Positions 1 to 64,000 of a DNA stretch of 64,000 nt are shown here, in pieces; the stretch's first letter is position 1; every line of letters begins with the position of its first letter. The DNA is from Embleya scabrispora (GTDB taxonomy: Bacteria > Actinomycetota > Actinomycetes > Streptomycetales > Streptomycetaceae), in NCBI RefSeq assembly GCF_002024165.1, contig NZ_MWQN01000003.1, forward strand, positions 62,001 to 126,000. Reading direction: 5' to 3'. The position numbers and the translations under genes are program-made. The notes beneath the pieces were generated by a model that saw nothing but the letters and a program-made list of their open reading frames with translations, ran no database searches and was not told the DNA's origin.

Positions 1-200
1 GGCTCGCGACGACGGTGCCGAACGAGTAACGGGTCTCGGAGGGCAGGGCACGCCGGCGCAGGACCGGTTCGAGCACGGCCAGGGCGCCGGAGAGGAACCA
101 GGCCAGGTTTCCGTGGGTACGGGCGAGGAAGACGCCAGAACAGCAGGACCTGGATGGTGCCGGCGTCGTACCAGCGGCATACCGCTGCTCGCCGCCGGTT
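1..200 (-). pseudogene. Unidentified coding-like fragment at the window edge
   Basis: On the minus strand, positions roughly 1-135 read as an open, protein-like stretch with a hydrophobic run (GNLAWFLSGALAVLEPVL) followed by basic residues. Positions about 130-190 read well only in another frame (RWYDAGTIQVLLFW). This suggests a membrane protein or enzyme fragment with a frameshift near 130, its 3' end beyond the window. I recognise no family and find no start, so this is only a note that the edge may be coding. Confidence 0.2.
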
Positions 201-440
201 CACGGACGTTGTTCACCGCCTCTCCGATTCCTCGAACGCGAACCCTCGAAGAGTTCGGTGCGCCAGAGGAGGAAGGCGGCTTCGGTAACGGTGAGACCGG
301 GGTCGTCGTGTGGAGGTGCGGATTCCCTGCGGGTTCACGGCGACCCCGGCTGTGTTTCGCACCTGCCCCAGAAACGGAGATTCATTTCCGGGAAAGAAGG
401 CGTCGTACCCGGGGAACATTTCGATTTCGTCGACGAATTC
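201..440. other. Intergenic, nothing recognised
   Basis: Open frames here have no SD site and no recognisable composition. They appear to be chance readings of GC-rich DNA. Confidence 0.4.
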
Positions 441-495
441 CGAAACGGGCTGTGGTCCGACTCGGATTTCCCGAGTCGGACCACAGCCCGTTTCG
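441..495 (-). terminator. Perfect 25-bp hairpin, likely terminator
   Basis: Positions 441-465 and 471-495 are perfect reverse complements separated by a 5-base loop (atttc). The hairpin lies 25 bases past the stop codon of the small membrane peptide gene on the minus strand. There is no long U tract, as is usual for actinomycete terminators. It could act in both directions. Confidence 0.7.
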
Positions 496-520
496 CGTTG
501 TGCCGCCAGCGGCGGCGTGG

Positions 521-691
521 CTACCAGCGGTACCAACGGGCACGGCGGCCGCCGCTGCCGGCCGAGCGGAGCACGAACCCGAGCGCCCATACGACCAGGA
601 CAATCACGGCGATCCACCACAGGGCCTTCAACGCGAAACCGGCACCGAAAAGGATCAGGGCAAGAAGCAGGACTACCAGCAGGGGAATCAT
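521..691 (-). CDS. Small hydrophobic membrane peptide (DUF5670/lmo0937-like)
   Basis: A 56-residue protein that is almost entirely two hydrophobic segments: about residues 1-20 (IPLLVVLLLALILF) and 23-43 (LWWIAVIVLVVWALGFVL). It ends in a basic, aromatic tail (GGRRARWYRW). The start at 691 is chosen because a GGAGG site sits 7 bases upstream; an in-frame upstream start at 736 would add 15 polar residues and lacks this support. Length, double hairpin and tail match the short 'hydrophobic protein' family common in Streptomyces. Its role is unknown, possibly envelope stress. It stands alone, followed by a strong hairpin at 441-495. Confidence 0.8.
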   Translation of the reverse strand: MIPLLVVLLLALILFGAGFALKALWWIAVIVLVVWALGFVLRSAGSGGRRARWYRW

Positions 692-1104
692 CGTTTTTAC
701 CTCCGACCCACGTGTGCCCCACTCGTTCGAGCGCATGCCTGAAACAAGGATTGTTTACCGGGGGCCTTCCCGGAGAGGAATCTGTGCCGTTCTCGCTGTC
801 CCCGAAGCCGTTTCACCCGCGTTCCCCCGCAGCGCGACACAGCCGAGGCCGGTCCTCATCGGCGCCACCTCAGACCCCGTGATTCAACGGGCGCGATACG
901 GGGCCCTGCTTCGCGGCCCTGGAGGAAGTGGCGACAGATGAGACCTTTACTGTGCCGAGACGGCATTCGCGAACATCACTCCGGCACGTCCCACACCTCG
1001 CGCAACGAACGCCGTGGCGTTTTTCGGGGGTTCGCGGGAGCCAACCGGTGGGAACGTAACTCCAGGCTTGGCCGCTCGGTCGGTCGGCTGAGGCGAGCGG
1101 GCGG
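692..1104. other. Intergenic, no gene seen
   Basis: This stretch between two minus-strand genes holds no ORF with an SD site or protein-like composition. It should contain the promoter of the small membrane peptide gene, but no clear -35/-10 pair stands out. Confidence 0.4.
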
Positions 1105-1746
1105 TCAGGGCGTGGTGGGAGTCGTCGCGTCGAGGCCGCGGGTGGCGACGAGTTGTGCGCTGCCGTCCGCGAGCCGGTAGGACAGGCCCACCACGCCGAG
1201 GCGGCCGGCGGCCACCGCCTCGGCCAGGACGCGGGAGCGCTCCAGCAGGAGGTCCACGGTGTTCTCGATGTGCACGGCCAGGATCTCCTCGGCCCGCTCG
1301 CGTCCCGCGGCGCGGGCCGCCAGCACACTCGGGGTCACGCGTTCGACAACGTCTCGGACGAAACCGCCCGGTGTGCGCCCGTCCTCCAGGGCGGAGCGGG
1401 CCGCGGCGACGGCGCCGCACGAGTCGTGGCCCAGGACGACGACCAGCGGCGCGTCGAGGACGCTCACGCCGAATTCGATGGAGCCGAGGACCTCCGTACC
1501 GGCGACATGCCCGGCGGTACGAACCACGAAAAGATCCCCCAGCCCCCGGTCGAAGATGATCTCGGCGGCGAGCCGGGAGTCGGAGCATCCGAACACCACC
1601 GCGAAGGGGTTCTGGGCCGGTGCGGTCTCGGTGCGGCGTGCGGCGTCCTGGTTGGGGTGCTCGGGGGTGTCCGAGACGAAGCGCCGGTTACCGGCCATGA
1701 GCAGTTCGAAGGCGTCGTGAGGCGTCAGGGTGTGAATCTCCGTCAT
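1105..1746 (-). CDS. Beta-class carbonic anhydrase
   Basis: A 213-residue cytosolic zinc enzyme expected to interconvert CO2 and bicarbonate. Signature positions are present: CSDSR at 54-58 (Cys54 zinc ligand, Asp56/Arg58 dyad) and GHDSCGA around 106-112 (His107 and Cys110 zinc ligands). The RTAGH segment at 76-80 is also typical. Length is normal for short bacterial beta carbonic anhydrases. It is transcribed alone on the minus strand and shares the AT-rich upstream island with the plus-strand peptide/HExxH pair. Family assignment is firm; a physiological role in supplying bicarbonate to carboxylases is inferred. Confidence 0.95.
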   Translation of the reverse strand: MTEIHTLTPHDAFELLMAGNRRFVSDTPEHPNQDAARRTETAPAQNPFAVVFGCSDSRLAAEIIFDRGLGDLFVVRTAGHVAGTEVLGSIEFGVSVLDAPLVVVLGHDSCGAVAAARSALEDGRTPGGFVRDVVERVTPSVLAARAAGRERAEEILAVHIENTVDLLLERSRVLAEAVAAGRLGVVGLSYRLADGSAQLVATRGLDATTPTTP

Positions 1747-1794
1747 GGCGGCAGCCTACGAGGGGCGTTGCGGCGGTCGAGTGGGCCGAGTACG

Positions 1795-1985
1795 GCCGGC
1801 CACCGACGGGCGAACGGGATTTGCTTGCCAATATTTCTTTTTCTTTCGCTTCTGCTCGTTTTTTTCTCGTTCGGATGTTCGTATTGGGTCGTTCGAAGCA
1901 AACTGTGGGACGATATGCCATTTTTTTATTCTGATATTCTCTCTTTTCGGTGTTTGTGGGCCGGGTTCTCGTAGGTATCCCCCAC
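1795..1985. promoter_or_regulatory. AT-rich promoter island
   Basis: About 180 bases rich in T runs sit in otherwise very GC-rich DNA, between the divergent carbonic anhydrase and the 67-codon peptide gene. This is the obvious place for two divergent promoters. I cannot assign -35/-10 boxes with confidence. The composition is so unlike the flanks that recent acquisition or a protein-binding region is possible. Confidence 0.5.
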
Positions 1986-2062
1986 TTGGTGGCGGCGACC
2001 GGCACCCGGGCCGGAGGAGGCCGCCGCCGAACGGATCACCATTCCGAACCCTGGAGGCAGCC

Positions 2063-2266
2063 GTGTCCGATCTCCCCATCGTGACCACTCAGGCGCTGGA
2101 CGGCGTCGTGACGGCCGTCCACGGCGACCCGCCGGCGCTCGCGGCCGACATCCGCCGTCGAATCGCCGCGTCGCGCGAGGAAGGCGTCACCATGTCCGAC
2201 GTCGAGATCAACCCCGAGTCCGCGGAGCACGGACCCTTCTCCCCGGGCGCGCTCGCCTCACTGTAG
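2063..2266 (+). CDS. Short peptide, candidate RiPP precursor
   Basis: A 67-residue peptide starting at a GTG with a GGAGG site 5 bases upstream and ending 10 bases before the HExxH enzyme gene. Composition is polar and helical at the N-terminus (residues about 10-40) with an acidic then Pro/Ser-rich C-terminus (ending FSPGALASL). There are no cysteines, so it is not a lanthipeptide core. An internal ATG at residue 44 preceded by GAGGAAGG could give a 24-residue product (MSDVEINPESAEHGPFSPGA and four more residues). The position directly before a putative peptide beta-hydroxylase is the main reason to call it a precursor. I recognise no family, and a regulatory or scaffold peptide is also possible. 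Confidence 0.6.
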   Translation: MSDLPIVTTQALDGVVTAVHGDPPALAADIRRRIAASREEGVTMSDVEINPESAEHGPFSPGALASL

Positions 2267-2276
2267 GAGGCAGCCC

Positions 2277-3140
2277 GTGCGTTTCCTCAACGTCGGCCAC
2301 AACGCCGAAACCGTGGCCCGTTTCGCTCACGCCGTCAATGGCCGGCACGTCGCGGACGCGGCCGAGCTGGGCCCGGCCTACCGCAGGGCCCTGGCCGGGT
2401 TGCGCCCCTACGCGCCGCCCGGGAGCGGTGTCGACATCTCCCATGAAGACGGCAAATGGGCCGACCACTGCCGTTCCTCGGGCATCCTCGAGGATGTCTT
2501 CGCCGCCCCCCGGGCCACCGACGGTCCGACCCGCAAGATGTACGAAGCACATGTTCACGAGGCATTCGCGCACGTCCGCTCCCTCGACCCGAACCTGCAC
2601 CGCATCATCGAGTTGCTCGTCACCGACATCGTGCTTCTCGACAGCGGGGTCGGCGGCGGCAGCGTCAACACGCTGCCCGGAGTGATCGTCATGAGCCCCG
2701 GCGAGGCATGGGACGTGCCCAGATACGCCGAGTGCCTCGTGCACGAGGCCATGCACACCGCGCTGTTCGTCACCGACACGGTCTACGGCCTCTTCTCCCT
2801 GACCTCGCGCGAGTTGGAGGACGAGAGGTACCACGCGCTGTCCGCGGTGAAGGTCGGCGAGATGCGTCCGCTCGATCGGGCCTTCCACGCCGCAGGAGTC
2901 GCGCTGCCGCTGATGTATCTGCAGCACCTGCGCGGCGTCACGCCCCTCGACTCGTACACCGAGTCCTTCCGGGAGGTGTGTCGGTCGCTGGGGCGTGTGC
3001 GCGAGCACTTCAGCGACTACGGAAGACTGCTGCTGGACGAGATGACCCGGTGGGCCGACGCCGAACCGCTCGACTTCGATCACCTCGCCCACGCCATCTC
3101 CTCGATGGAGTACGCCAACTATCGGCCGGTTGCCGCCTGA
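2277..3140 (+). CDS. HExxH-motif protein, putative aKG-dependent peptide beta-hydroxylase
   Basis: A 287-residue protein with HEAMH at 156-160 on a predicted helix (CLVHEAMHTALF) and a downstream MRPLDRAFHA segment (196-205). That pattern is typical of the 'HEXXH motif domain' family, now annotated as aKG-HExxH-type peptide beta-hydroxylases. Family knowledge: these use a metal bound by HExxH residues for oxidative peptide tailoring and usually sit in RiPP clusters, rather than acting as proteases. The start is a GTG with AGGAGG 6 bases upstream. It follows the 67-codon peptide gene by 10 bases, so the two are co-transcribed. No leader peptidase, RRE protein or exporter is adjacent. The alternative reading is a zinc peptidase; the RPLDxxxHA element favours the hydroxylase family. 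Confidence 0.75.
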   Translation: MRFLNVGHNAETVARFAHAVNGRHVADAAELGPAYRRALAGLRPYAPPGSGVDISHEDGKWADHCRSSGILEDVFAAPRATDGPTRKMYEAHVHEAFAHVRSLDPNLHRIIELLVTDIVLLDSGVGGGSVNTLPGVIVMSPGEAWDVPRYAECLVHEAMHTALFVTDTVYGLFSLTSRELEDERYHALSAVKVGEMRPLDRAFHAAGVALPLMYLQHLRGVTPLDSYTESFREVCRSLGRVREHFSDYGRLLLDEMTRWADAEPLDFDHLAHAISSMEYANYRPVAA

Positions 3141-3180
3141 CGGCGACCAGCACTCGGTGGCCGTACCGACGTCACGCGTC

Positions 3181-3212
3181 GGGACCGCCCGGCGGCACCG
3201 CCGGCCGGTCCC
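3181..3212 (+). terminator. GC-rich hairpin after the HExxH gene
   Basis: Positions 3181-3195 pair with 3198-3212 with one mismatch across a very small loop, 40 bases past the HExxH stop codon. It is a likely terminator of the peptide/HExxH unit; the tight loop means the tip probably opens. Confidence 0.5.
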
Positions 3213-3782
3213 GACGGAGCACGAATCGCGAGCGACGCGGACGGCCCATCGTGCGGCAACGCCCGTGCGGCAACGTCTGCGAACCGACTCCGAACGGGTG
3301 GCGCGCAGGTCTGGAGGGTCTCCGCAGGCGGCGTCGGTGTGAGATCGCGCGTGGGTGGACGGCGGGGCGGGCGCGTTGCGCTCCGCCGGTGCGCCGGGTG
3401 CCCACCGGCGGGTGTCGGACCAGGGTTCGCCGAGGTGCGGCGGTGTCGGAGGCCGGGCCGGAGGCGTCCGGGTTCACCGGGCAGGGGGCTGGACGCTCGC
3501 GCGGAGCGGCCGAGTGATCACGTAGGTCCCGGTGTGGTGTACGCGTCCCCGGGTGCGGTGATGGGGTGTCGCGGAGTCGGGTGGACGCCGGCGCGGAGCC
3601 GAGTGACAAGGTCGCGGCGAGCCATTTCCTGAAGGAGGAGACGGATGCCCGCTGCATCGCACCGAAGTCGGTCGGACCTGACAGGTGTGGCGCGGTCGCC
3701 TCCGACGATTCACCGATGGTGTGACTACCGATTGCGCTCCTCCACCGAGGCCGCCGGGCGGTCCCGCGCCACACCTTGGTGG
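3213..3782. other. Intergenic between convergent genes
   Basis: Between the HExxH gene (plus) and the decarboxylase (minus) I find no ORF with an SD site and conserved-looking sequence. Possibly decayed DNA; nothing identifiable. Confidence 0.4.
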
Positions 3783-5675
3783 TCACCGGTCATCCGACCG
3801 TCGCCCGACGCGTCGGCGCAGCCGTTCGGGACGCGGCCGGCGCGCCCTTTGCCCGCATGCGGCGACCGTGTCCGCGTAGGCATGCGGGAAGTCGTGGCGG
3901 TCGAGGCGCAGTCGCACCAGGATCGGGCCCGCGTTGATCGCGTCGGTCGGGTCGGCGAGCCGGTCGAAGAGCGCGTCGAGTGCGCGGCCGTCGGAGATCG
4001 TGATGCCGGTGACGGGTGTCTTGTCGGTGTGGAAAACCTCGGCAAGGCGGTCGTAGTTCCATGGGTGCAGGACGTTGTAGCCGGCGGCGTCGCCGGGCGG
4101 GTAAGGCTTCTTGTAGTAGCACGGATCGATCAGCATCTGTTCGATGCCGTAGAAGTTCTCGTTGTCGAGGATGAAGACCACCGATCGCAATCCCAGGCGG
4201 GTGTGCGTGGAGATCTCCTGGCAGGTCTCCTGGAAGGCGCCGTCTCCGGCGAACACCATGGGTCGGGTGGGCTGTTCCTCTCCATGGCCCAGGACGGCGC
4301 CGACGGCTGCGCCGATCGTCCAGCCGATCGACAACCAGCTGTTCTGGGAGAGGTAGCGGCCTGCGGACAGACGCAGGTTGATCGAGGCCGCCTGTGCGAA
4401 GCCCGTGTCCACCAGGACCGTCCAGGTGTCGTCCGGCCGGGTCGTCAAAAAGCCGTTGACCCGCGCGAACAGGCCGTCATAGGTCAGGTCGCCGGGCGGC
4501 GTATCCCCACTGGTGACCGACGCCCGGAAGGCGGCGGTGTTCCCCGGCACCTCGAGCCCCGCCGCCCGGGCGTCGGCATAGTAGTCCGCTTCGAGCCCGC
4601 CGCGCCCGTACCTGGCCACCAGCGCGTCACGCAGCGCCGGAACGAGCAGGGCCAACCGCACGTCGGGGAAATACGTGGTGCCGACGCTGATGCCGCCGTG
4701 TGCCGCCACCGACCAGTCGGTGCCGACGGTGCGCTCCCCCGAGAGGTTGCCCGAGGTGGTCCAACTGCCCAGGCCGATGCGGCAGTCGGCCCATTCCTTG
4801 AAGATCCGGCGGACCGCGGGATCGGTGGCGTCGCCGTTGTACACCCCGACGAATCGGCGAAGGTTCTCCGAGACGACGGCCTTGGCGCCGATGGTCGTGC
4901 AGTACGGAATCCCGGTCTCCTCCAGCAACGAGATCAGCGAATCCCCGAGCCGGAAGCGGTCGATCTCCTCGCCCACCCACAGGATCGGGCGCGGGCGGTC
5001 GCCGACGCGGTTGCTCTCGATGAATTCGAGGATCGCCTCCACCGCGTCCTCGAGCATGGTCTCGCCGCCCGGCGTCAGGGGGCGTTCCCGGCGTTCGATC
5101 GTGCCGACGGGCTCTGCGCAGGGGGCGTCCCAGAGGTCTTCCAGGATCTCCAGGTAGACGGGGCGGCACTCGGACAGGCAGGCGGTCAGCGCGGTGTCGA
5201 TCTGGAGGGGCGCCAGACCCGGGTTGGAGATCGCTTGCGTGTCGCAGGTGACCTGCCGGAACACGTCCAGGTTGCTCTCGGGGCGGCGGCCCATGTGTGC
5301 GGAGAGCAGGCCGACCGCGCGGTGGTTCTGCCACTGCTCGTATCTCGGCGAGGCGTTGATCGCGATCAGTGGCACGTATTCGACATCGCAGCCGCCGACG
5401 GCGTTCAGCAGGCCGAAGGCGCCGACGCTGTAGGTGACCGCCGCCGCCCCGATCCCGTGCACACGGGCGTAGGCGTCGGCCGCTTGACCGGCGCCACCCT
5501 CCGTGGGGGTGCCGACCCACGCCACGTGCCCCTCGGCCTCCATGGCGTCCAGAAACGGGCCCAGGTGGTCGCCCGGGACCCCGAACAGGTGGGTGATGCC
5601 CAGTTGGCGCAGCCGGTGGAGCAGGTAGCGGGCCACCGTCCAGGACGGCACGGCTGGGGTTTCGTGATGGCTCAT
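3783..5675 (-). CDS. ThDP-dependent decarboxylase, pyruvate/indolepyruvate decarboxylase-like
   Basis: A 630-residue enzyme with the three-domain ThDP fold: an N-terminal Pyr domain with the catalytic-type glutamate at about 59 (PTEGGAGQAADAYAR), a central domain, and a PP domain with the ThDP/Mg motif beginning GDGAF at about 477 and closing near 505 (DNENFYG). It would decarboxylate a 2-oxo acid to an aldehyde or acyloin. The ATG at 5675 is chosen because AGGAG lies upstream; longer readings lack an SD site. It is longer than usual (about 550) because of insertions and a basic C-terminal tail. It lies 105 bases downstream of an amino-acid oxidase on the same strand, suggesting oxidase then decarboxylase on one substrate. 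Substrate unknown; indolepyruvate, phenylpyruvate or a branched oxo acid are possible. Confidence 0.85.
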   Translation of the reverse strand: MSHHETPAVPSWTVARYLLHRLRQLGITHLFGVPGDHLGPFLDAMEAEGHVAWVGTPTEGGAGQAADAYARVHGIGAAAVTYSVGAFGLLNAVGGCDVEYVPLIAINASPRYEQWQNHRAVGLLSAHMGRRPESNLDVFRQVTCDTQAISNPGLAPLQIDTALTACLSECRPVYLEILEDLWDAPCAEPVGTIERRERPLTPGGETMLEDAVEAILEFIESNRVGDRPRPILWVGEEIDRFRLGDSLISLLEETGIPYCTTIGAKAVVSENLRRFVGVYNGDATDPAVRRIFKEWADCRIGLGSWTTSGNLSGERTVGTDWSVAAHGGISVGTTYFPDVRLALLVPALRDALVARYGRGGLEADYYADARAAGLEVPGNTAAFRASVTSGDTPPGDLTYDGLFARVNGFLTTRPDDTWTVLVDTGFAQAASINLRLSAGRYLSQNSWLSIGWTIGAAVGAVLGHGEEQPTRPMVFAGDGAFQETCQEISTHTRLGLRSVVFILDNENFYGIEQMLIDPCYYKKPYPPGDAAGYNVLHPWNYDRLAEVFHTDKTPVTGITISDGRALDALFDRLADPTDAINAGPILVRLRLDRHDFPHAYADTVAACGQRARRPRPERLRRRVGRRSDDR

Positions 5676-5780
5676 TGGTGGTTCTCCTGATTCGTTGTCG
5701 CGGCGCCGGGGGTTCGACGGCCGCGTTCCCGAGGAGCGGGCAACACCCGGTTCCGCCCACACGGGCGACTGCCGGCCCCG

Positions 5781-7459
5781 TCAGCGCAGTCCCTGGGTCA
5801 GCGCGACGGAGTCGGGGACGACGACCTCCTCCGAGACGGTGAGGGGCATGCTCCCGAGGATCTGGTGCACGACGTAGTGGGCCGACATCACCGCACCTTC
5901 CTGCCAACCCGGCAGCGGGGAGATCTGGTCACCGGTGACGTGGAACGCGTCGCCGCCCTCTGGTTGGAGCAGCTGCTTGTACGCCTGCCGGTGGTCCTCC
6001 CAGTCCGGATGCCAGTCCGCCCAACCACCCAATTGATAGGGCACCTTGTGCCAGGCGATGGAGATGCCCTTGTCCTGCGGCACGAGGGTGGTGTCGGCGA
6101 ATTCGGGATGCAGCCGCGCGGCGCCCTCGCGCGCCAGGGCGAGGCGTTCGTGCGGCGCCAGATCGCCGAGGCTTCGCGCGTCCTCCCCGTAGTTGTACGC
6201 GCCGGTGAGGGTTCCCTTGTCGGTGAAGTAGTCGTTGGACGGGTACCACAGCTGCGTGATGTTGTGGCCGATCCAGCTGATGCCACCGTAGATTCCCTCG
6301 CCGGCGTCTTTGCCGCCTTCGAGGTCCCCTTCCCAAAAGCGCCGGTTCGCCTGCCAGCCGACCTTGCAGGTCTTCTCGAACTCCACGGATTCCAGGGCAC
6401 GTTCGAAGGCGTCGGAGAAGTTGCTGCGGGAGAGGTGCCTGAGTACGGGGATGGGGATGCTGCTGACGCAGTGTCGGGCGTCGACCCGAAACGTTTCGCC
6501 GTCCTTGACGTAGGTGACACCGACGCGGGAGCCGCCGGGAGCGATGCCGATGTCGGTGACCTCGGCACCCGGCACGATGGTGGCGCCGACCCGTTCCGCC
6601 TCGCGGGCCAGTGCCCGGACGATGTGGTCCATGCCGCCGACCGGCTGGAACATCGTCGCCTGCCACTCGTAGTCGACCGGCTGGTAGAAGCGGTTCCTCC
6701 AAAGCCGGAGTTCACCAGATCTTCGAAGGCCAGGGCCGGCGCGGGAACGGGGAAGTCCTCGACGACGGGGTCGTGGAGGTAGCCGCAACGGGTGGAGCCG
6801 GTGTACTTCCCATCGTCGTCGAGCGCCCCGAACACGCGCAACAGGTCGCGTAGTTCGTTGGTGAACGCGTCTCGCTCCACCAGGCTCCGGGCGAGTGTCG
6901 CGGCGATGTACCCGCGCGTGTCGTTGGCCACGCGACGATTGCGCCACACCGCGTCCCCGCGCGGCGGACGCACCAGACACGCCGTGCTCTCCATGACGTA
7001 CGGCTCCAGTGCGACGCCGAAGTCGCGGCAGTATCGCAGCACCCGGCGGTGATGGTAGGGAATGCGGCCGGGACCCAGGTTGAGGTACATGTCGTCGTCG
7101 AAAGCACAGGTGTGGGTGAGTACGGGCCGCCCGGTCGCAGTGTCGATCTCGTGGAGTCGGTCGCCCTTGCGGACGGTACGGCTACGCCCTCCGATCCGAT
7201 TCTGCGCCTCCAGGACGGTGACCTCGTGGCCGAGGGCGCCCAGTTCGTAGGCGGCGGTCAGCCCGGCGACGCCGGCGCCGAGGATCAGCACCTTCAGGCG
7301 CTCGATCGGCGCGACCTTCGTCGGCCGCCGGGGACCGACCCATCCGGCCGCCGCCGGTACGGACCGGCCGATCATGGCCGCGCGCAGCGCATGTACGTCC
7401 TCGCCGAGAGCGTCGGCGCGGGGCATCGGCTCGGGGGATGGCTCGTTGGACGTGGTCAT
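5781..7459 (-). CDS. FAD-dependent L-amino-acid oxidase, frameshifted
   Basis: Flavin amine oxidase of about 559 residues if one frameshift is repaired. The first part (7459 to about 6697) has the Rossmann FAD motif GAGVAGLTAAYELG, then RIGGRSRT and the LGPGRIPYHHRRVL segment seen in bacterial L-amino-acid oxidases. The second part resumes in another frame with NRFYQPVDYEWQATMFQPVG and ends with a C-terminal FAD contact (SAHYVVHQILGS). Restoring one base in the GGAGGAACC stretch at about 6692-6700 rejoins the two as GFGG-NRFYQPV. It is either a true pseudogene or a sequencing error; both halves are otherwise well preserved. The start at 7459 is favoured over 7465. Paired with the downstream decarboxylase. 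Substrate not deducible. Confidence 0.8.
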
Positions 7460-7882
7460 CGGCATCTCTCTTTCCGACACGGAGTGCTCGGCACCACCGA
7501 TGGTGAGGACAGCCCGGGACGACTTCGGATCGCAGGCCCGCGAGCGCCCGTGAACGTTCCGATCCTCCCGAGCCGCCGGCCCGCCTTCGTGCCACGCTAG
7601 GCGGCTCCATGTCCCGGGCGACCGGGGCCACGGTCCCGGAGGCGTCCCATCCCGTGGCCCGAGGCGGACCGGGGATCCCGCTTCAGTCCCCGGGTGCGGA
7701 GTTCGTGCCCTACCCGCGTCGTCTGCGGTGCTTGCGAGGACCGGGGCACGTGCACGGGCGGACGCGGTCGGCCGTGACGCCGCGCGGTGCCCGAGGTGCT
7801 CGCGCGGCTTGGCGCGCCCCCGATGCGATCGGGCGGCGGGGGTGGGGACAGCGCGGGTACCGGACATTGCCCGGTGGGTCGG
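7460..7882. other. Intergenic between two minus-strand units
   Basis: About 420 bases with no credible gene on either strand. It should contain the promoter of the oxidase/decarboxylase pair; no clear boxes are visible. Confidence 0.4.
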
Positions 7883-9703
7883 TCAGGGCTCGACGACGGC
7901 GAAGTCGGGGTCGAGGGTGTCGAGCAGGGCGACGAGCCGGGCGAACACCTGCGGGTCGCCCTCGACCTCGACACCGTCGAAGCCCTTGCCCGCCAGCACG
8001 CCCAGCAGTTGGGCCTTGGTCAGGGTCAGGGACAGGCCCACCGGCGTGGCCGGGTGCTCACCGTTCTCGGAACTGCGGTACGTCAGTGCCCCGTTGGACA
8101 GCGTGATGCGCCAGGTGCGGTTCTCGTCGGTGACCGTCCAGTCCATGGTGAGCTTCTCGTCCCACGCGCGCGGCCCGTCGACGCGAATGGCGAGGGAGTC
8201 GATGAGCATGTCGACGGTCAGGGCCATCGCCATCTCGGGGTTGGTGGTCTCGATCGACGTGTGCGCGATGCGCCCGCGCAGTTCCTGGGCGCCCATCAGG
8301 TAGAAGTTGCGCCAGGTGCCGTTCTCCGCGCCGTGCCCGAGCCTTTCGTACACCGACGCGAGCGCCTCCTTGGCCGCGGAGTTCGACGGGTCGGCGAAGA
8401 CCGCGTGCGCCAGCAGGGTGGCGGCGAAGCGCAGGTCGCCGGAGTCGGCGTACTCCCGGCCCTTGGCGGTCAGCGCGGCCACGCCGCCGTAGTCGGCGGC
8501 GAAGCGCTTGGCCTGCTCCACAGGCGGGTGCTCCCACAGGTGGGCGGGGTTGCCGTCGAACCAGCCCATGTAGCGCTGGTAGATCGCCTTCACGTTGTGG
8601 GAGAGCGACCCGTAGTAGCCCCGGTTGGCCCAGCGGTCGGCCACCGCCGGCGGCAACCGGATGTGCTCGGCGATCTCGATACCGGTCAGCCCCCGGTTGG
8701 TCATGCGCAGGGTCTGGTCGTGCATGTACGCCCACATGTCCCGCTGGCTCGCCAGGTGGTCGACGATGCGGTCCCGGCCCCAGGTCGGCCAGTGGTGCGA
8801 CGCGAACGCCACGTCGGCCTCGTCCCCGAACAGCGCGATCGTCTCGTTCAGGTAGTGCGCCCAGATCCGCGTGTCGCGCACCACCGCGCCGCGCAACGTC
8901 AGGATGTTGTGCATGTTGTGGGTCGCGTTCTCCGCCATGCACAACGCCCGCCGGTCCGGGAAGAGGAAGTTCATCTCCGACGGCGCCTCGGTGTCCGGCG
9001 TCATCTGGAAGACGATCCGCACACCGTCGACCGTCTCCTGCTGACCCGTGTGCGTGATGTCCACCGTCGGCGGGATCAACGTGATCGTCCCCGTGGAGGT
9101 CGTCATGCCGAGCCCGCAGCCGATCTGCCCGGCGGGGCCCTTCTCCAGTTCGGCGCCGTACATGTAGACGGCGCGGCGGGTCATCGCGCTGCCCGCGTAC
9201 ACGTTCTCCGCCACCGCGTGCTCCAGGAACCCGGCGGGAGCCAGAATCGGCACCCGCGCGTGCCCGTGCGGCAACACCCCCCGCGCGCCCCCGAAGTGGT
9301 CGACGTGCGAATGCGTGTAGATCAGCCCCGTAACCGGCCGGTCGCCCCGATGCTCCCGGTACAGCGCCAGGGCGGCCGCCGCGGTCTCCGCGGAGATCAG
9401 CGGGTCGATCACGATCACACCCGCGTCGCCCTCGACCAGCGTCATGTTCGACAAGTCGAGGTTGCGGACCTGGTAGATGCCCTCCGTCACCTCGAACAGG
9501 CCCTGTTTGTTGCACAGCCGGCCCTGCCGCCACAGGCTCGGATGCGCGGTCTCCGGGCACTCCCCGTCCAGGAAGGCGTACGCGTCGCCGTCCCAGATCA
9601 CCCGCCCGTCATCGGTACGCGCCACCGCCGGCGACAACGCGGCGACGAACCCGCGCTCGGCATCCTCGAAATCCGTCCGGTCGGAAAAGGCGAGATCAGT
9701 CAT
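7883..9703 (-). CDS. Alkyl-sulfatase-type metallo-beta-lactamase-fold hydrolase
   Basis: A 606-residue enzyme of the SdsA1/BDS1 alkylsulfatase family (type III sulfatases). The metallo-beta-lactamase core carries THSHVDHFGG at 130-139 (His131, His133, Asp135, His136 metal ligands). It is followed by the acidic AENATHNMHN segment and a second ligand-type segment (SHHWPTWGRDRI), a dimerisation region, and a C-terminal SCP2-like domain from about 490. Family members release sulfate from alkyl sulfates such as SDS and are often periplasmic, but no signal peptide is seen here, so it is probably cytosolic. The start at 9703 is by homology, since no SD site is visible; an in-frame ATG at 9721 would add six residues. 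Monocistronic, with an AT-rich promoter region directly upstream. Confidence 0.9.
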   Translation of the reverse strand: MTDLAFSDRTDFEDAERGFVAALSPAVARTDDGRVIWDGDAYAFLDGECPETAHPSLWRQGRLCNKQGLFEVTEGIYQVRNLDLSNMTLVEGDAGVIVIDPLISAETAAAALALYREHRGDRPVTGLIYTHSHVDHFGGARGVLPHGHARVPILAPAGFLEHAVAENVYAGSAMTRRAVYMYGAELEKGPAGQIGCGLGMTTSTGTITLIPPTVDITHTGQQETVDGVRIVFQMTPDTEAPSEMNFLFPDRRALCMAENATHNMHNILTLRGAVVRDTRIWAHYLNETIALFGDEADVAFASHHWPTWGRDRIVDHLASQRDMWAYMHDQTLRMTNRGLTGIEIAEHIRLPPAVADRWANRGYYGSLSHNVKAIYQRYMGWFDGNPAHLWEHPPVEQAKRFAADYGGVAALTAKGREYADSGDLRFAATLLAHAVFADPSNSAAKEALASVYERLGHGAENGTWRNFYLMGAQELRGRIAHTSIETTNPEMAMALTVDMLIDSLAIRVDGPRAWDEKLTMDWTVTDENRTWRITLSNGALTYRSSENGEHPATPVGLSLTLTKAQLLGVLAGKGFDGVEVEGDPQVFARLVALLDTLDPDFAVVEP

Positions 9704-9765
9704 GGCAACTGCAATAACCAAAAAGGCATAGAACTATACAAAGTTGTCCTTCTGCGTCACGATCC
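9704..9765 (-). promoter_or_regulatory. AT-rich upstream region of the sulfatase gene
   Basis: Immediately upstream of the sulfatase start is a short AT-rich tract containing TTGTATAGTTCTATG on the minus strand, which offers a TATAGT -10-like hexamer close to the gene. The short leader and lack of an SD site would fit leaderless or weakly led translation. Inference only. Confidence 0.35.
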
Positions 9766-10342
9766 GGCCGGGGCACCACACCCAACCGTCCGTCGCCCCC
9801 GGCGGCCCCTCACCACTCTCGCGGGCTGGACACGCTTTCCGTCGAGCGTGCGCCGGTGCCGCCCGACGGCGCGATCGGCCGTGTGTCGTCGAGCGATGCC
9901 GCGGGCTCGGCGGGCAGTGGCAGGTCGAGGTGGACGTTCTCCCCCGCGTTGCCATTGAGCGGGGCACGACGGCAGCGACCCGGGGACTCGGGGATTCACA
10001 AGCGCACGAGCGTTCGACGCGTTCACTCCTTCGGTCGGCTGTCGGCTTTTGCCGCGCCGTGTCGCGGCAAGAAGCCCGGGCACGAAGAGCGGCCGTGAGA
10101 TCCGGACCATCGGTCCGAGGATGGCGGTCGCCGAGGGCGGCCGGGCCGGTGTGGTCGTACGCGGAGCGAGGGTTCCGCAATTCGTGGATCAACCACCGTG
10201 TCGCACAAGCGTGTTCGATTCGGCGGCCGGTGTCCGTCGCGTGCCCGACCACTGGAGATCGGCGGCGCCCCGCCCGCGCGAATGTCGGTGCGTCGCGTCG
10301 ATCCGTGGGGCGAACGTCCCACCGGAGACGAAGGAGAAGATG
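9766..10342. other. Intergenic upstream of the cyclodipeptide operon
   Basis: About 580 bases without a credible gene. It should hold the promoter of the methyltransferase-CDPS-P450 operon. No repeats or clear hexamers noted. Confidence 0.4.
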
Positions 10343-11164
10343 ATGGATTCCCAGTTCGACACGGTCGTTGCCGCGTACGAGCGCAGCATGGACGAGATGC
10401 CGTTTCGCGAACATGTCGAGGCGTTCAGTTTCCTGAAGGCGGTCGGTGAGGTCGCCGCGTGCGACGTGCTCGACCTCGGCTGCGGCAGCGGGCTGTACGC
10501 GCGCCGTTTGTGCCACGCGGGGGCGATCCGGGTGCTGGGCATGGACGAGTCGAGCGCCATGGTCGAGCACGCCCGCCGGCGCGAGGAGCGCGAGGGGTTG
10601 GGTGTGGAGTACCTGGCGGCGGACGCCACCGATCCGGCCACCGGCGCGCTGCCGGGCATCGCCGGGAGGTTCGACGTGGTCACGGCCGTATACGTGTTGC
10701 CCTACGCGCCCACCCGCGCGGCGTTGGACGGCTTCTGTGCCACCGCGCGGCGGGCGCTGCGCGCGGAGGGAGGGCGATTCGTGGCCGCGGTCCTCAATCC
10801 CGAGTTCTCCACGGATCCCGAGTGGTATCGCGACTACGGCATGTCGCTGAGTGCGCGACCGTCGCCGGTGGAGGGCACTCCGGGGCACCTGCGGGCGTGG
10901 GTCGGGCCGGACGTCCTGGAGTTGGATTTCTTCCGCTGGTCGAGGGCGGCGCACGAACAGGCCCTGGCGGCGGCGGGATTCGACCGGATCACCTGGATCC
11001 GTCCGACCGTGTCCGAGCAGGGCCGCGCGAGGTACGGGGAGGCGTTCTGGGCCAACTACCTGGCCTGCCCGCACGCGTTGATCGTGGACGCCCAGGCGGG
11101 ACCGCGCGACGAACCCCCCGTCGACGCCCCGGCGAAGAGCATCGATTCCGCAACGGACAAGTGA
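10343..11164 (+). CDS. Class I SAM-dependent methyltransferase
   Basis: A 273-residue Rossmann-fold methyltransferase with motif I DLGCGSG at 44-50 and the acidic residue after strand 2 (GMDESSAMVEHARRR). Strand 4 is at FDVVTAVYVLPYAP. A GGAG site lies 6 bases before the ATG at 10343; an ATG three bases earlier is too close to it. It is the first gene of an operon, 17 bases ahead of the cyclodipeptide synthase. The likely job is N-, O- or C-methylation of the diketopiperazine or of its P450 product, by analogy with other CDPS clusters. The acceptor cannot be read from sequence. Confidence 0.85.
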   Translation: MDSQFDTVVAAYERSMDEMPFREHVEAFSFLKAVGEVAACDVLDLGCGSGLYARRLCHAGAIRVLGMDESSAMVEHARRREEREGLGVEYLAADATDPATGALPGIAGRFDVVTAVYVLPYAPTRAALDGFCATARRALRAEGGRFVAAVLNPEFSTDPEWYRDYGMSLSARPSPVEGTPGHLRAWVGPDVLELDFFRWSRAAHEQALAAAGFDRITWIRPTVSEQGRARYGEAFWANYLACPHALIVDAQAGPRDEPPVDAPAKSIDSATDK

Positions 11165-11181
11165 AGAGAGAGGTTGTCCCC

Positions 11182-11979
11182 ATGAAGTCGACGACCACGG
11201 GCCGGGCACCCCACCGCCCCCTGACGCGTGTTCCGCACGATGGCGCGGCCCCGTCGGATCGGGTCGATCCCGGCGGGTTCCGGGTGGAGGGGCTCGATCT
11301 GCACAGTCATCGCCTGTCCGACCGCCACGGCACGGTCGTGCTGGGTCTGTCGCCGTACAACTCCTTCTACTCCACGCAGACCGTGACCGCGCTGTGTCGG
11401 GACGCCGCAGCTTCCTTCGACGACGTGCACGTCCTCCTCCCGGGGGCGCCCGAGACGGCCCTGCGCCAGATCTGCGCCGGGAAACCGCCGCGGCGGGCCG
11501 TCCTACGTTCCAAGAGGGTCATCCACAACATGCGCAACGTGGCGCGCCGCACCCTGGCCGAATGCGGGGTCTCGGACACGGATTCCCGGGTCCACGTGAT
11601 GACCCGTTTCGCCGGGCATCCGCGCTACCGGGAGATCCGGGGCCGTGTCGAGGCCGCGTATCGCACCTGTGCGCCGATGCGCAACGCGGTGCACACGATG
11701 ACCCGCGCGGCCCTGACCGGCTTCGTCGATGCCGAGCCCACTCCGGCGCAGATGGAGGCGAACGCACGCTACATCTTCGCCGAGGCCCCGCTGTTGCTCG
11801 ACGCGCCCGCCGTGTTGGGGTGCGATCGCGCGCTGTTCGTGTACCACCGCCGCGTGCCCCTGTACGACGTGGTGGCCGGCGGCCGGGTCCCCGGCCTCGA
11901 CGTCGGACCCGGACACGTCCTGTCGGTGTTGACCGACGAGCGGGATCACCCCACCCCCGAGACGAGGCAGGACCGATGA
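11182..11979 (+). CDS. tRNA-dependent cyclodipeptide synthase (CDPS), NYH subfamily
   Basis: A 265-residue enzyme that should use two aminoacyl-tRNAs to make a cyclic dipeptide (2,5-diketopiperazine). Family hallmarks: the nucleophile-loop segment LGLSPYNSFYS with catalytic Ser57 and Asn60; YIFAEAP with Tyr197 and Glu201 in the catalytic YxxxE arrangement; and VYHRRVP with Tyr221-His222. Asn60, Tyr221 and His222 place it in the NYH rather than the XYP subfamily. There is an extra N-terminal stretch of about 35 residues compared with AlbC-type enzymes. The ATG at 11182 has GAGAGAGG upstream; a GTG at 11161 overlapping the methyltransferase stop is possible. Its stop overlaps the P450 start (ATGA), so the two are translationally coupled. 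Amino-acid specificity cannot be deduced by eye. Confidence 0.92.
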   Translation: MKSTTTGRAPHRPLTRVPHDGAAPSDRVDPGGFRVEGLDLHSHRLSDRHGTVVLGLSPYNSFYSTQTVTALCRDAAASFDDVHVLLPGAPETALRQICAGKPPRRAVLRSKRVIHNMRNVARRTLAECGVSDTDSRVHVMTRFAGHPRYREIRGRVEAAYRTCAPMRNAVHTMTRAALTGFVDAEPTPAQMEANARYIFAEAPLLLDAPAVLGCDRALFVYHRRVPLYDVVAGGRVPGLDVGPGHVLSVLTDERDHPTPETRQDR

Positions 11980-13202
11980 CCACGATTCCCGAGGACCTGG
12001 TCTGGCCGGACTCGTTCCCCAACCGCGGCCACGGCCTGCCTCCGGAGATGTTCGATCTCCTGCGGCGGGAGCGTCCGGTGGCCCGGGTGGAGTTCCCCTC
12101 CGGGCACCGGGCGTGGCTGGTGACCCGCCGCGCCGACATCACCATGATCGGTTCCAGTCGGCGGTTCTCGCGCGACATGACGTGTCCCGGTGGGCACCGC
12201 ATCGCCGGAGACGACTTCAACAGCGTGCCGGGCGGCATCTTCAACCTCGATCCCCCGGCCCACACCGCGGTCCGGCGCGTCGTCCAGCCGTTCTTCAATC
12301 CCGCCGCCGCGGTGGCCCTCGAACCTGCCGTCGCCGCGGCCGCGCTCGACCTGGTCACCACGCTGCGGGACGGACCCAACCCGGCCGACCTGCACCGTGC
12401 GTACGCACACCCGCTCGCCGCGACAATGGCGTGCGACCTCATGCGGGTGGCCCCGCGGCAGCGCCGCAAGATCGTGCCCCGTCTGCGTTCCCAGGTCGAC
12501 TACAGCACCGCGCCCGCACGTATCGAGACCTCGACCCGGTGGATGCTCGACTTCGCCGCCGAGGTCATCGACGCCAAGAGCGCCGACCTCAAGGACGAGC
12601 GGGAGGCGCGGGACCCCGTGGAGGCGTTGATCCGGGCACGCCGCGACGGGACGATCACCCGCGAGCAATTGCACGCGACGGTGATGTACCTGTTCGTCAC
12701 CTCGGCCGAACCGGTCACGGGGCCGGTGACCACGGGCGTCTACACCCTGCTGCGGCACGGCGAGCAACTCGCCCGCCTACGGCGCGACCCGGCGCTGTGG
12801 CCCACCGCGGTCGCCGAGCTCCTGCGCCTGCACCACAACGGCATGACCTCGATGCCGCGCGTCGCACTGACCGACACACAGCTGCACGGTGTGCTCATCC
12901 GGGCCGGCGACGCCGTCGTCACCCCCTGGGTGGCCGCGACCTGGGACCCCGAACACTACGCACAGCCCGAGCGGTTCCGCCTCGACCGAAGCACGCGGGA
13001 GGATCCGGCCGTCACCTTCGGCACCGGCCCCCACTTCTGCCTCGGCGTCAACGTCGCCCGGATGTACCTGAAGACCGCGCTCTCGACCCTGTTCCAGCAT
13101 CTGCCGGACCTGGCCCTGGCCGCCAAACACGAGGACATCGCCTGGGAACCGGATACCTACTTGTTCACCCGACCCGTGGAACTGCCGATCACCTGGTCCT
13201 GA
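11976..13202 (+). CDS. Cytochrome P450, diketopiperazine-tailoring candidate
   Basis: A 408-residue class I bacterial P450. The heme-binding loop is FGTGPHFCLG with Cys355 as thiolate ligand; the K-helix ExxR is ELLR at 281-284; the PERF segment is at 331-334. The I-helix reads FVTSAEPVTG (240-249): where most P450s have A/G-G-x-D/E-T, this has T-S-A-E-P, so the proton-relay threonine is replaced by proline. Such changes are reported in P450s that do coupling or other non-standard chemistry; that link is inference here. Start at 11976 overlaps the CDPS stop by four bases. No ferredoxin or reductase gene is adjacent. Expected to oxidise, couple or rearrange the cyclic dipeptide. Confidence 0.9.
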   Translation: MTTIPEDLVWPDSFPNRGHGLPPEMFDLLRRERPVARVEFPSGHRAWLVTRRADITMIGSSRRFSRDMTCPGGHRIAGDDFNSVPGGIFNLDPPAHTAVRRVVQPFFNPAAAVALEPAVAAAALDLVTTLRDGPNPADLHRAYAHPLAATMACDLMRVAPRQRRKIVPRLRSQVDYSTAPARIETSTRWMLDFAAEVIDAKSADLKDEREARDPVEALIRARRDGTITREQLHATVMYLFVTSAEPVTGPVTTGVYTLLRHGEQLARLRRDPALWPTAVAELLRLHHNGMTSMPRVALTDTQLHGVLIRAGDAVVTPWVAATWDPEHYAQPERFRLDRSTREDPAVTFGTGPHFCLGVNVARMYLKTALSTLFQHLPDLALAAKHEDIAWEPDTYLFTRPVELPITWS

Positions 13203-13607
13203 GTCGGCCGTGCCGGGGGTCGGCGGGCCGTCGGCGGCCGGTCGGCGATGCACACCCGTGACGAACGCCGGTCGCGGGCCCGGCCTCGGACGTCGCCGGC
13301 GTGGCGGTCATGGCACCACGACACAACCAATCGTATGGTTGCTTCATGGAAGACCCCCGCACCCCGACTCGCCCACCCGGGCGCCATCGCCGCCCGGCCG
13401 TCCCCCAGCCCACCGACGACGAGACGCGCTTCCCGGCCGACGCCCCCGCGCACGTCCGGGATCGGCAAAAGCCACCTCCGGCGCCGCCGGACGTCGCGGA
13501 AGGAGGGCACGTGATGTCACCCGGTGCGTGACGACCGTTGCGTGAACCGCGGCGCGGACGGAAGATGCGGTCAGGCCGCACGGGTGGCACGCGGACCGGG
13601 GGGATGT
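13203..13607. other. Intergenic with a small inverted repeat
   Basis: About 400 bases between the P450 and the regulator. CAACCA-ATCGTA-TGGTTG at 13324-13341 is a 6-bp-arm inverted repeat and could be an operator or include a -10 element (TATGGT) for the regulator transcript. A proline-rich ORF of about 60 codons begins just after it (near 13346), but its composition does not look like a real protein. Confidence 0.4.
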
Positions 13608-15017
13608 ATGCCCAAGCGCGAACCCAACACACAACTGGCCGCGCTGCTGACCGAGATCGGGTGGAGCGCCGGCGACCTCGCCCGCAGGGTCAACGCGGCC
13701 GGCGCCGCACACGGGGTTCGGTTGAGGTACGACCGCACGGCGGTGGCGCACTGGCTCGGCGGAACGCGCCCTCGCCACCCCGTCCCCGCGCTGGTCGCCT
13801 CCGTCCTCAGTCACGGCAGCGGGCGGTCGATATCACCGGAGGAGATCGGGTTGACGCCCGTCCCCGCACCCGGACCACTCGTCCGGCGCCGCCGACCCGA
13901 AGCGGTCGACGCCGCGCAATGCCTGCGAGACCTGTGCCGGGCCGACCTCGACCCCACCCGTCACGCCGCGCTGGCCCGCAGCGTCTACTCCCCCACCGCA
14001 GTCGACGGGCGGGCGTCCGCGTCTCGTGCGCCGACGAATCCACCTCGCCTCGTCGGCCGGGTCGACGCCGGCCGCGCGGCCTCGCGCACCGCACGCGAAC
14101 TGACGCAGACGTTCGCCGACCTCTCGGCCCGCCACGGCGGCCGACGGATCCGGGCCTGGCTCGCCCTCTACCTCGCCCGGGACGCCGGACACCTGCCCGC
14201 CGCCTCGGATTCGCCCCGACTGCACGCACAACTGCTCGTCGACGTCGCGCAACTGACCCACCTGCTCGCCGAAACGACGGCGGACTCCGGTCACCCGGGG
14301 CTGGCCCGCGCCTACTTCGAGATCGCCCTCGACCTCGCCGACGAAGCCGACGACGACCGCATGCACGCCATCACACTGCGCGCGATGAGCGTCCAGGCCA
14401 TGCGCCTGGGACACCACGAACACGCCTTCCGCCTGGCCGACGCCGCGGTGGAGCGCGCGGGCACCGCCCCCGACGCCGCCGTCCTGGCGTTCCTGCTCAC
14501 CCAACGCGCCCACAGCGGCGCCATCATCGGACGAAGGCACCGGGCCAGAGCGGATCTGCGGGCAGCCGAACACCACCACGACCGGTCCACGGCCCTGCCC
14601 GGCCCGTTCACCTCGTACACCCCCGCCGCGCGACACTTCCGCAGCGGCCAGGCGCTGCGGGCCCTCGGCGAAATCCCCAACGCCATCGCCTGTCTCGAGG
14701 CCGCCCGAAGCCGCGGCCCCCTCAACCGGCGGGCGACCGCACTCACCGAGGCCACCCTCGCCGAAACCCTGGCCGACATCGGACACCTCGAAGCGGCCTG
14801 CGCCCACTGGAACGTCTTCCTCGACCTGCGCCCCCATCTGGACTCCGCCGAGATCGAACGAGCCCGCGCCCGCATGCACGAAGCGCTGCACCGCTTTCCG
14901 CACCAACGCGACTGCACCCGCCTGCGACAACGCGAACAAGCCCTGGAGTCCCCCACCGCGTCGAGGTCCGCCCCACCCCGAGCCGACGCCGCACCCGGGC
15001 ATTCGGCAACGACCTGA
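13608..15017 (+). CDS. Helix-turn-helix regulator with TPR-like C-terminus
   Basis: A 469-residue protein. Residues about 8-75 resemble the XRE-type DNA-binding start of actinomycete regulators (LAALLTEIGWSAGDLARRVN, then the WLGG motif). From about 160 to 430 it is helical and repetitive with TPR-like pairs (LARAYFEIALDLADEADDDR, FRLADAAVERAG, ALGEIPNAIACLEAAR). The C-terminus is low complexity. The start at 13608 follows a G-rich SD site. This architecture is common in Streptomyces regulators of development and secondary metabolism. Same strand and 405 bases past the P450, so it is a candidate controller of the diketopiperazine operon, though it has its own upstream region. The ligand or partner is unknown. 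Confidence 0.75.
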   Translation: MPKREPNTQLAALLTEIGWSAGDLARRVNAAGAAHGVRLRYDRTAVAHWLGGTRPRHPVPALVASVLSHGSGRSISPEEIGLTPVPAPGPLVRRRRPEAVDAAQCLRDLCRADLDPTRHAALARSVYSPTAVDGRASASRAPTNPPRLVGRVDAGRAASRTARELTQTFADLSARHGGRRIRAWLALYLARDAGHLPAASDSPRLHAQLLVDVAQLTHLLAETTADSGHPGLARAYFEIALDLADEADDDRMHAITLRAMSVQAMRLGHHEHAFRLADAAVERAGTAPDAAVLAFLLTQRAHSGAIIGRRHRARADLRAAEHHHDRSTALPGPFTSYTPAARHFRSGQALRALGEIPNAIACLEAARSRGPLNRRATALTEATLAETLADIGHLEAACAHWNVFLDLRPHLDSAEIERARARMHEALHRFPHQRDCTRLRQREQALESPTASRSAPPRADAAPGHSATT

Positions 15018-15298
15018 CCCACCCCCGGGGCATCACCGTCTCCTCGTCCCGCTCCAACGCACGTCGGGCGGACCGCTGTCGCGACCATCTCGGGCAGTAC
15101 CCGCACCGCATCCGAGGCGTCGGTGCCGGGGGCGGGGATCGGCCACCGGAACACCAACGACGACTGGGTGTCGAACCCCGAGGCCGTGTCCTTCGACAAG
15201 TGCTGATCGCCAGGAGCCGGCGCGCGAAGTCGCGGCGGGGCGGATCGCAGCGCTCGACGCGTTGGGGATGCGCCGGACATGGCGGTGCGTGCGACGGA

Positions 15299-15328
15299 AG
15301 GGCCGGCCCGATTCCTGGGGCCGGCCCT
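15299..15328. terminator. Perfect 11-bp hairpin between convergent genes
   Basis: AGGGCCGGCCC at 15299-15309 and its exact complement at 15318-15328 enclose an 8-base loop. It lies between the converging regulator and serine hydrolase genes, so a bidirectional terminator role is likely. The rest of 15018-15541 shows no gene. Confidence 0.6.
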
Positions 15329-15541
15329 CCCTGCCCGCCCCCGTTCACGAAAGCGCTCAAGCCGGTCCATCAGGCTCCGACCGAGACGGATGGGCGCTCG
15401 CGGAGGAGGCCGGGTACGGCGGTATCGCCGCCTATGCCGAAGAGTTGCGCAGACGGCGCGACCGGTCGATGGGCCGGTGGGCCGGTTCGAGCGCCTGGGG
15501 CGGCCGATGTCCGGGCGGGCGCCGGTGGCCGGGGCCGGTTG

Positions 15542-16894
15542 TCAGGCGATGCGGCGGTTGAGGCGACTGTGGTAGCGGACGGCTGAGACGATTCCGTCGG
15601 CCTTTTGCACGAAGCCGACGAGGGGGCCCGGTGTCCCGTCGTCGGAGAGTGTGATCAGGCAGTCGGGTCCGGCGAGCGCGACCCGGTCCGCGCCCTCCAA
15701 CTCGATGACGTACCCGCCCTCGCGGATGGTCGCGCCGTTCGCGACGATCGCCATCTCGCCGTGGCGCGAGCCGGGGACGATCGAGATGGTGCCGTAGAAG
15801 CCGCAGTCGTACGTTCCCCGCAACGCGGACGCCAGATCGGCGGGTATCGGCGCCGCGCTCGGGGTTGCGCGGGAGACGCCCGCGGCGTCCAGAATGGTCT
15901 TCTCCACTTCGCTCACGATCCCCCCGCCGTGCAGTGAATTGGTCAGGACCGCGTAGGACAGGCCAACCGAGGGCATGAGCACCATTCGGGAGGCGTATCC
16001 GATGGTCAGACCGCTGTGTGAGACGACCCGGTGACCGCCGAGTTCGTCGAGGTGCCAGGCCAAACCGATGTCGTGGCCTTGGATACCCTGGCCGGCCAGC
16101 GGCTCGAACAGCCGCCGGGGAGCAGCGTCGGAGAGCGACCACGCGGCGTACCGCAGCAGGTCGGCGACGTTGGAGATCACCCCGCCGCCCGGTACGTCCC
16201 AGCCGGGGAGTTGCCAGTGGCGTTGCCAACCGCGGTCGATCAGGAGTTCCGCGGAGCCGTCGGCGGCGCGGCCGTGTGGCGCGGCCACGCGGTGGAAGAT
16301 CGCCTCGTCGGCCGAGGTGCCGGTGATCTCCATCCCGGCCGGGCCGATCACCAGTTCGCGCAACAGATCGGCGTAGGGGCGACCGGTCGCGCGCTCGACC
16401 GCGGCGGCGGCCAGCATGATGCCTGGGCCGCTGTAGGTGAAGTCCGTCCCCGGCTCGAACATCAGCGGCTGGTGGATGAAGTGTCGTAGGGATGCCTGGA
16501 TACTGTCGTCGCAGTGGTCGGCGAGTATCCGGGGCGCGTCGGCGATCATGTTCTGTGCGTCGATGCCGGACGTGTGCGTGATCGTGTGGCGCAGGGTGAT
16601 GCGCTCGTCGATGCCCGAGCCGGCGTCGAACAACGGCGCGACGGGTGAGTCGAGGTCCAGGGCGCCTTGCTCCAGCAGACGGCCGATGACGGCACCGAGC
16701 AGCGTTTTGGAGATCGATCCCACCTGGAACAGGGTGTGGGGATCGACCGCGATCGGGTGGGCCACGTTGGTGACGCCGTAGCCGGTCGTCAGTGTCCGCC
16801 CGTCGAGGGTGACTCCCACCGCGACACCGGGGACGTGGTGCTGCGCGATCAGTTCCGGGACAACGGCATCGAGCCGGGCGTGCAGGTCGGTCAC
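15542..16894 (-). CDS. Beta-lactamase-fold serine hydrolase / peptidase
   Basis: A 450-residue class C beta-lactamase/D-aminopeptidase/esterase-fold enzyme. The nucleophile motif SxxK is SISK at 60-63; the YxG-type tyrosine is in TYSGPG (Tyr154); the HxG element (SHSG) lies near 300. A C-terminal beta-barrel-like domain of about 120 residues follows. No signal peptide, so cytosolic. GTG 16894 is chosen because AAGGAG lies 8 bases upstream. It is the last gene of the peptide ABC importer operon, 47 bases after the permease, so it probably hydrolyses an imported peptide, ester or D-amino-acid compound. A role as an antibiotic-resistance enzyme is less likely given this context. Confidence 0.85.
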   Translation of the reverse strand: MTDLHARLDAVVPELIAQHHVPGVAVGVTLDGRTLTTGYGVTNVAHPIAVDPHTLFQVGSISKTLLGAVIGRLLEQGALDLDSPVAPLFDAGSGIDERITLRHTITHTSGIDAQNMIADAPRILADHCDDSIQASLRHFIHQPLMFEPGTDFTYSGPGIMLAAAAVERATGRPYADLLRELVIGPAGMEITGTSADEAIFHRVAAPHGRAADGSAELLIDRGWQRHWQLPGWDVPGGGVISNVADLLRYAAWSLSDAAPRRLFEPLAGQGIQGHDIGLAWHLDELGGHRVVSHSGLTIGYASRMVLMPSVGLSYAVLTNSLHGGGIVSEVEKTILDAAGVSRATPSAAPIPADLASALRGTYDCGFYGTISIVPGSRHGEMAIVANGATIREGGYVIELEGADRVALAGPDCLITLSDDGTPGPLVGFVQKADGIVSAVRYHSRLNRRIA

Positions 16895-16941
16895 GGCGGC
16901 TTCTCCTTGGATGGGGGTTCGTCGCGCTGCCATGGCGTGGG

Positions 16942-17868
16942 TCATGCCCCGACGGCCGTGCGGCTGCGGGGGTCCAGTTGGTCACGAAGGGCGTCGCCGA
17001 GCAGGTTGAACGCGAGCACGAGCGCTACGAACGCCAGCGCGGGATACGCCGCGAGCCATGGCTCGGTGAGCATGTACTGCTGCGCGGTCGAGAGCATGCT
17101 GCCGAAGTCGGCGTCCGGGGGCGCGACGCCGAAGCCCAGGAAACTGAGTGCCGCGTAGGCGCCTTCGGCGGTGGACAGGTTGATCGCGGTCATGATGATC
17201 AACGGCGAGCTGATGTTCGGCAGGACGTGGCGGTACATGATCCACCACCGGCCGCGACCGCACAGCCGGGCCGCGTCGATGTAGCTGCGTCCGGAGACTT
17301 CGATGGTCGCTCCCCGGGCGATCCGGGCGAAGCGGGGAATGATGACCAGCCCGATGGCGAGTGCCGCGTTGAGGAGGCCGCTGCCCGCGATCGCCAGTAC
17401 GAGGATGGCGAGGAGGTATTCCGGGATCGCGAACAGCAGATCGATGATGCGCGAGAGCACCCCGTCGGTGATCCCGCGCAGGAAGCCCGCGGCGGTCCCG
17501 ATCACGGTTCCCACCACGATCGCGAACCCGACCGCTGTGAGGGCGGCTTGGATGGCGGGGCGGGCGGCGGTGATCACCCGGGAGAACTGGTCGCGGCCCA
17601 GCGCGTCGGTGCCGAACAGGTGGCTGCCGGAGGGTCCCTGGAGTCGTGGTCCGACGTTGAGCTCGTTCGGTGAGTAGGGGGTGATCGCCGATCCGAGGAT
17701 CGCCGCGAGTACGTAGAGCACGAGTACGACGAGGGCCGTGTTGGCGAAGACGCCGCGGATCGGCCGGCGGCGACCCGCCGCGCTGCTTCCCTTGGTGCCG
17801 GGAGGCGGGTCGGACGCTGCGGTGGACGCCGTGTCGGAGGGTACGGCGGAGGCCGGAATCGAAGTCAT
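16942..17868 (-). CDS. ABC transporter permease, DppC/OppC type
   Basis: A 308-residue inner-membrane permease of a peptide/nickel-type importer. After a polar N-terminus (about 1-35) it has six predicted membrane segments, the PYSPNELNVGPRLQGPS-type periplasmic stretch, and the HLFGTDALGRDQFSRV signature typical of DppC subunits. The EAA-like coupling loop near AARLCGRGRWWIMYRHVLP contacts the ATPases. AGGA lies 8 bases before the ATG. It follows the DppB-type permease by 9 bases. Confidence 0.92.
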   Translation of the reverse strand: MTSIPASAVPSDTASTAASDPPPGTKGSSAAGRRRPIRGVFANTALVVLVLYVLAAILGSAITPYSPNELNVGPRLQGPSGSHLFGTDALGRDQFSRVITAARPAIQAALTAVGFAIVVGTVIGTAAGFLRGITDGVLSRIIDLLFAIPEYLLAILVLAIAGSGLLNAALAIGLVIIPRFARIARGATIEVSGRSYIDAARLCGRGRWWIMYRHVLPNISSPLIIMTAINLSTAEGAYAALSFLGFGVAPPDADFGSMLSTAQQYMLTEPWLAAYPALAFVALVLAFNLLGDALRDQLDPRSRTAVGA

Positions 17869-17877
17869 GGCGAAGTC

Positions 17878-18825
17878 CTAGGTGCGCGCGATACGACGGT
17901 CGATGAGCGGGAGCACGAGGTCGACGACGAGGTTGCCCAGGATGAACGCCGCGGCGAGCACCAGCGCTTGACCTGTCACCTGGGTGAAGTCGCGCAGCTT
18001 GATGGAGTCGAGAATGCCGCGGCCGAGGCCCGGCAGGCTGAAGATCTGTTCGACGATGAAGAGCCCGCCGACCAGGAGTCCGAAGATCATGCCGATCAAC
18101 GTGAGTACGGGGGGCAGTGCCGCGCGGAGGCCGTACAGATAGGTGACGCGCCATTCGGCGATGCCGTTGCTGCGCGCGGTCGAGGTGTACGGCGCGGACA
18201 GCACTTCGAGCATGGAGGATCGGGTCATCTGCATGATCAGTGGCGCGGTGGGGACGCCCACGGCCAATGCCGGCAGCAGCATGGTTTGCAGGTTCGCGAT
18301 CAGGCCGTCGCTGATGGGGATGTAGCTCGGTGAGTACAGATTCGTGAAGTAGTGCGTGGCGATGTAGAGCGCGAACGCACCGGATACGAAGGCGGGAAAG
18401 GCGAACGCGATCAGCAGTGGCAGCCGTACGAGCCATACCCGGGCGCTGCGTGCGCGGGTGGCGACGTACACGCCGGCGGGAATGCCGACGGCGATGGCGA
18501 TCAGCAGGCCCATGAGCGCCAGTTCGAACGAGACGGGGGCCTGCTGAAGGATCACGTCGCGGTTGGCCTGGCCGGAGTAGGGCGAGGTGCCGAAGTCGCC
18601 GCGGATGGCGTCGCCCAGCCAGCTCAGGTACTGCTCGAAGACCGGTCGGTCGAGGTGGAGCGAATGTCTGATGTTCTCGAGCGTCTCCGGCCCCGCCTTC
18701 GGGCCCGCGATCAGCAGTGCCGGATCCCCGGGGGTGAGGGCGCGGCCGGCCATGAACACCAGTGCGGAGAGCACCAGGAGGACGGCCAGCGCGCCGGTCA
18801 GCTTGCGTATCGTGTAGATGATCAT
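17878..18825 (-). CDS. ABC transporter permease, DppB/OppB type
   Basis: A 315-residue permease beginning MIIYTIRKLTGALAVLLVLS, the usual DppB start with one N-terminal membrane helix. Then comes the GDPALLIAG periplasmic segment and a five-helix permease core with the coupling loop at YTSTARSNGIAEWRVTYLYG. The start at 18825 overlaps the ATPase stop (ATGA), which fixes it; a much longer open frame upstream is a shadow of the ATPase gene. It forms a heterodimer with the DppC-type protein encoded downstream. Confidence 0.92.
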   Translation of the reverse strand: MIIYTIRKLTGALAVLLVLSALVFMAGRALTPGDPALLIAGPKAGPETLENIRHSLHLDRPVFEQYLSWLGDAIRGDFGTSPYSGQANRDVILQQAPVSFELALMGLLIAIAVGIPAGVYVATRARSARVWLVRLPLLIAFAFPAFVSGAFALYIATHYFTNLYSPSYIPISDGLIANLQTMLLPALAVGVPTAPLIMQMTRSSMLEVLSAPYTSTARSNGIAEWRVTYLYGLRAALPPVLTLIGMIFGLLVGGLFIVEQIFSLPGLGRGILDSIKLRDFTQVTGQALVLAAAFILGNLVVDLVLPLIDRRIART

Positions 18826-19841
18826 CGGACCGCCTCGCTCGAGGTCGACGAGACCGTGGTGAGCACCCCGGGCTTGATGCAGCGGACGAAGTGGTCGGGG
18901 CGTTCCTCCACCAGGGCGGGCAACGCCTCCCGGCACCGGGCCTCGACCGCGGGACACCGGGCGGCGAACCGGCAACCCGTGGGCGGATCGACGGCGCTGG
19001 GAGGTTCGCCTTCGAGGACGATGCGCCGCACGCCGGCCTCGGCGTCGCCGGGGAGGCGGGGTTCGGTGGAGCGCAGAGCCACCGAATACGGGTGCAGCAA
19101 CCCGGTGTCGAAGTCGGTGGCCGGGGCGATCTCGACCAGTTGTCCGAGGTACATCACCGCGACCCGGTCGCTGAACCTGCGGACGGCCCGCAGGTCGTGG
19201 GAGATGAACACGTAGGCGACGCCGGTGCGTTCCTGGAGCCGCTCCAGCAGTTCCAACACCTGGGTCTGCAAGGACGCGTCCAGCGCGGTGACGGCTTCGT
19301 CGAGCAGGATCAGCTCCGGTTTGGCGACCACCGCGCGTGCCACGCATACCCGCTGTTGTTGTCCACCGGACAACTCGTGGGGATAGCGGTCGGCATACTC
19401 CTCGGTGAGACCGACTTCCTCGAGGGCCTCGAGAAGGCGCCGGTCTCGTGTGGCCCGGTCGACGCCGGGAAGGGCTTCGGCGATGCTCTGGCGCACGGTC
19501 ATGCGCGGGTCCAGTGCACTGGCCGGATCCTGGAACACCGCCTGGACCACGCCGCGGGCGTCCGGGGTGCCGGCGACGGCGGCGGCGCCTCCGACGTGGA
19601 CGGTACCGACGTCGGGTCGTTCCAGTCCCAGGATCACCCGCCCCAGGGTCGATTTTCCGCACCCGGACTCCCCGACGATTCCCAGGGTTCGGCCGGCGTC
19701 CAGGCTCAGGCTCACGGAGTCCACGGCGTGGATGTGGCGAGGGGGGCCACCGAGCCTGGCCCGGCGAGCCTTGAAGTACTTGCGCACGTCTTCGACCCGT
19801 AGCACGCGGCGGGGGGCGCCCGCCGCCGTCGGTCTGGTCAT
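18822..19841 (-). CDS. ABC transporter ATP-binding protein, DppF/OppF type
   Basis: A 339-residue nucleotide-binding subunit. Walker A GESGCGKST lies near 60, Q-loop QAVFQDPASALDPR, signature LSGGQQQRV, Walker B LILLDEAVTALD, and the switch histidine in ISHDL. Note DEAV rather than DEPT after Walker B. The C-terminal oligopeptide-transporter domain includes GCRFAARCPAVEARC, the cysteine-rich segment typical of OppD/OppF proteins and able to hold an Fe-S cluster in some members. It is coupled by 4-base overlaps to both neighbours. Confidence 0.93.
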   Translation of the reverse strand: MTRPTAAGAPRRVLRVEDVRKYFKARRARLGGPPRHIHAVDSVSLSLDAGRTLGIVGESGCGKSTLGRVILGLERPDVGTVHVGGAAAVAGTPDARGVVQAVFQDPASALDPRMTVRQSIAEALPGVDRATRDRRLLEALEEVGLTEEYADRYPHELSGGQQQRVCVARAVVAKPELILLDEAVTALDASLQTQVLELLERLQERTGVAYVFISHDLRAVRRFSDRVAVMYLGQLVEIAPATDFDTGLLHPYSVALRSTEPRLPGDAEAGVRRIVLEGEPPSAVDPPTGCRFAARCPAVEARCREALPALVEERPDHFVRCIKPGVLTTVSSTSSEAVR

Positions 19842-20692
19842 GCGGTCTCCCGTGGGTGAGCGCGGTGAGCCTTCGGCTCGCCGCGGACGGCTGCGAGCAG
19901 CGACGCCGTGTATTCGTGGCGGGGGTTGGTCAGGACGTCGGCCACCGGGCCCTGTTCGACGATCCGGCCCCGGTACATCACCATCACCTGCGTGCACAGC
20001 TCACTGACGATGCCCATGTCGTGAGTGATCAGCAGCAGTGACATCCGCGCGGTCGTGACGCGCTCTCGCAACAACTCGACGATCTGGGCCTGCACCGTGG
20101 TGTCGAGCGCGGTCGTCGGCTCGTCGGCTATCAGCAACTGCGGCCGATTGATCAGCGCCATCGCGATCATCACGCGCTGACGCATCCCGCCGGAGAGTTC
20201 GTGGGGGAAGCTTCGACGCTTCACCGCGACGTCGGGCAGTCCGACCTTGCCGAGGATCTCCTCGGCGATGGCGATCGCCTCGGCCTTGGACACCTTGCGG
20301 TGGGCGCGGACGATGTCGGTCAACTGCCTGCCGATGGTGAACACCGGGTTGAGGCTCGCCAGGGGATTCTGCGGTACTCGTGCGATGCGCGTCGAGCGGA
20401 TCCTGCGCAGCTCGGCCGCGTCGAGGGAGAGGATGTCACTCCCGCCGAGCGAGATCGAACCGGACGAGACACGCGCGTTGTCGGGCAGCGTTCGCAACAC
20501 CGCCGCTGCCAGGGTCGACTTGCCCGATCCGGATTCGCCGACCAGGCCGAGGCGTTCGCCGGGGGCCAACGCGAAGTCGGCCCCGGCAACGGCGACGGTG
20601 TCCCGGCCGCCGCGCCGATAGCTGATGGTGAGGTTACGCACGGACAGGGTCGCCGCGGTGGGCGTGCCTGGTTGGGTCTGCACGATGGTCAT
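19838..20692 (-). CDS. ABC transporter ATP-binding protein, DppD/OppD type
   Basis: A 284-residue nucleotide-binding subunit with Walker A GESGSGKST, Q-loop RVPQNPLASLNP, signature LSGGMRQRV, Walker B LLIADEPTTALD and switch LITHD. It lacks the cysteine-rich C-terminal segment found in its partner, so the C-terminal domain is short. It starts 4 bases after the binding-protein stop and overlaps the next ATPase gene by 4 bases. Confidence 0.93.
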   Translation of the reverse strand: MTIVQTQPGTPTAATLSVRNLTISYRRGGRDTVAVAGADFALAPGERLGLVGESGSGKSTLAAAVLRTLPDNARVSSGSISLGGSDILSLDAAELRRIRSTRIARVPQNPLASLNPVFTIGRQLTDIVRAHRKVSKAEAIAIAEEILGKVGLPDVAVKRRSFPHELSGGMRQRVMIAMALINRPQLLIADEPTTALDTTVQAQIVELLRERVTTARMSLLLITHDMGIVSELCTQVMVMYRGRIVEQGPVADVLTNPRHEYTASLLAAVRGEPKAHRAHPRETA

Positions 20693-20696
20693 CGCG

Positions 20697-22220
20697 CTAC
20701 TCCTTCGTCACGTCGGCCAGGAAGGCGCGGCTCTGACTCGGTGGCACCGCCACGTGGGCGAGGGTGTCGCGGTAGCCGGCGAACATGTCGAGGGCCAGCA
20801 GGGTGACGGTCGGGTAGACGAGCGTCGCCTCGTGCTCGGCGATCTTCACCAGGTTCCGTTGGAACACGGGCTGCTCCACGGCGCCCCGGGCGTCGTCGAT
20901 CAGTTGTTGCAGCGAGGGCGGGGTCGGTCCCTGTCGGCCCTCGGCGGGAAGGACGTACTGAAGCGAATTCGGGTAGTACGACTGGGCGTTCCACGACAGG
21001 TCGTAGTCCGGTTTGGTCAGTTTGGCGCCCCAGGCGGCCGGTTCCAGGGGCAGTAGCTTGACCTTGATCCCGACGCGGGCGAGCTGATCCTGCATCAGGG
21101 TCATCATGTTGTCGGTGCCCGGGTCATAGCCGCTGATGTACATCAGGGTCGTCGCGAAGCCCTGTGGGAAGCCGGCCTGGGTCAGCAGTTCCTTGGCTCG
21201 GGCCGGGTCGGGGCCCGAGTTGGGAAGCTGATCGACCGTCGGCGCCCACGTGGCCGAGGGGAAGTAGCCGCTCGGCCGGGCGCCGCCGCGGTAGGCGCCG
21301 TCGGCCAGTTCCCTGCGGTCGATGGACAGCGCCACCGCCTGCCGCACGAGCGGGTTGTCGAGTGGTTTGCTCAGGTTGTTCACCTGCAGGAAGATCGTCG
21401 AATCGGTCTCGACCCTGTCGAGGATCACGTCGCGGCGGCCCTTGAGCGCACCGGCGCTCGCCGTGTCGGGGAACATCAGATCGATCTTGTCGGCCTGGAG
21501 GTTCGCCACCTGGGTGGCGATGTTGGGGATGTACAGCACCGAGAGTGCGGGCGCTGCCGTCTTGCGGCCCCAGTAGTCCTCGTTGCGCTCGAGTTGCAGA
21601 CGGCTGTTGGCGCGGTATGACGTCTGCTTCCACGGCCCGGTTCCCACCATGGTGACGGCCGAGTTGGTCGTCGTCGCGGCACGCCGACTCATGATCGCGC
21701 ACCCCCAGACCAGGGGATTGGCCATGTTGTTGATAAAGCCGGCGTCGGGCTTTCCCAGGGTGAATTCGACCGTTGCGTCGTCGATTTCCCTGACGCTTTT
21801 CAACGTCGGGAAAACTTCGTCGGCGATACCGGTCGGGCTTTTGCGCAGCCGGTCGAAGGAATAGACGACATCATCGGCCGTGAGCGGGTCGCCGTTGCCG
21901 AAGCGAACCCCTGGGCGCAGCGTGAACGTGTAGGTCAGGCCGTCCGGGGATCCGCGGTATCCGGTGGCGAGGGCGGGTTCGACCCGACCGTCGGCGGTCG
22001 TGGTGTACAGGCACTCGTACGAGAGTTGCCAGGCGAAACGGTCGGCGTACAGGCCGGAACCCTGCGGGTCCAAAGTGCTGGGCGCGGTGGTCTCGCCCAC
22101 CACCAGGCCGTCGGCTCGCGCACTGTCGGCCACCGGAGCGGAGCAGGCCGAGAAGGAGAGGGCGGTTGCGACGAAGCACACGAAACTCGTCACGAAGCCG
22201 CGTCGGCGCACTGGGGGCAT
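20697..22220 (-). CDS. Extracellular solute-binding lipoprotein, family 5 (peptide importer)
   Basis: A 507-residue binding protein. The signal peptide has a basic start and a hydrophobic core, with lipobox LSFSAC placing the lipidated cysteine near residue 26. The mature part has the SBP_bac_5 landmarks: GETTAPSTLDPQG, the YEGLY-like ECLYTT, LRPGVRFGNGDPLTADDVVYS and FDRLRKSPTG. This is the first gene of a five-gene importer operon, downstream of a perfect palindrome at 22273-22301. The ligand is probably an oligopeptide or peptide-like molecule. Since the next operon makes a cyclic dipeptide, uptake of a related molecule is conceivable but unsupported. Confidence 0.93.
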   Translation of the reverse strand: MPPVRRRGFVTSFVCFVATALSFSACSAPVADSARADGLVVGETTAPSTLDPQGSGLYADRFAWQLSYECLYTTTADGRVEPALATGYRGSPDGLTYTFTLRPGVRFGNGDPLTADDVVYSFDRLRKSPTGIADEVFPTLKSVREIDDATVEFTLGKPDAGFINNMANPLVWGCAIMSRRAATTTNSAVTMVGTGPWKQTSYRANSRLQLERNEDYWGRKTAAPALSVLYIPNIATQVANLQADKIDLMFPDTASAGALKGRRDVILDRVETDSTIFLQVNNLSKPLDNPLVRQAVALSIDRRELADGAYRGGARPSGYFPSATWAPTVDQLPNSGPDPARAKELLTQAGFPQGFATTLMYISGYDPGTDNMMTLMQDQLARVGIKVKLLPLEPAAWGAKLTKPDYDLSWNAQSYYPNSLQYVLPAEGRQGPTPPSLQQLIDDARGAVEQPVFQRNLVKIAEHEATLVYPTVTLLALDMFAGYRDTLAHVAVPPSQSRAFLADVTKE

Positions 22221-22272
22221 TCGATCCTCACTTCACCGGCGCCGGGGGGCGCGGTTCGATCGGGAGGGTATT

Positions 22273-22301
22273 CTGCAATGCAAAACGGGCCTTTGCATTG
22301 C
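22273..22301. promoter_or_regulatory. Perfect palindrome, likely operator of the importer operon
   Basis: TGCAATGCAAA at 22273-22283 and its exact complement TTTGCATTGCA at 22291-22301, separated by 7 GC-rich bases, lie 53 bases upstream of the binding-protein gene. The AT-rich arms with TTGCA half-sites look like a binding site for a dimeric repressor (GntR, LacI or TetR type). The divergent TetR gene nearby is one candidate binder. Confidence 0.6.
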
Positions 22302-22852
22302 ATCGGTGTGACTATATTCCGAAGCGCGAATTGCGCAATAGCGACGAGCGAAAGGAGATGCGATTCGGAAGACGATCGGCCTCTCCCGGGGCGGCGGCGA
22401 TCCACTCGGCGCTCTGCCCGGCACCCGACCCGGCCCTGCACGGCGGGTGGTTGCGGCCCGCGGCCCCGAACAGCCACGTGTGGCGGACATCTTGATCCGC
22501 ATCGGGCGCGTTGTCCAGACGGGCCCACCCATCGGACACGACGGTGGCTCGTTCGCGCGTGCCGGCGACGGCACCGGGGCGGAGCCCGACCGCTGCTTGT
22601 CCGCGGCCGACGCGCCGAGGCCCGCCGACCTCCGCCGCGGCCGGCGCGGTCAGCGCGTCGGGGCCTGCGGAACGTATGACGCAGGAACGTGCCCGAGCGG
22701 TGGCGCCGTTGGTGGAAGCGGCCGCCGGGGAAGTCTCGCGGCGATGGGGAGGACGGCGATGAGCGCGGACGCCTCGGGGTAGCGGACCGACCCCGCCGCC
22801 GACGTCGGAGGCGGGGTCGGCAGGCTGCCGAAGCGGAAGGGCGCCGCTGCGA
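22302..22852. other. Intergenic, no supported gene
   Basis: Between the importer palindrome and the TetR gene there are open frames but none with a convincing SD site plus protein-like sequence. A plus-strand ATG at 22358 touches an AAAGGAG with no spacing, so I do not call it. Confidence 0.4.
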
Positions 22853-23599
22853 TCACCGGTCCGCGATCCGGTCGCTGCTCGTTGTGGTGTCTCGCGCACC
22901 CAGGGTCGGCAGCCGTGCGGCGGCGCTGACCAGGAACAGGTCGAGCGTGAGCGGATAGGCGCTGCCCTCCAGGCATGCCACCAGCGGCCCGGCGACGGCC
23001 GCGATGTGCGGATGTGTGTCCGCGGTCAGTCGCCCGTACGTGTCCCGCCACATCTCACGGTCCGCACGGTGCGCGGCCGGCGGCAGGGCGAGCGTCGCGC
23101 TGTCCAACGCCGCGAACGCCAGGCTCAGATCGACCAGAGCGCGGTACATCCGCACGGCCTCCGCGGGCGGGAAGCCCGCCGTGCGGAGCACGCCCAGGAA
23201 CGCCTCGATCGTCGCCGCCTCGTTGGGGCGCCCGGTGATCCGACTCGCCGCCAGAACCGCGGCCTGCGGGTGGGCGAGATAGGCCGAGTGCAGGCGCAGC
23301 CCCAGGTCACGCAGGTCGGCCTGCCACGCGCCGGTCGCCCGCCACCCCTGGATCGCCTGCCCGATCAGCTCGTCCGCGATGGCCAGGATCAGGTCGTCCG
23401 TACCCCGGAAGTACCGGTACAGCGTGCTGGGGTCGGCGCCCAGCGCCGCGCCCAGACGGCGCACGGTGAGCCCCGTATCGCCGTGGTGTCCGAGCAGGCG
23501 CAGCGCGGTCTCCACGATGAGCCGCTCCGAGAGCACCACACCCTGCTTGGTCGAGCGCCGTCGCCGTCGCGCGGCTTCCGGCACCACCGGCTTGGCCAT
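22853..23599 (-). CDS. TetR-family transcriptional regulator
   Basis: A 248-residue repressor-type regulator. The N-terminal helix-turn-helix spans about 20-65 (VETALRLLGHHGDTGLTVRR then LGADPSTLYRYFRGTDDLI). The C-terminal ligand domain has the look of the TetR_C group with an FPPAEAVRMYRALVDLSLAF helix. The ATG at 23599 (MAKPVVPEAARR) is preferred over an upstream in-frame start at 23650. It is divergent from the amidohydrolase at 24012 and probably controls it; it may also act on the importer operon on its other side. Ligand unknown. Confidence 0.88.
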   Translation of the reverse strand: MAKPVVPEAARRRRRSTKQGVVLSERLIVETALRLLGHHGDTGLTVRRLGAALGADPSTLYRYFRGTDDLILAIADELIGQAIQGWRATGAWQADLRDLGLRLHSAYLAHPQAAVLAASRITGRPNEAATIEAFLGVLRTAGFPPAEAVRMYRALVDLSLAFAALDSATLALPPAAHRADREMWRDTYGRLTADTHPHIAAVAGPLVACLEGSAYPLTLDLFLVSAAARLPTLGARDTTTSSDRIADR

Positions 23600-24011
23600 G
23601 TCCGCCCACCTCGTCCCGAATCGGGCGGGTCTCCTCGCCCTGGACCGCACCTTATGCCAACACCATTGACCTTAGAGGTGAAGCCGCGTTTGTATCTGCT
23701 TCCCGACCCGGACGCCCCTGCGCCGCAGTGGACGAATGGATGCGGGTCTCGCTTGTCGGAGGGCGGTGCCATCACCCCGATCGCCGCCCGCCGTTCGTTG
23801 CCCGACCGCACGGTGGTCGCCGACCACGACCTTGTCCGCGCTCGATCCAAGACCCGGCTTCGGTTCGACGAAGGGCTCCTTCCGCAGGAGCCGCCCTGCC
23901 TTCGCCACCCGGCCGCGGCCAACTCCACGCACTCGCCTCCTGCCCCCGCGACCCTCGTCGGTCCGCCGCCCACCCGCTACAGCCCTTCACACGGAAGCAG
24001 GAACAATCCCC
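23600..24011. other. Divergent intergenic region, TetR / amidohydrolase
   Basis: About 410 bases between divergent genes, where the promoters and a TetR operator should lie. I see no long palindrome. A short relatively AT-rich stretch near 23650-23700 could carry promoter elements. Confidence 0.4.
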
Positions 24012-25760
24012 ATGACCGAGACCCGACCCCGGCCGCGACCCTCCGCCGCCCGCGCCGCCGGCACGGCGGACCGGGCCGATCTGGTCCTCACCGGTGGCCC
24101 GGTCTTCACCGGCGACGCCGCCCGCTCGTGGACCGACGCCGTGGCCGTGCGCGAGGGAAGGATCGTCGCGGTCGGCGCCCGAGCGGCGCGCGCCCTCACC
24201 GACCGGCATACCGAGGTGATCGACCTCGCGGGTCGCCTGCTGACCCCCGGCTTCGTCGACGCGCACGCACATCCCGTATTCGGCGGCCTCGAACATGCCC
24301 GGTGCGATCTGCTCGCCGCCGTCGACCGCACGGAATCAGCCCGCCTGGTGGCCGAGTACGCCGAACGTTGGCCCGAACGCCCGTGGATCGTGGGCGGCGG
24401 CTGGTCGACGGAGCACCTTCCCTCCGGAACACCCCATCGAGCGATCCTCGACGGGGTGGTCCCCGACCGCCCCGTGTTTCTCGTCGCCCGCGACCGCCAC
24501 GGCGCATGGGTCAACAGCCGCGCCCTGGAATTCGCCGGCATCGACCGCCACACCCGCGACCCCGTCGACGGCCGCATCGACCGCGACCACACGGGCGAAC
24601 CCACGGGGATCCTGCACGAAGGCGCCGCCGGCCTCGTCGCACGGCACCTGCCCCCGGTCACCGAACGCGAATACGAAGCGGCCCTTCTCGAAGGTCAGCG
24701 CCACCTCCACTCCGTGGGCGTCACGAGTTGGCAGGACGCACTGATCGGCGAATACCTCGGCTATCCCGACCCGTTCGCCACGTACCTGAGTCTGGCCCGC
24801 TCCGGTCGATTGACCGGCCGGGTCACCGGCGCCCTGTGGTGGGATCGCGAACGCGGCGTGGAACAGCTGCCCGAACTCGTCGAGCGGCGCGACGTCGGCC
24901 GAGTGGGTCGCTTCCGCGCCACGTCGGTCAAGGTCATGCAGGACGGCGTGTGCGAGAACTTCACCGCCGCGCTCCTCGCCCCCTATCTGCGACCTCCGGG
25001 ACAGACCCACGGCCACGCCGCGGGAACCGGGCACAGCTTCCTCACCCCCGACGAACTCGACCGCGCCGTGACCGCGCTGGACGGCGCCGGCTTCCAGGTC
25101 CACTTCCACACCATCGGCGACCGCGCCGTGCGCGAGGCCCTCGACGCGATCGAGGTCGCCGAGATCGCCCGCGCCACAGGCGACTCGCCCTCTTCGCACG
25201 ATCACGGCCACCGCGGCGACAACCGGCACCATCTGGCGCACATCCAACTCGTGCACCCCGACGACGTCCCGCGCTTTCGCCGACTGCGCGCCGCCGCCAA
25301 CATGCAAGCGCTGTGGGCGGTGAGCGACGAGACGATGACGGAACTGACCATCCCCTTCCTCGGCGACGAACGAGCCTCCCGGCAGTACGCGTTCGGGGCC
25401 CTGCGGGCAGCCGGCGCAACCCTGGTCGCGGGCAGCGACTGGCCCGTCTCCAGCGCCGACCCACTCGCCGGAATCCACGTCGCGGTCAACCGCACCATCC
25501 CGGGCACGACCAACGACCGGCCCTTCCTCCCGGATCAACGCCTGCTCCTGGCCGACGCACTATCCGCCTATACGGCCGCCGGAGCCTGGGTCAACCACCT
25601 CGACCAGGTGACCGGCACCATCGCCCCGGGCAAGTACGCCGACCTCGTCGTCCTCGACCGCAACCCCTTCGAGGCCCCCGCCGAGGAGATCGCCGAGGCA
25701 CGGGTCGACCTGACCCTCGTCGAGGGCGCTCGCGTGTACGAACGCGAGGGCGCGCGGTGA
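24012..25760 (+). CDS. Metal-dependent amidohydrolase, YtcJ-like (Amidohydro_3)
   Basis: A 582-residue TIM-barrel hydrolase. An N-terminal composite beta-sandwich holds LVLTGGPVFTGD. The metal motif is VDAHAHP, with further metal/catalytic segments VHFHTIGDRA and HHLAHIQLVHP, and the catalytic aspartate in AGSDWPVSSADP. The end returns to the sandwich (GTIAPGKYADLVVLDRNP). Family members act on exocyclic amides or N-formyl compounds; the substrate is unknown. There is no signal peptide. It is divergent from a TetR gene. A His-rich insert (SSHDHGHRGDNRHH) between barrel elements is unusual and might bind metal. Confidence 0.9.
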   Translation: MTETRPRPRPSAARAAGTADRADLVLTGGPVFTGDAARSWTDAVAVREGRIVAVGARAARALTDRHTEVIDLAGRLLTPGFVDAHAHPVFGGLEHARCDLLAAVDRTESARLVAEYAERWPERPWIVGGGWSTEHLPSGTPHRAILDGVVPDRPVFLVARDRHGAWVNSRALEFAGIDRHTRDPVDGRIDRDHTGEPTGILHEGAAGLVARHLPPVTEREYEAALLEGQRHLHSVGVTSWQDALIGEYLGYPDPFATYLSLARSGRLTGRVTGALWWDRERGVEQLPELVERRDVGRVGRFRATSVKVMQDGVCENFTAALLAPYLRPPGQTHGHAAGTGHSFLTPDELDRAVTALDGAGFQVHFHTIGDRAVREALDAIEVAEIARATGDSPSSHDHGHRGDNRHHLAHIQLVHPDDVPRFRRLRAAANMQALWAVSDETMTELTIPFLGDERASRQYAFGALRAAGATLVAGSDWPVSSADPLAGIHVAVNRTIPGTTNDRPFLPDQRLLLADALSAYTAAGAWVNHLDQVTGTIAPGKYADLVVLDRNPFEAPAEEIAEARVDLTLVEGARVYEREGAR

Positions 25761-25902
25761 CGAGTGGAAAGCCCGTTGCCCGCCGGGCCTCTTCGAAGGC
25801 CCCGTGCGACCGGTGCTACTCCGCGGGCTCGTCGGTCGGATCGGCGTCCACGGCGGCCTGGCTCGAAGGCCTGGCTCGCGGCCGCGGAGCCGTTCGCGAA
25901 TC

Positions 25903-26520
25903 TCACCCAGGCACAGCATGCGTATTTGTGGGGGTGCGCATCGGCCCCCGACCGGCCCGGATGCCGCTGTGGGCCTCGTCGGCTCCCAGTGCGACGGGGC
26001 AGGCGGTCGGTGTGCGTGGTGAACGCGCGCCCGATGTGTGGTCGGTGTCGGATCCGTGTCCGGTTCCGTCGCCGCCCGGGCCGTCGGCCAGGGCGATGGC
26101 GGCGGTGATGCGTTTGCCCGCGTGTTCCCGGTGGACCGCGAAGCTCCGGGCGAGGGTGATGACGATCTCCAGGCCGTGGCGGCCGATCCGGGCGGGGTCG
26201 GGCGGGAGTATCGCCGGCGGAGTGGGGTCGGTGTCCCACACGCTCACCTCGACCGCGTCGCCGTCGGTTGCCAACGTCAGTACCCGGGGACCGGGTGCGT
26301 GCCTGCGAGCGTTGGTCACCAGTTCGCTGACCACGAGTTCCACGACGTCCATCGCCCGCTCGGACACCGGAAGGCCGTGTACGCCCTGCACGTCGGCGAG
26401 GAAGGCACGGGCCAGGTGTCGGGCGGCGGCGATGCCCTCACCGCCCTCGAACATCTCGGACACCGACACCGGGGCCGCCGAAGACGACCGCCGCTCCTCG
26501 TCACCGATCGTGTGTTCCAT
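25903..26520 (-). CDS. RsbW-like ATP-binding protein (anti-sigma/serine kinase family)
   Basis: A 205-residue protein whose middle (about 25-135) is a HATPase_c_2 domain: the N-box is VVELVVSELVTNARRHA and the G1-like region is RIGRHGLEIVITLA, somewhat degenerate. The N-terminus and the last 60 residues are low complexity. Actinomycetes encode many such kinases that bind sigma factors or phosphorylate STAS-domain antagonists. ATG 26520 has a G-rich SD site. It is divergent from the stressosome-like operon, so a role in the same partner-switching circuit is likely. Confidence 0.8.
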   Translation of the reverse strand: MEHTIGDEERRSSSAAPVSVSEMFEGGEGIAAARHLARAFLADVQGVHGLPVSERAMDVVELVVSELVTNARRHAPGPRVLTLATDGDAVEVSVWDTDPTPPAILPPDPARIGRHGLEIVITLARSFAVHREHAGKRITAAIALADGPGGDGTGHGSDTDHTSGARSPRTPTACPVALGADEAHSGIRAGRGPMRTPTNTHAVPG

Positions 26521-26841
26521 GTCGGACCCCCGCCCCTGCGCACCGTCGACGCGATTGATCCCCCTACCCCCGAACCATCCTTTCATCCGCGGCATCTTCC
26601 CGACGCCGACAGGGCAGGCCACACCGGTTTCGGGAACCTCCGGGCCGGCTACCGGGCAGGGCGTGGACACCACGTTGACGGCGCCCGTGGCCGAGCCGGC
26701 GGAGAAGGCGGCCGATCAACATCCCCGAACCCGCGGCGGCGATCCTGTCGCTGACCTCGGCCGCCGACGACGAGGACCGAGTCCCGGAGGGCGGTTGGTC
26801 TCGGGTGCCTTCGGGGCGGCTCAGCCCATGGCCTAGGATCC

Positions 26842-26857
26842 ATTGTCATATGACAAT
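26842..26857. promoter_or_regulatory. Perfect 16-bp palindrome upstream of the rsbR-like gene
   Basis: ATTGTCATATGACAAT is a perfect palindrome 22 bases before the GTG start of the first stressosome gene. It is AT-rich in a GC-rich region, so a protein-binding site is likely. An ATG inside it is in frame with the gene but is disfavoured because the better SD site serves the GTG at 26880. The wider 26521-26879 region between divergent genes holds no other gene. Confidence 0.6.
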
Positions 26858-26879
26858 CGATCGGCGAGGAGAGCGCGTC

Positions 26880-27764
26880 GTGGCTGAACAGGGCGACATC
26901 GGGGTTCGCCTCAGGGTTTTGGCCCTGTTGAAGTCGAACGAGGCCGCGCTGACGGAGCGCTGGTCGGCGAAGGTGGCCGCGAGCCTGCGCGGACGTGTGT
27001 CCGGGGCCGAGGCCACGAGCGAGTTGCGCGACCTGTACTCGGCGCTTCTCTCCGGACTCGAGGCCGGGACCCGGGACGACGAGTTGGAGGGTTCCGGCAG
27101 CGAGTCGTTCGGCGAGCTGCGGGCCCTGCTGTCGGAATTGTCCCGCAATCGGGCCCGGCAGGGCTTCACGCCGTCCGAGACCGCCATCGGCGTTTTCGGA
27201 CTGAAGGAAGTCGTCTTCGACCTCGTCGCGAGCGAGCAGGCGTCGCTGGCGAACTACCAGACCGCGGAACGGCTCGCGCGGCTGCTGGACGCGTTCGGTC
27301 TGTACACGTTCGAGACGTACTCCAGGGCACGCGAGGAGGTCATCTCCGACCAGACCGAACAATTGCTGGAGTTGTCCACCCCGGTGGTGAAGCTGTGGGA
27401 CGGAGTCGTGGCGGTGCCGTTGGTGGGCACCCTCGATTCGGCGCGTACCCAGGTGGTGATGGAGAAGCTGCTCCAAGCACTGGTGGACACGGGCTCGGAA
27501 CAGGCGATCATCGACATCACCGGTGTCCCGGCCGTCGACACCCAGGTCGCCCAGCACCTGTTGAAGACCGTCGTGGCCGCGCGCCTGATGGGCGCCGAGT
27601 GCACCATCTCGGGGATCAGCCCGCAGATCGCGCAGACCATCGTCGCACTGGGCATCGAGTTCGGGGACATCGCCACGAAGGCCTCGCTCGCCGACGCGCT
27701 GTCCCACGCCCTGCGCCGCAGCGGGGTGGAGGCGCCTCGCTCCTCGCCCTCCCGGAGGCCGTGA
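26880..27764 (+). CDS. RsbR-like stressosome protein
   Basis: A 294-residue protein with an N-terminal helical sensor domain of the RsbRD type (about 1-150) and a C-terminal STAS domain (about 165-280). The phosphorylatable site is in DITGVPAVDTQVAQHL, with Thr221 matching the conserved RsbR threonine. Start GTG 26880 has GAGGAG 8 bases upstream, and an earlier ATG at 26850 lies within a palindrome. Known role of the family: scaffold of the stressosome, sequestering RsbT until stress. It is followed by rsbS-, rsbT- and phosphatase-like genes in coupled order. Confidence 0.9.
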   Translation: MAEQGDIGVRLRVLALLKSNEAALTERWSAKVAASLRGRVSGAEATSELRDLYSALLSGLEAGTRDDELEGSGSESFGELRALLSELSRNRARQGFTPSETAIGVFGLKEVVFDLVASEQASLANYQTAERLARLLDAFGLYTFETYSRAREEVISDQTEQLLELSTPVVKLWDGVVAVPLVGTLDSARTQVVMEKLLQALVDTGSEQAIIDITGVPAVDTQVAQHLLKTVVAARLMGAECTISGISPQIAQTIVALGIEFGDIATKASLADALSHALRRSGVEAPRSSPSRRP

Positions 27765-28159
27765 TGGAACGTGTACCGATTCTGAAGATCGGTGACGTCC
27801 TGCTGGTGTCGATCCAGGTCGACCTCCAGGACGAGAGCGTGCTCGCGTTGCAGGAGGACCTGTCCGAACGCATCGTGCGCACGGGTGCGCACGGCGTCGC
27901 CATCGACATCTCCGCCGTCGAGATCGTCGACTCCTTCATCGGCCGTATGTTCGCCACGATCGCGGCCGTCTCGCGCATGCTCGACGCGGAGACCGTGGTG
28001 GTGGGCATGCGGCCGGCGGTGGCGATCACGCTGGTGGAACTGGGGCTGTCGATGGGTGGGGTGCACACGGCGCTCGACCTGGAGAAGGGACTGGCGTTGT
28101 TGGCACGGCGGCGGGCGAACCTGTTCGGTGACGCCTCGATCGACGTGTCCGGCGGATGA
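27764..28159 (+). CDS. RsbS-like STAS-domain antagonist
   Basis: A 131-residue single STAS-domain protein starting at ATG 27764, which shares its A with the previous stop codon. The segment DISAVEIVDSFIGRMF carries Ser57, equivalent to the serine phosphorylated by RsbT in characterised RsbS proteins. It should form the stressosome core together with the RsbR-like protein. The C-terminus overlaps the next gene by 4 bases. Confidence 0.9.
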   Translation: MERVPILKIGDVLLVSIQVDLQDESVLALQEDLSERIVRTGAHGVAIDISAVEIVDSFIGRMFATIAAVSRMLDAETVVVGMRPAVAITLVELGLSMGGVHTALDLEKGLALLARRRANLFGDASIDVSGG

Positions 28160-28590
28160 CCACGCCGAGCGCCGGCCCCACGGACGAGGACACCGAGGCC
28201 CAGATCCAGCCGATCAGCGGCAACGACGACGTGGTGCGCACCCGTCAGGCGGTACGAGAGTCGGCGCAGCGCATCGGCCTGTCCCTGGTCGATCAGACCA
28301 AACTGGTCACGGCGGCCAGCGAGCTCGCCCGCAACACACTCATCCACGGCGGCGGGGGCACGGCCTACCTGTGGGTCGTGGAAAAGGGTCGGCGGCGCGG
28401 GGTGCGGGTGCGGTTCGTCGACGAGGGTCCGGGTATCCCGGACCTCGACCAAGCCCTGACGGACGGCTGGACCAGCGGCGACGGCATGGGTCTGGGACTG
28501 AGTGGGGCACGTCGACTCGTCGACGACTTCGCCATCGACACCGAGGTCGGGGGCGGCACTCGCGTGGAGATCGTGAAGTGGTCGCGATGA
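28156..28590 (+). CDS. RsbT-like serine/threonine kinase (switch protein)
   Basis: A 144-residue GHKL ATPase. N-box ASELARNTLIHGGGG, G1 box DEGPGIPDLD and G2 box GDGMGLGLSGARRL are intact, so it should bind ATP. Family role: phosphorylates RsbR and RsbS, is then released from the stressosome, and activates a PP2C phosphatase. Its start overlaps rsbS-like (ATGA) and its end overlaps the next gene (ATGA). Confidence 0.9.
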   Translation: MTTPSAGPTDEDTEAQIQPISGNDDVVRTRQAVRESAQRIGLSLVDQTKLVTAASELARNTLIHGGGGTAYLWVVEKGRRRGVRVRFVDEGPGIPDLDQALTDGWTSGDGMGLGLSGARRLVDDFAIDTEVGGGTRVEIVKWSR

Positions 28591-29657
28591 CCACCGGTAC
28601 GAACGGGCCCGCGGACCGCGAGGCAAGCGTGTCGCCGAGGCCCGCACGAGCGGCGGACGTGTCCTGGTTTCGCCACGGCGATCCGAGCATGCCGGCCGCG
28701 GTGCGGCGAGCCGCGACCGCGCTCGCGCATCGTCTGGGCTTCGACGCGGTGCGCTCCGAGGAAATCGGGATCGTGGTTTTGGAGGCCGCCACGAACCTGC
28801 ACCGTCATGCGGACGACGGCGCCGTCCTGCTGCGGTCGGTCTATTCGGGCGCGCGCGTGGCGATCGAGGTGGTGGCCGTCGACAGCGGCCCCGGCATCTC
28901 CGACGTCGCGTGGGCGAGCACGGACGGCAACTCGAGCCGCGGCACCCTGGGTATCGGCCTGGGCGGCATCCTGCGCCTGGCGGACGACGCCGACCTGTTC
29001 TCGCTCCCCGGTCGTGGAGTCACGTTGGCCCTGCGGTTTCGAAGCCGGGGGGCGGGTGACGCGGCATGGGACGAGGTGGCCGGACTGACGCGGCCGATCA
29101 CCGGCGAGACGGTGTGCGGCGACGCGTACGCCGTGCGTGTCGACGAGGGGACGACCACCGTCATGTTGTGCGACGGTCTGGGGCACGGCCCGATGGCCGC
29201 GCGTGCCTCCGACGTCGCGGTGCGGGCTTTCGAGGCCGCTCCCCCGGGACGGCCCGACACGTACGCCGACCACCTGCATCGGGCGATGAGCGGCACCCGA
29301 GGCGGCGCGCTCTCCATCGCGCAACTGGACCCGGCCGCCGGCGTCGTACGCTTCTGCGGCATCGGTAACGTCTCCGGCACGATCCTGAGCCACGGGCCCC
29401 GCCGGGGCATGGCCTCCCTGCCCGGCATCGCCGGCCAACACGCGCGCACTCGGCGCGTGTTCGAGTACGACCTGCCTGCCGGAGCGATGGTCGTGCTGCA
29501 CTCCGACGGCCTGACCGAACGCGGACGCGCCGCCGACGCTCCCGGTCTGACGTCGCATACCCCGCTCGTGGTCGCGGCGACGCTGCTGCGCGACGCAGGC
29601 ACTCGGTCCGACGACGCGTGTGTCGTGGCGGTCAGGGCGCCCCGAAGGGCCGGTTGA
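28587..29657 (+). CDS. Two-domain protein: anti-sigma-type ATPase plus SpoIIE-type phosphatase
   Basis: A 356-residue protein. The N-terminal half (about 35-150) is a GHKL ATPase of the RsbT/RsbW type (EEIGIVVLEAATNLHRHA, DSGPGISD, GIGLGGILRLAD). The C-terminal half (about 165-350) is a SpoIIE/RsbX-like PP2C phosphatase with metal-binding segments GDAYAVRVDEGT, MLCDGLGHGPMAARAS and SDDACVVAV. It may carry out both phosphorylation and dephosphorylation of stressosome STAS proteins, as RsbX does for the phosphatase half. It is coupled to rsbT-like by a 4-base overlap. Confidence 0.88.
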   Translation: MTTGTNGPADREASVSPRPARAADVSWFRHGDPSMPAAVRRAATALAHRLGFDAVRSEEIGIVVLEAATNLHRHADDGAVLLRSVYSGARVAIEVVAVDSGPGISDVAWASTDGNSSRGTLGIGLGGILRLADDADLFSLPGRGVTLALRFRSRGAGDAAWDEVAGLTRPITGETVCGDAYAVRVDEGTTTVMLCDGLGHGPMAARASDVAVRAFEAAPPGRPDTYADHLHRAMSGTRGGALSIAQLDPAAGVVRFCGIGNVSGTILSHGPRRGMASLPGIAGQHARTRRVFEYDLPAGAMVVLHSDGLTERGRAADAPGLTSHTPLVVAATLLRDAGTRSDDACVVAVRAPRRAG

Positions 29658-29659
29658 TC

Positions 29660-31435
29660 GTGGACGACCAACATTCGCCGTGGCAGGCCACGATCACACC
29701 CCTGACCAGGTGTCCCCTGCACGACGCCAATGACGTCTTCGTCGTGCGGCAACTCGCCCGCAACGTCGCCGAGGCCGTCGGTCTCGGCCGCCAGGACCGC
29801 GTGCGGGTGGCCACCGCCCTGAGCGAGATCGGCCGCGAACTCATCGACGCCGTCGGCCCGGCCGTCGTCGAGTTCGGCGTCGAACTCGACGGTGTCGAAC
29901 CCTCTCTCGTGGTGGAGATCGCCTGGAAGACACCCGGCCCGAACGGCGTCGGCATCACGCCGCCCTCGGTCGGCGCCGCGGAACGCCTGCTGGAGGACGT
30001 CCAGCGGCTCGAGAGCCGCATCGTGGTGCGTAAACGCCTGGTGGGTTTCCGGCCCGGCGACGTGGAACCGGCCAGGGCGGCTGTTGCCGCCTCGAGTCCG
30101 CGCAGCGCGCTGGAAGAACTCCGCTCCCAGAACCAGGAATTGCTCAACGCGCTCGACGACCTCCAGGCCCGCCGAGACGACCTGCTGCGCCTCAATGACG
30201 AACTCCAGGAAACCAATCAGGGTGTCCTGGCGTTGTACGCGGAACTGTCCCAGGAACTCGCGGACACCAACACCGGCGTGGTCGCGCTCTACGCCGAACT
30301 GGAGGAGAAGACCCGGCAGTTGCACGTGATCGCCGAGACCCGCACCCGGTTCTGGGCCAATGTCAGCCACGAACTGCGCACGCCGGTCAACTCGGTCATC
30401 GGCCTCGCCCGGCTGCTCCTGGATCCCGCCGCCGACCCGCTCACCGAGGAGCAGCGCCGCCAGACGACGCTGATCGAGTCGTCCGGCGCCACGCTGTCGA
30501 CCCTGGTGAACGAACTCCTCGACATCGCCAAGGCCGAGTCGGGACGCATGGAGGCGCACCTGGCCCCGGTCGACCTCGTCGAACTGCTCACCCACATACA
30601 CGGCGTGATGCACCCGGTCGTGGCCCCGGACGTCACGTTCCGCCTGGAGGTCGGCGATCATCCGCCCACGTTGGTCACCGACGAGGTCGTCCTCACCCGG
30701 GTCCTGCGCAATCTGTTGTCCAACGCATTGAAGTTCACCGAACACGGCGAGGTCGTGCTCACCGCGGGCCACGACCCGGTCGCCGAGCGGCTGGTGCTGA
30801 CCGTCCGCGACACCGGCATCGGCATCACGGCCGACCAGCTCGCGCAGGTCTTCGAGGAGTTCTACCAGATTCCCGGACCCTTGCAGGCGCGGTCGGCCGG
30901 CACCGGCCTCGGGCTGCCCTATGCCCGTAGCCTCACCCGCCTGCTGGGAGGCACGCTCACCTTGGAGAGCACCCCGGACGTCGGAACCACCGCCACCGTG
31001 CGGCTCCCCCTGCCCACCGCGGCCGCCGCGCCTTCGGGGGAGCATGCGCCGCGGGTCGACCACGCACTCGTGATCGACGACGATCCCGCATTCCGGGAGA
31101 TGTTTCGCGCGCTGGCTCGGCCGCTCGTCACCCGACTGGTCGAGGCGAGCGACGGAACCCTCGGCCTCGCCCTTGCCGCCGAGGACCCGCCCGACGTGAT
31201 CTTCCTCGACCTGCACATGCCCGATCCCGACGGATTCGAGGTCATGCGGCGCCTCGCGGCGCACCCCACACTCTCGCGCGTACCGGTCGTCGTGGTGACC
31301 TCGCTCGATCGATCGATACTGCTCGAACGAGTCGCGGCGGTGTACAGCCTGCCCAAGGCCGGCCTGACCACCGACGACATCGCCCACGCCCTCGACGTGT
31401 CGCGAACCGACCACGCCGACGGAGGCGCCACGTGA
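29660..31435 (+). CDS. Hybrid sensor histidine kinase with C-terminal receiver
   Basis: A 591-residue cytosolic kinase. Residues about 10-130 are an anti-sigma-like ATPase-type sensor region. About 150-228 is a coiled coil containing a near repeat (GVLALYAELSQEL / GVVALYAELEEK). HisKA follows, with the phosphorylated His237 in WANVSHELRTPVNS. The catalytic ATPase domain has LLSNALKFTEHGE, RDTGIGI and GTGLGLPYA. The receiver begins about 470, with its aspartate in FLDLHMPDPDG. No membrane segment. GTG 29660 lies two bases after the previous stop. It probably feeds a signal into the next gene's receiver or the stressosome circuit. Confidence 0.88.
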   Translation: MDDQHSPWQATITPLTRCPLHDANDVFVVRQLARNVAEAVGLGRQDRVRVATALSEIGRELIDAVGPAVVEFGVELDGVEPSLVVEIAWKTPGPNGVGITPPSVGAAERLLEDVQRLESRIVVRKRLVGFRPGDVEPARAAVAASSPRSALEELRSQNQELLNALDDLQARRDDLLRLNDELQETNQGVLALYAELSQELADTNTGVVALYAELEEKTRQLHVIAETRTRFWANVSHELRTPVNSVIGLARLLLDPAADPLTEEQRRQTTLIESSGATLSTLVNELLDIAKAESGRMEAHLAPVDLVELLTHIHGVMHPVVAPDVTFRLEVGDHPPTLVTDEVVLTRVLRNLLSNALKFTEHGEVVLTAGHDPVAERLVLTVRDTGIGITADQLAQVFEEFYQIPGPLQARSAGTGLGLPYARSLTRLLGGTLTLESTPDVGTTATVRLPLPTAAAAPSGEHAPRVDHALVIDDDPAFREMFRALARPLVTRLVEASDGTLGLALAAEDPPDVIFLDLHMPDPDGFEVMRRLAAHPTLSRVPVVVVTSLDRSILLERVAAVYSLPKAGLTTDDIAHALDVSRTDHADGGAT

Positions 31436-33081
31436 TGCGACCGCTCGCGACCGCCGCGGATCACGGTGCCGTGCCCGAGGCCGCCGCCACCGTCCTGGTC
31501 GTCGACGACACCGAGACCAAGCGCTACATCCTTGCCAGTTGGCTCCGGCGGGCCGGGCACCGCGTCGTCGAGGCCGCGACCGGCGCCGAGGCATTGGACC
31601 TGGCCTTCGCCGCCGCCGACGAGGGCCACGCGGTGGACGCGGCCATCGTCGACGTGCGACTGCCGGACGCCAGCGGCTTCGAGGTGTGCGAACGCCTGAA
31701 GTCCGACGCCCGTACCGCCTCCGTGCCGGTGATGCACGTCTCCGCCTCCGCCATCACGGTCGGCGAGCGCGCCCAGGGCCTGTACCGGGGCGCGGACGCC
31801 TACCTCGTCGACCCCATCGATCCCGACGTACTGCTCGCCACCCTCGCGGCCGCGCTGCGCTACTCGCGGGCGCGCCGTCGCGCCGAACACACCGCGGCGG
31901 TGTTGTCCGAACTCGCCCGCGCGACCATGCTCGTGAACGCCGCCTCCACCCTCGAGGAACTCGGCGACGCCATCGTGACGGGGGCCTCCCTGATCAGTCG
32001 AGGGCCGGCCGCCTCCTATGTCCAGGGCGAGGGCGGCATCGCCCGCCGCACCGTGATCAGCGATTTCGGCGTCGAACCCCGACAGGGAAACGTTCCGCCG
32101 ACGCTGTTCGACACCCTCTCGCGTCTCACGAATCTCCACGAGAGCACGGGCTCGACATCCGTCGTGATCAGTGCCGAGAACTGGCTGCGTACGCTCCCGG
32201 ACAGCCTCGCCCAAGGAAACGTGCGTCTGGCGATCTGTCGGACCAAGGCCAGCCGCCCGCCCACCGCCCTCGCCGTTCCCGCGACCGCCGCGCGTGATCC
32301 CGAGGAGGAGCGGGCGCTGCGCGAACTCGCGCGCACCGGGGCCCTCGCCGTCGAGGCGTTTCGCTCCCACGCCCAGGAGCACGCGCTCGCCCTGTCGTTG
32401 CAACGCACCTTCCTGCCGTCGCGGTTGCCGATGTCCGACCCGGTGGACATCGTGGTGCGCTACCGTCCCGCGTCCGACGAGACCGAGATCGGCGGCGACT
32501 TCTACGAGGCCGTCCCGATCGGCGACCGCCTGCTCATCGCCATCGGCGACGTCGCCGGACACTCCCTGCACGCGGCGACCATCATGGGCGAACTACGCCA
32601 CGGACTACGGGCGTACGCGAGCGAGGGGCACGAACCGCACACGATCCTCGAACACCTCAACACCATGTTGATGCGCTATCACCCGTACGAGACCGCGACG
32701 GTGTGCGTGCTGATGCTCGACCCCCGCACCGGGACGATCGACATCGCCAACGCCGGCCACCTGCCCCCGCTGATCGTGACCGCGGACGGCGATACGCACT
32801 ACCTCACGGTCGCCGGCGCACTGCTCGGGCTGGAAGTGCCCAGGCCCGAGACCGTACGCCACGAACTGCCCGCGAACGCGACCATCCTCCTGTACACCGA
32901 CGGCCTCGTCGAGGAACGCACCAGCGACCTGGACGCGGGCATGGCACGCCTGCGCACCGAGACACTCCGCGACAAGTCCTTCCGCACGGACCTGAACGCC
33001 CTCGCCGACCACCTCCTGTCCGCCCTCGAAGGCGACGAACGTGACGACATCGCCCTTCTCCTGCTGCGCAGGACCGCGTAG
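31432..33081 (+). CDS. Response regulator with PP2C (RsbU/SpoIIE-type) phosphatase output
   Basis: A 549-residue protein. The receiver domain (about 20-140) has VLVVDDTETKRYILASWL and the phospho-acceptor aspartate in AIVDVRLPDASG. A GAF-like linker (about 150-320) and a SpoIIE phosphatase domain (about 335-548) follow, with metal segments EIGGDFYEAVPI, AIGDVAGHSLHAA, YTDGLVEERTSDL and DERDDIALLLL. The start is GTG 31432 or ATG 31435; GGAGG at 31421 fits either. It is the last gene of the operon and the natural RsbU equivalent that would release a sigma factor via a STAS antagonist. No sigma factor gene is adjacent. Confidence 0.9.
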   Translation: MMRPLATAADHGAVPEAAATVLVVDDTETKRYILASWLRRAGHRVVEAATGAEALDLAFAAADEGHAVDAAIVDVRLPDASGFEVCERLKSDARTASVPVMHVSASAITVGERAQGLYRGADAYLVDPIDPDVLLATLAAALRYSRARRRAEHTAAVLSELARATMLVNAASTLEELGDAIVTGASLISRGPAASYVQGEGGIARRTVISDFGVEPRQGNVPPTLFDTLSRLTNLHESTGSTSVVISAENWLRTLPDSLAQGNVRLAICRTKASRPPTALAVPATAARDPEEERALRELARTGALAVEAFRSHAQEHALALSLQRTFLPSRLPMSDPVDIVVRYRPASDETEIGGDFYEAVPIGDRLLIAIGDVAGHSLHAATIMGELRHGLRAYASEGHEPHTILEHLNTMLMRYHPYETATVCVLMLDPRTGTIDIANAGHLPPLIVTADGDTHYLTVAGALLGLEVPRPETVRHELPANATILLYTDGLVEERTSDLDAGMARLRTETLRDKSFRTDLNALADHLLSALEGDERDDIALLLLRRTA

Positions 33082-33384
33082 CGCCCACCCGCGCTCGTGG
33101 GCCGCCGGCCGAGCGCGGAGCACGGTGGTGCCGCACCGGACCCCGAGACCGGCAAGCCGCGCCCGGCCCGCCCGATGCCACGGACGTCGCCCGGCGACGT
33201 GGCGCGTGGACGTGTGGGGCATGCGCAGGACGCGAGGCGCTCGGCGTCGGGCGTCGGGGTCGTTCGACACGCCGGCCGCCGGACGACCCGGCGCGGCCGA
33301 CGTGCGGTACGGGAGATCCTCACCCACAGCCGCCCGGGTCACGGACCTGCGTCGGGCACCCTGTCGTGGGTCGGCGTGGGTGGT
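33082..33384. other. Intergenic between convergent units
   Basis: About 300 bases between the stressosome operon and the minus-strand 104-codon gene. No gene or clear hairpin seen. Confidence 0.4.
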
Positions 33385-33699
33385 CTACGGCAGTCGCGTG
33401 CCGATGCGGAGGATGACGTCGCCCGAGCCGTCGGGGGACGGATGTGTCGACCAGACCCGTTCGGAGATCGTGGTGCCTCGGGTGGTGGTGTACTCGGCCA
33501 CCCACAGGGTCGTCCGCTCGTCCGAATCGATCAACACCTGTGCGGTGGTTCGCGAACCGTCGGCGAACACCAGGTCGCCCGGTGCCCTCCCGGCCCGGAG
33601 CGGGCCCGTCGTCCCGGAAGTGTGCAGGCGTACCAACGCGCCGGGATACAGATGTGAGCCGGCGGCCCGCAGGACCGGCCGCTTCGTCGTCTCGCTCAC
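33385..33699 (-). CDS. Hypothetical protein, 104 residues
   Basis: Starts at a GTG preceded by GGAAGG. The protein is soluble, mixed alpha/beta in composition, with several beta-prone segments (TTLWVAEYTTTRGTTISERV, GDVILRIGTRL). I recognise no family. It lies alone on the minus strand, ahead of two membrane-protein genes that are also on the minus strand but separated by about 140 bases. Function unknown. Confidence 0.6.
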   Translation of the reverse strand: MSETTKRPVLRAAGSHLYPGALVRLHTSGTTGPLRAGRAPGDLVFADGSRTTAQVLIDSDERTTLWVAEYTTTRGTTISERVWSTHPSPDGSGDVILRIGTRLP

Positions 33700-33818
33700 C
33701 CGTGCCGTTCCTTCCCGCGGGTTGCACGCACCGCGCGCCGAGGCCGTCGCGTCCCGGCCGTTCCGGAGTGGACGGGCGGGGCGGCCCGATGGTCGCCGAT
33801 GATTCCTCGCCCGTCCGA

Positions 33819-33852
33819 TGTCATCCGGTACCGACTGTCATCCGGTACCGAC
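33819..33852. repeat. 17-bp perfect tandem duplication at a gene end
   Basis: TGTCATCCGGTACCGAC occurs twice back to back at 33819-33835 and 33836-33852. It covers the last codons and stop of the DUF4126-like gene on the minus strand, so the duplication repeats the gene's 3' end. Probably a replication slippage product. Confidence 0.7.
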
Positions 33853-34266
33853 GCAGGCAGCGAACGCCAGGCCGTAGGACAGGGCGTCCTCGCCGATCGC
33901 CGCCGGCAGGGCGGGAATCCCGGTGTCGGCAGCCGCTTGGCGCCATGCCGCGCCGACGATGGCCCCACCCACCGAGGCGCCGGCTCCGACCAGGGCCGCA
34001 GTGATCACTCCGTTGTGTGTCCGGCGTGCCAACAAGACGGCGGCCGTCGATCCCAGCAGGACACGCGGTACCAGGCCGGGAACGCTCAACCGCGAGGGGA
34101 CCTCGGGGCGTTTGTCCGCGACGAGTTCACCGATCGCGGCCGAGCCGACGGCGATCCGCGACACCATGCTCGCACCGCGCGTGGTCAGACGAACGGCCGC
34201 GATCCCGGCCTGGCTTCGACCGCCACTGGCCGCTCCCACCAAAAAGGCCCGCACGAGGGCGCTCAT
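33838..34266 (-). CDS. DUF4126-like membrane protein
   Basis: A 142-residue hydrophobic protein with about three to four membrane segments. Alternating glycine/alanine-rich helices (VRAFLVGAASGGRSQAGIAA, GVITAALVGAGASVGGAIVG) and the GLFSGTRAG-like N-terminus resemble DUF4126 proteins. Function unknown. It overlaps the upstream gene by 4 bases, so the two membrane proteins are co-translated. Confidence 0.7.
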   Translation of the reverse strand: MSALVRAFLVGAASGGRSQAGIAAVRLTTRGASMVSRIAVGSAAIGELVADKRPEVPSRLSVPGLVPRVLLGSTAAVLLARRTHNGVITAALVGAGASVGGAIVGAAWRQAAADTGIPALPAAIGEDALSYGLAFAACVGTG

Positions 34267-34733
34267 TCGGAGTCCATGGTGACCAGCGTCGCATACGTCG
34301 TGAAGCCGTACGCCAGGTGCGGCACGATGTCGGCGACCCAGTCGGTCCTCGACCAGGTACGCGGATCCGATACCCGGAGCCCGGCCATCGGGGCGTTGGC
34401 GACAAGCATCGCGACGGCGCCCACGAGCAGCGAACCCGCCCAGATCGGCGGTCGCAGGCCGGCGTCGCGCAGCAGACCGACCGCGGCGCCGACACCAACG
34501 CCGGTCAGGATGCCGGACAGTGCGCCGAGCCCGGTCAATCGGTTCGCACGCGTGTCGGAGTCACCTTCGACGGGGTGCCCGACGCGGCGCGCGATGACGG
34601 CAACGGTGCGTTGTGGCGTTTCACTTGCCGGGCGGGCTCGACCGGCCATGTCGGCGTAGGTCACCGCGTCGAGGGCGGTCGTGCCGGCCGCGCCCGCGGC
34701 GGCACCCCGCAGGATCCGTGTGAACATGCCCAC
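34263..34733 (-). CDS. Hypothetical membrane protein coupled to the DUF4126-like gene
   Basis: A 156-residue protein with an N-terminal glycine/alanine-rich helix (ILRGAAAGAAGTTALDAVTY), a polar middle, and three further hydrophobic segments. The GTG at 34733 has GAGGG 6 bases upstream; ATG 34727 is an alternative. I recognise no family, though similar small multi-pass proteins are common beside DUF4126 genes in actinomycetes. Confidence 0.65.
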   Translation of the reverse strand: MGMFTRILRGAAAGAAGTTALDAVTYADMAGRARPASETPQRTVAVIARRVGHPVEGDSDTRANRLTGLGALSGILTGVGVGAAVGLLRDAGLRPPIWAGSLLVGAVAMLVANAPMAGLRVSDPRTWSRTDWVADIVPHLAYGFTTYATLVTMDSE

Positions 34734-35171
34734 CGGTTGCCCTCACCCCACATCGGCAAACCGTTCGTCCCGCCCCGGGCGGCGCGTTCGGGGCCGTCGT
34801 CGACGGTACTGATCGGCCATCACGTCTCAACGCGAGCGCGGCACGATCCCGGAAGGCCGATGCCGGGGCGTCTCGGTCGGCCATCCGCCCTCGCGAACCC
34901 GACGACAGCGTATGGGCCGTACGGCACCCAAAACCACCGTCCGGGGCCGGCTGCGCGGCCTGGGAACGCATACTCGTCGACCCGGGCACACCGATTCGAC
35001 GAAGTGTTCGGTATGTGTTCGGTATGCCCGCCGCATGGAGCGCGTGCTGCCACGCGCCTATGTGCGCCCCAAAGACAAGCGGGCCCTCCCGACCGACCCG
35101 CCCGGAGCCATGCGGGGCTGGGCCGTCAGCCACCCGAGGGCTCTATACGCGTGAAGTGTACAGTTCATTAC
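34734..35171. promoter_or_regulatory. Intergenic with a short tandem repeat and the toxin-antitoxin promoter region
   Basis: No gene supported. GTGTTCGGTAT occurs twice in tandem at 35004-35025. Just before the antitoxin start, TATACG (35144-35149) could be a -10 element. The TGTA...TACA pair at 35157-35172 resembles a small operator, as expected for an autoregulated toxin-antitoxin operon. Confidence 0.4.
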
Positions 35172-35426
35172 ATGAGTGAAACCGTGCCGATCACCGAGGC
35201 CCGTGCCAGGTTCGGGTCGCTGGTGCGTCGGGCCTCGCACGCCCGGGAGCGCATCACCATCACCGATCACGGCCAGGCCGCCGCCGTGCTCATCAACCCC
35301 CAAGAACTCGCCGACCTCGAGGACGCCCTCGCCCTGGCCCAGTACCGCGCCCGCCAGGCCGAGCAGAAAACCGCAGGTGTGCCGCACGACGAGGTTCGCT
35401 CGCGACTCGGGCTGGATCCGGTTTGA
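35172..35426 (+). CDS. Phd/YefM-family antitoxin
   Basis: An 84-residue protein beginning MSETVPITEARARFGSLVRR, the standard Phd/YefM DNA-binding N-terminus, followed by ITITDHGQAAAVLIN and a flexible C-terminal toxin-binding tail. It should neutralise the RelE-type toxin and repress its own promoter. The stop overlaps the toxin start by 3 bases. Confidence 0.92.
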   Translation: MSETVPITEARARFGSLVRRASHARERITITDHGQAAAVLINPQELADLEDALALAQYRARQAEQKTAGVPHDEVRSRLGLDPV

Positions 35427-35674
35427 GGTACGCGATCGTCTGGGACGAGGTGGCGATCGACACGGCCGCCCGTTTCCTCAAGGACGACCACGACGGCCTG
35501 CGACAAGTCATGGATGCCGTCGACCTCCTCGCCGACAACCCTCGCCCGGACGGCACCTTCGAGTACGGCTCGCCCGACCTGCGGCGCATGCACGTCGGCC
35601 GCCACCGCGTGATGTACGAGATCACCGACAACGTCCTGACCATCGTCGTCATCCACCTCGGCCGCCTCAGTTGA
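35423..35674 (+). CDS. RelE/ParE-family toxin
   Basis: An 83-residue basic protein with the RelE fold pattern: MRYAIVWDEVAIDTAARFL, the helix LRQVMDAVDLLADNPRPDG, then DLRRMHVGRHRVMYEI and ending VIHLGRLS. It uses a TTG start that overlaps the antitoxin stop, so expression is coupled. Family role: ribosome-dependent mRNA cleavage. The basic residues in the central beta strands are present. Confidence 0.9.
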   Translation: MRYAIVWDEVAIDTAARFLKDDHDGLRQVMDAVDLLADNPRPDGTFEYGSPDLRRMHVGRHRVMYEITDNVLTIVVIHLGRLS

Positions 35675-36030
35675 TCGAGCCGCACCCCGACGCCCGTGTG
35701 CCCCGCCGACCCGACGAGAGGGTGTCGTGGTGACCGCGGCGTTCGAGCATGGCGAGGAGACCATCCCGGCCCGCGCCGTGACCCGCGACTTTCCGGCCGA
35801 TCCGCAGGCCGAGCACGGCTTTCCCGTCTCGCGCCGCACCATGGGCGTGGTGCAATCCGTGGTCGGCACACTGCCGACCAACGCCTGCCGGACACGCCCC
35901 GGGTCCGTGCACGCACGCCGACCCTGGAGGCCACCGGCGGGGCGAACGACGTCACGGTGCGAGACGGCGACCCCCACGCTGCCGACCCAAGGTGGGATCG
36001 GCCACCACGAACTCGAGATCGTCCCGGCCG
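35675..36030. other. Intergenic, nothing firm
   Basis: About 355 bases. A plus-strand reading from 35727 looks partly protein-like (TIPARAVTRDFPADPQAEHG) but then loses coherence, so this may be a decayed gene. No identification. Confidence 0.35.
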
Positions 36031-38067
36031 TCAGCTCGCCGGGACGAACTGTGTCCCGAGTTGGTCGTCGAGGCGGTGGATGAGGTATTCGAGCTGGCTG
36101 CCGACGCGACGCTTGAGGGCGTCCAGGGTCGGGGGCGCGTGTTCCTCCGGGGACGAGGAGTCGGCCGCCTTGCCCTCGATCAGTGCGAGTACGCCGGTGC
36201 TGGGGTCGTACAGCGCGGCGCGAGGGCGGGTGTGGAAGCCGTCGGCGTTCGGCACGTAGGTGAGGAATTCGCGGAAGTCGGCCAGGCCCTTGACGCGTGG
36301 ACCCGTGTACGGCCCGGAGGTCTGCTCCTCGTTTTCCTGGTATCTGCCGGTCGGCTTGAGGGTGCATGTGCCGCTGCCGACGAGTTGTACGAAGTAGTCA
36401 CTGGTGAGGTCCCGGAAGTCCTTGCGGACGTACCACAGGGTGATCGTGGTGGCGATGTCGTCGGCGAGATAGGACCGCGCGGCGAATTCCGGTTGGGGAT
36501 ACAGCCAGGTGTCCCAGTGCTTGCCCTTGAGTTGGTCCACGCACGGGGTGCCGGGGTTGGGTATCGTCTCCAGTGTGCCGCCGCCGAAGCGGTTGTTGTT
36601 GTCGACGGTCGGCGGCCTGACGGTGAAGCCGGGGATGTTCCCGCCGGGCAGTACCTCGGCGAGGCGGGCGAACGGCGGTTCCGCGGCGACGAGTTGCAGG
36701 CGGTAGACCTTGAATCCGTTCGCTCCCTCGGCGATGGACGCCCCCACCTCCATGAGCAGCGGTTCGTGTTCCCACGCCGCCAGGATCGCCCGGATCATCA
36801 AGGGGCACTGCTTCTCGCACAGTTCCTCGATCTGTTTGCCCGCGGCCGATGCGACCTGTTCCGGGCTCCAGCCCTGGCGGCTGACGGCGACGGCGAGTCG
36901 GGTTCCGAGTTTGCGCATCGCGTCACCGCACTCGCGTGCGCCCGCGACGAGTCGGCCGGTGATGTCGGCGGCGGAGGGGTTCGGCAGCTTGGAGATCTCC
37001 GTCCCGTGCTTGTACAGGCAGGCGAACGCCTCGGCGGCCTCGTGAGTCGTGGCCACCGCCCGGACCACGGGATCGGTCGGCGCGGCGGGCAACATGCCCT
37101 CGAAGGTGGCCGTGGCCAGGTCCAACAGGGGGGTCGCCGCGTCCAGGGTGGCGGTGATCGCGGCGCCGGCCGTCAGCTTCGACAGATCGACCTTGAGTCG
37201 GATCATGCCGCCGGCTGGCAGGAACGCGACGGGCAGATTCTGCGCCGAGGCCATGGTCCGGGCCAGGAGCGTATACGGATTGTCGGGGTCCGGCTTGGCC
37301 TCGACGAACCGGACACCGGGAGGCAGATCGAGCAGGAAGGGGGTGAAGTGCGGATTGCTCACGTACAGATCGAGGGTTCGTCGCGACCCGTCGGTGACAT
37401 CGAATTTGGCGCACGTGATGGCGCCGGGTACGAACTTCTCGACGTCGAGGGTGAGGGTGAGCGCGGGGTACGCGCACTCGACGGTGGGCGGGTTCGCCAC
37501 GCGCTTGCCGATGCCCAGGACGCCGTCGGTGCTCAGCAGGTTCCTCGCCTTGGTCATGGTCGTCGAGATCGCGCTTTCGACGTCCCACCATCCGATTCCC
37601 CAGAGGGAGAAGCGGTCCGTGCCCACCGAGACCCGATGCCGTGCCGTATCCACGTGTTCCGGCGTCAGGGCCTGCCATGCGTTGCCTTCGTAGCGCAACA
37701 CCCGCAGGTTCTCGACCTGTTGCGGCGTCGCCTCGGCGGGATAGTCCAGGGTCACCACGGCCCGCCCCTTGACGAGTTCACCACCCCGTACCTCGATCTT
37801 CGTCGGCTTGCCGAAGAGCTTGTACGCGCCGCTCGGCGGCGGCGCGTCGTCGACGGTGCTCAGCTGCAGGACCGGCGAAGCCCCCTTGAACGCCTTGGCA
37901 GGTGCCGAAACGGACACGCCCCCTTGGGGGTTGACCCCCTCGACGGAACCCTTGCCGTCGCCATCGCCTCCGCCGCCGCCCGACGTACATCCGGCAACCA
38001 CGGCCACAACCACCGCGAGCACCACCGCCGTCCGAACACGCGCCGCCGCCCGGGACCACGCCGTCAT
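36031..38067 (-). CDS. Large secreted lipoprotein of unknown function
   Basis: A 678-residue protein. The signal peptide has a basic start, a valine/alanine core and lipobox VVAGC, with Cys27 as lipid site, followed by a Gly/Ser/Asp linker. The mature part begins with a beta-rich region that resembles a ZU5-like or surface domain (VVTLDYPAEATPQQVENLRV, WQALTPEHVDTARHRVSV). A helical middle has paired cysteines (CLYKHG, ECGDAMRK, LCEKQCPL), and the tail ends in an alpha/beta region (YDPSTGVLALIEGKAADSSS). No enzyme motif recognised. The ATG at 38067 fits the signal peptide; one at 38079 would add four residues. Confidence 0.8.
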   Translation of the reverse strand: MTAWSRAAARVRTAVVLAVVVAVVAGCTSGGGGGDGDGKGSVEGVNPQGGVSVSAPAKAFKGASPVLQLSTVDDAPPPSGAYKLFGKPTKIEVRGGELVKGRAVVTLDYPAEATPQQVENLRVLRYEGNAWQALTPEHVDTARHRVSVGTDRFSLWGIGWWDVESAISTTMTKARNLLSTDGVLGIGKRVANPPTVECAYPALTLTLDVEKFVPGAITCAKFDVTDGSRRTLDLYVSNPHFTPFLLDLPPGVRFVEAKPDPDNPYTLLARTMASAQNLPVAFLPAGGMIRLKVDLSKLTAGAAITATLDAATPLLDLATATFEGMLPAAPTDPVVRAVATTHEAAEAFACLYKHGTEISKLPNPSAADITGRLVAGARECGDAMRKLGTRLAVAVSRQGWSPEQVASAAGKQIEELCEKQCPLMIRAILAAWEHEPLLMEVGASIAEGANGFKVYRLQLVAAEPPFARLAEVLPGGNIPGFTVRPPTVDNNNRFGGGTLETIPNPGTPCVDQLKGKHWDTWLYPQPEFAARSYLADDIATTITLWYVRKDFRDLTSDYFVQLVGSGTCTLKPTGRYQENEEQTSGPYTGPRVKGLADFREFLTYVPNADGFHTRPRAALYDPSTGVLALIEGKAADSSSPEEHAPPTLDALKRRVGSQLEYLIHRLDDQLGTQFVPAS

Positions 38068-38616
38068 GTCCCCCACCATCCCCACGTCACACCCGTCACG
38101 GCCCCACCGGACGAATCCACCGCGCCCCCCACGAACGCGCACCCATCGATCATGCGCGGAACAGCCCCGGTCCGAGGGCACGTTCGACGAAACCGGGCAG
38201 GAGGGCGCGCGTTCGAGGTCCAGATCGGCGAACAGGCTCGCCGACGGCAGGACCACTTCCCCGGGCATGGCCTACCCGCCTGTGGATCCCTCCGTGACGC
38301 CGATCGGCAAGCGCCGTCCAACTCGTGCATCCGCACGCGCTCCCGCTCACGCGCCCTACACCGCTACAGGTGCTCCACCAAAAAGCCCCGAACAGGAGGA
38401 TTCTCCAGGCCCGCGAGGCAACAATCGAGGGGCGGACCGGGACGACGCGTACCGCAGACAGTCCGCCTCGACGTGTGCGCCGACCACCGAATTCCACACG
38501 ACGCCGTCGTCCGGGACCGGTTGTGTCCCCGCCGCGCCGCACGTGCCGCCGGCCTCGGGCCGACACCGAGACAGCACGGATCCGAGCAGGACCGACCGGA
38601 ACCGGAGGACTCCCCC
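38068..38616. other. Divergent intergenic region
   Basis: About 550 bases between the lipoprotein gene (minus) and the small ORF/ABC transporter (plus). No supported gene; promoters for both directions should lie here. Confidence 0.4.
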
Positions 38617-38712
38617 ATGGATCGACTTCTCCCCTGGCCCCGTGGGCCGCGACCCCTCACGCCACCGCACTCCACCGCCGCGCTTCGGCACGCGGGCGCG
38701 GTGTCGGGATGA
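38617..38712 (+). CDS. 31-residue small ORF coupled to the ABC transporter
   Basis: ATG 38617 has a CCGGAGGAC site 7-8 bases upstream, the strongest SD in the region. The ORF encodes a 31-residue peptide, rich in Pro, Arg and Leu (begins MDRLLPWPRGPRPL). Its TGA overlaps the ATG of the ABC transporter gene (ATGA), which itself lacks a good SD site. That arrangement suggests either a translational leader for the transporter or a small peptide cargo. I recognise no family; conservation in relatives would decide. Confidence 0.5.
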   Translation: MDRLLPWPRGPRPLTPPHSTAALRHAGAVSG

Positions 38713-40709
38713 TCCGGCCGCGCCGGGCGCGGCGCAATCGTGCGGCGGAGGCGATGGCGGTCGGCGACGCGAGCGGCCGGGAATTGTTCGGCGGCAAACT
38801 CAAACCCACCTGGGGTCGGCATCTTCATCGCGGTGCCCACGTGGAACTGTCGTTTCTGGGGACTTTGCGGCGGCTGCCGCGTCTGATCGCCCGGTCGGTG
38901 CGCCTCGCGTGGGCCGCGGATCGAATCGCGCTGCTGGTGGTGGCGTTCGCCCAGATCGGGCAGGGCGTCACCGCCGCGCTGGGGCTGGTGGGCACCAACC
39001 GCATCCTGGTCGAATTGTTCAACGCCGGCCCGACCCCCGACCGGGTGCGTTCCGCCGCGCCCGCGTTGGTGTTCGTGGCCGCGATGGGGGTGGCGGGGGC
39101 GCTGCTGCGGGCCGCTTCGACGGCGGCGACCGGGCGGCTGGAGCCGAAGGTGGAGCGGTTCGCCGAGGTCGAGTTGCTGCGGCGGGTGATGCGGGTGGAG
39201 ATGGCGACGTTGGAGGACGCCGACTTCAAACGGCTCCTGCAGACCGCCAAGTGGGGTACCAACGCGAGCCGGTTGATGATCACGTACAGCGTGCAGGTGG
39301 TCAACGCGCTGGTTTCGCTGGCGGCCGTCGGCACGGTGTTGGCGGTGTTGCACCCGCTGTTGTTGCCGATGATGCTGCTGATCATCCTGCCCCCCGGGTG
39401 GGGCACCGTACGGTCCGCCCGACGCCGCTACGAATCGGTGCTTGCCTGGACCGACCACGGCAGGCAACAAGGCGAGATCGCCTGGGCGTTGACCGCGCAG
39501 GACACCGCCCAGGAGGTCCGGGTGCACGGCGCGGGGCCCTATCTGCTGCACCACTACGAACGCATGGCGGCCGCGGCCGAAGCGGAGAAGGAACGCCTGG
39601 CCAAGGCAGAGGCGGGCACCGACCTCGCGGCGTCCGCGCTGTCGGGCGTCGCGTCCGGGTTGACGTACCTCACCCTCGCGTGGCTGCTGTTGAGCGGACG
39701 CGCGGACCTGGCCACCTCCGGCACGGCGGTGCTGGCGATCCGCACCGGCACCACCAGTCTCGCCGGTCTCGTCACCGGGATCCAGCACCTGTACGAGCAG
39801 GCCCTGTTCGCCAACGACCTCCAGGAGGCGTGCGCCCAGGCGGACCTGCACGCCATCCCCACCAGCGGAAGCTCGGTCACCGCGCCGCACAGGGTGCGGG
39901 TCAAGGACGTGTCGTTCACCTACCCCGGCCGGGACCACAAGGCCCTGGACGGCGTCGACGTGACCCTGACCCGGGGCACGATCGTCGCGTTCGCCGGGGA
40001 GAACGGCTCGGGCAAGACGACGTTGGCGAAGCTGATCGCGGGCCTGTACCGGCCCGAGAGCGGCAGCATCGAGTGGGACGGCGTGGATGTCGCCGACGCC
40101 GACCGCACCAGCGTGTTCGATCAGGTCGCCCTGGTGCCGCAGGACTTCGTGCGGTGGGACCTGACCGCCCGAGCGAACATCGTCCTCGGCCGGCCCGACA
40201 TCGACGCCGGGCCCGATGAGGACGTCCTGTGGGCGGCGTGCGAGTACGCGGGCGCCGGGCCCGTGGTCGAGGAACTCCCGCGCGGGCTGGACACGTTGCT
40301 CGACCGCAACTACGAGGGCGGCGTCGAGTTGTCCGGCGGACAGTGGCAGGCCATCGCCCTGGCGCGCGAACGCTACCGGCGCGCGCCTGTGGTGATCGCG
40401 GACGAGCCCACGTCGGCGCTGGACGCGCGCAAGGAGATCGAGACGTTCGCCCGCATTCGCGAACTCGTCGCCGACGGCACCATCGTCGTCCTGATCACCC
40501 ACCGCCTCGCCTCGGTCCAACACGCCGACCACATCTACGTCCTCGACAAGGGCCGCATCGCCGAACACGGAACCCACGGCGAACTCACGGCCGCGGGCGG
40601 GATCTACGCGGAGATGTTCGCGCTTCAGTCCGACCAGTACGGCGCGCGCCCGGCGGTACACACCGCCTCGGGTCCGATTCCCGCGACAAGGAAGACCGCC
40701 GATGACTGA
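38709..40709 (+). CDS. ABC exporter, fused permease and ATPase
   Basis: A 666-residue half-transporter. After a polar N-terminus, about five to six membrane segments lie between residues 50 and 350. The ATPase domain has Walker A GENGSGKTT, Q-loop LVPQDFVRWDLTARANI, signature VELSGGQWQ, Walker B PVVIADEPTSALD and switch LITHR. It should work as a dimer, exporting a lipid, peptide or drug. The membrane part resembles peptide-exporter-like actinobacterial ABC proteins found near RiPP genes, but the substrate is unknown. Its start depends on the coupled 31-codon ORF. Confidence 0.88.
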   Translation: MIRPRRARRNRAAEAMAVGDASGRELFGGKLKPTWGRHLHRGAHVELSFLGTLRRLPRLIARSVRLAWAADRIALLVVAFAQIGQGVTAALGLVGTNRILVELFNAGPTPDRVRSAAPALVFVAAMGVAGALLRAASTAATGRLEPKVERFAEVELLRRVMRVEMATLEDADFKRLLQTAKWGTNASRLMITYSVQVVNALVSLAAVGTVLAVLHPLLLPMMLLIILPPGWGTVRSARRRYESVLAWTDHGRQQGEIAWALTAQDTAQEVRVHGAGPYLLHHYERMAAAAEAEKERLAKAEAGTDLAASALSGVASGLTYLTLAWLLLSGRADLATSGTAVLAIRTGTTSLAGLVTGIQHLYEQALFANDLQEACAQADLHAIPTSGSSVTAPHRVRVKDVSFTYPGRDHKALDGVDVTLTRGTIVAFAGENGSGKTTLAKLIAGLYRPESGSIEWDGVDVADADRTSVFDQVALVPQDFVRWDLTARANIVLGRPDIDAGPDEDVLWAACEYAGAGPVVEELPRGLDTLLDRNYEGGVELSGGQWQAIALARERYRRAPVVIADEPTSALDARKEIETFARIRELVADGTIVVLITHRLASVQHADHIYVLDKGRIAEHGTHGELTAAGGIYAEMFALQSDQYGARPAVHTASGPIPATRKTADD

Positions 40710-41085
40710 ACATCCGCGACGCGTCGACGCCTTCGGGCGTGGGCCCGCCCTCGGGGCCCGGGCGGCTGCGTTGATGGCTCGCCGGGCAGCGGGACCTGAG
40801 ACGCACACCCCGGCTTCCAGATCCGCATGCAGGTCGGCCACGGTCTCGATGGTGGCGCGAGCGGTTGCCCAGATTTCCGTGCGGATCGGGTGGGAAGACG
40901 TCGCCGGATCTGTCCAGGCGCGCGGCCTCCTCATCGGCCCGGGAGACGAAGTCCTCGGCCCCGGCTCTCACGGTGTTCACGGCCAACGAACCCGTGCCCG
41001 CCCTGTTGTTGAGTACCTCTCGGGGGTTCCGCCGCCTCACCGACTCCGCGTGTGCCGCCTGCCGGATCCGGAGCACGCCCGCCAC
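40710..41085 (-). pseudogene. Broken coding remnant, family not recognised
   Basis: On the minus strand, positions about 41085-40870 read as protein in one frame (VLNNRAGTGSLAVNTVRAGA, then VSRADEEAARLDRSGDVFP). From about 40900 to 40740 the protein-like reading continues in another (IRTEIWATARATIETVADLH). The two would join through one frameshift near 40885. The product has a helical, charged character. No start or stop context supports a working gene. It runs opposite to its neighbours. Confidence 0.3.
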
Positions 41086-41228
41086 TACCCGGCCCCGGGG
41101 CCCACCGCCCCCGGTCGAGTCTCGGTGCCGTGGGGGGGTTCGGCCGCGTCGAAGGTGTGGTTTCCCGAACCCCGATACGGGGGGCGGCGCCCTCGGCCGG
41201 GGGCCGGCCGGGCGGCCATGCTGGGGAC

Positions 41229-42580
41229 ATGAGAACCACAGCGATGCCGGGGCTCGCGTATGCCGGGATGCGGGCCCGTCCCATGACGTTCGCCGGGGTG
41301 GCCGCCGCCGTCTTCCTCACCATCGCGTCCGTGACGCTGTTCGGGACGCTCGTCGCGACCCCGGCACCCCCGGCCCCGACGGCCGGGCCGGACTCGCGCT
41401 GCTCGGCGGCGCGTTCGGCGAAATCGCCGTCGTCGCGGCGGTGTTCGTGGTCGCCACCACCCTCGGCTACGCCGCCCGCCAGCAGCAGCGCGAACTCGTC
41501 CTGCTGCGCGCCGCGGGCGCGACTCCGCGCCAGGTGCGGCGGCTCGTCCGGCTCCAGATCGCCGCGGTCGTGGCCGTGGTCGGTCCGCCGGCGTGGGCAA
41601 CGGGAGCGTACGGCGCGCGGTGGTTCGTCGACGCTCTGGCCGGGCACGGGTTGGCCGCGCACGGAATCGACGTCCCCGCCGCACCGGTCCCGATGGCGGT
41701 GGCGTCCGCCGTGGCGGTACTGGTGGGCGCCGTGGTGGTGCCCATCGCCACCCGCGGTGCCGCATCCGGGCGGCCGGTGGCGCCTGCGCCCGCCCGCAGC
41801 CTGATCCGGCTCACCGCAGGCGTCGTCGTACTCGCGACGGGCGGTTGGTTCTGCATGTTCCTGCGCGGCCGATCGCCCGATGAGGCCGGCCAGGGCGCGC
41901 TGCTCGCGGCACTGATCCTGCTGGTCGGTGTGGCGCTGCTCGGGCCGTTCCTGGTTCGCGCCGCGGCCGCGGTGCCGCTGCGCCCGTACGCGCCGCGAGT
42001 CGGCAAACTCGTGGCGGCCAATCTGCGTGGGCACGCCCGGCGGGTGTCGGCCGCGGTGGTCCCGGTGGCTCTCCTGACGGGTCTTGCCTGCACGTTCCAA
42101 TTCGTCTCGGACACAATCGATCACACGTCGCGTCTCGACGCCGGTTCCGCGCTCGCCGGCGTAGCCTCGCCCGGCGACGTGTGGCTGCGGCAGGCCGAAC
42201 TCGTCCTGCTCGCCTGCTTCGGCGCCGTCGCCACGGTGAACTCGGCGGCGGCGCTGACCCTGGAACGCCGCCGGGAGTTCGCGTCCCTGCGCCTGATCGG
42301 CGCTTCGCGCGCCCAGGTGGCACGCATGTTGGCGGTGGAGACGGCACTCGCGGCCGCGGTGGGCATCGCCGCCGGAACCGCCGTCGCGTGGGCCGCGGCG
42401 GCCGCGTTCGGCGCCACCCTGCCGGGCGCGCCGCTTCCGACGATCGACATCGGCGCGTACACGGTCGTGGTTGCCGGCGCCCTTGGGATGACCGGCGCGG
42501 GCGTGGCGGGGGCGGCGGTGCGCGCGTTGGCCGACTCGGCCGTGTCCGCGGCGGCGGAGGGAACGGAGAGCGACGGCTGA
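41229..42580 (+). pseudogene. FtsX-like ABC permease, frameshifted
   Basis: The first 45 or so residues from ATG 41229 (YAGMRARPMTFAGVAAAVFL, one membrane helix) lie in one frame. From about 41362 the protein continues in another frame: ALLGGAFGEIAVVAAVFVV, then the FtsX core (QQQRELVLLRAAGATPRQVR) and a second copy of that motif near the end (RRREFASLRLIGASRAQVAR). One base missing from the C run near 41359-41362 would restore a single protein of about 450 residues. It belongs to the MacB/LolC-type permease group. The usual ATPase partner gene is not next to it. Real pseudogene or assembly error cannot be told here. Confidence 0.7.
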
Positions 42581-43045
42581 CGCGACATCCGGGAGCCGCG
42601 CCGGGCGGCGCTGTCCGCCGTGGTCAGTGCCGTCGCGACGCTCGCGGCGCTGGCTATGGCGTGGCTCGCGTTGCGGGCGGCGAGGGCGTCCGCCGACGCG
42701 GCCAGGAGCCTGACGCAGCTCGAACGCGACCGGTGGCACCGTGAGATGACCCCCGACGTCGACCTCGACCACGGCGCCGGCACGGGTGGCTCCTGCATCG
42801 AGGAGATCGCATCGACGGCGCGAGTGCCGACGGCCGAGCGGTGCCCGCGGTCGAGAGAATCCCGGGCACCGGACGCAGGTATCAACTCGAAGGCACCCGC
42901 CCCCGGTCTGGACACCCGACGTCGCCTTATGGGATTCGCTGTACCCCGCCACCCCGGTGCGGTTGCTGATCACGTGCCGGGCCGACGGACACCGCCCGTG
43001 GCACGATCCGCTGGAGGTCGCCGTCACCGCGCCGCCGGCCCCTGA
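42581..43045 (+). pseudogene. Decayed hypothetical membrane-anchored protein
   Basis: From about 42612 the plus strand reads VVSAVATLAALAMAWLALRA, then SLTQLERDRWHREMTPDVD, the usual start of an actinomycete hypothetical protein with one N-terminal helix. A later frame (about 42880-43045) reads VWTPDVALWDSLYPATPV and a CRADGHRPWHDP segment, like the end of the same family. The middle is missing or scrambled, so this is a remnant. Confidence 0.4.
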
Positions 43046-43584
43046 CCCAGACGTCGCCAGGCCCCCGATCACATTCCGCCCGCCACCGGGGCCCGGATCA
43101 CTGCCGGCGCCTGCTCGTCGACGGCATCGATGTCGACGCACCGATACGCCCAGCCACTGTTCGACCGCCGCAGCCGTGTGACCGGGTCGGATCGGTTCAC
43201 GCACCAGGGGCGACCGGGGCCGAACCGAAAACCGGACACCACGCGGGCTCGAGCACCGGAGACGAGGGCGCCCACACGGGCGGCACCGCCGACGTTGGAC
43301 GCCGCGTGGTTGCACGCGCAGACGACCGTGTCCGATACAGGGGTCGCTGCAACGAGCCCGATCGGACGGAACGCAGCCCCGGGTTCTGCGTTACGGCCCC
43401 GACCGTTCCCGTGGAAGTCCTGGTGTGTTTTCCGGGGCGTCCCATCCAGCGAAGCCGACTGCGGGTGTGAGCAACTCGATAGTCGCCGCTGCGGGTTCGG
43501 TCCTATAGTGAGCGGCCCGCGCCGTCCCCGGCGACCGCATCAACGCACCCGCGCACGCGGGTGTGTTTTCTCGATCGGCCATTC
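43046..43584. other. Intergenic upstream of the sortase-signal protein
   Basis: About 540 bases with no supported gene. TATAGT at 43504-43509, 76 bases before the next start, is a plausible -10 element. Confidence 0.35.
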
Positions 43585-44766
43585 ATGAAACCTGTGCGCG
43601 CTCTCGTAGCCGCCGCAGTCGTCGCCGTCCCGCTGTGTGCGCTTGCCCCGGCGAGCACCGCGTACGCGTCCAACCTGCCCGAGCAGGCGATCAGCGTCTC
43701 CTTCCCCAACCCCGTCCAATACACCGGCGGTTGGTCCGAGGGAACGGTCCGGCTGACGAATCCCACCCAGAGCACCCACACGGGCGTTCACCCGTACCTG
43801 CGCCTGTCCCGGCTGCCGCAGCACCCCCTGGCGAGCGTGGAGTTCTCCGAAACTCCCGGCGGCGCGTGGAAGCCGCTCACCACCACCACGGACCCCGAAA
43901 CCGGCGACATCACCGGCGACCTCGGCCCCGCCGCGGGCGTGACCGTGGCCCCCGGCTACGACCACGCGTGGCGGGTCCGAGTACGCCTGCCCCAGATGCC
44001 CACGGAAGGCCCTGTCAACGACGTCAACGTCGCCCTCGTCGTCGCCACCGGTGTCCGTCCCGGCGGCAACTTCGAGGGCATCGTCGGCGTGGACGGCGGC
44101 GAGTTGCGGGTGACCGGCCTGAACACCTCGTACACGGGACTGCCCAAGCAGGTCCCCGCGGACGCCAAGCCGCACGAGTTCCAGGTACACATCAAGACCC
44201 AGAACAAGGCCGACTGGCACCTGGGTAAGTCGTCATTCGGTCTGGACCTCGGCCGGTCGATGAGCGGAACGTCCGCGTGCGACGCCCAGATCGAAGTCAA
44301 GGACCAGCAAGGCACCTGGCACAAGGTCAAGAACGGCGCGGAAGGCATGACCTCCGGAGACGTCGACCTTGCCAACTGGGCCACCGGCCCGGTCGACGAC
44401 AGGGTCGTCCAGGCACGGATCAGCGTCGGTGGAGGCTACGCCACGCCCGCGAACCACGTCCTCGGCTTCGGCTACTACCCCGGCGCCGGGCCCAACAACT
44501 ACTACGAGAAGTTCGAGTTCACCACGGTCGCGGTCCCGGGTGCCGCGAAGTGCGCGGGCGGGGAAACCACACCGCCGACCACGGCACCGACCACGCCGAC
44601 GGACCCCTCCACCGCGGCACCCGTACCGCCGGCCAAGGGCGGCGGCACGGAACTCGCCGACACCGGTAGCGACAACGGCAACACGATGACACTCGTCGGT
44701 GTCGCGAGCGCCCTCGTGCTCGTCGGAGCCGGCACCACCGTCGTGCTGCGCCGCCGCCGGGCCTGA
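43585..44766 (+). CDS. Surface protein with C-terminal sortase signal (LADTG)
   Basis: A 393-residue exported protein. The signal peptide spans about 1-29 (ALVAAAVVAVPLCALAPAST, cleaved near AYA-SN). The mature part is beta-rich, about 30-320. A Thr/Pro-rich wall-spanning linker (about 325-350) precedes LADTG at 357-361, a hydrophobic helix and a basic tail (RRRRA). LAxTG is the motif of the class E sortases of high-GC Gram-positives, so the protein should be covalently wall-anchored. No sortase gene is in the window. The binding or structural role is unknown. Transcribed alone with a hairpin after it. Confidence 0.88.
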   Translation: MKPVRALVAAAVVAVPLCALAPASTAYASNLPEQAISVSFPNPVQYTGGWSEGTVRLTNPTQSTHTGVHPYLRLSRLPQHPLASVEFSETPGGAWKPLTTTTDPETGDITGDLGPAAGVTVAPGYDHAWRVRVRLPQMPTEGPVNDVNVALVVATGVRPGGNFEGIVGVDGGELRVTGLNTSYTGLPKQVPADAKPHEFQVHIKTQNKADWHLGKSSFGLDLGRSMSGTSACDAQIEVKDQQGTWHKVKNGAEGMTSGDVDLANWATGPVDDRVVQARISVGGGYATPANHVLGFGYYPGAGPNNYYEKFEFTTVAVPGAAKCAGGETTPPTTAPTTPTDPSTAAPVPPAKGGGTELADTGSDNGNTMTLVGVASALVLVGAGTTVVLRRRRA

Positions 44767-44828
44767 CGCTCACGCTCCACCGGAACCCCACCCGGGCGCA
44801 GACCTGTAACCGGCGAAGGTTCCCCACG

Positions 44829-44860
44829 TGCGGGGCGGTCCCGACGGCCCGCCCCGCACA
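44829..44860 (+). terminator. GC-rich hairpin after the surface-protein gene
   Basis: GTGCGGGGCGG at 44829-44839 pairs exactly with 44850-44860 across a 10-base loop, 63 bases past the stop. Likely terminator. Confidence 0.6.
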
Positions 44861-44904
44861 TGCGTTGGAGCCCGCCCCACCTCGCCCCGTGGGTGAGGAT
44901 CACG

Positions 44905-45340
44905 GTGCGGATGGAAGCCAGGCCGGTTGCAGCGGGGAACACCCGACTGGGGCAGGACGTGGAGATCCTCGAGCGGGTCACGGCTTTCTTCGCGAAGGAG
45001 ACCCGGTGACGGTGCATCCGTTCATCGAGGCGGAGAAGCGCGCGGGTCACAGCGTCAAACGCGTCCGTGAACTGCTCACGGTCTCCCGCACCACCTACTA
45101 CCGCCGCCGCACCGCGCCGTCCACGGCGCGGAGTTGATCGAACGGATCACCCGTCCACGGGCACTCGCGCGGCAGTTACGGCGCCCCGCGCGTCCACGCC
45201 GTTCCGGTCCGCGACGGCGCCCGGATCGGGTGCCGCCGCGGCGCCCGGCCGATGCGCGAGGCCGGATTCGCCGGCCGACACCGCAGACGCGGCCATCACG
45301 CCACCGCCCCGGACCCGCAGGCCGCCTATGCCGAACCGGC
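44905..45340 (+). mobile_element. IS3-family transposase remnant
   Basis: The end of an OrfA reads LGQDVEILERVTAFFAKETR, stopping at 45007-45009. OrfB starts at an overlapping GTG (45006) with MTVHPFIEAEKRAGHSVKRV and SRTTYYRRR. After a stop at 45135-45137 and a frameshift near 45150, the OrfB reading resumes as HGHSRGSYGAPRVHA, then RIGCRR and MREAGFAGRHRRRG until about 45340. This is the standard IS3 OrfA/OrfB layout, but the N-terminus of OrfA and the DDE catalytic core of OrfB are missing. No terminal inverted repeats seen. A dead fragment. Confidence 0.75.
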
Positions 45341-45352
45341 GGGGATGTCGGG

Positions 45353-47305
45353 TCAGTTGCCGAGGTTGAACATCCCGGTGTTCCCCAGGGTATTGGTGAC
45401 GTAGACGTTGGTGAACGCCTTCTCGGTCGCTCCGTTCGCCCGTTCGACGTGGGCGCTCATCGTGACGCCCACCGGGACGGTGCTCTCGACGTTCTTGTAG
45501 ACGGGTGTCACCTGGTAGAAGACCGCTTCGTCCGCTCCGATACCGGGCGGCTTGCCCTTGATCAGTTTCTGCGTGATCGCCTCGTAGGTGCGCATGCTGG
45601 GCGTGCCCGTGTTCAGGCCGGTCTGCCAGCAGGGGACAAGGTTGGACCGTGTGCGTGCGTCGTTGCCTCGTCCACCGAGGATGCTTGCGATGAGGTGGCA
45701 TCGGGACAGCCCGGCGCTTTGCCCGTGCTTCGTCCTGAAGTCCTGCGCGTCCTCCCAGCCGGTGATGGGATCGCTGGTTCCTTTTCCCTCGGGGGTGTCC
45801 AGCCCCAGGCATGCCGTAGCCCGGGTCGGCCGCTGTCCGGGCCCACTCGCCTCGTTGATACGGTTGACCAACGGAACCGGCTCGGTCGTGGTCCTGAACC
45901 AACCGCCCTCGTTGTCGAACGAGTCGTCCGGTTTGGGTTTGTTCAGGCAATGGATCTGCGGGCCGGTGTCCGGTGCCGAGACCGCCAGTTCGAACCTGTC
46001 GGCGTCGATCACCCGCTGGTCGACGAAGCCGTCGGCGAGCTGCGTGTCGGCGAACTGCTTCTCGGCGGGCGTGACATGGGCTTGCACACAGGGTGCGGCG
46101 GGGTTCAGGACATGGCCGTCGTTCAGGACGTACGTGTCCCATTCGCCGTCGCCGAGGTTGGGAATCACCTCGGCGCACTGCGCGCCTGGGGCACCGCCCT
46201 CTTTCGCCTCGCCGAAGGGGAAGTCACCGCAGGTGTCGGCAGTGACGAGCTCCGGCTGAGCCTTGAAGCCGCCGCACGTGCCGGCGGTGCGGGCGGCCAC
46301 GCCGTTCGTCGACCGGGTCAGCGGGCTTCCCTTCTTCCCCCAGGCGCCGTCGAGGTTCTTCTGCGCCCAGTCGTAGGCCGAGACTGCGCCGCCGGGGTCC
46401 GCGTTCGTCGTTTTCATCGGCACGACGGGCATGACCGAGGGGACGGCACAGCCCGCGCGCGAGGTGCCTCCGAGCGCGTCGTCACAGCGGATCCTGCGTG
46501 GGTTGTCCCACGAGGCATTCGGGTCGACGGCTGTGGCGCCCGGGGAGGTCACATACATCTTGTACGAGGTGGTGAACTCCGCGACGGCGCCCGCGGCGGG
46601 GGCCGAGGAGTAGGCGACGGTGCCGCTGAGGGACTGGCCAAGCACCAGGTCGCCGCCGTACCAGGGTGCGGTCTTCGTTGCCGTGCAGCCGGTTCCGCAG
46701 GAGGCGCGGAACTTGGCGTTGAGTGTGGTGACGTCGCCGCTCGCGCCGATCATCTTCACCGTGATCTGCTCGTTCCACGTGGTGCCCTTCGCGGGCAGTG
46801 ACGCACGGGTGGCGATCTCCAGGGTGCCGCGCCCGATCTCCGTGCCTTTGTCGTTGCGCAGGACGTAGAGGACGTCCATCCCGGTCACGCAGTACTCGAA
46901 GCGCCCGTACGAATAGACGCCGGGGCCGCCGTTGTCACAGCTGCCGGCGGCGAGGCCCCGCACCTGCGCCGCGGTGCGTGCGGTCGGGGCGGGGCCGACA
47001 CTCACACACGCCTCGACGGCGCCGGCCCTGCGCTCCTTCGAGCCCGCCTGCGTGGACTCGCAGTGCTCTGCTGCCCCCAGGGGGAAGGAACTGGTTTCGG
47101 TGGCCGGGGTCCGAGCATCGGGCCGGGCCGGTGTGGCCACCCCGGCGGCCTGCTGCGGCTTCTCGTCGGTGGCCTGCCGCATCGGGGTCATGCCTGTGGT
47201 CGCGAGTCCCACCGTCACCGCGATCAGCACGGCGAGTACGGTAGAGCGGGCGCGTCGTCTGGCCGCACGTATTCGGGCAGTGCTCCCGGGGCGTGACTCA
47301 TGCAT
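45353..47305 (-). CDS. Secreted protein with C-terminal DNA/RNA non-specific endonuclease domain
   Basis: A 650-residue exported protein. The N-terminal signal has a basic region then STVLAVLIAVTVGLATTGM, followed by a Thr/Pro/Ala linker. A beta-rich middle (about 100-330) carries scattered cysteine pairs (SCGTGC, TCGGF, RCDD). The C-terminal part (about 530-650) resembles the NUC-type endonuclease domains of actinomycete toxins: SRCHLIASILGGRGNDARTR with the likely catalytic His, NLVPCWQTGLNTG, then YQVTPVYKN. The usual R-G-H is R-C-H here. It would cleave nucleic acid outside or in a target cell. The ATG at 47305 has AAGGAGA 12 bases upstream. No immunity gene is obvious; the IS3 remnant lies directly downstream. 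Confidence 0.75.
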   Translation of the reverse strand: MHESRPGSTARIRAARRRARSTVLAVLIAVTVGLATTGMTPMRQATDEKPQQAAGVATPARPDARTPATETSSFPLGAAEHCESTQAGSKERRAGAVEACVSVGPAPTARTAAQVRGLAAGSCDNGGPGVYSYGRFEYCVTGMDVLYVLRNDKGTEIGRGTLEIATRASLPAKGTTWNEQITVKMIGASGDVTTLNAKFRASCGTGCTATKTAPWYGGDLVLGQSLSGTVAYSSAPAAGAVAEFTTSYKMYVTSPGATAVDPNASWDNPRRIRCDDALGGTSRAGCAVPSVMPVVPMKTTNADPGGAVSAYDWAQKNLDGAWGKKGSPLTRSTNGVAARTAGTCGGFKAQPELVTADTCGDFPFGEAKEGGAPGAQCAEVIPNLGDGEWDTYVLNDGHVLNPAAPCVQAHVTPAEKQFADTQLADGFVDQRVIDADRFELAVSAPDTGPQIHCLNKPKPDDSFDNEGGWFRTTTEPVPLVNRINEASGPGQRPTRATACLGLDTPEGKGTSDPITGWEDAQDFRTKHGQSAGLSRCHLIASILGGRGNDARTRSNLVPCWQTGLNTGTPSMRTYEAITQKLIKGKPPGIGADEAVFYQVTPVYKNVESTVPVGVTMSAHVERANGATEKAFTNVYVTNTLGNTGMFNLGN

Positions 47306-47622
47306 GTTTCGTCCGGTCTCCTTCTTCGTCTGATGAGAGGGCGCACCGGACGCGGGGCGCCCTCGGGGCGGCGGACGCCGGCGCCGCTCCCGGTGTCGGC
47401 GGGGCCGGTTCCGCTTCGGCTCCGATGTCGTCCTCACCGATCGCTCCGGCGTCGGCCGGCCCGCCCCGGCCGGTGAAGCCCCCTACGTCCGTACCGCCGT
47501 CAGTGCTCGACCCGGCAGCGTCCTCGCCCCGTGGCCGTGCTCGCGCCGGCACCGGGCGGGGGCGCCTCTGGACGGCGACGGCCGCCCGCCCGGTGCCGGT
47601 GGAGGCTTGCGGACAGGGCGAG
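47306..47622. other. Intergenic, no gene seen
   Basis: About 315 GC-rich bases between two minus-strand secreted-protein genes. No supported ORF or clear hairpin. Confidence 0.4.
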
Positions 47623-49851
47623 TTACCGCGCCGCGTGACCGAAGCGGTCGCCGGTGGCGGGGAGGCCGCCTGTGCCGGGCTGGTAGGTGGTCGTCCGGCC
47701 GATCGTGCCGCCCGCGGTCGCGTTGCCCATCGGCAGGACGTGGAGCGCGCCGTAGTCGGACGGACCGTAGGGCATGCCGACGTACAGTCCGGTGCTGGTG
47801 AAGTGCATGTTGTGGCCCAGGTACTGGTTCGTTCCCGGGGTGCCGGGGATACCGACCATGCCCGCCTGGATCCAGTGGTCGGAGTCGCCGGGCGTGCCGA
47901 GGAGCGAGAAGGTCTGGATGGCGCCCGCGTCGGTGGCGGTGTTGATGTCCTCGCCGGGGATGCCGACGGCGATCCGCATGGTGGCCGCGGTGCTCTGGAC
48001 TCGTGGTGCGGTGTTCACGACGCTGACCTGGTCGCCGAAGTGGTCGCCGCGTTCGGCGGCGCCGGCCACCGCGTCGTCGCCGGTGCCCTGCCAGAAATTG
48101 TCGAGTTGGCTGAAGGCGCCTGTGGCGGTGATGCGGACGGCGACCACGCGGCCGGCCTCGGGTTGGTCGACATTGTTGACGCCCAGGCTCTCGCCGGGAG
48201 AGCCGATGGCGAGTACCGACTCGGTGGCGGCCGCTGCACCGGCCGGGCGGTAGTCGGCCATGGACAGTGAGGCGCCGAACCTGTCGCCCGCCTCGGAGCC
48301 GCCGTCGATGATGTCGGAGTCCTGATCGATGCCGTGCAGCGGGGTGGGGATGCCGTCGGAGTTGACCTTGTGGTCGAAGATCCACACGGCGCCGGCGCCG
48401 GCCTGGCCGTTGATGGCCTCGTTGGGGGCGCCGATGGCGAGGTGGTTGCCGTCGGCAGCGACACTGGTGCCGAAGCCGTCGTTGGCCTCGTTTCCGCCGG
48501 GGACGGTCGAACTGTCCTGGGTGACGGAGGTGTTGGTGGTGCCCCGCAGGTAGAAGACCATCCCCGCCTTGGCCAGGTTGCCGGAGCTCTGGCCGGGAAC
48601 GCCGATCAGCAGGTACGGCTCGCCCGCGGCGGTTCGGCCGGCGGCGACCGAGTGGCCCATGCGGTCACCGCTCTGGGAGGCCGCCGCCGCGATGGCCCCG
48701 GAGCCGGTGCCCTGTTCCAGGTGCAGGGTTGCGGGTCCCGTCCCGATGCCGTTGCGTGCGCCGTAGAGCACGTCGACCGTACCCGCGTCGGTAGCGCTGC
48801 CGAGGTCTTCGGCGGGGGTGCCGACGACGAGGTCGGTGCAGCCGTCCTCGTTGTGGTCGACGGTGTCGAGCACCTCGCCGAACCAGTCCTCCGGTTCGGC
48901 GTTGCCGGGAACCCAGCCGAGGTCCTGAGTGATCTCGGCGGTGCCCTTGCCGCCGCCGTAGACCACCCGAATCAGACCCGCCGCGGCCTTGCCGCCGACG
49001 GTCGCCCTGGGATCGCTGATCGCGATGTCCTCGACGCCGTCGCAGTCGAAGTCGGCGACAGGGACGGCGCTCATCTTCGAGTTCACCCAGGGGGCCAGGT
49101 CGTCGACGCGGGTGGCGATTCCGCCGGTGCGGGTTTCGGCCGGATCGGTGTTGTAGCAACCGCCCTGGTAGGAGCGGCTGTTGAGGGCTACCAACTGGTG
49201 GGGACCGTTCGTCGTGCGGACCACGGGGCCGCCGGTGTCGCCCAGACATACGGCCGCACCGTCCTTGCCGGTGTACGTGGCCGTGGTCGCGGTGGACGCG
49301 TCCACCGCGAGCGCACCGGTGTGCAGCTGAAGCGGCGCCCACTCCGTGGTTGTCCGCCCGTATCCGGCGAACGTCAGTTCCTCGCCCGTGCCGGGCGTGG
49401 TGGAGGCCATGGCGATCGGGGTGACGTTGGTGACGGGTCTGGACAGGCGGCCCAGCACCAGGTCGCGGTCGGTGCGCGGCACCAGTTCCACGATCTCGCG
49501 CACGGCGCCCTGACTCGTGGTCAGGTCGGGGCGGCCGATGGTCGCGGTCGTCCTCAGCTGCGGCTTGCCGGCCGGCACGGTGAGGCTCTGTGCGGGGTCG
49601 TCGACGAAACAACTGGCCGCGGTGAGTATCCATTCGCTGTCTATCAGGACTCCGGAGCAGCCGCGTGTGGCGCCGCCGATGTCCAGGCGCGCGGTGTAGT
49701 CGTGAGTGCCGGAGGAGTCGGCGGGGCCGGTGACGGCGTGCGCGGGCACGGCGTTCACCGCGAAGGTGCCGGCCAATAGACCCGCGGCCACCACGGCTCG
49801 GAGACCGTGTCCGCGGTGCCGGGCGAAGTCGGTGTGCCGGGTACGAGACAT
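47623..49851 (-). CDS. Secreted trypsin-fold pseudo-protease with FG-GAP repeats
   Basis: A 742-residue exported protein. The signal peptide covers about 1-39 (AVVAAGLLAGTFAVNAVPAH). An S1 peptidase-like domain covers about 48-260, then FG-GAP/integrin-like beta-propeller repeats from about 265 to the end (VADFDCDGVEDIAISDP, GTPAEDLGSATDAGTVDVLY, IGVPGQSSGN, LAIGAPNEAI, VGIPGEDINTATDAG). The catalytic positions are altered: TAASC has Ser80 in place of the catalytic His and GDTGGP has Thr206 in place of the catalytic Ser, so it is probably not an active protease. It may be a binding or lectin-like surface protein. ATG 49851 has GAGGAGG 9 bases upstream. It is 14 bases downstream of the next gene, so the two form an operon. 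Confidence 0.88.
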   Translation of the reverse strand: MSRTRHTDFARHRGHGLRAVVAAGLLAGTFAVNAVPAHAVTGPADSSGTHDYTARLDIGGATRGCSGVLIDSEWILTAASCFVDDPAQSLTVPAGKPQLRTTATIGRPDLTTSQGAVREIVELVPRTDRDLVLGRLSRPVTNVTPIAMASTTPGTGEELTFAGYGRTTTEWAPLQLHTGALAVDASTATTATYTGKDGAAVCLGDTGGPVVRTTNGPHQLVALNSRSYQGGCYNTDPAETRTGGIATRVDDLAPWVNSKMSAVPVADFDCDGVEDIAISDPRATVGGKAAAGLIRVVYGGGKGTAEITQDLGWVPGNAEPEDWFGEVLDTVDHNEDGCTDLVVGTPAEDLGSATDAGTVDVLYGARNGIGTGPATLHLEQGTGSGAIAAAASQSGDRMGHSVAAGRTAAGEPYLLIGVPGQSSGNLAKAGMVFYLRGTTNTSVTQDSSTVPGGNEANDGFGTSVAADGNHLAIGAPNEAINGQAGAGAVWIFDHKVNSDGIPTPLHGIDQDSDIIDGGSEAGDRFGASLSMADYRPAGAAAATESVLAIGSPGESLGVNNVDQPEAGRVVAVRITATGAFSQLDNFWQGTGDDAVAGAAERGDHFGDQVSVVNTAPRVQSTAATMRIAVGIPGEDINTATDAGAIQTFSLLGTPGDSDHWIQAGMVGIPGTPGTNQYLGHNMHFTSTGLYVGMPYGPSDYGALHVLPMGNATAGGTIGRTTTYQPGTGGLPATGDRFGHAAR

Positions 49852-49865
49852 GGCGCGCGGCCTCC

Positions 49866-50381
49866 TCACTTGCTCGTGCGGATCTCGAGCAGGGCGAACT
49901 CACGGCTTTGCGGATCGGCGGATTCGCCCACCGGGGTCCAGGTGTCCTTGCCGACCTCGATGTCCTGGCGGGTGCTGTCCGCGGCGGTGAGGGTGACGTC
50001 GGCGGACTGCGCGGCGGCGCCCTTGACCGCGTACACCGAGGGGACCTCGAGGGTCAGCAGGCCGGAATCACCGATGACGCGGAAGCAGAACTGGCCCTTG
50101 CCACGGGCCCACACCTCCAGCTGCCCGGTCCCGGCGGCGCAGCCGGTCAGCAGGATGTGCCCGTCACCGCGCTTGAGGAGGATGCCCTTCTCCGTCTTGA
50201 TCTTGTCCGCGCCCGGGTATGCGAAGTTCTCCACGGCGTAGCCGGGTTGGTCGTCGGCGACCGCCCCGGTGGACGGCGCGGAGGCGGCCGGGGCGGCGGT
50301 GGGGGTGGTGAGGGTGAGGAGCGCGGCGGCACCGGCAGCCGCGAGCGCACCGGTGGCGACGATCCGCCGTAGAAATCTCAT
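49866..50381 (-). CDS. Small secreted protein, 171 residues
   Basis: The signal peptide is MRFLRRIVATGALAAAGAAA with an alanine-rich cleavage region near 35. The mature domain of about 130 residues is beta-rich with two cysteines (LLTGCAAG, QFCFRVIG) that may form a disulfide. I recognise no family. It lies just upstream of the FG-GAP protein gene on the same strand, likely in one transcript, and downstream of the ALF gene. Confidence 0.7.
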   Translation of the reverse strand: MRFLRRIVATGALAAAGAAALLTLTTPTAAPAASAPSTGAVADDQPGYAVENFAYPGADKIKTEKGILLKRGDGHILLTGCAAGTGQLEVWARGKGQFCFRVIGDSGLLTLEVPSVYAVKGAAAQSADVTLTAADSTRQDIEVGKDTWTPVGESADPQSREFALLEIRTSK

Positions 50382-50527
50382 GGAGAGGTCCTTGGGTGTG
50401 GAGAGGGTGGACAACAACCGCCGGGAGCGAGGGGTGCCGAGCCCGCCGGCCCCTGGTGGCATGCGGGATTCGCGTGCGGGAGCGGGGAAAGAGGCGGTTG
50501 CGCTCCCGTGGGAACGCAACCGTCCGA

Positions 50528-50562
50528 GCTTCGCGCTTCGGGCTTCGCGCTTCGGGCTTCGG
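50528..50562. repeat. 14-bp tandem repeat, 2.5 copies
   Basis: The unit GCTTCGCGCTTCGG is repeated exactly at 50528-50541 and 50542-50555, with half a copy to 50562, directly past the stop of the ALF gene. Likely a slippage repeat; a role in transcription termination is possible. Confidence 0.7.
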
Positions 50563-50567
50563 CCTGT

Positions 50568-53500
50568 TCAGGCCGCCAGGACGTAGTCCAACTGCTTCTT
50601 GGCGAGCTTGAAGGGCCTGTATCCCCCGCGTGTGACGGTGGTCAGGGCGAAGCCGCCGAGTGCCCTGCCGAACGCCGAGCTGCGGAAGCCGTATTCGAAC
50701 CCGGTGAGCCCAGCCCTCACGCCACTGGCCCCCAGCGCGATGTTGGAGGCGACCGCCGCCACGGTCCCGGAGACGGGTGCGGTGGGCGGAGCTACGACGG
50801 CGACCACGCAGGCTCCGGCGGCGACGACCCCCGCCCCCGTCTCCACCCAGCCGGCCACCTTGATCCAGGTGTCCATGTCCTCCCACCAGTGGTCCTGCTG
50901 CTTGACCCGGTCGTTGTCAGGCGTGTCGGAGGGGTTGACGTTGTTGTCCCGGTCCTGCTGGGCCTTGCGCTGTGCTTCCAGCGCCCGCCTGCGCTGTTCG
51001 TCCTCCCGGGCCTTCAGCCCGATACGGTGGGCGTCCCGGGCGGCGGCCTCCGCCTCTGCGGCACTCTTGCCCGCGCGGAGCTGATCCTGGCGGGCCCGCT
51101 CGGCCGAGGCACGGGCCTGGCGGGCGGAGTTGTCGGCACTCTCGGCGGCTTGCAGAGCACGGTTGGCGGCGTAGTTCGCGGTGCGCGCCGCGGCACGGGC
51201 GATCGTGGCGGCGGCCCTGGCCTTCTCGGCCGAAGCCTTGGCCTCCGCGGCGGCCGTGTCCGCGATGTCGGCGTTGTTGCGGGCCTCGGCAGCGGAATCG
51301 GCCGCGTTGCGGGCGGATGCCTGAGCAGCGGCGGCCCACCTCGCCGCTTCCGCCGCGGCCTTGCGTGCCTCGGCGGCCACCTTGGACGCAAGGGCGGCGT
51401 CCTGCTGTGCCTCGTGGGCGATGCGGGCGGCCGCCGCGATCGCCCCCTTCACGGCCGCGACATGGGCGTTGGTGTCGAGGTCCAGTTGCGCGGCGAGGTA
51501 GCGGACCTTCTCCAGGAATTGCCGGCGCATCCAGGACGGGCCCTCCATGGCGATCTCGCCCATCACCCGCATGTACACCCCGGCGCCGTTGAGCAGGGCG
51601 GCGATCTTGACCCGGTCGTCCTCCATGAGCAACTCGGGGAACTCGACGTCGAGGAAGTCTTGCAGCGCCTCCGGGGTGTTCTTGTTCAACGCGCCCTCCG
51701 CGCCCTTGCGCACGGCGGGCCCGGGGTCATCGTTGATGATCTTCAAAATGGCGCGCCGATTGTCCTCCTGCGACGCCTTGACACGTCCCGAGGTGTTGAA
51801 GTCCCCCACGGCCGTCGAGCTGTTGTCGGTCAACGCCCGCGCGGCCGCCTCGGCGACGGCGGGGCCGCCGACCTGCGCCAGATAGAGGGCGGTCTCACGG
51901 TCGTCCTGGGCCTGTGCCAGGGCCCGGTCGAGATCGATCCAGCCGAGGACGGCGTCGTCCGTACCCGCCAGGGCGAATTGCGCGGCCTCCCGAGTCCAGG
52001 TTCCGCTCGCCTGCAACAGCCCCACAGCCGCCTTGCGACCCGCGACGGCGGCCGGCGCCAGGTCACCGTCCTTCAACGCCCGCTCGGCTTGGCGGAGAAG
52101 GTCCAAGATCTCCTCGTTGATCTGTTGGACCTGGTTGAGCCTGCCCGCGTGGGCCGTCAGCGTCTCCTTCTCGACGCGGGCGAGTTCCCGGGCCTCGGCG
52201 ATACCCTCCTGGCGCTCCATCTCCAATTGGGCCGCCTCGGCCTCACGAGCCCTGGCCTCCACCTCGACGGCGTCCGCGACGGCCTTGGTGGCGGTGTCGG
52301 CCGCCTTGATCGCCTCGGCCGCGTGCGCGGTGGACTTGTTGGCGAAGTCCCGGGCCTGGCCGGCGTACTTCACCGCCTCCTCGGCGGCGTCTGCTGCCTT
52401 GTCGGCGTGCACGGCGGCCGAGTTGGCGGCGCTACGCGCGGACTGCGCCGCGCCGGCGGCGGCGTCCGACAGCGCGTCGGCCCTCGATGCGGCCGCGCCG
52501 GCCTGGCGTGCCGCGGAGGAGGCGATGTCCGCCTGGCGACGCGCCTGTTCGGCCGCACGGCGCGCCTCGCCCGAAGCGGCGCCGGCTTCGGCGGCGGCGG
52601 CAGCCGAGGCATCCGCCGCACCGGCGGCCCCGGCGGCGGCAGCGGCAGCCTGTTTGCCTGCGGCCTTGGCCCGTCCGACCTCTCGAAGGACCTTGTCCAG
52701 CCCCGCCACCATCTCGCGGGCCCTGGCCGCGGCGTTGCGCGCGGCGACCGCCGCGTTCTTCGCCGTCTCTGCCATGTTGGCGTCCTTCGAGGCGTCGATC
52801 GCCGCCCTGTACGCCCGCGACGCCGCGGATGCCGCCGCCGACGCGGCGTGCTGGGCGGCAGTGGCCGCCCGTGACGCCAGCCGCGACGCCTCCGTCGCCA
52901 CTTGGGACGCGCGCACCGCGGTCCGCGCCGCGTCCGCCGCGCCCTGCGCCGAGGAGATCGCACGCCGGGCCGCAGCCGCCGACTTGCGCACGTCCCGCTG
53001 GGCCGCCCTGGCCTCCTCCGCAGCCTTCTCGGCAGCCTCCTTGGCCTTGCCGGCCGCGGTGATCGCCTGCTCGGAAGCGGTGACGGCCATGTCCGTCTGG
53101 GACTGGGCGGTGCGTCCCGCCCGGGCCACGACCGCGACCAACTCCTCGATCCTGGACGTCTCCTGGTCCCGGGCGTGGGCGATGTTCCGGCCCACCTCCA
53201 GGAACCACTCGACATCGTCATCACTGCCGCCGAGCGCGCGCGAGGCGTACTTGCGCGCCTCGGGTCCGGCCGTGGCCATGTACTTGGTGACCTCGACGCG
53301 CATGTCCTCGGCGCGGGCCGAGAACTGGCCCTCGGTCAGGAACGTGTGCAGCGTGGCGGGTGTGCCGTCGTTCAACGCCGCCTGCGCGGACCGGGTCAGG
53401 GCCTGACCGCCCTCGTTCATGACCGTGGTGGTGGCCACCCGGTAGTCCTCCAGCACGGACGCCCTGAAGCCGTTCGCGACGAACGCCGCGATCGCCGTGT

Positions 53501-53876
53501 CACCGGCGTTCAAGGCCGCAACCGCGTCGCGCTGCACGCCCTTTCCGGCCCCGGCCAGGAACGCCATGATCGCGACCCGGTCGTCCTCGGCTTCCAACGT
53601 CGGCAACGTCTCGGACAAGAACAGCGCGACGTCGGTATCGCTGCCGGCCAGTGCATGACCGGCCGCCGCTCTCGTCGCCCTGCCGCCGGTCATCCACGCC
53701 TCGACCGCCTTGCCCCGCTCGGTATCGGGCAGACCGAGACCATCCCCTGCCGTCGCGTCGCCGTCCTCGGCGGCCCGGGCCCGGGCGACACCTGTCATCG
53801 GCAGCGCCGCCGCCGCCATGCCGGTCGCCACGGCGGTTATCAGGCGGCGCCGGCTCCAGAACGTCGTGTGCTCCAT
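50568..53876 (-). CDS. Giant exported ALF-repeat / coiled-coil protein
   Basis: A 1102-residue protein. The N-terminus (WSRRRLITAVATGMAAAALP) has a twin-arginine-like signal. ALF-type repeats follow, about 35-240 and again about 635-790 (short helical units such as ALAGSDTDVALFLSETLPTL, ALNAGDTAIAAFVANGFRA, ALNDGTPATLHTFLTEGQF, FALAGTDDAVLGWIDLDRAL). Very alanine-rich helical coiled coils lie about 260-600 and 810-970. A C-terminal domain of about 110 residues has a hydrophobic stretch (AGVVAAGACVVAVVAPPTAP). ALF repeats are known from actinomycete polymorphic-toxin-like proteins. No catalytic toxin domain is visible at the C-terminus. Start 53876 has GAGAGG 6 bases upstream. Confidence 0.85.
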   Translation of the reverse strand: MEHTTFWSRRRLITAVATGMAAAALPMTGVARARAAEDGDATAGDGLGLPDTERGKAVEAWMTGGRATRAAAGHALAGSDTDVALFLSETLPTLEAEDDRVAIMAFLAGAGKGVQRDAVAALNAGDTAIAAFVANGFRASVLEDYRVATTTVMNEGGQALTRSAQAALNDGTPATLHTFLTEGQFSARAEDMRVEVTKYMATAGPEARKYASRALGGSDDDVEWFLEVGRNIAHARDQETSRIEELVAVVARAGRTAQSQTDMAVTASEQAITAAGKAKEAAEKAAEEARAAQRDVRKSAAAARRAISSAQGAADAARTAVRASQVATEASRLASRAATAAQHAASAAASAASRAYRAAIDASKDANMAETAKNAAVAARNAAARAREMVAGLDKVLREVGRAKAAGKQAAAAAAGAAGAADASAAAAAEAGAASGEARRAAEQARRQADIASSAARQAGAAASRADALSDAAAGAAQSARSAANSAAVHADKAADAAEEAVKYAGQARDFANKSTAHAAEAIKAADTATKAVADAVEVEARAREAEAAQLEMERQEGIAEARELARVEKETLTAHAGRLNQVQQINEEILDLLRQAERALKDGDLAPAAVAGRKAAVGLLQASGTWTREAAQFALAGTDDAVLGWIDLDRALAQAQDDRETALYLAQVGGPAVAEAAARALTDNSSTAVGDFNTSGRVKASQEDNRRAILKIINDDPGPAVRKGAEGALNKNTPEALQDFLDVEFPELLMEDDRVKIAALLNGAGVYMRVMGEIAMEGPSWMRRQFLEKVRYLAAQLDLDTNAHVAAVKGAIAAAARIAHEAQQDAALASKVAAEARKAAAEAARWAAAAQASARNAADSAAEARNNADIADTAAAEAKASAEKARAAATIARAAARTANYAANRALQAAESADNSARQARASAERARQDQLRAGKSAAEAEAAARDAHRIGLKAREDEQRRRALEAQRKAQQDRDNNVNPSDTPDNDRVKQQDHWWEDMDTWIKVAGWVETGAGVVAAGACVVAVVAPPTAPVSGTVAAVASNIALGASGVRAGLTGFEYGFRSSAFGRALGGFALTTVTRGGYRPFKLAKKQLDYVLAA

Positions 53877-54450
53877 GAAGTACCTCTCTGCCGGCCTGGG
53901 AACGAAGAAGAAACAGCCGGGAAGAGCCGCCTCCACAAGGGAGCACGACTTTCCCTGGAGCAAAATCTCGAACGTCGGCGCACGGCGCACGGAACGAGAA
54001 CCGTCCGGCCCGAGACGGGGCAACCAGCGTCGACGACCCCTCGGTCGAAGCCGGGCTGTCGGGTGCGGGCTATTCGAGCAAACGAAAGCAAGGGCCACGT
54101 GCGGCGGTGGGTCCTACCTGCTTCCGGCGCCACCGACGCCGCATGTGCACCCATTCCAGGCGGCGCGGCCACCGCGGCGAGGGCCCGCATCACGGGCACC
54201 TCGGCGGTACCGGGCGTACGGTCTCACCTGCGCCCTGATCAGACGGCTCATCCGTGCCCCCCGTGGCGATGCGGCGTGCGTGTGTGCTCCTGCGTGACGC
54301 TTGTCGATTCTTGCCGTCGACGAGGAAGGCCGCATTGGCACACAGCGACCATCTCTTGGCACTGGGCGCACAGCCGTCCCGCGACTTCCACGCCCGGATC
54401 GTTGAATCGACCGGCCCCGAGACCGCTGAGCCTCCGCCCCGGATCGGCTG
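53877..54450. other. Intergenic, mostly unassigned
   Basis: Upstream of the ALF gene. On the minus strand 54391-54248 reads as a 47-residue peptide with a CxxC...CxC pattern (RLCAQCQEMVAVCQCGLPRR), like a tiny zinc ribbon, but it has no SD site. Nothing else recognised. Confidence 0.3.
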
Positions 54451-54618
54451 GTGCCACACCCGACCCGCGCGCGTCTACCGCTCCCCAACGGAACGCAACC
54501 CGACCTGGACATCGACGAACGACAACGCCTCGTCCACCGCACGGAGCACACCGAGTTCGGCACGACACCGCCCCGCCGGGACGTCGAGCACGGCGACCTC
54601 CTCGCCGCGATGTACTGA
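54451..54618 (+). CDS. Possible small protein, 55 residues
   Basis: GTG 54451 opens a 55-residue reading with polar, evenly mixed composition near its end (LDIDERQRLVHRTEHTEFGT, EHGDLLAAMY). That differs from the Pro/Arg-rich shadow frames around it. No SD site is clear and I recognise no family, so it may be the end of a decayed gene. Confidence 0.25.
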   Translation: MPHPTRARLPLPNGTQPDLDIDERQRLVHRTEHTEFGTTPPRRDVEHGDLLAAMY

Positions 54619-55050
54619 ACCCCGGCCCGGGCCGAGACCCGCGGCGCCTCTGTGCCCAGACCCGCCCGGCGTGATGGAACCGAACGCCTCGGAAAGTGGC
54701 GAATCGTCGTTTCAGCCCCGGAGGCGGACATTCCTTGTCTGCGTTCGCGGTATGTGTTTCGAGCCGCGATGGACGCGGAACGCCGATCCCGTCACGGTCG
54801 AGGACGGCATGGAATGGGAGGATGACGCGGGGGAAAGTCGTGACGGTACCCGGCCGTTCGGTGCGATGCCCCGATCGTGAGCGCAGCCCGATCCGGGTGC
54901 CTGCCGTGCCGCTCTCATTCGACAGGGATATCTCAACCCGATACCGGGCAGGGGATTCGAAAGCCGACCGAATCCGGACGCCCTTCCGCGAAAGTGGGGC
55001 AATCGAGCCGTTCTCTCCTGACGCCGCGCTGTCACCCGGATATTCGTCCC
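54619..55050. other. Intergenic, no gene seen
   Basis: Moderately less GC-rich than its flanks and likely to contain the promoter of the plus-strand gene at 55051. No supported ORF. Confidence 0.35.
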
Positions 55051-55366
55051 ATGTGGTGGAGACGACGCAGGCAACGCCTCCCGGGTACATGGTCGTACGG
55101 CGAGTGGCGCGTTCACGCCCCAAGGGCCGAGCACAGTTTCCCCATCGTGGAAACCGCCGACAACGGCTGGGTCTACGAGGTGCGCCGGGTCGCGACCGAG
55201 GCCGTCGCGCTGGAGTACCTGCGCCGCCGGGAAGTCCGCCTGGAGCGGTCGCGTCCGACCGTGGGCGTTGCGCGCCCCCCAGGCCTACGATCCGGACGAG
55301 GAAGCCCTCGTGGAGGGGCTCAAGGCGGGCGATGTCACCGGAATGGTCTCCGCCGAGGACCTCTAG
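55051..55366 (+). pseudogene. Hypothetical protein of about 105 residues, one-base frameshift
   Basis: ATG 55051 opens MWWRRRRQRLPGTWSYGEWR and runs as clear protein to about 55270 (VETADNGWVYEVRRVATEAV, then EYLRRREVRLERS). It then shifts frame at the C run at about 55272-55280 and continues as AYDPDEEALVEGLKAGDVTG to MVSAEDL and a TAG at 55364. Removing one C restores one protein. Similar small soluble proteins are common in Streptomyces; the function is unknown. Could be a sequencing error. Confidence 0.65.
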
Positions 55367-55887
55367 GACGACGCCCCCCCCCGCAGTGCCGGGTGATCTA
55401 CCGGCTCGTCTACTCCCACGGCAGCCCGGCCCGCGGCGACCGGACCGACGCGAGGTCACGGTCTCGAACGTGGCCTTCGTGCGGTAGTCATAGCGCCTCG
55501 GTGGCAACAGTGACGGTCGCCAAACTCGTCCTCGCACCGTGAGCCCCTACGGCGGACACCGGACAAGCGCCGGGCCGCGGTCTCGTGGCGGGTGGAGGTG
55601 AAGACGAACAGCACGACAGCGTCGTGGGGCTTGCGGAATTGGCGGGGGCCGTCCGGGTCGTGCGGTGAGCTGAGCCCGATCGGGCTCAGCCGGCCCCACT
55701 CCGGGAGGAAACCCGGTCGGCGATTGCGAATTGCCCGGACGGCGCTGCAAGGGAGGCTCCGGGGAGCGCAGGGTGTTCTGCGCCCTCCCGAAGCCCCGAT
55801 GTTCCTAACGCGTCCGGGTCCCGGCCCCGGACCGGCGTCCGTCTCTTCCCCCGCGCCGACAGTGAGATGACGGGGTGATGGACGAGG
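55367..55887. other. Intergenic between convergent genes
   Basis: About 520 bases, no supported gene on either strand. Confidence 0.4.
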
Positions 55888-56028
55888 TCAGCGCTTGTTG
55901 CGAATGCGCCACACCACGGCGAAGGCTACGAAGAGAACCACGACGATGACGCCGAAGATCCAACTGGTGAGCGGGCTGCCGCCGCTGATGATCACCGGTC
56001 CGGCGCTGTCGCCGAGATGTGTGTGCAT
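55888..56028 (-). CDS. Single-pass membrane peptide, 46 residues
   Basis: ATG 56028 has AAGGAG 5 bases upstream. The peptide has a polar N-terminus (MHTHLGDSAGPVIISGG), one strong membrane helix (WIFGVIVVVLFVAFAVVW) and a basic end (RIRNKR). It lies 55 bases downstream of the RHS-repeat gene on the same strand, so it is probably co-transcribed. A role as immunity or accessory protein for the RHS protein is a reasonable guess; no family is recognised. Confidence 0.65.
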   Translation of the reverse strand: MHTHLGDSAGPVIISGGSPLTSWIFGVIVVVLFVAFAVVWRIRNKR

Positions 56029-56083
56029 GGCTGCTCCTTCGAAGGCGGATACCTTTAGGCGAGTCCGGGTTTGGGGTCTTGGC

Positions 56084-59000
56084 TCATGTCGTCCCCTCGT
56101 CGAATGCCTCGGACGCCTTGCCGCCCACGAACGTGCCTCCGACCGCGCAGGGGACTGCGAGAACTCCCGCGCTGGCATAGGTGCAGGCGGATTCGAAGAT
56201 GGCTCCGACGCCGAATCCGACAGCCGTCGAGGCGGCCGAACGCAGATCGCCCCTGAGTAGCGCGCCGCCGAATTGCACCCCGGTGATGAAGTTCCCGGCG
56301 ACACCGATCTTCTTCGTCACCTTCGAGGTCACGCTTCCCACGGACCACGTCCCTGTCGGGTCCGCCCGGTTGATCGGATCGCCGCTCGCGTAGGCGTAGG
56401 GGTTGGCTTCCTTGCCGGCGGGGTCGCGTTGGGTGAAGCGGCCGACTGTGGGGTCGTAGTAGCGGGCGCCCATCTTGTACAGGCCGGTCGAATCGAGGTA
56501 GGTGCCCGTGTAGCGGAGCGGATTGGGCACCGCCTCGGTGGTGGTGCGGGCGTTGCCGTACGGGTCGTAGGCGTAGGTGTTGACCTTGTTGCCGAGCTTG
56601 TCGGTGAGGCCGGTGACCGAGCCCTGGGCGTCGGTGAGGTAGTAGTGGTTGGCCTCTCCGTAGCTCATGGCTATGAGGCTGCCCGAGGGTTCGCGGACGA
56701 ATCCCGTTTCGACGCCCCCGGTGACGGTGGCGGTCAATCCGAGGGAGCCGGCGTAGAAGGTCGTGGCGCCGGAGGTGAGGCGTTCGCCGTTGGTGGTGCC
56801 GGTGTAGGTGTTGTTCGTGGTGGTGGATCCGCGGGTGATCGCGGTGAGTTGGTTGAAGTCGCCGTATGTTTCACCGGTGCGGGGCAGGCCACCGCCGGCG
56901 GCGGTCTCGTTGCCGTTCGCGTCGAACGTCCAGCCGGTGTTCGACGTCTGGTTGGCGGCGTTGTAGGTGTAGGTGGTGCCCGCGGAGCCGCACGCGGTGG
57001 TCGTGGTGGAGGTGGCGGTGAGGTTGCCGGCCTTGTCGTAGCAGTAGAGCCACGCGGCGAGTTGGGTGCCGCCGCTGTTGGTCTCGCGGGCGTCGGTGAG
57101 CCGGCCGAGGGTGTCGTAGGTGTAGGCGTTCTTGACGCCGGCGCCGTCGGTGCGGGTGCGGATCTTGGATCCGTCCGTGTTCGAAGGCCCGTACGCGTAG
57201 GTGTAGTTCAGTTCCGAAAGGGCGGTGGCGCCCTTGGTGGCCTTGACCTGCTTGGGGCGGCCGCTGTTGTCGAGGTCGACGGCCTGGACGACGCCGCCGG
57301 GGTAGGTGGTGGAGGTGCGCGCCCCGTTGGCGTTGTAGGCGAACGTGGTCTCGCCGCCGAGGGGGTCGGTGACCTTGGTGAGGTTGTTGAGGGTGTCGTA
57401 GTCGTAGAGGACGCGCCCCATGGGGTCGTCGTAGCGGATCACGTTGCCCGCGGCGTCGTAGTGCAGCGTCGTCTGGTCTCCGCCGACAAGGGTGCGGCGC
57501 CACTCGCGGCCGAGGTCGTCGTATTCGACCTTGACGGTGCCGGCGGCGTCGGTGCGCTTGGTCTGGTTGCCGTCCTTGTCGTAGTCGTAGGCGACGTACT
57601 TGCCCGGGGTGGCGACGGTCTTGACCCGGTCGTGGTTGTCGTAGGTGTAGGTCGTGGTGATGTTGCGGCCGTCCTTGGCGGTGCTCGTGCGGCCGAGGTT
57701 GTCGTAGGTGTAGACGGTGTCGCCCAGCGGCGCGGGGGCGTCGACGTTCGTCAGGTCGCCGGTGGCGTTGTACGTGAAGTTGGTGGTGTTGAGGTTGGCG
57801 TCCTTCGACGTGCAGCGCTGGCCCTTGAACCCGCCGCAGGTCGGGCTCGCCGGGTTGTAGGTGTGGGTGAGTTGCGCGCCGGTGCCGCCGGTGGTGGCGT
57901 CGCTGACGCCCAGGGTGTTGCCGGAGGTGTCGTAGGAGTAGGACGTCTTGTCGCCGTTGGGGTCGGTCAGCGATGCGGGCAACTGCGCGCCGGCGTAGGT
58001 CTGGTAGCCGGTCAGCGAAGCGGTGGCTCCGGTGGGCATCTGGACCGAGGTGAGGTTGCCGGAGGTGTCCCAGCCGTAGGTGGTGATGTTGCCGGGGTTG
58101 CTTCCGGTGCCCATGGCGTCGACGGCGGTCTGCACGTTGCCGTTGATGTCGTAGGTGGTGTCGCGTTTGTGGCTCTGGGCGTCGGTGACGCGGTCGACGT
58201 GGCCGTCGGCCTGGACGGTGAAGGTCGTGGCGTTAAGGCGCGGGTCGGTGACGGTGGTGGTGCCCGCGGCGCCGTGGGCGGCGGAGTACGCGTACAGCGT
58301 GACGGCTTCCTGGCCGGTGGGCAGGTCGGTGACCTGGGTCACCGAGGTGACGCGGCTGGAGGTGTCGTAGGTGAAGCGGGTGATGTGGCCCATCGCCGTG
58401 GTGATTTGGGTGACGCGTTCGTCGTTGTCGTACGCGTACTGGACGGTTTCGCCGTTGACGTCGTCGACCTTGCCGACGACCCATTGCCAGCCGTTGGGGT
58501 CGATGTTGCGGACCAGGCGATACGTCGCGGTGCGGCCGGCGTTGTCGACGACGGCGAGGTTCTTCCACTGCGGTCCGTCGCCGATGTCGGGTCCGCTGCC
58601 TGCGGGGTGCAGCTCGATCCAACGCCCGGAGCGGGTCTCGGTGGCGCGCACGGTGTCGGCGCCGGTGCGCACGACGTCGATCTTCCCGCCGTTGCGTTCG
58701 GTGACCGAGGTCAGGCCGGCGGCGGCGGTGAACGTCTCCTTCTTCCCGTCCTTGCGCCAGGTGAGCGTGTAGACGCCGGCGCCGTCCTTGGTCAGGTCGG
58801 CCTTGTAGCCCTTGGCGGGGTCGAAGCCGCCGCCGGTCTTCTTCGGGAACGACATGGTGTCGCCGGACTCGCCCTGGATGTCGACCGCGGTGGCGGTCTC
58901 GGTCAGGCCGCGCTGGTAGTTGAACAGTTGCAGGCCCAGGCTGCCCTTGCTCCCCGTCCAGAAGGAGTTCGCGGTACGGCTCGCCTGCAGGCGTTGGCCG

Positions 59001-59422
59001 ACGCCCGCGATGTCGAGCTCGGTGCCGGCGATCATCAGGTTGCCGGTGGAGACGTCCACTCGGGCGACGGTGGAGTCGTTGAGTCGGTAGGCCTGGTAGT
59101 TGTGCCACGGGACGTCGCCGGCGTCCCAGTCGGGCCCGGCGAGCGTGGTGATCGCGCCGAGCGACTGGGCGCCGCCCGTGCGGGGCAGGTTCGGCGGGGC
59201 CTTGGTCTTGCCTTGCGGGGCGGGTGGCAGGGGTTGGGTGGTGCCGTGTCCCCACTTGTTCTTCGGTGCGGCGGGCGCGTCCGGCGCGGCGGACGCCTGG
59301 AACGGCGTCAGAGCCGCGACCAGTGCCAGTGCCGTGAACGCGGACAATGCGCCGGCTCGTATCGCGGTGTCGCCGGACCGGTCGAAGCGCTTGCGGGCGC
59401 GCCGAGTTCGGGTTTCCTTCAT
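56084..59422 (-). CDS. RHS/YD-repeat secreted protein
   Basis: A 1112-residue exported protein. Signal peptide with a long basic N-region and hydrophobic core ending ASA near residue 45. From about 330 to 960 it carries many YD repeats (RFTYDTSSRVTSVTQ, YTYDNLGRTSTAKDGR, YDYDKDGNQTKRTDAAG, YTYDTLGRLTDARE). The RHS core ends with RYTGTYLDSTGLYKMGARYY, then FTQRDPAG and NPYAYASGDPINRADPTG. The variable tail after the core is about 85 residues and hydrophobic, Gly/Ala-rich (GVGAIFESACTYASAGVLAV), without a recognisable nuclease or deaminase motif. ATG 59422 has a G-rich SD. RHS proteins form shells around C-terminal toxins. Confidence 0.9.
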   Translation of the reverse strand: MKETRTRRARKRFDRSGDTAIRAGALSAFTALALVAALTPFQASAAPDAPAAPKNKWGHGTTQPLPPAPQGKTKAPPNLPRTGGAQSLGAITTLAGPDWDAGDVPWHNYQAYRLNDSTVARVDVSTGNLMIAGTELDIAGVGQRLQASRTANSFWTGSKGSLGLQLFNYQRGLTETATAVDIQGESGDTMSFPKKTGGGFDPAKGYKADLTKDGAGVYTLTWRKDGKKETFTAAAGLTSVTERNGGKIDVVRTGADTVRATETRSGRWIELHPAGSGPDIGDGPQWKNLAVVDNAGRTATYRLVRNIDPNGWQWVVGKVDDVNGETVQYAYDNDERVTQITTAMGHITRFTYDTSSRVTSVTQVTDLPTGQEAVTLYAYSAAHGAAGTTTVTDPRLNATTFTVQADGHVDRVTDAQSHKRDTTYDINGNVQTAVDAMGTGSNPGNITTYGWDTSGNLTSVQMPTGATASLTGYQTYAGAQLPASLTDPNGDKTSYSYDTSGNTLGVSDATTGGTGAQLTHTYNPASPTCGGFKGQRCTSKDANLNTTNFTYNATGDLTNVDAPAPLGDTVYTYDNLGRTSTAKDGRNITTTYTYDNHDRVKTVATPGKYVAYDYDKDGNQTKRTDAAGTVKVEYDDLGREWRRTLVGGDQTTLHYDAAGNVIRYDDPMGRVLYDYDTLNNLTKVTDPLGGETTFAYNANGARTSTTYPGGVVQAVDLDNSGRPKQVKATKGATALSELNYTYAYGPSNTDGSKIRTRTDGAGVKNAYTYDTLGRLTDARETNSGGTQLAAWLYCYDKAGNLTATSTTTTACGSAGTTYTYNAANQTSNTGWTFDANGNETAAGGGLPRTGETYGDFNQLTAITRGSTTTNNTYTGTTNGERLTSGATTFYAGSLGLTATVTGGVETGFVREPSGSLIAMSYGEANHYYLTDAQGSVTGLTDKLGNKVNTYAYDPYGNARTTTEAVPNPLRYTGTYLDSTGLYKMGARYYDPTVGRFTQRDPAGKEANPYAYASGDPINRADPTGTWSVGSVTSKVTKKIGVAGNFITGVQFGGALLRGDLRSAASTAVGFGVGAIFESACTYASAGVLAVPCAVGGTFVGGKASEAFDEGTT

Positions 59423-60342
59423 CGATCCCCCAGGGCCTGCGCACCCCACGACGGGGTGCGAGCACCAGAAGGTTGGTGTGACCCGGGAGAAAAGTCGACC
59501 AGCTAGCCCAAAGTATTATTTTCCGTGACGAATCAATCGGCCAATCTCGAAGTTCATCCGCCCGACACCGCAAACAGTTGTCACCGGACAAATCTCCGGG
59601 CCTCACATTCCAGGCGAGGTACGCCACCTGTGGTTTCGCGACTGCCCGCCCATCCAGGGTTCATGTCCGCGGTTTCTGCTATCCGAAAAGTTGGCCGAAT
59701 TCGATCGAATATCCATTAAGCCGATACGAACGCCCAACGAATAAATTCCCGCTTTTCCGGCGATTGATCGAATTATTCGTCGATAAGGCCTGAAAAGAGC
59801 GCTCGCTTCGGTGCCCGCGCGGCGCCGCCGTGGGCGTCGTCCCTCGCTCCGGGCAGGCATCGTCGACAGGGGGTCGCCCTGTCCCGACACGGAGACTCGA
59901 CCCCAGCACCGATCGAAAGGCGATCACGGGGTATCACCACACGCGGGAGCGCACCGTGGACGAGCCGGGACGACAAGATCCCCTCGACAGCCATCCGTTC
60001 CCCGGCGCGGTGGGCCGGGAGGACGCAAGTCCGCGCGAACACGTGGAACTTCCGACGTGACCTGGCACACCCCCGAGGCCCGCATCACGCCCAGAGGAGC
60101 CAGGCCACCGCTTCGATCGACACAGGCGAAGCACCACCCGGGCGATCCCGCTGCACGACGGGCGCGCCGGTCCTGCGAACCACCGCGACCGGGGCGGCTC
60201 CACCCCGGAGACAACCAACGGGAGAACAACACGCGGCGAAACCCGTGCCGCGCGTCCGAGAGTGCCCCGGCGGCCACGCGGGCCCCACGGGTCGGCAGGA
60301 GTCGGACCGTGCCGCACCCACGGCGGACCGGTCCTACCGCCG
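59423..60342. other. Intergenic, AT-rich upstream part
   Basis: About 920 bases without a supported gene. Positions about 59500-59780 are markedly AT-rich and include the palindrome ATTCGATCGAAT (59699-59710). They probably contain the RHS gene promoter and binding sites. The remaining GC-rich part shows nothing recognisable. Confidence 0.4.
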
Positions 60343-61218
60343 CTAGCCGCGCGGATCCACCGTGCGGCCGGTGACACCGCGCGCACCGTCCCAGGCGCCA
60401 CGAGCGCGCATCCGCAACCGCCGTGCCTTGCGGTCCTGCCACAGCAACGTCGCGACGGTGAACTTCCCCTGCCGCACCGCCCAGAAGAACACCTCCGCCG
60501 GCGAGCGGTGACCCACGCTCATCAACAGCTGGTTGCGCGTCTGGTAGTACAACCGCCACAGCGGATCTTGCGCCGCTCCCTCGTGCAGGGTCACCGTCAG
60601 ATGCCTGGGCAGGATCCGGATTCCCCACCCGGCGCGGCGCGCCCGCAGGCAGAACTCCAGTTCCTCGCACATCGCGAAGTACTCCGCCTTGGGCACCCCG
60701 ACCTCGGCCACCAACGCCGCCGAGACCAACGCCCCCGCGAAGATCAACACGTCCACCGGGTACGACCCGCCGTCCGGAGGCGGCGGCGCGGGCACGTGCC
60801 GGTGCCGCCAGCCCAGCCCCAGGACCGACCTCTCGCCCCGGTCGTCCACCAACCACGTGCCCAGGATGCCGGTACGCCCCGGCAACCGGGCGGCCTCCTC
60901 GAGGAGTTCCTCCAAAGCGGTGGGCAACGGCCGGTCGTCGTCGTTGAACAACCACATCCATCCGTGCCCGCGCTCCAGTGCCGCGGACAACCCGGCGGCG
61001 TACCCGCCCGCCGGACCGGTGTTCTCCTCCAACCGCAGCCACGTCACGTCCGGGAACTCCGCGGCCAGCATCGCACCGGTGTCGTCCGAACTCGCGTTGT
61101 CGACCACGATGATCTCGTCCACCGGCCGGCTCTGCGCCGCGTACGCCTTCAAGGACTCCCGCAGCATGTCCCGACGGTTGTACGTCACGATCACCACGGC
61201 AACCGACTCGTCCGACAT
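60343..61218 (-). CDS. Family 2 glycosyltransferase
   Basis: A 291-residue GT-A-fold enzyme. The N-terminal nucleotide-sugar site is VAVVIVTYNRRDMLRESLKA, then EIIVVDNASSDDTG and ENTGPAGGYAAGL. The metal-binding DxD-like site is FNDDDRP at 91-97. The acceptor region holds CEELEFCLRARRAGWGIRIL. The C-terminal QTRNQLL segment is typical of rhamnosyl- or galactofuranosyl-type transferases acting on cell-surface polymers. No membrane helix. ATG 61218 has GAGGGG 8 bases upstream. It stands alone; donor and acceptor are unknown. Confidence 0.9.
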   Translation of the reverse strand: MSDESVAVVIVTYNRRDMLRESLKAYAAQSRPVDEIIVVDNASSDDTGAMLAAEFPDVTWLRLEENTGPAGGYAAGLSAALERGHGWMWLFNDDDRPLPTALEELLEEAARLPGRTGILGTWLVDDRGERSVLGLGWRHRHVPAPPPPDGGSYPVDVLIFAGALVSAALVAEVGVPKAEYFAMCEELEFCLRARRAGWGIRILPRHLTVTLHEGAAQDPLWRLYYQTRNQLLMSVGHRSPAEVFFWAVRQGKFTVATLLWQDRKARRLRMRARGAWDGARGVTGRTVDPRG

Positions 61219-61418
61219 CGGGCCCACCCCTCGTCAACGGCCCGGGCGTCACCGAACCGATCACCGACAAAAGAAGCGCGCCCCACCCACGTTCTCGCAC
61301 GGGCGACGACGCGACACGGCCGAGCGCGCCGCGACCGTCACGGACCCACAGGCCCGATCGGCGCTCCTACCCTGGCACAACCACGCGGACGGCGACCGCG
61401 ACTCCACCGACCCGACCG

Positions 61419-61715
61419 TCACGACCGCGACGAACCGGCTCGGAAACGACTCGACTCCCCGAGGCCTTCCTCCGAACCCGCCCGCTCCGACGACGCCGCA
61501 CCGTGGACTCCGTGCCCGCGCGGCTCCGCGGCACGGCGATACGAGACCGACAACCACGCCAACGCCCGACTCATCGCGTCCCCCTCCGCCCCGGCCTCCG
61601 CCATCTCCCGCGCGAACCCGTCCGCCCGCGACTCGCTCGCTCCCACGTCCTTCGTCCTCTCCCTCGAACAGCCGGCACGACCTCCGGAACCCACGCGCAC
61701 ACGCCCCACGTCCAC
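61419..61715 (-). CDS. Possible hypothetical protein
   Basis: A 98-codon ORF whose middle looks protein-like and helical (SRADGFAREMAEAGAEGDAM, then SRALAWLSVSYRRAAEP), while both ends are low complexity. The true start may be an inner GTG preceded by AAGGAC. No family recognised. The 61716-62229 stretch beyond it shows only incoherent frames. Confidence 0.3.
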   Translation of the reverse strand: MDVGRVRVGSGGRAGCSRERTKDVGASESRADGFAREMAEAGAEGDAMSRALAWLSVSYRRAAEPRGHGVHGAASSERAGSEEGLGESSRFRAGSSRS

Positions 61716-62229
61716 CGCAGCCGAATCGAGACCCTGTCCGACCTGAAAAACCCCGGCCGGATCAGGACCGTCACCGACGACGTTGCCACAACCCGAACGC
61801 CGACCCCCGCGGCATCACCCGACGAACACCGAATCCGCACAGACATCTCGACCGGGTGCCCAAAGGCCGAACGGCTCGCGAAGAGACGGAAAGCGCCACG
61901 GCACGACGCGTCCCTCCAACTCGGGTCACCGGTGCGGAATACGACGGTGGTGATGCCGGCAACGGCCTCCTGGATCCAGGACGAGCCACAGGTCGGGGCG
62001 GGTGGTGTCGCGGGGTCCCAAGCTGGTCGGGTGGCACCGACGAGGTGGCGGGGGCCGACGTGGACGTGGTGCGCGGCCCAGGGGGCCAGTCCCGAAGTGC
62101 CGTCGTCAGCACGGGGATGGACTCCGTGTCGCGGTCGATCTCGACCGTGGACGCCGCCGCGCCGACGGCGGCGTACACCGGGAGGATCAGCTCCGGCAGA
62201 TCGGGCCCACGCCGACCCGAGACTGACCG

Positions 62230-62557
62230 CGGCCGGCAGCAGCAATGCCCGGGTCGTAGCCGCCGGTGTAGAGGACCATCGGCCGCTCGGTCGAGCGGTG
62301 GCGCAGACTCAGGCGTTGCGCGAACGACCCCCGCTCGGGGTGTCGGTGGTCGGCGGTAGGTCGGCTCGAAGTAGCGGATGCCGGGGGCGGCGGGCCTCTC
62401 GGCCACCACCCGCATGCCCGGTATCGCCGCGATCCGCTCCCGGATGTCGGCCCGGGCCGCTGTCGACCGCCGCGTGCGCCGCGGCGCGCCGAGCCGCCGC
62501 CGGGCATGCCGTCCACACCGCGGGCCCGGCGGGTCGCGGGTTCGCGGGCGTTGTCAT
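62230..62557 (-). pseudogene. Decayed secreted tripeptidyl-aminopeptidase-like gene (S28/S37 type)
   Basis: The minus strand carries pieces in different frames: an alanine-rich signal-like start (62557: MTTPANPRPAGPAVWTACPA), then ADIRERIAAIPGMRVVAERP and GIRYFEPTYRRPP, then HPERGSFAQRLSLRHR and STERPMVLYTGGYD. The order matches the N-terminus of actinomycete secreted S28/S37-family peptidases. At least two frameshifts and loss of everything past about residue 110, including the catalytic serine, mean it is dead. Confidence 0.5.
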
Positions 62558-62937
62558 GCATGGCGCGCAACCGGTCCATCCGACTGGGGTCCGAGTGGAC
62601 CACTCGGTCGGGCCGGCTCGCGCCTACCATTTCGGCCGTGACCGACAAGCGCGGTGGGAGCGAGCGTATTGACCACCCTCCTTCGCCAGACTCCGCCACT
62701 CCTGCCGACGTCGGCCGAAGTGATGCCGATGACGATCGAACTGCCGCCCGGCGACGCGGGCACGCCGCGCACAGGCACTCGGCCCGGTCTTCGGCTACAT
62801 GCTGGAGCCGGCTGTGGACGCCGTCATCGTCCCCCGACAAGACCCGAACAAGACCTGAACAAGATCGGACACCCGAACGCACGCTGCCGGACCGGCACGC
62901 GCGCCCGGGGCAGGCGTCCATGAACGAGGAGATCGAG
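62558..62937. other. Intergenic upstream of the acetyltransferase
   Basis: About 380 bases, no supported gene. Open frames here are short and incoherent. Confidence 0.35.
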
Positions 62938-63528
62938 GTGAACATGAAGGAACGCAACCAGCCATCGCAGGTCGAGGTCCGTCGACTGCTCGTCGCCGAC
63001 CTGTCCGCGTACCTGGAGGATGTGCGCGACGTATACCGGGCGGTGTTCTCCGCCCAACCCTGGAACGAGGACGAGGCGGCGGCCGAACGCTATGTGCGCC
63101 GGCTCGACGCCGACAAGGAGCGCGACGGGTTCACCATCGCCCTCGCCGAGGATGACAGCGGGGTGGTGGGATTCGCCGTCGCCTGGACGACACCCGCGGT
63201 GTTCCCCACCACTCGCGGCTATGCACGGGTCGAGACGATGGTGGGCGCCGGGCGTACGCAGGAGTGGCTGTGCGGTGCGCGGGAAGTGGACGAACTCGCG
63301 GTGCGCCCGGGCGTCCGAGGCTCGGGAGTGGGCCGGGCGCTGCTGAGCGCGGTCACCGACGACGCCCCGTCCGGGAGATGCTGGCTGCTGACGTCCGCGC
63401 ACATCGATGTGGCCGTCCGCTTCTACACACGCGCCGGATGGCACCGGCTCGGTACCGACGCTTCGGGGACCACGGTCTTCCTCTCACCTCGCCACCCGGC
63501 CTTCGACGCTTCCTCCGCACCCCGTTGA
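62938..63528 (+). CDS. GNAT-family N-acetyltransferase
   Basis: About 196 residues. The acetyl-CoA binding motif A is VDELAVRPGVRGSGVGRALL, with the R/Q-x-x-G-x-G/A loop VRGSGVG. The C-terminal SAHIDVAVRFYTRAGWHRLG segment is motif B. The start is uncertain: GTG 62938 has GAGGAG 6 bases upstream, ATG 62944 and ATG 62920 are also in frame. Substrate unknown. The stop overlaps the next gene's TTG start, so the two are coupled, which suggests joint control by the MocR-type protein. Confidence 0.85.
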   Translation: MNMKERNQPSQVEVRRLLVADLSAYLEDVRDVYRAVFSAQPWNEDEAAAERYVRRLDADKERDGFTIALAEDDSGVVGFAVAWTTPAVFPTTRGYARVETMVGAGRTQEWLCGAREVDELAVRPGVRGSGVGRALLSAVTDDAPSGRCWLLTSAHIDVAVRFYTRAGWHRLGTDASGTTVFLSPRHPAFDASSAPR

Positions 63529-64000
63529 CGGCCTCGTCGAACCGGCGGCGCGGCCAAGCCCTGCCCCTCGCCGGGGTCGATCTCCATATCGAGCCCGTGC
63601 CACGTGGCGTCGGAGCCGGTCGCGCCGTGGAGGACGCGTTGCGCGAGGCCGTGCGGTCCGGTCGGCTGGCCGCGGGGACACGCCTACCGGGTTCGCGCAC
63701 GCTGGCCGCGGACCTGGGGCTGGCACGCGGAACGGTCGTCGGCGCGTACACCCAACTCGTTGCCGAGGGTTGGTTGACCGGATCACCCGGCTCCGGCACG
63801 CGCGTCGCGCACGTGAGTGCTCCCGAACCCTGCGACGCCGGCCACCATGCGAAATCCGCGCCGACCGAACGTCGTTGGCGGGCCGATCTACGCCCCGGCC
63901 GACCCGACTTCACGTCGTTCCCCCACAGGGCATGGACGACGAGTGTCCGCCGAGTCCTGAGTCGGATCGGGGCGGGAGACCTCGACTACGGCGACTTCGA
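63525..64000 (+). CDS. MocR/PdxR-type GntR regulator, 5' part only
   Basis: The reading from TTG 63525, overlapping the acetyltransferase stop, gives a GntR-type winged helix: AVEDALREAVRSGRLAAGTR, then LPGSRTLAADLGLARGTVVG and YTQLVAEGWLTGSPGSGTRV. A linker and the start of an aminotransferase-like domain (WRADLRPGRPDFTSFPHRAW) follow. This layout is that of MocR regulators, which use PLP as cofactor. The gene runs off the window end. Confidence 0.85.
   Translation, partial: MTASSNRRRGQALPLAGVDLHIEPVPRGVGAGRAVEDALREAVRSGRLAAGTRLPGSRTLAADLGLARGTVVGAYTQLVAEGWLTGSPGSGTRVAHVSAPEPCDAGHHAKSAPTERRWRADLRPGRPDFTSFPHRAWTTSVRRVLSRIGAGDLDYGDF

What the first reader, a model, noticed from the sequence alone, without database searches (positions are those of the whole stretch)
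10343..13202. Compact methyltransferase - cyclodipeptide synthase - P450 operon
Three coupled genes encode an NYH-type CDPS with intact catalytic residues, a SAM methyltransferase and a P450. The product should be a methylated, oxidised diketopiperazine. The combination with the methyltransferase first, an extended CDPS N-terminus and an unusual P450 I-helix does not match any cluster I can name.
Basis: partly seen in the sequence, partly recalled or inferred. Interest (0 to 1): 0.8.

Follow-up and report, generated by a model that had tools for sequence, protein, structure and literature searches.

The report
Three-gene cyclic-dipeptide cassette with own regulator
An actinobacterium related to Streptomyces carries a small portable set of genes that should join two amino acids into a ring, oxidise it and add a methyl group; the same set sits in at least seven other genomes, I found no report of its product, and its oxidase belongs to an unstudied branch with an altered active-site helix.

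Summary
Window 10343-13202 encodes a SAM methyltransferase (MT), an NYH-type cyclodipeptide synthase (CDPS) with every catalytic residue, and a P450; the CDPS and P450 genes overlap by 4 nt.

The cassette is not unique. The same MT-CDPS-P450 order occurs in seven other genomes (P450 84-88% identical), with DNA homology running from the MT start to the P450 stop, under purifying selection. The Streptomyces sp. AW19M42 ortholog is, by inference, CDPS 72 of Gondry 2018: expressed in E. coli, no product seen.

Pocket residues match no characterised enzyme in the published table. A tree puts the CDPS with CDPS 77 (Leu-Val/Ile/Leu); grouping with proline-motif Trp enzymes is rejected (AU p 0.0003).

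The P450 belongs to a branch found only beside CDPS genes (11 of 11), whose I-helix mostly has acid-proline in place of acid-threonine. The MT is nearest to ToxA-type N-methyltransferases.

New here: an NsdA-family regulator lies near the cassette in 6 of 8 loci, and a conserved 17-bp element precedes the MT in 8 of 8.

Best reading: a regulated cassette for an oxidised, methylated, probably aliphatic diketopiperazine. New variant of a known kind.

The parts
10010..10026 (+). conserved non-coding element GCGTTCGACGCGTTCAC (two CGTTCR-type half sites, 9-bp period); candidate operator/promoter element of the cassette
   Evidence: found upstream of the MT in 8 of 8 cassettes (one with 1 mismatch); 0-2 other exact copies per genome; some of these lie beside other NsdA-family genes
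10343..11164 (+). class I SAM methyltransferase, ToxA-like
   Evidence: Pfam PF13649 2e-17; profile of the clade hits ToxA 8rdl at 2.7e-53, next hit outside the ToxA-like entries 2e-16
11182..11979 (+). NYH-type tRNA-dependent cyclodipeptide synthase; pockets P1 VGLPMLLF, P2 MAAGRVP
   Evidence: PF16715 6e-39, TIGR04539 147 bits over cut-off 45; catalytic residues complete; tree; fold nearest YvmC
11350..11352 (+). codon of the catalytic serine (Ser57; Ser37 of AlbC)
   Evidence: alignment to AlbC
11976..13202 (+). cytochrome P450 of a CDPS-dedicated clade
   Evidence: PF00067 2e-26; in 395 Streptomycetaceae genomes all 11 matches at E<=1e-80 lie beside a CDPS; heme loop FGTGPHFCLG and ELLR intact
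12708..12713 (+). codons of E245-P246 in the I-helix, where P450s usually have acid-threonine
   Evidence: alignment of 8 orthologs and second-tier relatives
13608..15017 (+). NsdA-family TPR-like regulator, putative cluster-situated regulator
   Evidence: NF053720 280 bits, cut-off 75; homolog within 3 kb of the cassette in 6 of 8 loci, none in 14 other CDPS loci; few homologs per genome

Best explanation
A compact, apparently portable biosynthetic cassette for an oxidised and methylated 2,5-diketopiperazine, probably built from aliphatic amino acids (Leu/Val/Ile type). Steps: (1) the CDPS loads an aminoacyl group from tRNA onto Ser57, transfers it to a second aminoacyl-tRNA and cyclises the dipeptide (supported by homology and intact residues; amino acids inferred). 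(2) The P450 oxidises the ring or a side chain with electrons from general ferredoxins; with Pro where the proton-relay Thr normally sits, proton delivery should come from water, the retained Glu245 or the substrate (inferred). (3) The ToxA-like MT methylates a ring nitrogen or a hydroxyl created by the P450 (inferred). (4) An NsdA-family regulator controls the cassette, probably by acting at the conserved direct-repeat element upstream of the MT (inferred from co-occurrence).
For: Conserved three-gene cassette in eight genomes, DNA homology running from the MT start to the P450 stop, different flanking genes, purifying selection. Catalytic residues complete. Pocket mapping validated: L003/L051 (same genus as the window genome) gives exactly the published CDPS 77 motifs, L121 those of CDPS 75, L118 those of CDPS 67. 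CDPS tree: window clade in a starred 19-row clade with CDPS 77, sister to the YvmC/S. haemolyticus cyclo-Leu-Leu branch; grouping with the CDPS 75 branch rejected, AU p 0.00026. CDPS 77 makes cLV, cLI, cLL. Nearest same-order relative L103 (MT 55%, CDPS 35%, P450 45%) has CDPS 77-type pockets. P2 MAAGRVP shares MAAGR with the Leu enzyme YvmC. All 11 strong P450 relatives are CDPS neighbours. Regulator and element statistics.
Against: No product is known. The AW19M42 ortholog (by inference CDPS 72) gave none in E. coli. The window clade sits on a long branch (1.28) and its P1 differs from that of CDPS 77 at four of eight positions, so the amino-acid prediction is weak; P1 'Pro-Leu/Met' resembles Trp-using CDPS 75. 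P450 reaction and methylation site cannot be read from sequence. Two of eight loci lack an adjacent regulator in the DNA held.
Confidence: 0.55

Rival explanations
1. The CDPS makes a tryptophan-containing cyclodipeptide (cW1X type) and the P450 couples it to a nucleobase or dimerises it, with the MT methylating the adduct, as in guanitrypmycin-type pathways.
For: P1 has Pro at AlbC position 67 and Leu/Met at 119, like CDPS 75 (LGVPLLLA, cyclo-Trp-Pro). CDPS-associated P450s often do nucleobase transfer or dimerisation on Trp substrates (PMC7954767, PMC10092475). The MT resembles ToxA, which by my own knowledge acts on a purine-like heterocycle.
Against: The tree separates the window CDPS from the branch that holds CDPS 75; AU p 0.00026. 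The solved CDPS-linked P450s CYP121 and PtmB score far below other P450s (about 1e-37 against 2.6e-53).
Confidence: 0.2
2. A cyclo-Leu-X product is aromatised or N-hydroxylated by the P450 in the manner of CypX (pulcherriminic acid), and the MT caps the resulting hydroxypyrazine, giving a methylated metal-chelator-like molecule.
For: The CDPS clade is sister to the cyclo-Leu-Leu branch. A P450 of family TIGR04538 next to a CDPS of that branch (L052; CDPS L020) has the same acid-proline replacement, ATEPADKT. A ToxA-like MT would suit a heteroaromatic substrate.
Against: The window P450 scores 90 bits against a cut-off of 500 for TIGR04538, so it is not a CypX ortholog; acid-proline may be convergent.
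Confidence: 0.2
3. The cassette is decaying or inactive, like the ortholog that gave no product.
For: CDPS 72 and several other NYH enzymes gave no product in E. coli. S. uncialis also carries a broken second cassette.
Against: dN/dS 0.14-0.43 for all three genes, open frames and all catalytic residues kept in eight genomes. The authors suggest wrong start codons for the inactive enzymes.
Confidence: 0.05

Closest known systems
CDPS 72 of Streptomyces sp. AW19M42 (Gondry 2018, PMC5816076)
   Same: Ortholog of the window CDPS, 73% identical, in the same MT-CDPS-P450 cassette; identity inferred because that genome holds a single CDPS
   Different: Tested alone in E. coli without product; P450 and MT not studied there
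CDPS 77 of 'Streptomyces scabrisporus' (makes cLV, cLI, cLL; PMC5816076)
   Same: Same starred CDPS clade; its pocket motifs are found exactly in a genome of the window's genus (L003/L051)
   Different: 36% identical; P1 LGFPWLVF against VGLPMLLF; no match to the window P450 or MT in 19 kb around it in L051
YvmC-CypX (cyclo-Leu-Leu, pulcherriminic acid; P450 family TIGR04538)
   Same: CDPS-P450 pair; CDPS on the sister branch; acid-proline I-helix in a family member; P2 MAAGR shared; nearest fold in the PDB
   Different: P450 outside TIGR04538 (90 of 500 bits); no MT described in the YvmC-CypX gene set
Guanitrypmycin (gut), guatyromycine (gym), naseseazine-type CDPS-P450 clusters
   Same: CDPS plus P450; the five-gene gut operons also have an MT (PMC10092475)
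   Different: Five-gene gut operons carry cyclodipeptide oxidase genes, absent here; CYP121-like P450s have GAGVIST and NNMGN motifs that are not found here
ToxA-type N-methyltransferases (PDB 8rdl, 5jdy)
   Same: Full-length homology, far ahead of any other solved MT
   Different: Different pathway context; substrate unknown here
NsdA/NsdB regulators (NCBIfam NF053720)
   Same: Family membership well over cut-off
   Different: Below the equivalog cut-offs of NsdA and NsdB; located beside a biosynthetic cassette

Membership tests
NYH cyclodipeptide synthases | CDPS domain, catalytic Ser37/Tyr178/Glu182 and N40, Y202, H203 (AlbC numbering) | tested here: met
   PF16715 134 bits, TIGR04539 147 bits; residues S N Y E Y H
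cW1X (Trp, proline-type P1) CDPS group | Pro at fourth P1 position and phylogenetic place with CDPS 73-75 | tested here: not met
   Pro present, but a clade with the CDPS 75 branch is rejected, AU p 0.00026
CDPS 77-like Leu-using group | phylogenetic clade with CDPS 77 | tested here: met
   19-row clade, support 99/98
CDPS 77-like Leu-using group | P1 motif LGFPWLVF | tested here: not met
   window P1 VGLPMLLF, P2 MAAGRVP
CypX-type P450 (TIGR04538) | score over curated cut-off 500 | tested here: not met
   90 bits; a true member, L052, gives 503
CYP121/gym-type P450 | GAGVIST I-helix and NNMGN motif | tested here: not met
   window TSAEPVT and FNLDPP
Naseseazine, guanitrypmycin and bicyclomycin P450s | sequence clade with the named enzymes | not tested
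   named sequences were not held, apart from PtmB 8yxt and CYP121 in the PDB
Cytochrome P450 superfamily | heme Cys loop, ExxR, fold | tested here: met
   FGTGPHFCLG, ELLR; model pLDDT 82, Z 42.5 to SgvP 4mm0, rmsd 2.5 over 384 residues
ToxA-type methyltransferases | full-length homology with ToxA as clear best match | tested here: met
   8rdl 3.5e-30 by phmmer, 2.7e-53 by profile
ToxA-type methyltransferases | N-methylation of an azapteridine | not testable with these tools
   needs an assay
NsdA family regulators | NF053720 over cut-off 75 | tested here: met
   280 bits

The most novel reading that the evidence does not exclude
The P450 clade (T-[G/S]-x-[E/D]-P helix, HHNG after ExxR, always beside a CDPS) carries out a diketopiperazine oxidation not yet described, by a proton-delivery route without the usual threonine, on products of a CDPS branch whose tested ortholog was silent in E. 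coli, and the pathway is switched by an NsdA-family cluster-situated regulator through a definable 17-bp direct-repeat site.
Probability: 0.3. Interest if true: 0.7.

Novelty: new variant of a known kind. Interest (0 to 1): 0.45.

Why it matters
It names a CDPS-P450-MT lineage with no reported product that I could find, suggests why it may have been missed (the ortholog was scored inactive in E. coli), gives a testable amino-acid prediction that contradicts the simple pocket rule, and points to a CDPS-dedicated P450 clade with a rewired I-helix. The linked NsdA-family regulator and conserved site give a practical handle for switching on the cassette if it is silent, and perhaps other NsdA-linked operons.

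Tried and rejected
Trp prediction from the proline-type P1: rejected by tree and AU test. 'Extended N-terminus' as a feature: unconserved and disordered. A larger cluster: no flanking biosynthetic gene was found shared among orthologs. L170 as a bicyclomycin reference: no P450 in the 16 kb fetched. TIGR04538 membership: 90 of 500 bits. Fold search of the P450: many rows tied around Z 40 with macrolide and other Streptomyces P450s, so no functional hint; no CDPS-linked P450 that I could name was among the 50 listed, which excludes nothing. Papers naming the other host strains: only Gondry 2018 was relevant. Direct repeats upstream of the MT at 8-nt minimum: none reported by the tool; the half-site repeat was read by eye from the eight-way alignment.

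Full report
Observation. The three genes are at the stated coordinates: methyltransferase 10343-11164, CDPS 11182-11979, P450 11976-13202, all on the + strand. Pfam and NCBIfam assign them as a class I SAM methyltransferase, a tRNA-dependent cyclodipeptide synthase and a P450. Aligned to AlbC, the CDPS keeps the catalytic Ser, Tyr and Glu and the Asn/Tyr/His that name the NYH subfamily. The P450 has the heme loop FGTGPHFCLG and the ExxR. The window lies in an 11-Mb Streptomycetaceae genome with this one CDPS; a genome of the same genus carries a CDPS with pocket motifs identical to CDPS 77 of 'Streptomyces scabrisporus', so the genus is probably Embleya (inference).

Distribution. All have the same order MT-CDPS-P450 with P450 identity of 84-88%. 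At the DNA level the similarity runs from 10332-10344 to 13197-13204, with a gap at the MT-CDPS junction; my gene comparison found no shared flanking gene, although a regulator was found later (below). Pairwise dN/dS is 0.19-0.24 for the MT, 0.33-0.43 for the CDPS and 0.14-0.20 for the P450. In about 395 Streptomycetaceae genomes the P450 ortholog occurs in four. So this is a rare, portable, selected cassette, not a private oddity.

Already touched in the literature. Gondry et al. 2018 (PMC5816076) expressed 42 CDPSs in E. coli; number 72, from Streptomyces sp. AW19M42, gave no product. That genome as held here contains a single CDPS, the cassette one, so CDPS 72 is the ortholog (inference). 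The authors report that most inactive NYH enzymes sit on one actinobacterial branch and suggest wrong start codons. I found no report of the product of this cassette in the open papers searched.

Which amino acids. I mapped the published pocket positions (P1 33-35-65-67-119-185-186-200; P2 152-155-156-159-204-206-207) on more than 100 CDPSs. The mapping reproduces published motifs exactly for CDPS 75, 67 and 77. The window has P1 VGLPMLLF and P2 MAAGRVP; orthologs have VGVP[LM]LLF and MTA[AT]RVP. No characterised enzyme of the published table matches. By the simple rule, Pro at position 67 with Leu/Met at 119 would suggest Trp. The tree says otherwise: the window clade lies within a 19-row clade (99/98) with CDPS 77, which makes cLV, cLI and cLL, and that clade is sister (98/89) to YvmC and the S. 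haemolyticus cyclo-Leu-Leu synthase. Holding the window clade together with the CDPS 75 branch is rejected (p 0.00026); holding it directly with the cyclo-Leu-Leu branch is also disfavoured (p 0.018). The nearest folds are YvmC and the S. haemolyticus enzyme. I therefore predict an aliphatic cyclodipeptide at about 0.5, given the long branch.

The P450. Every P450 within E 1e-80 in those genomes lies next to a CDPS (11 of 11). In the orthologs the I-helix reads T-S-A-E-P; second-tier members (40-48% identity) read T-G-x-[E/D]-P in most, with S or A replacing P in two. The usual consensus there is A-G-x-[D/E]-T (own knowledge). ExxR is followed by a clade motif HHNG. The window P450 is not a CypX-family member (90 of 500 bits), yet a true member of that family next to a CDPS on the cyclo-Leu-Leu branch also has E-P at this place. 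Loss of the threonine suggests substrate- or water-assisted proton delivery; the reaction itself stays open.

The MT. ToxA is by far the nearest solved relative. Related MTs accompany four second-tier CDPS-P450 loci (L045, L046, L103, L104). L103 even has the same gene order, and CDPS 77-type pockets. By homology the MT may act on a ring nitrogen of a heterocycle; this is inference.

Regulation. The gene downstream, 13608-15017, is an NsdA-family TPR regulator (280 bits, cut-off 75). Homologs lie within 3 kb of the cassette in 6 of 8 loci, in three different arrangements, and in none of 14 other CDPS loci, while each genome holds only 4-12 homologs at 1e-15; with an assumed 0.5% chance per locus this gives about 4e-13. 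Upstream of the MT all eight loci share GCGTTCNACRYGTKCAY, with one mismatch in L014. Exact copies are rare: 12 in 60 Mb over seven genomes, 7 of them cassette copies. Of the others, one in S. lushanensis lies 74 bp from its best NsdA homolog, and one in the window's genome lies upstream of what look like mevalonate-pathway genes beside an NsdA paralog, with a one-mismatch copy before a second gene there (gene names there were read from the sequences, not tested). The pattern was drawn from the eight loci, so only the hits outside them are independent support. In S. uncialis a one-mismatch copy precedes a second MT (70% identical), followed by a fused remnant of CDPS and P450 and an NsdA homolog: a broken second cassette.

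Verdict. A real, conserved, probably functional pathway of a known kind, with an uncharacterised P450 clade and a previously unnoticed regulator-element pair.

Noticed in passing
window 5600-7867, - strand: Flavin amine-oxidase gene with a single frameshift: the N-terminal half is in one frame, the rest continues in another; pseudogene or assembly error.
   Followed up: partly
window 7883-9721, - strand: Alkyl sulfatase (metallo-beta-lactamase fold with dimerisation and C-terminal domains), divergent from the cassette.
   Followed up: no
L166:5607-10028: S. uncialis second cassette, broken: element, intact MT (70%), fused remnant of CDPS start and P450 I-helix region, then NsdA homolog.
   Followed up: partly
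L164:3358-17067: In the window's genome an NsdA paralog sits beside what look like mevalonate-pathway genes, with two copies of the element upstream of gene starts.
   Followed up: partly
L049:9581-10552: CDPS with Arg in place of the catalytic Ser beside a short MT fragment: a decayed relative.
   Followed up: no
L047:9695-10603: G417 also carries a CDPS fragment lacking the N-terminal half, in a genome with two other CDPS-P450-MT loci.
   Followed up: no
window 15542-22220, - strand: Beta-lactamase-family gene next to peptide-type ABC transporter genes (permease, ATPase, family 5 binding protein).
   Followed up: no
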